Assembly (NCBI GenBank): GCA_043820025.1
Contig: JBDRED010000015.1
Coordinates: 1-19,790, forward strand
Source of the DNA: JBDRED01 sp043820025 [NCBI: Elusimicrobiota bacterium]
Lineage (GTDB): Bacteria; RUG730; JBDRED01
Direction: 5' to 3'
DNA length: 19,790 nucleotides
Below the pieces are notes generated by a model that did no database searches, was not told the origin of the DNA, and worked only from the letters and a program-made list of their open reading frames with translations. This document shows, in pieces, positions 1 to 19,790 of this stretch (its first letter is position 1; each line of letters begins with the position of its first letter). The translations under genes and the position numbers were made by a program.

Positions 1-1
1 T

Positions 2-3000
2 ATTGAAGGAATAGAATCAAGTTTCTGGGAATGGTCTGAGATAAGTGATCCCAGGATAGCAGAATTAAAAAACCAATTAGATTCGTTATTAAAAGGTTAT
101 ATGGAAAATAAGGTTCCTGCTCTCCGTCTCCGCGGCGGCGCTGGTGAGTTTGGCGAGCTAGAAAGTGAAACCGGTAGTGAATCAAGTGAAGAGGAAGCAG
201 CAGTCTCGCTAATAGAATTAATTGATGATACTTTGGAAAGATTAAATACGTACGCTATTGTTGATGAAAGAGGAGTAATTGCCGGAACAAGACCCGAAAA
301 AGCTCAAAGCGTTACTTATTATAATTATGATGGTACTGAAAAACAAAAGGTTGAAGGAGAAGAGCTTGAGAATATAAAAGAGATAGATTTAAAGATCATA
401 GTAGCCCAAAAAATAAATTATGATAGTTTTCCCCAAAACAATATTATTTACAAAGTAGAGGAATATCCAAATGGAGCCAAAGTATTATATAGACATAATT
501 TAAGTGGACAATGGTTTATAGCTGAACCCATAATTGAAATAGACGGGAAGGTAATTAATCTGCATGGCGTAAACGTGCAAAAAAATGGGGTAGCTAATGC
601 ATATATTGGAGAGAGCGTAAATGAGATAGTTGTAGGCCTTCATGAAACTGCAGTAAAACGAAGAAGGAATGTTGAACAAGCTAAAATAGACGCAATACAA
701 AAAATACGAATTGTGAAAGCAAGGAATGATAGTAAGCGTAAAAAGGTTATTTTAACAGGAGAAAAACTTATATCTTATGGATTTAACGAAGCTGATGGGA
801 AGTTTAGCGCTGAAGGGACAGAAGTAGAGTATAAAGACGGTATACAGGTAGGTGATTATGGGAGGATGAAGCCGAGCATAAAAGGAAATACATTGTATTT
901 TACTCCAATGCTTGGAGATAGTGATTATGAAATGGTTGAAATTAATTCGGATGGACGGCCTGTTACAGCAGTAAGACGCGGCAGGGCAGTTACGCCATTT
1001 ATTAAGTCATACACAGGAACAGATTGGGCTGAAGACGTGCCAAAGGCTAAAATAACCATTCAAAGTATAACAGACGATAACAGATATATTAATAAAGATA
1101 CACAAGCAGAGATTACAATAATTAAGCCAACAGCGATACGAGGCAGGCTGGAGTTGTATTCAATTAAGGGTGAGCAGTATGTAGATGAATATGAGCTGGA
1201 TGGTATTACGCTCAGAACAAGAATAAGGACAAAAGAACTGGATCTAACCAGCGGTATTGTTTCTGCTTACAGCTCACAATTTCAAAATGATTTTTTTATA
1301 CAAATTATTGTTGGGAAAAGGATAATAAGTAAGTTGCCCGGTATTGGAGAGAGAATTAAATCAGAAAAAATAGATAGTAATCTGAGAGCGCTTGCAGAAC
1401 AATTAATAGCATTTAAAGTATTTAGTGTAGACGGTGTAGCTCCGGATGTGATGAGACGGATATTAAGTGATCCGGACCATACAAGGGTTAAGGATGGTAT
1501 AATAGAAAGGACTATTAGTGCGCAAAGAACAGGTATTCTTGGCCGTTTATTGGATAAGGTTAGCCCAAAGACCGCAACTTACGTATTTGATTTAAAAAAA
1601 TTAGAATTTGTAGAAAAGCATGCGCTAAAAAGAGGAGAGGAATTAGAATATGTAGAATTAGGATCAGGAAGTTCAGGAGCTGAGGAGGAAATGGAGAGTG
1701 TGTCAAGTGACTCAGACTATGAAACGGAAAGTGATGATGGTGAGGGAAGTAGCGGTGAGATAATAGGCAGTGAAGAGCAGTTAGTAACAGATGATAGTGA
1801 AGAGGAAATAAGGGCGGCTTCTCAGGAAGGAACAGAAGAAGGGTCAGGTATAGAGGATGGAGGGGAAGTTCCCATTGTTGAGATGACAACAGGGCAGGTC
1901 AATGTTGGGCGTAAGACCAGGACACATTGGGGCCGGCTTATTGGGAATATGCTCCTTTCAGCTTTGTATTATTTCTTTGTTGCTGTGCCTAGGAGCTTTG
2001 TGTGGCCGCATAAGCAGTATAGAAGCTCTAATTATCTTTTCAAATATTGGATACCATATTTTTCTGCGATTCTTTTGTCTCTCATTATGGCTGTCGTATT
2101 CGCAGTGACAGGAATAACGCTTGCAGTTACAGTCAGCCCATACTCCTTGTTTATGCTTGCTGCAATATTGATCATACCTGTTACTGCCGCGTTCTTTCCT
2201 ATGTGGTCAGGCAGGCGGCTTGCAGGAGATGTTCTACGCAAGAGAACCAGGCCGTATATAAAAGAAATACTTCAGCGTGAAAAAGAGGATAATGAAGAGA
2301 GGCTGAATAATAATAAAAAATTTAAATTTACACGGCTTAAGGTTTTGCGCGTTATGGCAATGTCCAGGCGTTTTACAACAGGCTTTTTCAAGGGATTATT
2401 CGTAGACCACAAGACATCAAAGAGTAAGGTTATAACAATATTTCGTATGATTGCGTACGGAGCGCTTTTTATTAGTTTTATAGCTGCTGTTATAGTGGCA
2501 AGCGTTAGCCCGTATCCGTTTGCGTCTGTGATGGTGTTTGGCATAGGCCTAAGTATTGCCGGCTTTATGGGGATAATCGCGTTTCGCAATGCGTGGAAGT
2601 GGGCAATGGACACAAATGATAACTGGAAGAAGGTAGAATCTGACATGAAAAAAGATATTCTTGATGTGGTTGAGCCGAGTCAAGAAGAAAAAACAAAAGC
2701 GCTTAACAGATTAGATAAAATCAGAGCCGGGGCAGCTGTTCAGGCTGAAGAAGAGGCGGACGCGGATCAGGAGTTAATGGATGCAGAAACACTGCTACGG
2801 CAGCAAGAACCGGCAAGGCGCGGTTTCAGAAATACACTTAGAGCTGATATATTAAAAAGTATTCAAAACAGGGAAGTTTTAGGAATAGGAGATAACAATA
2901 AAGGTATTGTCCACCTGCTGGCTCTTAAGTGGGTTATAGAGCACGAAATAATTCAACCACAAACAGAAAAAAATCAGAGGCCCGGAAGAATTGCCGGAGG

Positions 3001-6000
3001 CGCGGCAGAAGTTTTGTCTTCGGCTTCAGCGACAAGCTCAAGGACGTCTTCAGAGTCGAGTTTAGAGACAACTTCAGAGACAAGCTCAGAAGAAAGCTCA
3101 GAAGTAAGCTCAGAAGTAAGGCCGGAAAGTGTAGTGATAGAGATGCCTGCTGAGCAAGAGGCAGGATTATTCGAAGGCACTGTTGTGGCAATTGTGGATA
3201 ATAAAGTAGTAATAACTCCTCGAGGCGCTGTAACAGACGCTGATTTACAGAAAGCGCGAAGAGAACTTTTTAGTATAGAATTACGAGAGCATATTAGAGA
3301 TCAGCTTACCGGAGAGGGAGCTCATTCTGTGACATTAAATGTGGCAAATGAGATTAATATTGATGCATTCCTTAGGGCAGTAAAGGATTATTATCCGAAG
3401 GTAACTAGATTAATGAATGCGGATGACATTACTAAGAATGATGATAGAACGATCCGGATTCCGATGAGGTTTGGACAGAGAAGAGAAGACGTTGAATTAG
3501 CTCCAGAGGAGATTGTGCAAGTAGGGCAACCGGTGAGCGAAGGCCCGTTACAAGGACTTGTAGTGGGAAGAGAAATTATGGCAGCCGGAGGGTCGCAAGA
3601 ATTAGTAGAAGAAGACGTTGAAAGAGAAGAGGGTCCTCGTGTCATTCCTGGGGAAGCGGGAATTCAGGTTAAGACTATAGTTAATAATATCGGAACCAAT
3701 GCAGAGTTTGTTGAGCAGGCAAGAAAAGATATTGAGAGTGAATTGTATGTAAGTAATGACAAACTCGTCGAGATACTTACAGATGTTTATAATGATCGGG
3801 TAGTGCGCCTGCGCGATATGTCATTTAATTATGCAAAAAAGGTTGAACAGGTTTTAAATAATAAATTTAAGGAGCTGGGATTAACAGGGCTCATGGTTCA
3901 GACTATCCAGTATGGAGCCGCTGGAAGCAGAGGCATGGTGGTTGTATATAACAGCCTTGATCCGGGAGAGAATACTCCTGCAGAAAGAATGAAGAGTAAG
4001 GTCGCGAGGTCTCAGCGCGCGTTTGCCGCAGGCAAGGTGTTTAGCCTTAAAGGAATATGGGATGTAGCAAAACACTGGAGGTCAAATTACAGGATATGGT
4101 TTACGGAAAATGCAACAGGCGAAGCTGTAGACGATTTTGTAAACAGGTGGCGGTTTAGAAGATTCTGGAAAACGGATTCACTGCCAAAGAAAATAGGTAT
4201 TGGCCTTGGCGGCCTGGCATGGGGAGTAATTCTCTTTGTTCCGTTTATTATTTATAGAATGATAAAGAGCCTTGGCCTGCCTGTAGAGATGATTGGCGAA
4301 TGGGCAGTAAAGATCGGCGAGGCGGTTGGTATTTTAGAGCGGTCGCATGGAGTTAAGGATATCAGGCTGGACGCCGCGGCTCCATTGCCGTTATGGCAGA
4401 GGACTATAAATGCGTTTGTTGTTCTGCCTGTTTTAAGAGGAATGATTACTAGGGGCATTAGAGGCGCGTTTAGGTTAAAACCTGAAACAACATTAAGCGA
4501 AGCGCAGATAGTGGATAGAAGAATAGAAGGTATGTATGAGAATCTTAATTTTGATCCGGGATTTGTAATAGATATAAATGTTCTCAATCCGGCTTATAGG
4601 GATGAAATATTGAGGTCAGATTATAACAGTGAGTTATTAAAACAAATTCTTGGAGAAGATAGGATAAATGAATTAAAATTACTAAATACTGTTGCTGATC
4701 CTGAGACAGAAGAAGCAGTAATAAGAGAAGAGCAATTAAATAGTACTCTGCGCAACGAAGCTCTGCGCAAGGAAGTATTTAGAATATACTACAAATCCCT
4801 TATTGCAACAATTATCCAAAATGACGCATTGCAATACTCAATTGATATGAGGAAAGGATTATTTAACGCATCAATACCTATCCTTTTAGGGTTCCGCGGC
4901 GGGCTTAAACAACACTGGTTCAGGGCATTCTTAAATGACCAAAATGTAAATTTAACATACGGCCGTTTTATAATTTCAAAAAGCGAAAAAGAAACACACG
5001 GCAATCTTTTGGTCCGTACATTATTAGGCCTTGAGAAAGAAGGATCAAATCTGGTTACTATGAGCCTTGCGTTTGTTAAGGTAATGCTTGCGCTATTAAT
5101 GAAGCTCTCATATTACCTGTCAGGAACATTTATCGGTATTTTCGGTATTAAGATATTTCATAAATTTATATTTAATCCTGTAAAGATATTTGTAACAGAG
5201 CTTCTGGTGCATAGCAGTCTTGCGAGGCAGTTTATATCCTTAATAGGCGGCTCAATATTTTTAATAACCGAATTTTTAGCGCTTGTTGTTACATTTAAAT
5301 GGGTCTTATTTATTTTTAGCGAACACAGAAAGACTTATGTTCGAAAATTCAAGCAAGGGCTCAAGCTTTATAAGGCTGTTTCAAATGAAGATTACCCTGA
5401 TAAAGCGCAGAGGCAAAAAAAAGAGCGCGCGCAGGCAAGAGATATTATTAAAAATGCGTTTAGGCTGTACTCAAAGATAGCGTTTGCAATATTCTTAGTG
5501 ATATTTATTTTCTCGCTGGTTAATGTGATTGCTCCGGGCGCTCTGTCGCAGTTTACATTTATCGGCTATATTATGCAGGGGCTGGGTTATGTCTCAGTGA
5601 CTACCTGGGTTAGTACTGTTATAAGCCTGTGGGCGCCGACTAATGTAGTGTCGCCGGATTTATTGGATCTTACGCCCCAGCCTGATGACCCGAATCAGGA
5701 AACGCAATGGGGGGAGTTTTATACAGGCCTGTATGATAACGCGGCAGACGGTAATATAGCGGGTGTTACGCAGACGCTTGCATACAGCTCAGTTATGGAC
5801 TGGATAGGTTTATCGCCCGGCGATCTTATGGGATTATTTATGAATTCATTTGGAATCCTTCCCGGCCCTGACGAAGATATTATTGAAATAACAGGCGATT
5901 TCGACGGCGATGGCAAGGAAGACACTATTTACGCGTATGATAGGAATGGCGACGGCGAACCTGATCTTATTGACCCTGACGGAGATCCAAATGATTATAA

Positions 6001-9000
6001 TAATTGGTATGCGCAGAAGATCGAGTGGGGCAATGGCAATATGGATGTATATTTTTATAACAAAGACGATAATAAGCAGATAGAGTACATAGTTAAATAC
6101 GACTCGCATAATGCGGATGATTCCACAGATTCTATTGACGACGATTTTCTTGTAAGCATTGAATTTAAATCCGGCGAACATGAAGGCGAGACATGGACGT
6201 ACGAGCAGAGCGCGCAGGAAAATATTATTATTGTAAGAGACGCTGACGGTAATATTATCGACGAATATTTGTATGGAGGCAGTGCTTTTGACCAGGAAAC
6301 ATTTATGTTTGATAATCAAGATATTGAAGCGCACCTGGAGTTTGATCCTGCAACAGGCGAGCTGGAGAGCATGACAACATATACGTACAACGGCCCGGAT
6401 CCTGAGAATCCTATAGTAACGTCTGAATTTGTTAGAAATGACGACGGAAGCGCTGAATGGATATTTTATGATGTTGATGGGAATGTTACGCGCCGCATCG
6501 AGTTTGAGGATGGATTTTCATGGCAGGCTGATGGTACGGTATCAGGCGAAGGAGTTGTATACGACGCAGATGGTAATGAGGTTGGAACAGCTTCTATGGA
6601 TTCAAGCGATCTCATTGAAAACTCGACATCCAGGTTAATCATTAGAGAGGATGGACAAGAAGACTTTATACTGGAGTATTATAATGAGTTTGGAGAGAAT
6701 GTGGGTTCGAGCGAGGCTGCGCCTACTGTTACAATAGGCGATACTACATACCGCGACGCGGACCTGGACGGCGTTCCGGACGAAGACCCGTATGGCAATA
6801 AAATAATAATACGCAAGGACTATGCTGACGGGACTTATGAGATTTATGATTATGGAGACACATTGTATGACGATGATCCTGAGGTTGAGTATGTCAGGCA
6901 GTATAATGAAGACGGCGCGCTAATTAGAATTGACGATTATGATGATACGGGAACATACATTGAGGAGCAGATATATTATGACGGCAAAGGCACAGCCGGC
7001 GGAAATATTTTAGTTCATAACCGGTTTAATAGTAATGGGACATTGACAGATCAGAATATTTTCGCAGATGTGGATAATGACGGAGACCTTGACCTGTATA
7101 TGGAATACCACATAAACGGCGGAGTAAAATACGATAACAATCCTATAACAATTATTCATAGCGATCCGGGCGATCCGTCAAATGATATGACGATTGAATG
7201 GGACCCTGATACAGGAGCAGGAACCGTATATAATACTACAGGCCAGATAACAGGAAACGCCTCAAAAGATGCAGATGGAAATATTATAATAACACTGCCC
7301 GGCGATGATAGAGTAATTACAATATCACAAAACGATAACGGCACATTAGATGAGATCTTGACTGAAGACCTTGCGGGCAACGACCTTACGCATGAATATT
7401 ACGCAAACGGAAGACTTCTTCTTAAACAGGAATATATTTACGATGCTGACATGAACCTTTTAGTTATGAACGAATATGATAGTAATGGCGACCTGATTGA
7501 ACAGCATGTTAACTGGGACGTTGACGGCGAGTACATAGAAGTTATTTATTATATGACATATGACGATGATGGCGATGGCGTAATAGACAGGGCTGTTACT
7601 ATTATTAAATACAAAGACGGTAGTACTGAAACTATATCCTGGGATGTTGACGAGAGCGGAAATGTTACAGGCAGCGGTGTTATAGAAGATGCCGCGACTG
7701 TAGAGTGGACAGATACCGGCGGGCCTGCAGGCGCTGACACAGGTATTATTATAACCTATAATGATGGCAGTAAGCTCGAGATATGGCAGGATGAGGATGG
7801 TAACCTGGTCCAGCTTGACAGGTATAGCGCTGACGGCGATTTAACGACTGAGTTTTATGAGGACGGCAAGCTGACAGGCACCTGGGAGTATGATTATGAG
7901 TCAGGCAGGCTTATTACTATTACAAAGTATGATGCTGACGGAGATATTACAGTAGTTGAGACATACCAGTTTGACGGGAATCAGGATGTATTGATACAGG
8001 AGGATTTCTACGACGCGGATGGAGAAAAGATTATTTCGCAGAATTATTATAACCTTGACGGGTCATTGCGGGAATCTTGGAATTACACATATGACGGCGG
8101 CGGGAATCTTGAAACAATAGAAAAATTCGATGATACGGGAACGCGTTTCCAAAAAGAATATTATGACAACGGCGAGCTTGTTATGCGTAATAATTATGAC
8201 ACAGACGGCGTAAGCATAGTAACTCGGGAAACATTTATAGATCTTGATAACGACGGGCAATTAGACACTCTTATTTACACCACAGCAACGAATGAGACAC
8301 AGGTTCAATACTATGACGGGACAATAGAATATATTAACTGGACAACAGGCGAGATACTGGACGAGGACCGTAATGTAATAGGCGGTGTTGTAGTTAATGG
8401 CGATGCGTCATTATATAACCAGGACTATGACCCTGACGCGCCCGCAGGGTCAACGGAAACGATCCTGTTTTATAACGATGGCACGGTTCGCAGAATAATA
8501 TCTGACAGCGAAGGAATTCCTGTTATTACTGTAGAGGAGGATATTACAGAACACTTTACAATCGCTATTCAGTCAGGCCCGCCTACCGCAAGGGCTACAA
8601 CATATTATATTGACCTTGACCGCGACGGAAATCCTGATAAGGATAAATTTGGGAATGACATGATATATAAGAGAGAGGTTTATAATACTACAGGCGCGGA
8701 GCCGGTTCTTATTAATATTACTGTTTATCATTATGACAATATCGCAGGCGCAAATCCCGCAAAAATAAGCGAGGATATATATACCTCGCAGAGTGATTTT
8801 GATAATGGAATAATTGAACAGACAAAATTTTACAGCGTTGACACAGGCGCGTTTACAGGGTATTGGGAGTATGATTATGATAATAACAGGATAAATATTT
8901 ATAACGATACTTATAAACTTATCGGCTGGGATACGTATGCGTCTAATGATTTTGATAATCTGATCGCAAGCAGAAGATATGAATATGATGTTGGGAACAA

Positions 9001-12000
9001 TATGATCCTTATTTATGAAAAATACTTTTATGATATTGACGGCGATGGAAAGCTTGATACGGTTACTTATGTAACAAACAATAATACGGATATTGACGGA
9101 GACGGCGAGATAGATACAACAGTAACATTTATCGAATATGGCGACGGCTCAAAGGAAACAATAGTCTGGGATACGGATAATGACGGTATTATTTACAATG
9201 AAGCCGGAGAGCCGGTTGGAAGCGCGGTTCTGCATGGAGATGAGACGATTGATCCGGAGACAGGATTACCTGTTAAAACATATCTAACCATGGTTTATAA
9301 CGACTACACAGAGATAGATATAACGCAGGATATGTATGGAATTGTTGAGGCAAGGGATATTACGACATTAGAGACAGTTACGCGCACAGTAGGCCCAAAT
9401 ACATATATTGTCAGAGACCTTGACGGCGACGGCAATCCTGATAAGATCAATCCTCTCGGCCCTGATGATCCGTCGAATTGGGTAATAATTAAGCAAACGC
9501 ATATATCGGGCCGTGTAACAATATATAACTATGATAACCTTGTTGCTGATGAGCCTGTCCTTGCGCGCGAGGATATTTACAACAGCGAGGCAGACTATAC
9601 TAACGGCGATCTTGCAGAACAAATTTACTATGAGGCAGGCGCGCTCAAGGAAACCTGGACATATAACCGCGTATCAGGCGAATACTATATTGAGATAGAG
9701 GATTCCACCGGGAATCTAACTGAAACAAGGTCATACTATGACGAAGATTTTCAAAATGTTAAAAGCATAAGACAGTATGAGTATGATGCGTTTAATGAAA
9801 GATTTCTTGTTTCCGAAGATATTTATGATACTGACGGAGACCTATTAATGTCATTTGACCGCGACGGCCAAGGAACAACAGGTATAACCACATTTTACGA
9901 GGCTGACGGCCAGACCGTTAAAGAAACAATAGAGTGGAGTAATATTGATAAGGATAGCACAACAGGCGCGGGCATAGCCTATAACAGCGCGCACGATGCG
10001 ATAGGCATTGCAACGCTTGAAGCGGACACTACATACAGCACGCCCGGAACAAAGCTGACAATTGATTATTCGGATGTTGGCAGAGCTGATCTTGTGATTT
10101 ACCAAAACGAGCAGGGAGATATAATGTATCAGGAAGGCGGCGAGGTTGGCATGGGCGCAGGCGCAGGCGTTACATTAAAAGGAATTCAAGAGGGGGCGAT
10201 TACTACTAAAGAAACAACCGGGGAACAGCAAGAAACAACTGAGAGGGAAGAAAAGAAAATACAGTTAAAACCCGAGGTAGAACGTAAGAGAGAAGAAAAA
10301 AAGAAGAGGCAGGAGCTTTTATTTGAGAGGATAGTTAATGGAGTGGGCGCATTATTTGGGGCTGAAGAAGAGGAGCGGGCTGAAAGAGATGCCCTCGGGT
10401 TAAAGTATATAAGACTGGCTGAGTTCCAAGGCGGTAATCCGGCAGTGCAGGCAACAAGCGGCGGATTACAAAATATAGCCGAAGCAATTGCAAACTTTGG
10501 GCTGGAAGATACAAATAGCAGGCTAACAGAAATTATGTCGGTGAATGGGGTAGGCCTGCAAGTTACGGATGCTGTCAGCGAATCAATGCAGGACACAACA
10601 GATGCGCCAAATGTCAGTCTGATTAATGAAGGCGCCATGGTATCTATTAATCTTACAATGCTTAGAGCGCTGGATGCTATTAGAAATATTTCTGAAACTA
10701 TTTTCGAGAGTTTTACTGCGCAGCTTCTTGCAGGAGTAAATCCTTTTACAGCAGATGCAGAGCTTGCAGGAGCATTTAATAAAATGTTACATTATTCGAG
10801 AAGCGAAACAAGGTTTGATATTGCAACTCTTCATAGCAATGCTGTTGCAGTTGCGCGCTGGGCGTCAATACAGGATACAACAAAGCAGTATACTGATAGA
10901 GATATAAAACAAGCTTTTGGCATAACAGAAAACGCTCTTCCTGCGGAACATATTATTTTATTAAATACTTTGACGCATAGTGTTTATGAGGAACTTGCGC
11001 AAAGAGGTATTTTGGACAAAGGCAAATGGATAGGAGAAGGTATAAGAGTAAAGTTTGTGCGAGATTCGCAATTCGATTATACGGATGAGAGAGCAGTTAC
11101 TCAGCTTAAGCAGATTAACCGCGCGAGCGTTTTGGCAGAAACAATGAACTCACAGGCCGAGGTTGTTTACGGCGAATTAGCGTTAATTGCATTATTAGAA
11201 AATAAATCCAAGGAACTTAACGAGCAAAATATATCAGGCATTGGTAATCCTTTAAGCATAGATACTGCGGGTAATATTGTTACAAGCGCTGGCGTTCTGG
11301 ATTATTGGATAAGAGAAGAGATAATGAGAATGACAGGGAAAATGAGGTTCCAAGATGTAAAGGAGAGAGATATTATAGATGTTACAAACAGCGCATTCAC
11401 ATTAATGGTTAAGGCTAATCCATATTTAAGCGCAGAGATGAGAAATAATTTAATTAAGCCTTTGCCTGCAGACAGCGCGGCAAGAAAGAGAGAGATAGAA
11501 AGAAGAACAGTAATGTTAAAAGAATATATTGAAGGAATGGAAGACGCTCAAGCGCGATCAAATTTAAAGGATGTATTACAAACCGCGGGCATTACTGATA
11601 CTGCTGACCCGAAACTTTTTGTTGTAGTTTTAAGCGCAGTATCATTCGTTTATAACAACGAAGAAGGAAGGCAGGGTATTATGTACTGCCAAGCTATAAG
11701 TAGCGAGCATGCAGATAAAATGAAGGATATCTCACAGATGCCGTTTGGATTAAAAATAGAACTTCCAAAAGAAACCGAGGAAGCGGTTATGCATTTACAG
11801 GGCGATGAAGCCTCTTATGGAACAAGGCAGGTAACATCTGAAGGTATTGAAGTATGGTTGACACAGAAAAGGCATGAGATCACAATTACTCCGCAAATTC
11901 CTCAAGAGCCTGAGAATGTTCAGATTAAAGAAGGCCCTGTAAGAGAAAGGGTTGAGTTGTCTCGTCCGGAAGAAATTCAAAACGCAGTTCTAAGCACAAT

Positions 12001-12172
12001 GTTAAATATAGCAGCTCAGCTTGAGGGCGCAATTGCAAAAGGAGTGGGAGAGATTTTAGGCGCAGCTTCGCTGACATCTGTAATACCTGGAGCTAGAATT
12101 GATAAATTAAAATATGAAGCATTAGACAGTAAGCGCGCAGACATGTACAAACGCATCGAATCCGCCGCATAA
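2..12172 (+). CDS. Giant multi-domain membrane/surface protein, 5'-partial (at least 4,056 residues)
   Basis: The frame is open from the first complete codon at position 2 to TAA at 12170-12172. The first in-window ATG is at 101, but the 33 codons before it also read as ordinary protein, so the true start is probably upstream. Residues below are numbered from that ATG. Layout: 1-520 unrecognised soluble region; 521-590 S/E/D linker; about 613-710 and 777-837 hydrophobic clusters with a duplicated SPY hairpin; 967-1011 S/E/T linker; 1011-1360 soluble; about 1367-1390, 1651-1746 and 1789-1850 further membrane segments; 1933-3340 Asp/Gly/Tyr-rich repeats with DxDxDG loops; about 3373-3410 K/E-rich, coiled-coil-like; 3410-4023 mostly helical-looking, unrecognised. 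I recognise no catalytic motif. Giant proteins of this kind are known from Omnitrophota. A role as an envelope-anchored adhesin or contact protein is inference. The stop lies inside a repeat of the adjacent transposon. Confidence 0.9.
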   Translation: MEGIESSFWEWSEISDPRIAELKNQLDSLLKGYMENKVPALRLRGGAGEFGELESETGSESSEEEAAVSLIELIDDTLERLNTYAIVDERGVIAGTRPEKAQSVTYYNYDGTEKQKVEGEELENIKEIDLKIIVAQKINYDSFPQNNIIYKVEEYPNGAKVLYRHNLSGQWFIAEPIIEIDGKVINLHGVNVQKNGVANAYIGESVNEIVVGLHETAVKRRRNVEQAKIDAIQKIRIVKARNDSKRKKVILTGEKLISYGFNEADGKFSAEGTEVEYKDGIQVGDYGRMKPSIKGNTLYFTPMLGDSDYEMVEINSDGRPVTAVRRGRAVTPFIKSYTGTDWAEDVPKAKITIQSITDDNRYINKDTQAEITIIKPTAIRGRLELYSIKGEQYVDEYELDGITLRTRIRTKELDLTSGIVSAYSSQFQNDFFIQIIVGKRIISKLPGIGERIKSEKIDSNLRALAEQLIAFKVFSVDGVAPDVMRRILSDPDHTRVKDGIIERTISAQRTGILGRLLDKVSPKTATYVFDLKKLEFVEKHALKRGEELEYVELGSGSSGAEEEMESVSSDSDYETESDDGEGSSGEIIGSEEQLVTDDSEEEIRAASQEGTEEGSGIEDGGEVPIVEMTTGQVNVGRKTRTHWGRLIGNMLLSALYYFFVAVPRSFVWPHKQYRSSNYLFKYWIPYFSAILLSLIMAVVFAVTGITLAVTVSPYSLFMLAAILIIPVTAAFFPMWSGRRLAGDVLRKRTRPYIKEILQREKEDNEERLNNNKKFKFTRLKVLRVMAMSRRFTTGFFKGLFVDHKTSKSKVITIFRMIAYGALFISFIAAVIVASVSPYPFASVMVFGIGLSIAGFMGIIAFRNAWKWAMDTNDNWKKVESDMKKDILDVVEPSQEEKTKALNRLDKIRAGAAVQAEEEADADQELMDAETLLRQQEPARRGFRNTLRADILKSIQNREVLGIGDNNKGIVHLLALKWVIEHEIIQPQTEKNQRPGRIAGGAAEVLSSASATSSRTSSESSLETTSETSSEESSEVSSEVRPESVVIEMPAEQEAGLFEGTVVAIVDNKVVITPRGAVTDADLQKARRELFSIELREHIRDQLTGEGAHSVTLNVANEINIDAFLRAVKDYYPKVTRLMNADDITKNDDRTIRIPMRFGQRREDVELAPEEIVQVGQPVSEGPLQGLVVGREIMAAGGSQELVEEDVEREEGPRVIPGEAGIQVKTIVNNIGTNAEFVEQARKDIESELYVSNDKLVEILTDVYNDRVVRLRDMSFNYAKKVEQVLNNKFKELGLTGLMVQTIQYGAAGSRGMVVVYNSLDPGENTPAERMKSKVARSQRAFAAGKVFSLKGIWDVAKHWRSNYRIWFTENATGEAVDDFVNRWRFRRFWKTDSLPKKIGIGLGGLAWGVILFVPFIIYRMIKSLGLPVEMIGEWAVKIGEAVGILERSHGVKDIRLDAAAPLPLWQRTINAFVVLPVLRGMITRGIRGAFRLKPETTLSEAQIVDRRIEGMYENLNFDPGFVIDINVLNPAYRDEILRSDYNSELLKQILGEDRINELKLLNTVADPETEEAVIREEQLNSTLRNEALRKEVFRIYYKSLIATIIQNDALQYSIDMRKGLFNASIPILLGFRGGLKQHWFRAFLNDQNVNLTYGRFIISKSEKETHGNLLVRTLLGLEKEGSNLVTMSLAFVKVMLALLMKLSYYLSGTFIGIFGIKIFHKFIFNPVKIFVTELLVHSSLARQFISLIGGSIFLITEFLALVVTFKWVLFIFSEHRKTYVRKFKQGLKLYKAVSNEDYPDKAQRQKKERAQARDIIKNAFRLYSKIAFAIFLVIFIFSLVNVIAPGALSQFTFIGYIMQGLGYVSVTTWVSTVISLWAPTNVVSPDLLDLTPQPDDPNQETQWGEFYTGLYDNAADGNIAGVTQTLAYSSVMDWIGLSPGDLMGLFMNSFGILPGPDEDIIEITGDFDGDGKEDTIYAYDRNGDGEPDLIDPDGDPNDYNNWYAQKIEWGNGNMDVYFYNKDDNKQIEYIVKYDSHNADDSTDSIDDDFLVSIEFKSGEHEGETWTYEQSAQENIIIVRDADGNIIDEYLYGGSAFDQETFMFDNQDIEAHLEFDPATGELESMTTYTYNGPDPENPIVTSEFVRNDDGSAEWIFYDVDGNVTRRIEFEDGFSWQADGTVSGEGVVYDADGNEVGTASMDSSDLIENSTSRLIIREDGQEDFILEYYNEFGENVGSSEAAPTVTIGDTTYRDADLDGVPDEDPYGNKIIIRKDYADGTYEIYDYGDTLYDDDPEVEYVRQYNEDGALIRIDDYDDTGTYIEEQIYYDGKGTAGGNILVHNRFNSNGTLTDQNIFADVDNDGDLDLYMEYHINGGVKYDNNPITIIHSDPGDPSNDMTIEWDPDTGAGTVYNTTGQITGNASKDADGNIIITLPGDDRVITISQNDNGTLDEILTEDLAGNDLTHEYYANGRLLLKQEYIYDADMNLLVMNEYDSNGDLIEQHVNWDVDGEYIEVIYYMTYDDDGDGVIDRAVTIIKYKDGSTETISWDVDESGNVTGSGVIEDAATVEWTDTGGPAGADTGIIITYNDGSKLEIWQDEDGNLVQLDRYSADGDLTTEFYEDGKLTGTWEYDYESGRLITITKYDADGDITVVETYQFDGNQDVLIQEDFYDADGEKIISQNYYNLDGSLRESWNYTYDGGGNLETIEKFDDTGTRFQKEYYDNGELVMRNNYDTDGVSIVTRETFIDLDNDGQLDTLIYTTATNETQVQYYDGTIEYINWTTGEILDEDRNVIGGVVVNGDASLYNQDYDPDAPAGSTETILFYNDGTVRRIISDSEGIPVITVEEDITEHFTIAIQSGPPTARATTYYIDLDRDGNPDKDKFGNDMIYKREVYNTTGAEPVLINITVYHYDNIAGANPAKISEDIYTSQSDFDNGIIEQTKFYSVDTGAFTGYWEYDYDNNRINIYNDTYKLIGWDTYASNDFDNLIASRRYEYDVGNNMILIYEKYFYDIDGDGKLDTVTYVTNNNTDIDGDGEIDTTVTFIEYGDGSKETIVWDTDNDGIIYNEAGEPVGSAVLHGDETIDPETGLPVKTYLTMVYNDYTEIDITQDMYGIVEARDITTLETVTRTVGPNTYIVRDLDGDGNPDKINPLGPDDPSNWVIIKQTHISGRVTIYNYDNLVADEPVLAREDIYNSEADYTNGDLAEQIYYEAGALKETWTYNRVSGEYYIEIEDSTGNLTETRSYYDEDFQNVKSIRQYEYDAFNERFLVSEDIYDTDGDLLMSFDRDGQGTTGITTFYEADGQTVKETIEWSNIDKDSTTGAGIAYNSAHDAIGIATLEADTTYSTPGTKLTIDYSDVGRADLVIYQNEQGDIMYQEGGEVGMGAGAGVTLKGIQEGAITTKETTGEQQETTEREEKKIQLKPEVERKREEKKKRQELLFERIVNGVGALFGAEEEERAERDALGLKYIRLAEFQGGNPAVQATSGGLQNIAEAIANFGLEDTNSRLTEIMSVNGVGLQVTDAVSESMQDTTDAPNVSLINEGAMVSINLTMLRALDAIRNISETIFESFTAQLLAGVNPFTADAELAGAFNKMLHYSRSETRFDIATLHSNAVAVARWASIQDTTKQYTDRDIKQAFGITENALPAEHIILLNTLTHSVYEELAQRGILDKGKWIGEGIRVKFVRDSQFDYTDERAVTQLKQINRASVLAETMNSQAEVVYGELALIALLENKSKELNEQNISGIGNPLSIDTAGNIVTSAGVLDYWIREEIMRMTGKMRFQDVKERDIIDVTNSAFTLMVKANPYLSAEMRNNLIKPLPADSAARKREIERRTVMLKEYIEGMEDAQARSNLKDVLQTAGITDTADPKLFVVVLSAVSFVYNNEEGRQGIMYCQAISSEHADKMKDISQMPFGLKIELPKETEEAVMHLQGDEASYGTRQVTSEGIEVWLTQKRHEITITPQIPQEPENVQIKEGPVRERVELSRPEEIQNAVLSTMLNIAAQLEGAIAKGVGEILGAASLTSVIPGARIDKLKYEALDSKRADMYKRIESAA
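1661..1870 (+). other. Acidic S/E/D/G low-complexity linker in the giant protein
   Basis: About 70 residues (521-590 from the ATG at 101) are almost only Ser, Glu, Asp and Gly with short runs such as AEEEMESVSSDSDYETESDD. It separates the N-terminal soluble part from the first membrane cluster. Such composition is expected of a disordered acidic spacer. No function is visible beyond that. Confidence 0.75.
1937..2610 (+). repeat. Duplicated membrane-hairpin module in the giant protein
   Basis: Two stretches look like diverged copies. The first runs around residues 630-710 and the second around 762-837 (from the ATG at 101). Each has an aromatic-rich approach, an His-Lys pair (H637, H770), a Ser/Lys-rich step, a hydrophobic helix, a V-S-P-Y turn (serines 679 and 803) and a second hydrophobic helix ending in basic or Trp-rich sequence. 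Corresponding landmarks are 124-133 residues apart. This suggests an internal duplication of a two-helix membrane unit. It was judged by eye, without an alignment score. Confidence 0.5.
2999..3133 (+). repeat. S/E/T low-complexity linker with a 12-bp tandem repeat
   Basis: This is a second disordered-looking linker (residues about 967-1011) rich in Ser, Glu and Thr. Its core at 3083-3118 consists of three tandem copies of AGCTCAGAAGTA, the first with one mismatch, giving Ser-Ser-Glu-Glu/Val units. The 12-bp period keeps the frame, so copy-number change would lengthen or shorten the linker without breaking the gene. Confidence 0.75.
5051..5650 (+). other. Main hydrophobic (transmembrane) block of the giant protein
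   Basis: Residues about 1651-1746 and 1789-1850 hold several long hydrophobic stretches, for example FIGIFGIKIF, LIGGSIFLITEFLALVV, KIAFAIFLVIFIFSLVNVI and the following Gly/Thr/Trp-rich segment. They are separated by a basic loop rich in Arg and Lys (about residues 1746-1788). This is the last membrane block before the long hydrophilic repeat region, so it probably anchors that region to one face of a membrane. The number of helices and the topology are not certain. Confidence 0.65.
5897..10120 (+). repeat. Long YD/MORN-like repeat region with DxDxDG calcium-loop motifs
   Basis: Over about 1,400 residues the protein repeats short beta-type units of the form Y-x-x-DG/NG-x-L followed by an aromatic or acidic strand. 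They resemble RHS/YD repeats and MORN_2/YwqK-type repeats. Loops of the DxDxDGxxD kind recur: DFDGDGKED (residue 1933), DADLDGVPDED (about 2217), DVDNDGDLD (about 2324), DDDGDGVID (about 2488), DLDNDGQLD (about 2713), DLDRDGNPD (about 2837), DIDGDGKLD and DIDGDGEID (about 2979 and 2997), DLDGDGNPD (about 3106). These match the Ca2+-binding loop pattern of EF-hand, dockerin and thrombospondin-3-like repeats. A larger module carrying a conserved Trp recurs at W2141, W2367, W2514, W2747, W3023 and W3279. No RHS core or toxin domain follows. Confidence 0.8.
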
Positions 12173-12195
12173 TAAGGGGTCATAATAAGGGGTCA
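12170..12195 (+). repeat. Tandem duplication of TAATAAGGGGTCA at the left end
   Basis: Two exact 13-bp copies abut with no spacer. The first supplies the TAA stop (and a second TAA) of the giant gene. The GGGGTCA portion is the complement of the TGACCCC heptamer that recurs at the right end of the element, so the duplication seems to belong to the element rather than the host gene. Confidence 0.85.
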
Positions 12196-12214
12196 GGTCT
12201 CGAAATTCGAACTT
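12189..12214 (+). repeat. Left inverted repeat of the transposase element
   Basis: It starts GGGGTCAGGTCTCG and ends TTCGAACTT. It is the exact reverse complement of 13213-13238. It contains the 11-bp near-palindrome TCGAAATTCGA (12200-12210), able to form a small hairpin of the sort recognised by HUH transposases. Confidence 0.9.
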
Positions 12215-12216
12215 TC

Positions 12217-12246
12217 TTGACAAACGATGAATAAAAGTTGTATAAA
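12217..12246 (+). promoter_or_regulatory. Sigma70-type promoter of the transposase gene
   Basis: A perfect TTGACA -35 (12217-12222) is followed after 18 bp by TATAAA (12241-12246) as -10, a 5/6 match to TATAAT. It lies just inside the left inverted repeat. The predicted transcription start, 6-7 bases after the -10, falls on or next to the ATG at 12253, so the mRNA would have essentially no leader. No Shine-Dalgarno sequence is visible before the ATG, in agreement with this. Confidence 0.65.
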
Positions 12247-12252
12247 ACAAAC

Positions 12253-13209
12253 ATGACAAGACCATTAAGAATAGAATATAACGGAGCATATTATCATATA
12301 ATTGTACGAGGGCATCGTAAAGAATCGATATTTTATACTGATATTGATCGTATAACCTTTCTAAAGAATCTCCAAGAAACAAAAGATAAATATAGTTTAG
12401 AAATATATGCATTTGTGTTGATGGATAATCATTATCATTTACTTTTAGAAACCAAAAAAGGTGAACTAAGTAAAGCGATGCATAATTTAAATACTAGTTA
12501 TGCAAACTGGTTTAAGAAAAAAAATAATCTTGTTGGGTCAATTTTTCAAGGAAGATATAAAGGGATATTGATAGAAGATGAAAAGTACATGTTAGCAGTG
12601 AGTGCATATATACATCTTAACCCTATAAGAGCAGGCATAATAAACTACGGAAACATGTATAAGTGGAGTAGTTATATGAATTATTGTAATAAAGGAAACA
12701 AAAACGAAAGATTAGTAAATACTGACTTAATATTGAGTTGTTTTAAGAATAAAAAAAGTTATAAAGAATTTATAAATGATCTCTACAAAAAAGGAATAGG
12801 TAAAGATGATATATATGGGAAAAATGCTATAGTAGGAAATGAAGAATTTAGAGATAACCTTAAGGAAAGAATAAAAGTAGATAAAAGAAAGAAAGATATT
12901 ACAGAATATAGTAATTATAAAGATATAGTAGGCATGAATAAAAAAAATATCATATCTATTATGGAGAGGTTGTATGGAGTAAAATCATGTGATATAAGGA
13001 TAAAAAAAAGAGGAAACATATATAGAAAAATATATGTATATGGATTGAGAAAATACACATCGTTAAGTATAAAAGAAATAGGAGAAGATTTAAACGAGAA
13101 ATATAAGACAATATCAAAATACTATACAAATTTTTTAAAATTAATAGAAAAAGAAAAGAAAGTAAGGAAACAAGTTAGGTTGTTTGATAAGAAAATAACA
13201 GGAGAATAA
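12253..13209 (+). CDS. REP-associated tyrosine transposase (RAYT, Y1_Tnp/HUH family)
   Basis: A 318-residue protein that should nick and join single-stranded DNA at the hairpin-bearing repeat ends by a phosphotyrosine intermediate. It begins MTRPLRIEYNGAYYHIIVRG, the typical start of this family. The HUH motif is H60-Y61-H62 in MDNHYHLLLE, and the likely catalytic tyrosine is Y119 in AYIHLNPIRAG. The C-terminal part (about 235-300) has a helix-turn-helix-like segment, SLSIKEIGEDL, reminiscent of the DnaA C-terminal DNA-binding domain often found in this family. A TTG five codons upstream (12238) is possible, but it lies upstream of the predicted -10, so ATG is preferred. Codon use is strongly A-rich (many AAA, AAT, ATA), unlike the neighbouring genes. 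The gene looks intact. Confidence 0.92.
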   Translation: MTRPLRIEYNGAYYHIIVRGHRKESIFYTDIDRITFLKNLQETKDKYSLEIYAFVLMDNHYHLLLETKKGELSKAMHNLNTSYANWFKKKNNLVGSIFQGRYKGILIEDEKYMLAVSAYIHLNPIRAGIINYGNMYKWSSYMNYCNKGNKNERLVNTDLILSCFKNKKSYKEFINDLYKKGIGKDDIYGKNAIVGNEEFRDNLKERIKVDKRKKDITEYSNYKDIVGMNKKNIISIMERLYGVKSCDIRIKKRGNIYRKIYVYGLRKYTSLSIKEIGEDLNEKYKTISKYYTNFLKLIEKEKKVRKQVRLFDKKITGE

Positions 13210-13212
13210 TAA

Positions 13213-13238
13213 AAGTTCGAATTTCGAGACCTGACCCC
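13213..13238 (+). repeat. Right inverted repeat of the transposase element
   Basis: It begins three bases after the transposase stop codon. It is a perfect 26-bp reverse complement of 12189-12214, starting AAGTTCGAATTTCGAG and ending in CTGACCCC. Confidence 0.9.
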
Positions 13239-13279
13239 AAATATGACCCGAATTTCGAGACCTGACCCCAAATATGACC
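13218..13279 (+). repeat. Two exact tandem copies of a 31-bp end unit
   Basis: Units 13218-13248 and 13249-13279 are identical, each running from CGAATTTCGAGACC through CCCCAAATATGACC. A partial further copy of the CCCCAAATA part follows at 13278-13286. The duplicated unit carries the outer part of the right inverted repeat, so the right end has two potential transposase recognition sites. Confidence 0.88.
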
Positions 13280-13327
13280 CCAAATACATGCTTGCCAAAG
13301 GCCGTTATTTTTGATTTAATACACCTT

Positions 13328-15172
13328 ATGCAAAAGACAGTGTATGTAATATTATCATTTCATGGGCATGAACCGCTTTGGGACCTGCCTGAGCAGATAC
13401 AGAAGACGTTCGACGATTATCGTATTTCACAAGCTTTTACGCCTGAAAATTATTTAAGAAAACGGCTCACGGAAACCCGCAATATTTATAGAGACCTGTT
13501 AACATTCCTTAGAAACAGCAAAATAAAAGCCACAGTAGATTTCACAAACGAACTTTTATATCAATTAAGAACAACAGTGCCAAACACATATGACGCTTTA
13601 TGCAGGGCATATAAGGAAGGGATTTTATATCCGCTGTATACAACTGCGCATCATACTCATATCACAATGTTAAACCAAAAAGAGCTTGCTGAAGAGCTGG
13701 ATATGAATAAGGACTTCTTACATAACGCCATGAAGGTTCCTAAACCAAAGTATAACGGATTTTTCTTTACGGAATGCTCTGTTGATAAGAAATATATCCC
13801 GGCTCTAAAAAAGCTCGGAATAGATTATATTATTTATCCGCATTTAAACGAACGCAAAGCAAATTTCAGCGTAAGCGATAAATCATACGATTACAAATAT
13901 AAGCCTTTTAAAGCAGAAGGAATGACAGCGCTTCCGAGGCATTTTAATGTGTCGCAGGAGATATGGCGGCCTATTACGCAAATGTACCCTGACAGGGTAA
14001 AGTATCAGGGATATCTTCTTGGGCAATACAGCGTGTTTGGCGACGAATATAATTCACACAGCACAGTTCCTTTTCCAATAAGCGAGAATCAGGCAGTATC
14101 TGAGTATGCGGTACAGCTGTCGCGAGCATTAGACGAGGCGCCGGATAAAGGCCTTATTTTATATATGCAGGATTTGGAATTAATGGATTTTGGCGATGCA
14201 GCGCTTAGTATTATGGAAAAAGCGTGGAAAAAAATAAAACGCACAAAAAAATGGAATATAAAATTTGTAACGCCGGATGAGTATTTAGACGCTGTTAAAT
14301 CAAACAACAAATTGCCGGCTGTTAGGTGCAGTAAGATAAGCTGGGCGCCTGAATTGCGGCTTGTGTCGCGTTTTGACGGGCATTATCCGCCGCTTACAGC
14401 TACTGATGTAATGGGCAGGGATATTGTGCCGCAAATATTTAAGAAGAGGCCGTTTATTTTTTGGGAGATGGGAGCGTATCATACAAATTTTTTCAAATGG
14501 CTGATTTCGGCGTTTAATTATAAAACTACTGTAGACGTTGACGCGTGTTCAATAGCCGATGAAGGATATCAAATATATAGATTTCCATATTACCAGCGCC
14601 TGCCTATGCACATCAGGCTCATGTCACGCGCGTGCAACTGGGGCTGGAGGCCTGACGAGGGGAGAAGCAAGAGGCATTATCTCCACGGGTACTGTATTGC
14701 AGATGCGTTATTATTGATACATAAATTTTACCCCAAAAAACTAAAAGTAAAACACGCGCCGCTTAATTTGAAATTAATAGAAGGTATGAAAAAATATTTA
14801 GAGATAGTTGTTGATATGCGTATAGCGTATCTTAAGTTTGGACTGGAGCGGCAGAAGGATGAACGCGGATTTGATCCGGCATCAGCGCTTAGAGAGCTGG
14901 ACTATGCAGAAGGGTTTAAAAAACAATCTATTAACGGGCTTAAAAGAATAGTGCATATATATAAAGGCGAAAAAAATAATTCTAATATGTGGAAAAATTT
15001 GTTAATAGAGGCAAGAGAGAGTTCCAGAAACGCGTTTATTGCGCTTGACCACATACAGCGCGCATGGGGTAATGGCGGAGATACCGACTTTCTTGTTATG
15101 TCTATGTATAAATACCTCTATGATATCGTCCCGCCGAAAATTGTTACTACCCTGGACGAAATAGAAAAATAA
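13328..15172 (+). CDS. Glycoside hydrolase family 57 protein (alpha-glucan hydrolase/transferase)
   Basis: A 614-residue protein likely to cleave or transfer alpha-1,4 or alpha-1,6 glucan chains in the cytoplasm; no signal peptide is seen. The N-terminus matches GH57 region I (FHGHEP, residues 11-16). The probable nucleophile is E149 in FFFTECSVDKKYIPALKKLGI, and the probable acid/base is D282 in YMQDLELMDFG, in the place of the usual DGE-x-FG of region IV. The Cys after E149 and the Leu after D282 differ from the best-known members, so amylase, branching-enzyme or glucanotransferase activity cannot be separated. An in-frame ATG at 13274 would add 18 residues, but it lies inside the transposon repeat; ATG 13328 starts the domain cleanly. 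No good Shine-Dalgarno is seen. First gene of a three-gene glucan operon; the next gene starts 69 bp after its stop. Confidence 0.83.
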   Translation: MQKTVYVILSFHGHEPLWDLPEQIQKTFDDYRISQAFTPENYLRKRLTETRNIYRDLLTFLRNSKIKATVDFTNELLYQLRTTVPNTYDALCRAYKEGILYPLYTTAHHTHITMLNQKELAEELDMNKDFLHNAMKVPKPKYNGFFFTECSVDKKYIPALKKLGIDYIIYPHLNERKANFSVSDKSYDYKYKPFKAEGMTALPRHFNVSQEIWRPITQMYPDRVKYQGYLLGQYSVFGDEYNSHSTVPFPISENQAVSEYAVQLSRALDEAPDKGLILYMQDLELMDFGDAALSIMEKAWKKIKRTKKWNIKFVTPDEYLDAVKSNNKLPAVRCSKISWAPELRLVSRFDGHYPPLTATDVMGRDIVPQIFKKRPFIFWEMGAYHTNFFKWLISAFNYKTTVDVDACSIADEGYQIYRFPYYQRLPMHIRLMSRACNWGWRPDEGRSKRHYLHGYCIADALLLIHKFYPKKLKVKHAPLNLKLIEGMKKYLEIVVDMRIAYLKFGLERQKDERGFDPASALRELDYAEGFKKQSINGLKRIVHIYKGEKNNSNMWKNLLIEARESSRNAFIALDHIQRAWGNGGDTDFLVMSMYKYLYDIVPPKIVTTLDEIEK

Positions 15173-15176
15173 ATTT

Positions 15177-15204
15177 CAGAAGTCAGAATACAGAAGTCAG
15201 AATA
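15177..15204 (+). repeat. Two exact tandem copies of CAGAAGTCAGAATA
   Basis: A 14-bp unit occurs twice without a spacer in the 69-bp gap between the GH57 and TreZ-type genes. The unit itself contains a CAGAA/CAGAATA echo. It does not fold into a strong hairpin, so a terminator is unlikely. It looks like a small dispersed intergenic repeat. Confidence 0.8.
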
Positions 15205-15227
15205 CAAAAAGAATTATACGACGAGCT

Positions 15228-15233
15228 AGGGAG
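15228..15233 (+). promoter_or_regulatory. Shine-Dalgarno site of the treZ-type gene
   Basis: AGGGAG ends 8 bases before the ATG at 15242, a good ribosome binding site that supports this start. Confidence 0.65.
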
Positions 15234-15241
15234 TCTAATAT

Positions 15242-17062
15242 ATGTCGCAAGATGTCTGGTCTCTTAAGATGGGAGCTAATATAAATAGTGATAACAGTGT
15301 CACGTTTCGTGTGTGGGCGCCTAGCGCAAAGACCATAACAGCTGAGATTGTTTCACAGGGAAACCGTTCTTGTGAAATGCAGAGAAATGATAAGGGTCTT
15401 TGGGAAGGGACTTTTTCACAAGTTAATGCAGGTGATAAATATTATTATAAAATAAATAACGCGTTATTAAGGCCTGATCCTGTTTCAAGATTTCAGCCTG
15501 ACGGTGTTCATGGCCCGTCGCAAATAATTGATCCAAATGAATATGACTGGACTGATGAAGAATGGAAAGGTATTGCTATAAAGGATACAATATTTTATGA
15601 ATTGCATATTGGCGTGTTCACAAGACGGGGCAGGTTTCTTTCGGTTATAGATAAAATTCCGCATTTAAAAAAGCTTGGCATAACATGTATAGAACTAATG
15701 CCAATCTGCCAGTTTCCCGGATACAGAAACTGGGGGTATGACGGCGTTAATCTTTACGCTCCTCAGAATACTTACGGCGCGCCAAATGACCTTAAAGCAT
15801 TAATCAATGAATGTCATAATAACGGGATAGGCGTGTGTCTTGACGTTGTATACAATCATCTTGGCCCTGAAGGGAATTATCTTACAGATTTTGGGAAGTA
15901 CTTTACATCAAAATATAAAACGCCTTGGGGAGACGCCGTTAATTACGACGACAAAGAAAGCGCCATGGTAAGGAAATTTATTATAGACAACGCTTTATAC
16001 TGGGTTAGCGAGTATCATATTGATATGCTGCGCCTAGACGCTGTGCACACAATATTTGATAACAGCGGATACAATATACTTGAAGAAATAAATGATAATG
16101 TGCAAAAATACGCTGAGGCTCAAAAAAGAATTATTAATATTATTGCTGAAAGCGATTTAAATGACGTTAAGCTGATAGAGTCAAAAAATGAAGGCGGTTA
16201 TGGCCTTGCAGCGCAGTGGATGGATGATTTTCATCACACAATACATGTAGCGCTTACCGGAGAGAAAAGAGGCTATTACGAAGATTATACAGGATTAAAT
16301 GATATAGCTAAGGTTGTAAATGATAATTTTGTGTATGACGGGAAATATTCGAATTATAGAAAAAAGAATCATGGCACCGACGCTCGAAAATTTATTAAAG
16401 ATAAATTTATTACATGTATGCAGAATCATGACCAGGTAGGTAATCGCGCAATAGGGGACAGGCTGAATATATATCTTAATTTTTCGGAACAAAAATTTCT
16501 CGCGTGCTTTTCCGTATTAACGCCATTTGTGCCGCTTCTTTTTATGGGCCAGGAGTACAGCGAGACAGCGCCGTTCCCGTATTTTGTGGATCATGGCGAC
16601 AAAGAACTGATTAAGAATGTTTATGAAGGAAGGAAGAGGGAATTTAAATCATTCGGTTGGATAGACGATATCCCAAATCCAAGCGCTGAAAATACATTTA
16701 TGAGCGCAAAACTTCATTGGGAGCTGATTTCGATAGACGAACATGTGGCTATATTAAAACTGTACCGGGATTTAATAAAGATCAGAAAAAAAATGAAAAT
16801 TTTTCATATTTATGAGAATAAAAGCGTGACAGCGCAGGCGGATGAATCGCCGGGATTAGTAATAATAAAGGAAAACATGGACGAAGAAAGCGTAACCTTA
16901 ATATTTAATTTTTCAAATCAGGACACAAATATAAACGCTAATATTTTAACTGACAAAAAGGAAATAATTTTATATACAGAAGCTAAAGCTTATGGCGGGA
17001 ATAGTAATATATCGGATTTAAATAATATAACCATTAAAGGAAAAAGTTGTTTAATAATATAG
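15242..17062 (+). CDS. treZ: Malto-oligosyltrehalose trehalohydrolase (GH13, TreZ type)
   Basis: This 606-residue enzyme should hydrolyse the alpha-1,4 bond next to the trehalosyl end of maltooligosyl trehalose, releasing trehalose. An N-terminal CBM48-like beta domain (about 8-90, RVWAPSAKTI) precedes the GH13 barrel. The four barrel motifs are visible: DVVYNH (201-206), DMLRLDAVH with nucleophile D266, IAESD with acid/base E303, and MQNHDQVG with D397. The motif QWMDDFHHTIHVALTGEKRGYY (about 325-346) is characteristic of TreZ and separates it from branching and debranching enzymes. The length is normal for the family. The usual partner TreY (maltooligosyl trehalose synthase) is not in this window. 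It lies between the GH57 and malQ genes on the same strand with short gaps, so co-transcription is likely. Confidence 0.88.
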   Translation: MSQDVWSLKMGANINSDNSVTFRVWAPSAKTITAEIVSQGNRSCEMQRNDKGLWEGTFSQVNAGDKYYYKINNALLRPDPVSRFQPDGVHGPSQIIDPNEYDWTDEEWKGIAIKDTIFYELHIGVFTRRGRFLSVIDKIPHLKKLGITCIELMPICQFPGYRNWGYDGVNLYAPQNTYGAPNDLKALINECHNNGIGVCLDVVYNHLGPEGNYLTDFGKYFTSKYKTPWGDAVNYDDKESAMVRKFIIDNALYWVSEYHIDMLRLDAVHTIFDNSGYNILEEINDNVQKYAEAQKRIINIIAESDLNDVKLIESKNEGGYGLAAQWMDDFHHTIHVALTGEKRGYYEDYTGLNDIAKVVNDNFVYDGKYSNYRKKNHGTDARKFIKDKFITCMQNHDQVGNRAIGDRLNIYLNFSEQKFLACFSVLTPFVPLLFMGQEYSETAPFPYFVDHGDKELIKNVYEGRKREFKSFGWIDDIPNPSAENTFMSAKLHWELISIDEHVAILKLYRDLIKIRKKMKIFHIYENKSVTAQADESPGLVIIKENMDEESVTLIFNFSNQDTNINANILTDKKEIILYTEAKAYGGNSNISDLNNITIKGKSCLII

Positions 17063-17121
17063 AATAGAAAATCCGGAATGACAGATAAATGCAGTATTAA
17101 ATTTTACTATCTGGAGCGGTT

Positions 17122-18939
17122 ATGAACTTCAATTATGATTTTCTTTTAAAAACAGTCTCAGGAAAAAAATGGGCAAAGGTTGGTAATAGAAGGCGCGCAG
17201 GCGTTGCTGTTCCGCTGTTCTCTGTTTATTCTAAAAACAGTATAGGCATTGGCGGGATTAAAGATATAAAACTCTTGATTGATTGGTGCGTAAAGACAGG
17301 CCAGACAATTTTACAATTGCTCCCGCTTAATGATACGGGATCCAGGTTTACTCCTTACGATGCAGAGAGCTCTTTCGCGCTTGATCCGATGTATTTATCA
17401 TTCGAGGATATGCCGTTAGGCGCGTACACATTTAAAAAGGAAATTGATTTTTTGAGGGAAACATTTCCCGTAAAAGACAATTATGTTAATTATAAAATTA
17501 AAGACGCAAAGATAAATCTTCTTAGAAAAATATTTTCCATACAAAAGGGAGAGGATACGGGCAGGTTTAGAGCGTTTGTAAATAAAAACTCATATTGGCT
17601 GGAAGATTATGTTTTATACAGGCTCTTAAAGGATTTTTATCCGGAGCGCGGGTGGCAGGCCTGGCCTGAGATGTATAGAGACAGGCATAAGGATGCTTTA
17701 GACGTGCTCAGAAAAACATATAAGCCAAGGCTTGAGTTTTATAAATGGATGCAGTGGCAGTTACATGAACAAATGCGCGAGGTTAAACACTACGCGAATA
17801 AAAAAGGCGTTTTCATAATGGGTGATATTCCGTTCCTGGTAGCCGGCGACAGCGCGGATGTTTGGGCGCATCAGAAATATTTTAAGCTTGATGAATTGTC
17901 GGGCGCGCCGCCTGACGCGTATTATGCGCAGGGCCAAAGATGGGGTATGCCTCCTTATAACTGGGAAGCGCAGGAAGCGGATAATTATGAATATTACGCC
18001 AATAAACTTTCGTATGCTGAGCAGTTTTATGATATGTATCGTATTGATCATGTAGTAGGCCTTTTCAGGGTATGGAAGGTGAATAAGTATGAGCCGTATG
18101 AGACAGCCGGACTAAAGGGTGTGTTTGACCCTGCGGATGAAGATAAATGGGAACAGCATGGAAGGAAACTGCTTAATATGATGGTTAATTCTACTTCAAT
18201 GCTTGCGTGCGCCGAGGATCTTGGCGTTATTCCCAAAAAGTGCCCGGATGTTTTAAATGATATGGGAATCCCGGGGCTGGACGTGCAGAGATGGATGCGC
18301 GCATGGGACGAAGATTTTGAATATAAAAAGCCGGAGGAATACAGGCTGTGCGCATGCGCTACCGTGACAACGCACGACATGATTAATATTAAGGCAATGT
18401 GGGATTATGAATTAGGAACAATTGACGAGGAATATTTTTTACTGCTTTGCAATACAGCAGGTATAGATTTTTACGGTATTAGAGAAAAAATATTTGATTT
18501 GGATAGGTCGGCTTACGGGCGTCTTCGCTGGAAGGACGATCTTTCCATACAGAAACTTTTGAACGCTCTTGGCAGGGATAAGGCTGAGGTGCTTGAGATA
18601 ACCTCAATTTTTGAAACGAGCTTTCATGAAAAGATAATGCTATGGAACAGGCTGGGATTAAAAACAAACTTTAGCGAACACTCCAATAAGGAAATACTAA
18701 TGCGGATTATGGAATTTACAGCTGAAAGCGCCGGTATTTTCTGTATACAATCATTGCTTGATTGGGCTGTTATTGAGTATAAAGATCTTCCGGATATACC
18801 AAAATTTAAAGTAAACACTCCCGGAGCCGTAAGCCGGTTTAACTGGAGTGTCAGACTGCCCAAACCTTTGGAATATTATATTAGCATGGAATTTAACCAT
18901 GAAATATTAGAGTGTAATAAGATGTCAAATAGAGTATAA
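17122..18939 (+). CDS. malQ: 4-alpha-glucanotransferase (GH77, MalQ/amylomaltase type)
   Basis: A 605-residue cytoplasmic enzyme that transfers alpha-1,4-glucan segments between maltodextrins, releasing glucose. GH77 landmarks are present: GIGGIKDIK near 42-50, TPYDAESSFALDP (77-89), GDIPFLVAGDSADVW (234-248), the nucleophile D309 in YRIDHVVGL, the acid/base E365 in CAEDLGVIP, and D419 in VTTHDM. It is somewhat longer than the roughly 500 residues of compact amylomaltases, with the excess spread through inserts and the C-terminal part (about 430-605). The start is backed by GGAG at 17113-17116, five bases before the ATG. Last gene of the glucan operon, 59 bp after the treZ-type gene; MalQ would feed or trim chains for the two upstream enzymes. 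Confidence 0.92.
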   Translation: MNFNYDFLLKTVSGKKWAKVGNRRRAGVAVPLFSVYSKNSIGIGGIKDIKLLIDWCVKTGQTILQLLPLNDTGSRFTPYDAESSFALDPMYLSFEDMPLGAYTFKKEIDFLRETFPVKDNYVNYKIKDAKINLLRKIFSIQKGEDTGRFRAFVNKNSYWLEDYVLYRLLKDFYPERGWQAWPEMYRDRHKDALDVLRKTYKPRLEFYKWMQWQLHEQMREVKHYANKKGVFIMGDIPFLVAGDSADVWAHQKYFKLDELSGAPPDAYYAQGQRWGMPPYNWEAQEADNYEYYANKLSYAEQFYDMYRIDHVVGLFRVWKVNKYEPYETAGLKGVFDPADEDKWEQHGRKLLNMMVNSTSMLACAEDLGVIPKKCPDVLNDMGIPGLDVQRWMRAWDEDFEYKKPEEYRLCACATVTTHDMINIKAMWDYELGTIDEEYFLLLCNTAGIDFYGIREKIFDLDRSAYGRLRWKDDLSIQKLLNALGRDKAEVLEITSIFETSFHEKIMLWNRLGLKTNFSEHSNKEILMRIMEFTAESAGIFCIQSLLDWAVIEYKDLPDIPKFKVNTPGAVSRFNWSVRLPKPLEYYISMEFNHEILECNKMSNRV

Positions 18940-19006
18940 TATTCAATATTCTCTCGATTTTCACAAATTTTTCGCAAAACATTCGCATATAAGTTAAGTT
19001 TTTGTG

Positions 19007-19021
19007 TGGTATAATTATAAT
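19007..19021 (+). promoter_or_regulatory. Extended -10 promoter for the surface-protein gene
   Basis: TGGTATAAT (19007-19015) is a perfect TATAAT with the TGn extension. A second exact TATAAT overlaps immediately downstream (19016-19021). No convincing -35 sits 16-18 bp upstream, which is usual for extended -10 promoters. It lies in the 132-bp gap after malQ, so the following gene is probably transcribed separately from the glucan operon. Confidence 0.6.
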
Positions 19022-19027
19022 AGATTA

Positions 19028-19050
19028 TAAAGGGATTTTTATACCCTTTA
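19028..19050 (+). promoter_or_regulatory. 5'-UTR hairpin upstream of the surface-protein gene
   Basis: TAAAGGG (19028-19034) and CCCTTTA (19044-19050) form a 7-bp stem with a 9-base loop. It lies between the -10 boxes and the ribosome binding site. It may be an mRNA-stabilising leader hairpin. It is not a normal intrinsic terminator, because no U-run follows. Confidence 0.5.
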
Positions 19051-19060
19051 CCAGTTTAAT

Positions 19061-19069
19061 AGGAAAGGA
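19061..19069 (+). promoter_or_regulatory. Shine-Dalgarno site AGGAAAGGA
   Basis: A strong purine-rich site directly before the ATG at 19072. It fixes the start of the secreted fibre-like protein. Confidence 0.65.
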
Positions 19070-19071
19070 TT

Positions 19072-19790
19072 ATGAAGACGAGATTATGTATATACACAAT
19101 TATATTAATAATGACTGCAAGCTTTACTCTGGCTGCAGGCGATGTAATTATAGATTTAGACACATCTGACGGCAGTTCGCAGCTGGCTATTGAAAATAAT
19201 AGCGGAGTTATTATCTCATCCTTCAGCTCAAGAGGCGACGCGTACTTTAAAGGCAAGGTTGGGATCGGCACAAAGAGCACAAATACAAACCTGACGATTA
19301 ACGGAAATATGGCGCTTTCTTCCGGAAGCTTATATCTCCCTGACAATACATATCTCTCCTCAACAGACGAGCTTGGCTCAAAAAATTCATTAAGCTCGGA
19401 TGACGGGTTAATTCATAATGTTGTGTACGTTGATAATGCAGGCAACGTAGGAATAGGGATTACAAGCTCAATAACCTCAAATTTTTATGTTAACGGGAAA
19501 ACATATTTTAATAATGATTTAACATTGGACGATAACTTACATATCGCTTTTGACGAGGCGCGCGTGCGCGCGAACGAAGTGAGCGATATTTTATTTTTAT
19601 CTAACAGCGCGGGCACGGAAGGCCTGCGAGTTACAAACTCAGGCAATATAGGGATTGGGTCCGGCGAGACGACAGCGGCTCTTCATCTATCGAGCGATAC
19701 TGCGACAAGTTCGCAGTATTATTTAAAGATTACTACAGGCACTACTCCTATTCTTGCTGTAAGAGGAGACGAAAGGGTAGGTATTGGCAC
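19072..19790 (+). CDS. Secreted fibre-like surface protein with GIG repeats, 3'-partial
   Basis: The frame is open from ATG 19072 through the window end (239 residues seen). It starts with a signal peptide: MKTRLC, a hydrophobic core IYTIILIMTASFTL, and a probable cleavage near Ala-Ala-Gly (20-23). The mature part is rich in Ser, Thr, Asn and Gly and carries VGIG or IGIG motifs at about residues 63, 126, 193 and 236. These are followed by strand-turn patterns such as LTINGNMAL and FYVNGKTYF. This GIG-then-(V/I)NG pattern is seen in phage tail-fibre-like and bacterial surface beta-helix proteins, some ending in a peptidase S74 chaperone domain; the C-terminus here is outside the window. No phage genes lie nearby, so a cell-surface protein is more likely than a prophage fibre. 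Confidence 0.8.
   Translation, partial: MKTRLCIYTIILIMTASFTLAAGDVIIDLDTSDGSSQLAIENNSGVIISSFSSRGDAYFKGKVGIGTKSTNTNLTINGNMALSSGSLYLPDNTYLSSTDELGSKNSLSSDDGLIHNVVYVDNAGNVGIGITSSITSNFYVNGKTYFNNDLTLDDNLHIAFDEARVRANEVSDILFLSNSAGTEGLRVTNSGNIGIGSGETTAALHLSSDTATSSQYYLKITTGTTPILAVRGDERVGIG

What the first reader, a model, noticed from the sequence alone, without database searches (positions are those of the whole stretch)
2..12172. Giant open frame over 12 kb that also runs off the upstream edge
More than 4,000 codons without a stop, alternating soluble, low-complexity, membrane and repeat regions, with no recognised enzyme domain. The frame is open from the window edge, so the ATG at 101 is only the first in-window Met. 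Giant proteins occur in Omnitrophota, including lineages thought to attack other cells. A protein with multiple membrane blocks plus a calcium-loop repeat array could be an attachment or contact system, but that role is inference.
Basis: partly seen in the sequence, partly recalled or inferred. Interest (0 to 1): 0.72.

Follow-up and report, generated by a model that had tools for sequence, protein, structure and literature searches.

The report
Orphan giant membrane protein with repeats
A gene of at least 12,000 bases encodes one huge bacterial membrane protein, with no relative found in the genomes searched, that carries a long repeat arm with calcium-type loops; it is probably a cell-surface contact or scaffold protein of the kind already reported from uncultured Omnitrophota.

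Summary
One frame is open from the window edge to a stop at 12170-12172: 4056 codons, against at most 230 in 200 simulated sequences. No Pfam or NCBIfam family reaches its cut-off. The protein has S/E-rich linkers, three membrane blocks (nine likely helices), five modules of about 270-310 residues carrying ten distinct DxDxDGxxD loops (none elsewhere), and a C-terminal region without family match. The repeats look like very divergent MORN_2/YD-type beta-hairpins (sub-threshold hits). No homologue of the non-repeat parts was found: N-part 0 of 384 genomes of the Omnitrophota phylum, repeat profile 0 of 285. TreZ and MalQ next door are nearest to Omnitrophota but only about 50% identical, so a deep Omnitrophota-like lineage is plausible, not proven. 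A Y1 transposase element starts at the gene's stop codon. Best reading: a polytopic inner-membrane giant with about 2,200 residues outside the cytoplasm, working as an envelope-anchored contact or scaffold arm; an orphan member of the described class of poorly conserved Omnitrophota-type giant proteins. The role is inferred.

The parts
2..12172 (+). Giant open reading frame, 4056 codons plus stop, 5' end open
101..103 (+). First in-window ATG; possible real start (SD-like AAAAGG just upstream) or internal Met
2..1666 (+). N-terminal soluble region (aa 1-555), with a first S/E-rich stretch at about aa 45-68; no family match
1658..1897 (+). Acidic S/E/G-rich linker (aa 553-632)
   Evidence: sequence
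1940..2593 (+). Membrane block 1 (aa 647-864): helices 689-709, 715-735, 813-833, 840-860, and a marginal 647-667
2594..4189 (+). Middle soluble region (aa 865-1396) with S/E-rich linker at about aa 998-1050; predicted cytoplasmic
4190..4285 (+). Membrane block 2 (one helix, aa 1397-1428)
4286..5041 (+). Soluble loop aa 1429-1680, predicted extracytoplasmic
   Evidence: 7 K+R and 7 D+E at the flanks, so not decisive
5042..5563 (+). Membrane block 3 (aa 1681-1854): helices 1684-1704, 1711-1731, 1752-1772, 1826-1846; a marginal 1854-1874 follows
5879..10201 (+). Repeat arm, aa 1960-3400: five modules of about 270-310 aa, ten distinct DxDxDGxxD loops, 12-13 residue periodicity, strongly acidic
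10136..10378 (+). Charged low-complexity linker (aa 3379-3459)
   Evidence: sequence
10379..12169 (+). C-terminal region (aa 3460-4056), no family match; mostly helical in a single-sequence model that is unreliable (pLDDT 36)
12170..12195 (+). Two direct 13-bp copies TAATAAGGGGTCA (12170-12182, 12183-12195); the first holds the giant's stop codon; left edge of the transposase element
   Evidence: read
12189..13279 (+). Y1 (RAYT-like) transposase gene (12238-13209) between perfect 27-nt inverted repeats (12189-12215 / 13212-13238), with a 31-bp tandem copy at 13249-13279

Best explanation
A single giant inner-membrane protein with no close relative in the genomes searched. Nine likely helices in three blocks anchor it. 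By the charge rule the N-terminal and middle regions lie in the cytoplasm, and everything after about aa 1847 (some 2,200 residues) lies outside it. The outer part is a row of five related modules built from 12-13 residue MORN/YD-like beta-hairpins punctuated by calcium-type loops, ending in a further domain. I propose that calcium stiffens this acidic arm so that it reaches through the periplasm and presents the C-terminal domain to the outer envelope or another cell, as a contact or scaffold protein. Shown: the frame, the module repeats, the loops and their confinement, the hydrophobic segments. Inferred: topology, calcium binding, the reach of the arm, and the contact role.
For: Open frame beyond chance. 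Of 55 segment pairs compared, exactly the ten pairs among the five repeat segments exceed z 4 (z 5.2-21.2; segment borders chosen by eye, 30 shuffles each). DxDxDGxxD-like pattern: 11 hits, 10 distinct, all inside aa 1955-3420; relaxed D.[DN]G 29 inside, 0 outside. Lag 266 z 5.7 (a lag picked beforehand as the top of 695) and lag 13 z 3.8 among 27 lags. Sub-threshold Pfam hits to DUF2963 (1.2e-4) and MORN_2 (4.1e-4) in one of ten slices; 3 of 198 genomes of another phylum matched aa 2534-2742, and the two of these loci that I read are, by eye, plain MORN-type repeat proteins. Module model: beta-rich, pLDDT 59; its best rows are single-layer or YD-shell beta sheets (OspA, teneurin, Tse5), Z at most 6.4. 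Long inside loops carry K+R over D+E 14:4, 16:5 and 13:9; 150-residue slices of the arm carry net charge -12 to -33.
Against: Without the true N-terminus the orientation and any signal sequence are unknown. The flanks of aa 1-646, placed inside, are slightly acidic (6 K+R, 8 D+E), and the 1419-1683 loop is neutral. Counting the marginal helix 647-667 puts the N-terminus outside; counting 1854-1874 would put the arm inside. Of 11 segments over 1.25 I left out 647-667 (marginal) and 3863-3883 (holds charged residues). Structural matches are below the Z of 8 that the tool calls meaningful, on a low-confidence model, and Foldseek's top rows are mostly beta propellers at TM near 0.2. No outer-membrane anchor, secretion system or adhesin domain reached a cut-off. 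The neighbours are glucan and trehalose enzymes, not attachment genes.
Confidence: 0.4

Rival explanations
1. A structural or glycan-handling envelope protein that serves the cell itself (periplasmic scaffold linked to the GH57-TreZ-MalQ cluster downstream) and not contact with other cells.
For: The giant and the GH57-like, TreZ and MalQ genes are co-oriented, and outside the transposase element the gap before the GH57-like gene is only about 50 bases. In one Omnitrophota genome (G015) a TreY-TreZ-MalQ run (TreY named by eye) is followed about 7 kb further on by a different 6417-codon stop-to-stop frame.
Against: No carbohydrate-binding or catalytic family reached a cut-off in the giant; adjacency is one locus in each genome, and our N-part has no match in G015.
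Confidence: 0.25
2. An RHS/YD-type delivery protein: the beta repeats are a degenerate YD shell and the C-terminal 600 residues a delivered domain.
For: YD-like hairpins; teneurin, Tse5, RhsA and other Rhs structures among rows with Z 4.1-5.5; sub-threshold Pfam hits RHS_repeat (0.065) and Tox-HNH-EHHH (0.096, in the first repeat slice, not the C-part). RHS and TSP3 are named together in the legend for large proteins of a sister lineage (PMC12057145, section 13).
Against: RHS_repeat and the toxin model are far below their cut-offs; the C-part has no toxin family match; nine likely membrane helices upstream are not usual for Rhs proteins (recalled).
Confidence: 0.1
3. The frame is made as, or processed into, several proteins: separate starts or cleavage at the linkers (for example at RLRGGAGE, RIAGGAAE, MAAGGSQE).
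For: Domains are separated by S/E-rich or acidic stretches, three of which hold a GG-A/S motif; [quoted passage not shown]
Against: 16 GG sites exist in the protein, so the motif is not rare; internal starts were looked for only in the first 150 codons.
Confidence: 0.15
4. Assembly or gene-fusion artefact joining unrelated genes.
For: Lower GC3 in about aa 1-600 than in most later parts.
Against: No frame break over 4056 codons; coding pattern in all blocks; the shift coincides with a linker; low GC3 recurs at about aa 1500-1600 and 3550-3700.
Confidence: 0.04

Closest known systems
Giant ORF proteins of Omnitrophota (Seymour et al. 2023, PMC10066038; section 12 read whole, passages of others seen)
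   Same: Very large, few annotated domains, multiple membrane helices with large predicted external parts (as stated for class Omnitrophia), poor conservation (as stated for Velamenicoccia).
   Different: In-window length 12.2 kb is under their 20-kb limit (5' end open); no discoidin, laminin_G_3 or dockerin match; host lineage not proven.
Large protein of Ca. Menyafoubacter and related genomes (PMC12057145, section 13 read)
   Same: About 6000 aa, RHS and calcium-type (TSP3) elements named in its legend, from a sister lineage of Omnitrophota/Elusimicrobia.
   Different: That one has a signal peptide, no membrane helix, CASH and polysaccharide lyase domains; ours has membrane blocks and no enzyme domain.
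MORN_2 repeat proteins (Pfam PF07661)
   Same: Tyr/Gly hairpin repeats, strongest at lags 12-14 and 25 in aa 2600-2770.
   Different: Below the Pfam cut-off; calcium-type loops interleaved and arranged in 270-310 residue modules.
Giant calcium-binding adhesins such as SiiE (PMC5466336, search listing and start of abstract only)
   Same: Very long, repetitive, calcium-type sites, contact role proposed here.
   Different: No Ig-like domain at cut-off, no type I secretion gene in the window, polytopic membrane blocks instead.

Membership tests
Omnitrophota-type giant ORF proteins | Encoded by an Omnitrophota genome | tested here: inconclusive
   TreZ groups with 9 of 12 Omnitrophota-phylum rows at 90/96, unstarred; MalQ nearest by path to Omnitrophota but starred pair with an Elusimicrobia row; GH57-like best relative elsewhere; no own genome held
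Omnitrophota-type giant ORF proteins | ORF longer than 20 kb (limit used in PMC10066038) | tested here: inconclusive
   12.2 kb in window, 5' end open
Omnitrophota-type giant ORF proteins | Few annotated domains | tested here: met
   No match at cut-off in Pfam or NCBIfam; PHROGs best E 0.0037, unknown function
Omnitrophota-type giant ORF proteins | Poorly conserved between genomes | tested here: met
   N-part 0 of 384 and 0 of 47; repeat profile 0 of 285 genomes of the phylum; TreZ found in 30 of 285 shows that the search finds conserved proteins
Omnitrophota-type giant ORF proteins | Multiple transmembrane helices with large external domains | tested here: inconclusive
   Hydrophobicity and charge rule only; no dedicated predictor available
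MORN_2 repeat proteins | Pfam PF07661 at its gathering score | tested here: not met
   20.7 bits against 29.6 in the best slice
RHS/YD polymorphic toxins | RHS_repeat PF05593 at its gathering score | tested here: not met
   14.1 bits against 22 in the best slice
RHS/YD polymorphic toxins | Closed YD beta shell | tested here: inconclusive
   Model pLDDT 59; Rhs/teneurin rows with Z below 6
FG-GAP / dockerin / TSP3 calcium-repeat proteins | Family match at cut-off | tested here: not met
   FG-GAP 11.6 bits against 22.1; FG-GAP_3 12.3 against 26.9; no dockerin or TSP3 row listed
SiiE/RTX type giant adhesins | Type I secretion partner genes nearby | tested here: inconclusive
   None among the window's other five genes, one of them cut by the edge; the genome beyond the window is not available

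The most novel reading that the evidence does not exclude
A new protein architecture: a polytopic membrane anchor with cytoplasmic regions joined in one chain to an envelope-reaching arm of five calcium-loop modules made of MORN/YD-like hairpins, i.e. a one-polypeptide link between cytoplasm and outer surface that could couple outside contact to an inside response.
Probability: 0.2. Interest if true: 0.6.

Novelty: new member of a known kind. Interest (0 to 1): 0.4.

Why it matters
Giant, unconserved genes are a recurring and unexplained feature of Omnitrophota and their neighbours. This one is small enough to be cut into testable modules: five homologous repeats of 270-310 residues with calcium-type loops give a concrete target for asking whether such giants are calcium-stiffened surface arms.

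Tried and rejected
Homologue searches that led nowhere: giant against viral contigs (no pattern match); its C-part against genome contigs (28 pattern matches, none a relative); the GH57-like protein against viral contigs and plasmids (none); DNA of 4901-7900 against plasmids; repeats, C-part and N-part as protein against plasmids and repeats against phages: no match. N-part: 0 of 21, 0 of 384, 0 of 1 and 0 of 47 genomes (these sets overlap). C-part joined with the GH57-like protein: 8 of 384, every match in the GH57-like half (query 645-1034 of 1261). Repeat profile: 0 of 285. aa 1-2999 in the second phylum: 3 of 198, all in 2534-2742 (two of the three loci read). C-part there: 1 of 139 at E 0.005, on reading an antisense frame of ordinary genes by eye, rejected.

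Structure: the C-part folded alone gave pLDDT 36 and was not searched further. The module model (pLDDT 59) gave Z at most 6.4; WD propellers and MORN-repeat entries stand high in the Foldseek lists with TM near 0.2, so no fold is claimed. Alignments A2 and A3 were unusable (overlapping or unrelated rows), and the place of the third module in A1/A5 is unsure. No Rfam family in the window. PDB sequence searches: best E 0.083. Other internal comparisons: of 66 pairs, membrane sub-blocks aa 640-790 and 791-905 (z 4.1) and C-part halves (z 5.1) exceed z 3.5, too weak to use. Promoter- and terminator-like scans of 12000-13500: 10 and 2, against 7.6 and 0.5 in shuffles, both terminator-like sites on the minus strand; DNA folding of the element's edges: z -0.3 and -2.3. 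Not used as evidence.

Full report
Observation. Frame +2 is open from the window's second base to a stop at 12170-12172, 4056 codons. The other five frames of the same stretch hold 128 to 456 stops, and 200 sequences simulated from its base-to-base transitions had no open run over 230 codons. G+C by codon position keeps a coding pattern in all seven blocks. GC3 is lower over about aa 1-600 (0.22-0.30) and rises at the linker; similar dips occur near aa 1500-1600 and 3550-3700, so I do not read the shift as a join of two assemblies. The ATG at 101 is preceded by AAAAGG at a usable distance; the 33 codons before it are open too. Whether the gene starts at 101 or upstream cannot be told from the window.

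Anatomy. aa 1-555 soluble; S/E/G-rich linkers near aa 45-68, 553-632 and 998-1050; membrane block 1 at aa 647-864; a soluble middle part; one helix at 1397-1428; a 250-residue loop; membrane block 3 at 1681-1854; the repeat arm at 1960-3400; a charged linker; a C-part at 3460-4056. One search found 7 hydrophobic stretches over KD 1.6; one search found 16 segments over 1.0, 11 of them over 1.25. I count 9 helices, leaving out the marginal 647-667 and the charge-containing 3863-3883. With these nine, K+R:D+E at the flanks of the long loops is 14:4, 16:5 and 13:9 for those placed inside, 7:7 and 3:5 for those placed outside, but 6:8 for aa 1-646, also placed inside (the last outside loop was cut at 3862 by the dropped segment). 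This puts aa 1-688 and 861-1397 inside and everything after about 1847 outside. Counting one more marginal helix at either end would change it, so the topology is a proposal.

Repeat arm. Eleven segments were compared in all 55 pairs; the ten pairs among the five repeat segments, and no others, exceeded z 4 (5.2 to 21.2). Identity of the four other modules to the reference one is 26-38%. The pattern [DN]x[DN]x[DN]Gxx[DNE] hits 11 places (10 distinct), all in aa 1955-3420, none elsewhere. A 12-13 residue period shows: z 3.8 at lag 13 over the arm, among 27 lags; z 3.1-4.2 at lags 12-14 and 4.1 at lag 25 in aa 2600-2770, among 32 lags; some lags are as strongly negative, such as 30. In ten Pfam slices nothing reached its cut-off; one slice gave DUF2963 at 1.2e-4 (21.9 bits against 22.6) and MORN_2 at 4.1e-4. 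Three of 198 genomes of the phylum that holds G001 matched aa 2534-2742; the two loci I read, L080 and L081, are by eye ordinary MORN-type repeat proteins. An AlphaFold2 model of one module, with the five modules as its alignment, is beta-rich with mean pLDDT 59. Its best re-aligned structures are OspA single-layer sheets, teneurins and Rhs proteins, Z at most 6.4, under the level that the tool calls meaningful. I take this as agreement with hairpin repeats and nothing more.

Relatives. No genome is held for the window. The N-part found nothing in 21 genomes reached through loci, 384 of G002's phylum, the single genome of G001's order and 47 of G015's order (sets overlap). The C-part, joined with the GH57-like protein, matched 8 of 384, always in the GH57 half. 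The module profile matched 0 of 285. A draw of the same size gave TreZ in 30 of 285 genomes, so the search finds conserved proteins; it would not find one diverged beyond BLAST reach, nor a genome outside the draw. C-part in the second phylum: 1 of 139, spurious. Phage and plasmid collections: no match.

Whose genome. The TreZ gene (TIGR02402, 711.8 bits against 538.8) is about 50% identical to the best Omnitrophota-phylum TreZ over most of its length (54-56% over shorter stretches) and 37-45% to the 30 listed of 903 plasmid records. In a tree of 18 rows (the 12 of those matches that became loci, 5 others, and the window) it sits with 9 of the 12 at 90/96, unstarred, on a long branch. MalQ, 47% at best, is nearest by path to Omnitrophota rows; its smallest starred set (97/87) pairs it with a long-branch Elusimicrobia row (the 48 other rows come from loci that shared an exact peptide pattern with the query, so closer kin may be missing). 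The GH57-like protein is 58% identical over nearly its whole length to one in G001 (L001/L057), 1 of 247 genomes of that phylum. A deep Omnitrophota-like lineage is my reading, at perhaps 0.65.

Surroundings. Immediately after the giant lies a Y1 transposase gene (Pfam Y1_Tnp 54.6 bits against 23; NCBIfam REP-associated transposase 74 against 80, so RAYT-like but under that cut-off) between perfect 27-nt inverted repeats. Two direct copies of TAATAAGGGGTCA lie at 12170-12182 and 12183-12195 (read), and the giant's stop codon is in the first, so the element's edge coincides with the gene's present end. Beyond the element about 50 bases precede the likely start of the GH57-like gene, and no further piece of the giant is visible there. 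The giant and the GH57-TreZ-MalQ genes are co-oriented. In G015 (L040, L078, L079) a TreY-TreZ-MalQ run is followed about 7 kb further on by a stop-to-stop frame of 6417 codons with dockerin-like stretches by eye and no hydrophobic segment over the threshold; our N-part has no match in that genome.

What it most likely does. The anatomy points to a membrane-anchored protein with a long acidic, perhaps calcium-stiffened arm outside the cytoplasm. A contact, adhesion or scaffold role is the reading I commit to, at 0.4; a role in the cell's own envelope is the main rival. Steps shown: frame, modules, loops, hydrophobic segments. Steps inferred: topology, calcium binding, reach, partner.

Comparison with what is known. 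PMC10066038 (section 12 read whole, passages elsewhere) reports that ORFs over 20 kb are found in many Omnitrophota genomes, that those of Velamenicoccia are mostly poorly conserved with few annotated domains, that most of those in class Omnitrophia have several membrane helices with large external parts, and that adhesion is suspected but not shown. PMC12057145 (section 13 and passages) describes a protein of about 6000 aa, with RHS and TSP3 named in its legend, in a sister lineage. PMC11573180 and PMC8542988 were seen in passages only. The present protein agrees with that known kind in the features tested (few domains, poor conservation); lineage, the 20-kb limit and topology stay undecided. 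I found no description of this architecture in the listings of searches of the held library, which holds no preprints.

Verdict. Real, unusual and orphan, but most likely a member of a described class; function not shown. Interest 0.4.

Noticed in passing
12170-13290: Y1 (RAYT-like) transposase with a sub-threshold DnaA-C-like tail (25.5 bits against 31.5), perfect 27-nt inverted repeats and a 31-bp tandem copy; AT-rich (GC3 0.20) against its surroundings; its left edge holds the giant's stop codon.
   Followed up: partly
13274-15172: GH57-like protein (Pfam GH57 34 bits against 21.2) without an NCBIfam match; best relative 58% in an Elusimicrobia-labelled genome (L001) beside other GH57-like genes by eye; further relatives 35-43% in Dehalococcoidia, Wallbacteria and Bacillota bins. 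The listed ATG lies in the transposase flank; the true start is probably M19.
   Followed up: partly
15242-18939: TreZ followed by MalQ; the same order, preceded by TreY by eye, occurs in an Omnitrophota genome (L040).
   Followed up: yes
L078 from 172, continuing into L079: A 6417-codon stop-to-stop frame in an Omnitrophota genome (G015) with a signal-like N-terminus by eye, repeated units and YD-like stretches; our N-part has no match there.
   Followed up: partly
19072-19788: Start of a protein with a signal-like N-terminus and VGIGT-type stretches, weakly like phage tail fibres (PHROG 9942, 2e-4); runs off the window.
   Followed up: no
122-148: GC-rich stretch in an AT-rich context encoding LRLRGGAGE, which by recall resembles the end of ubiquitin; single copy in the window. 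Probably chance.
   Followed up: partly
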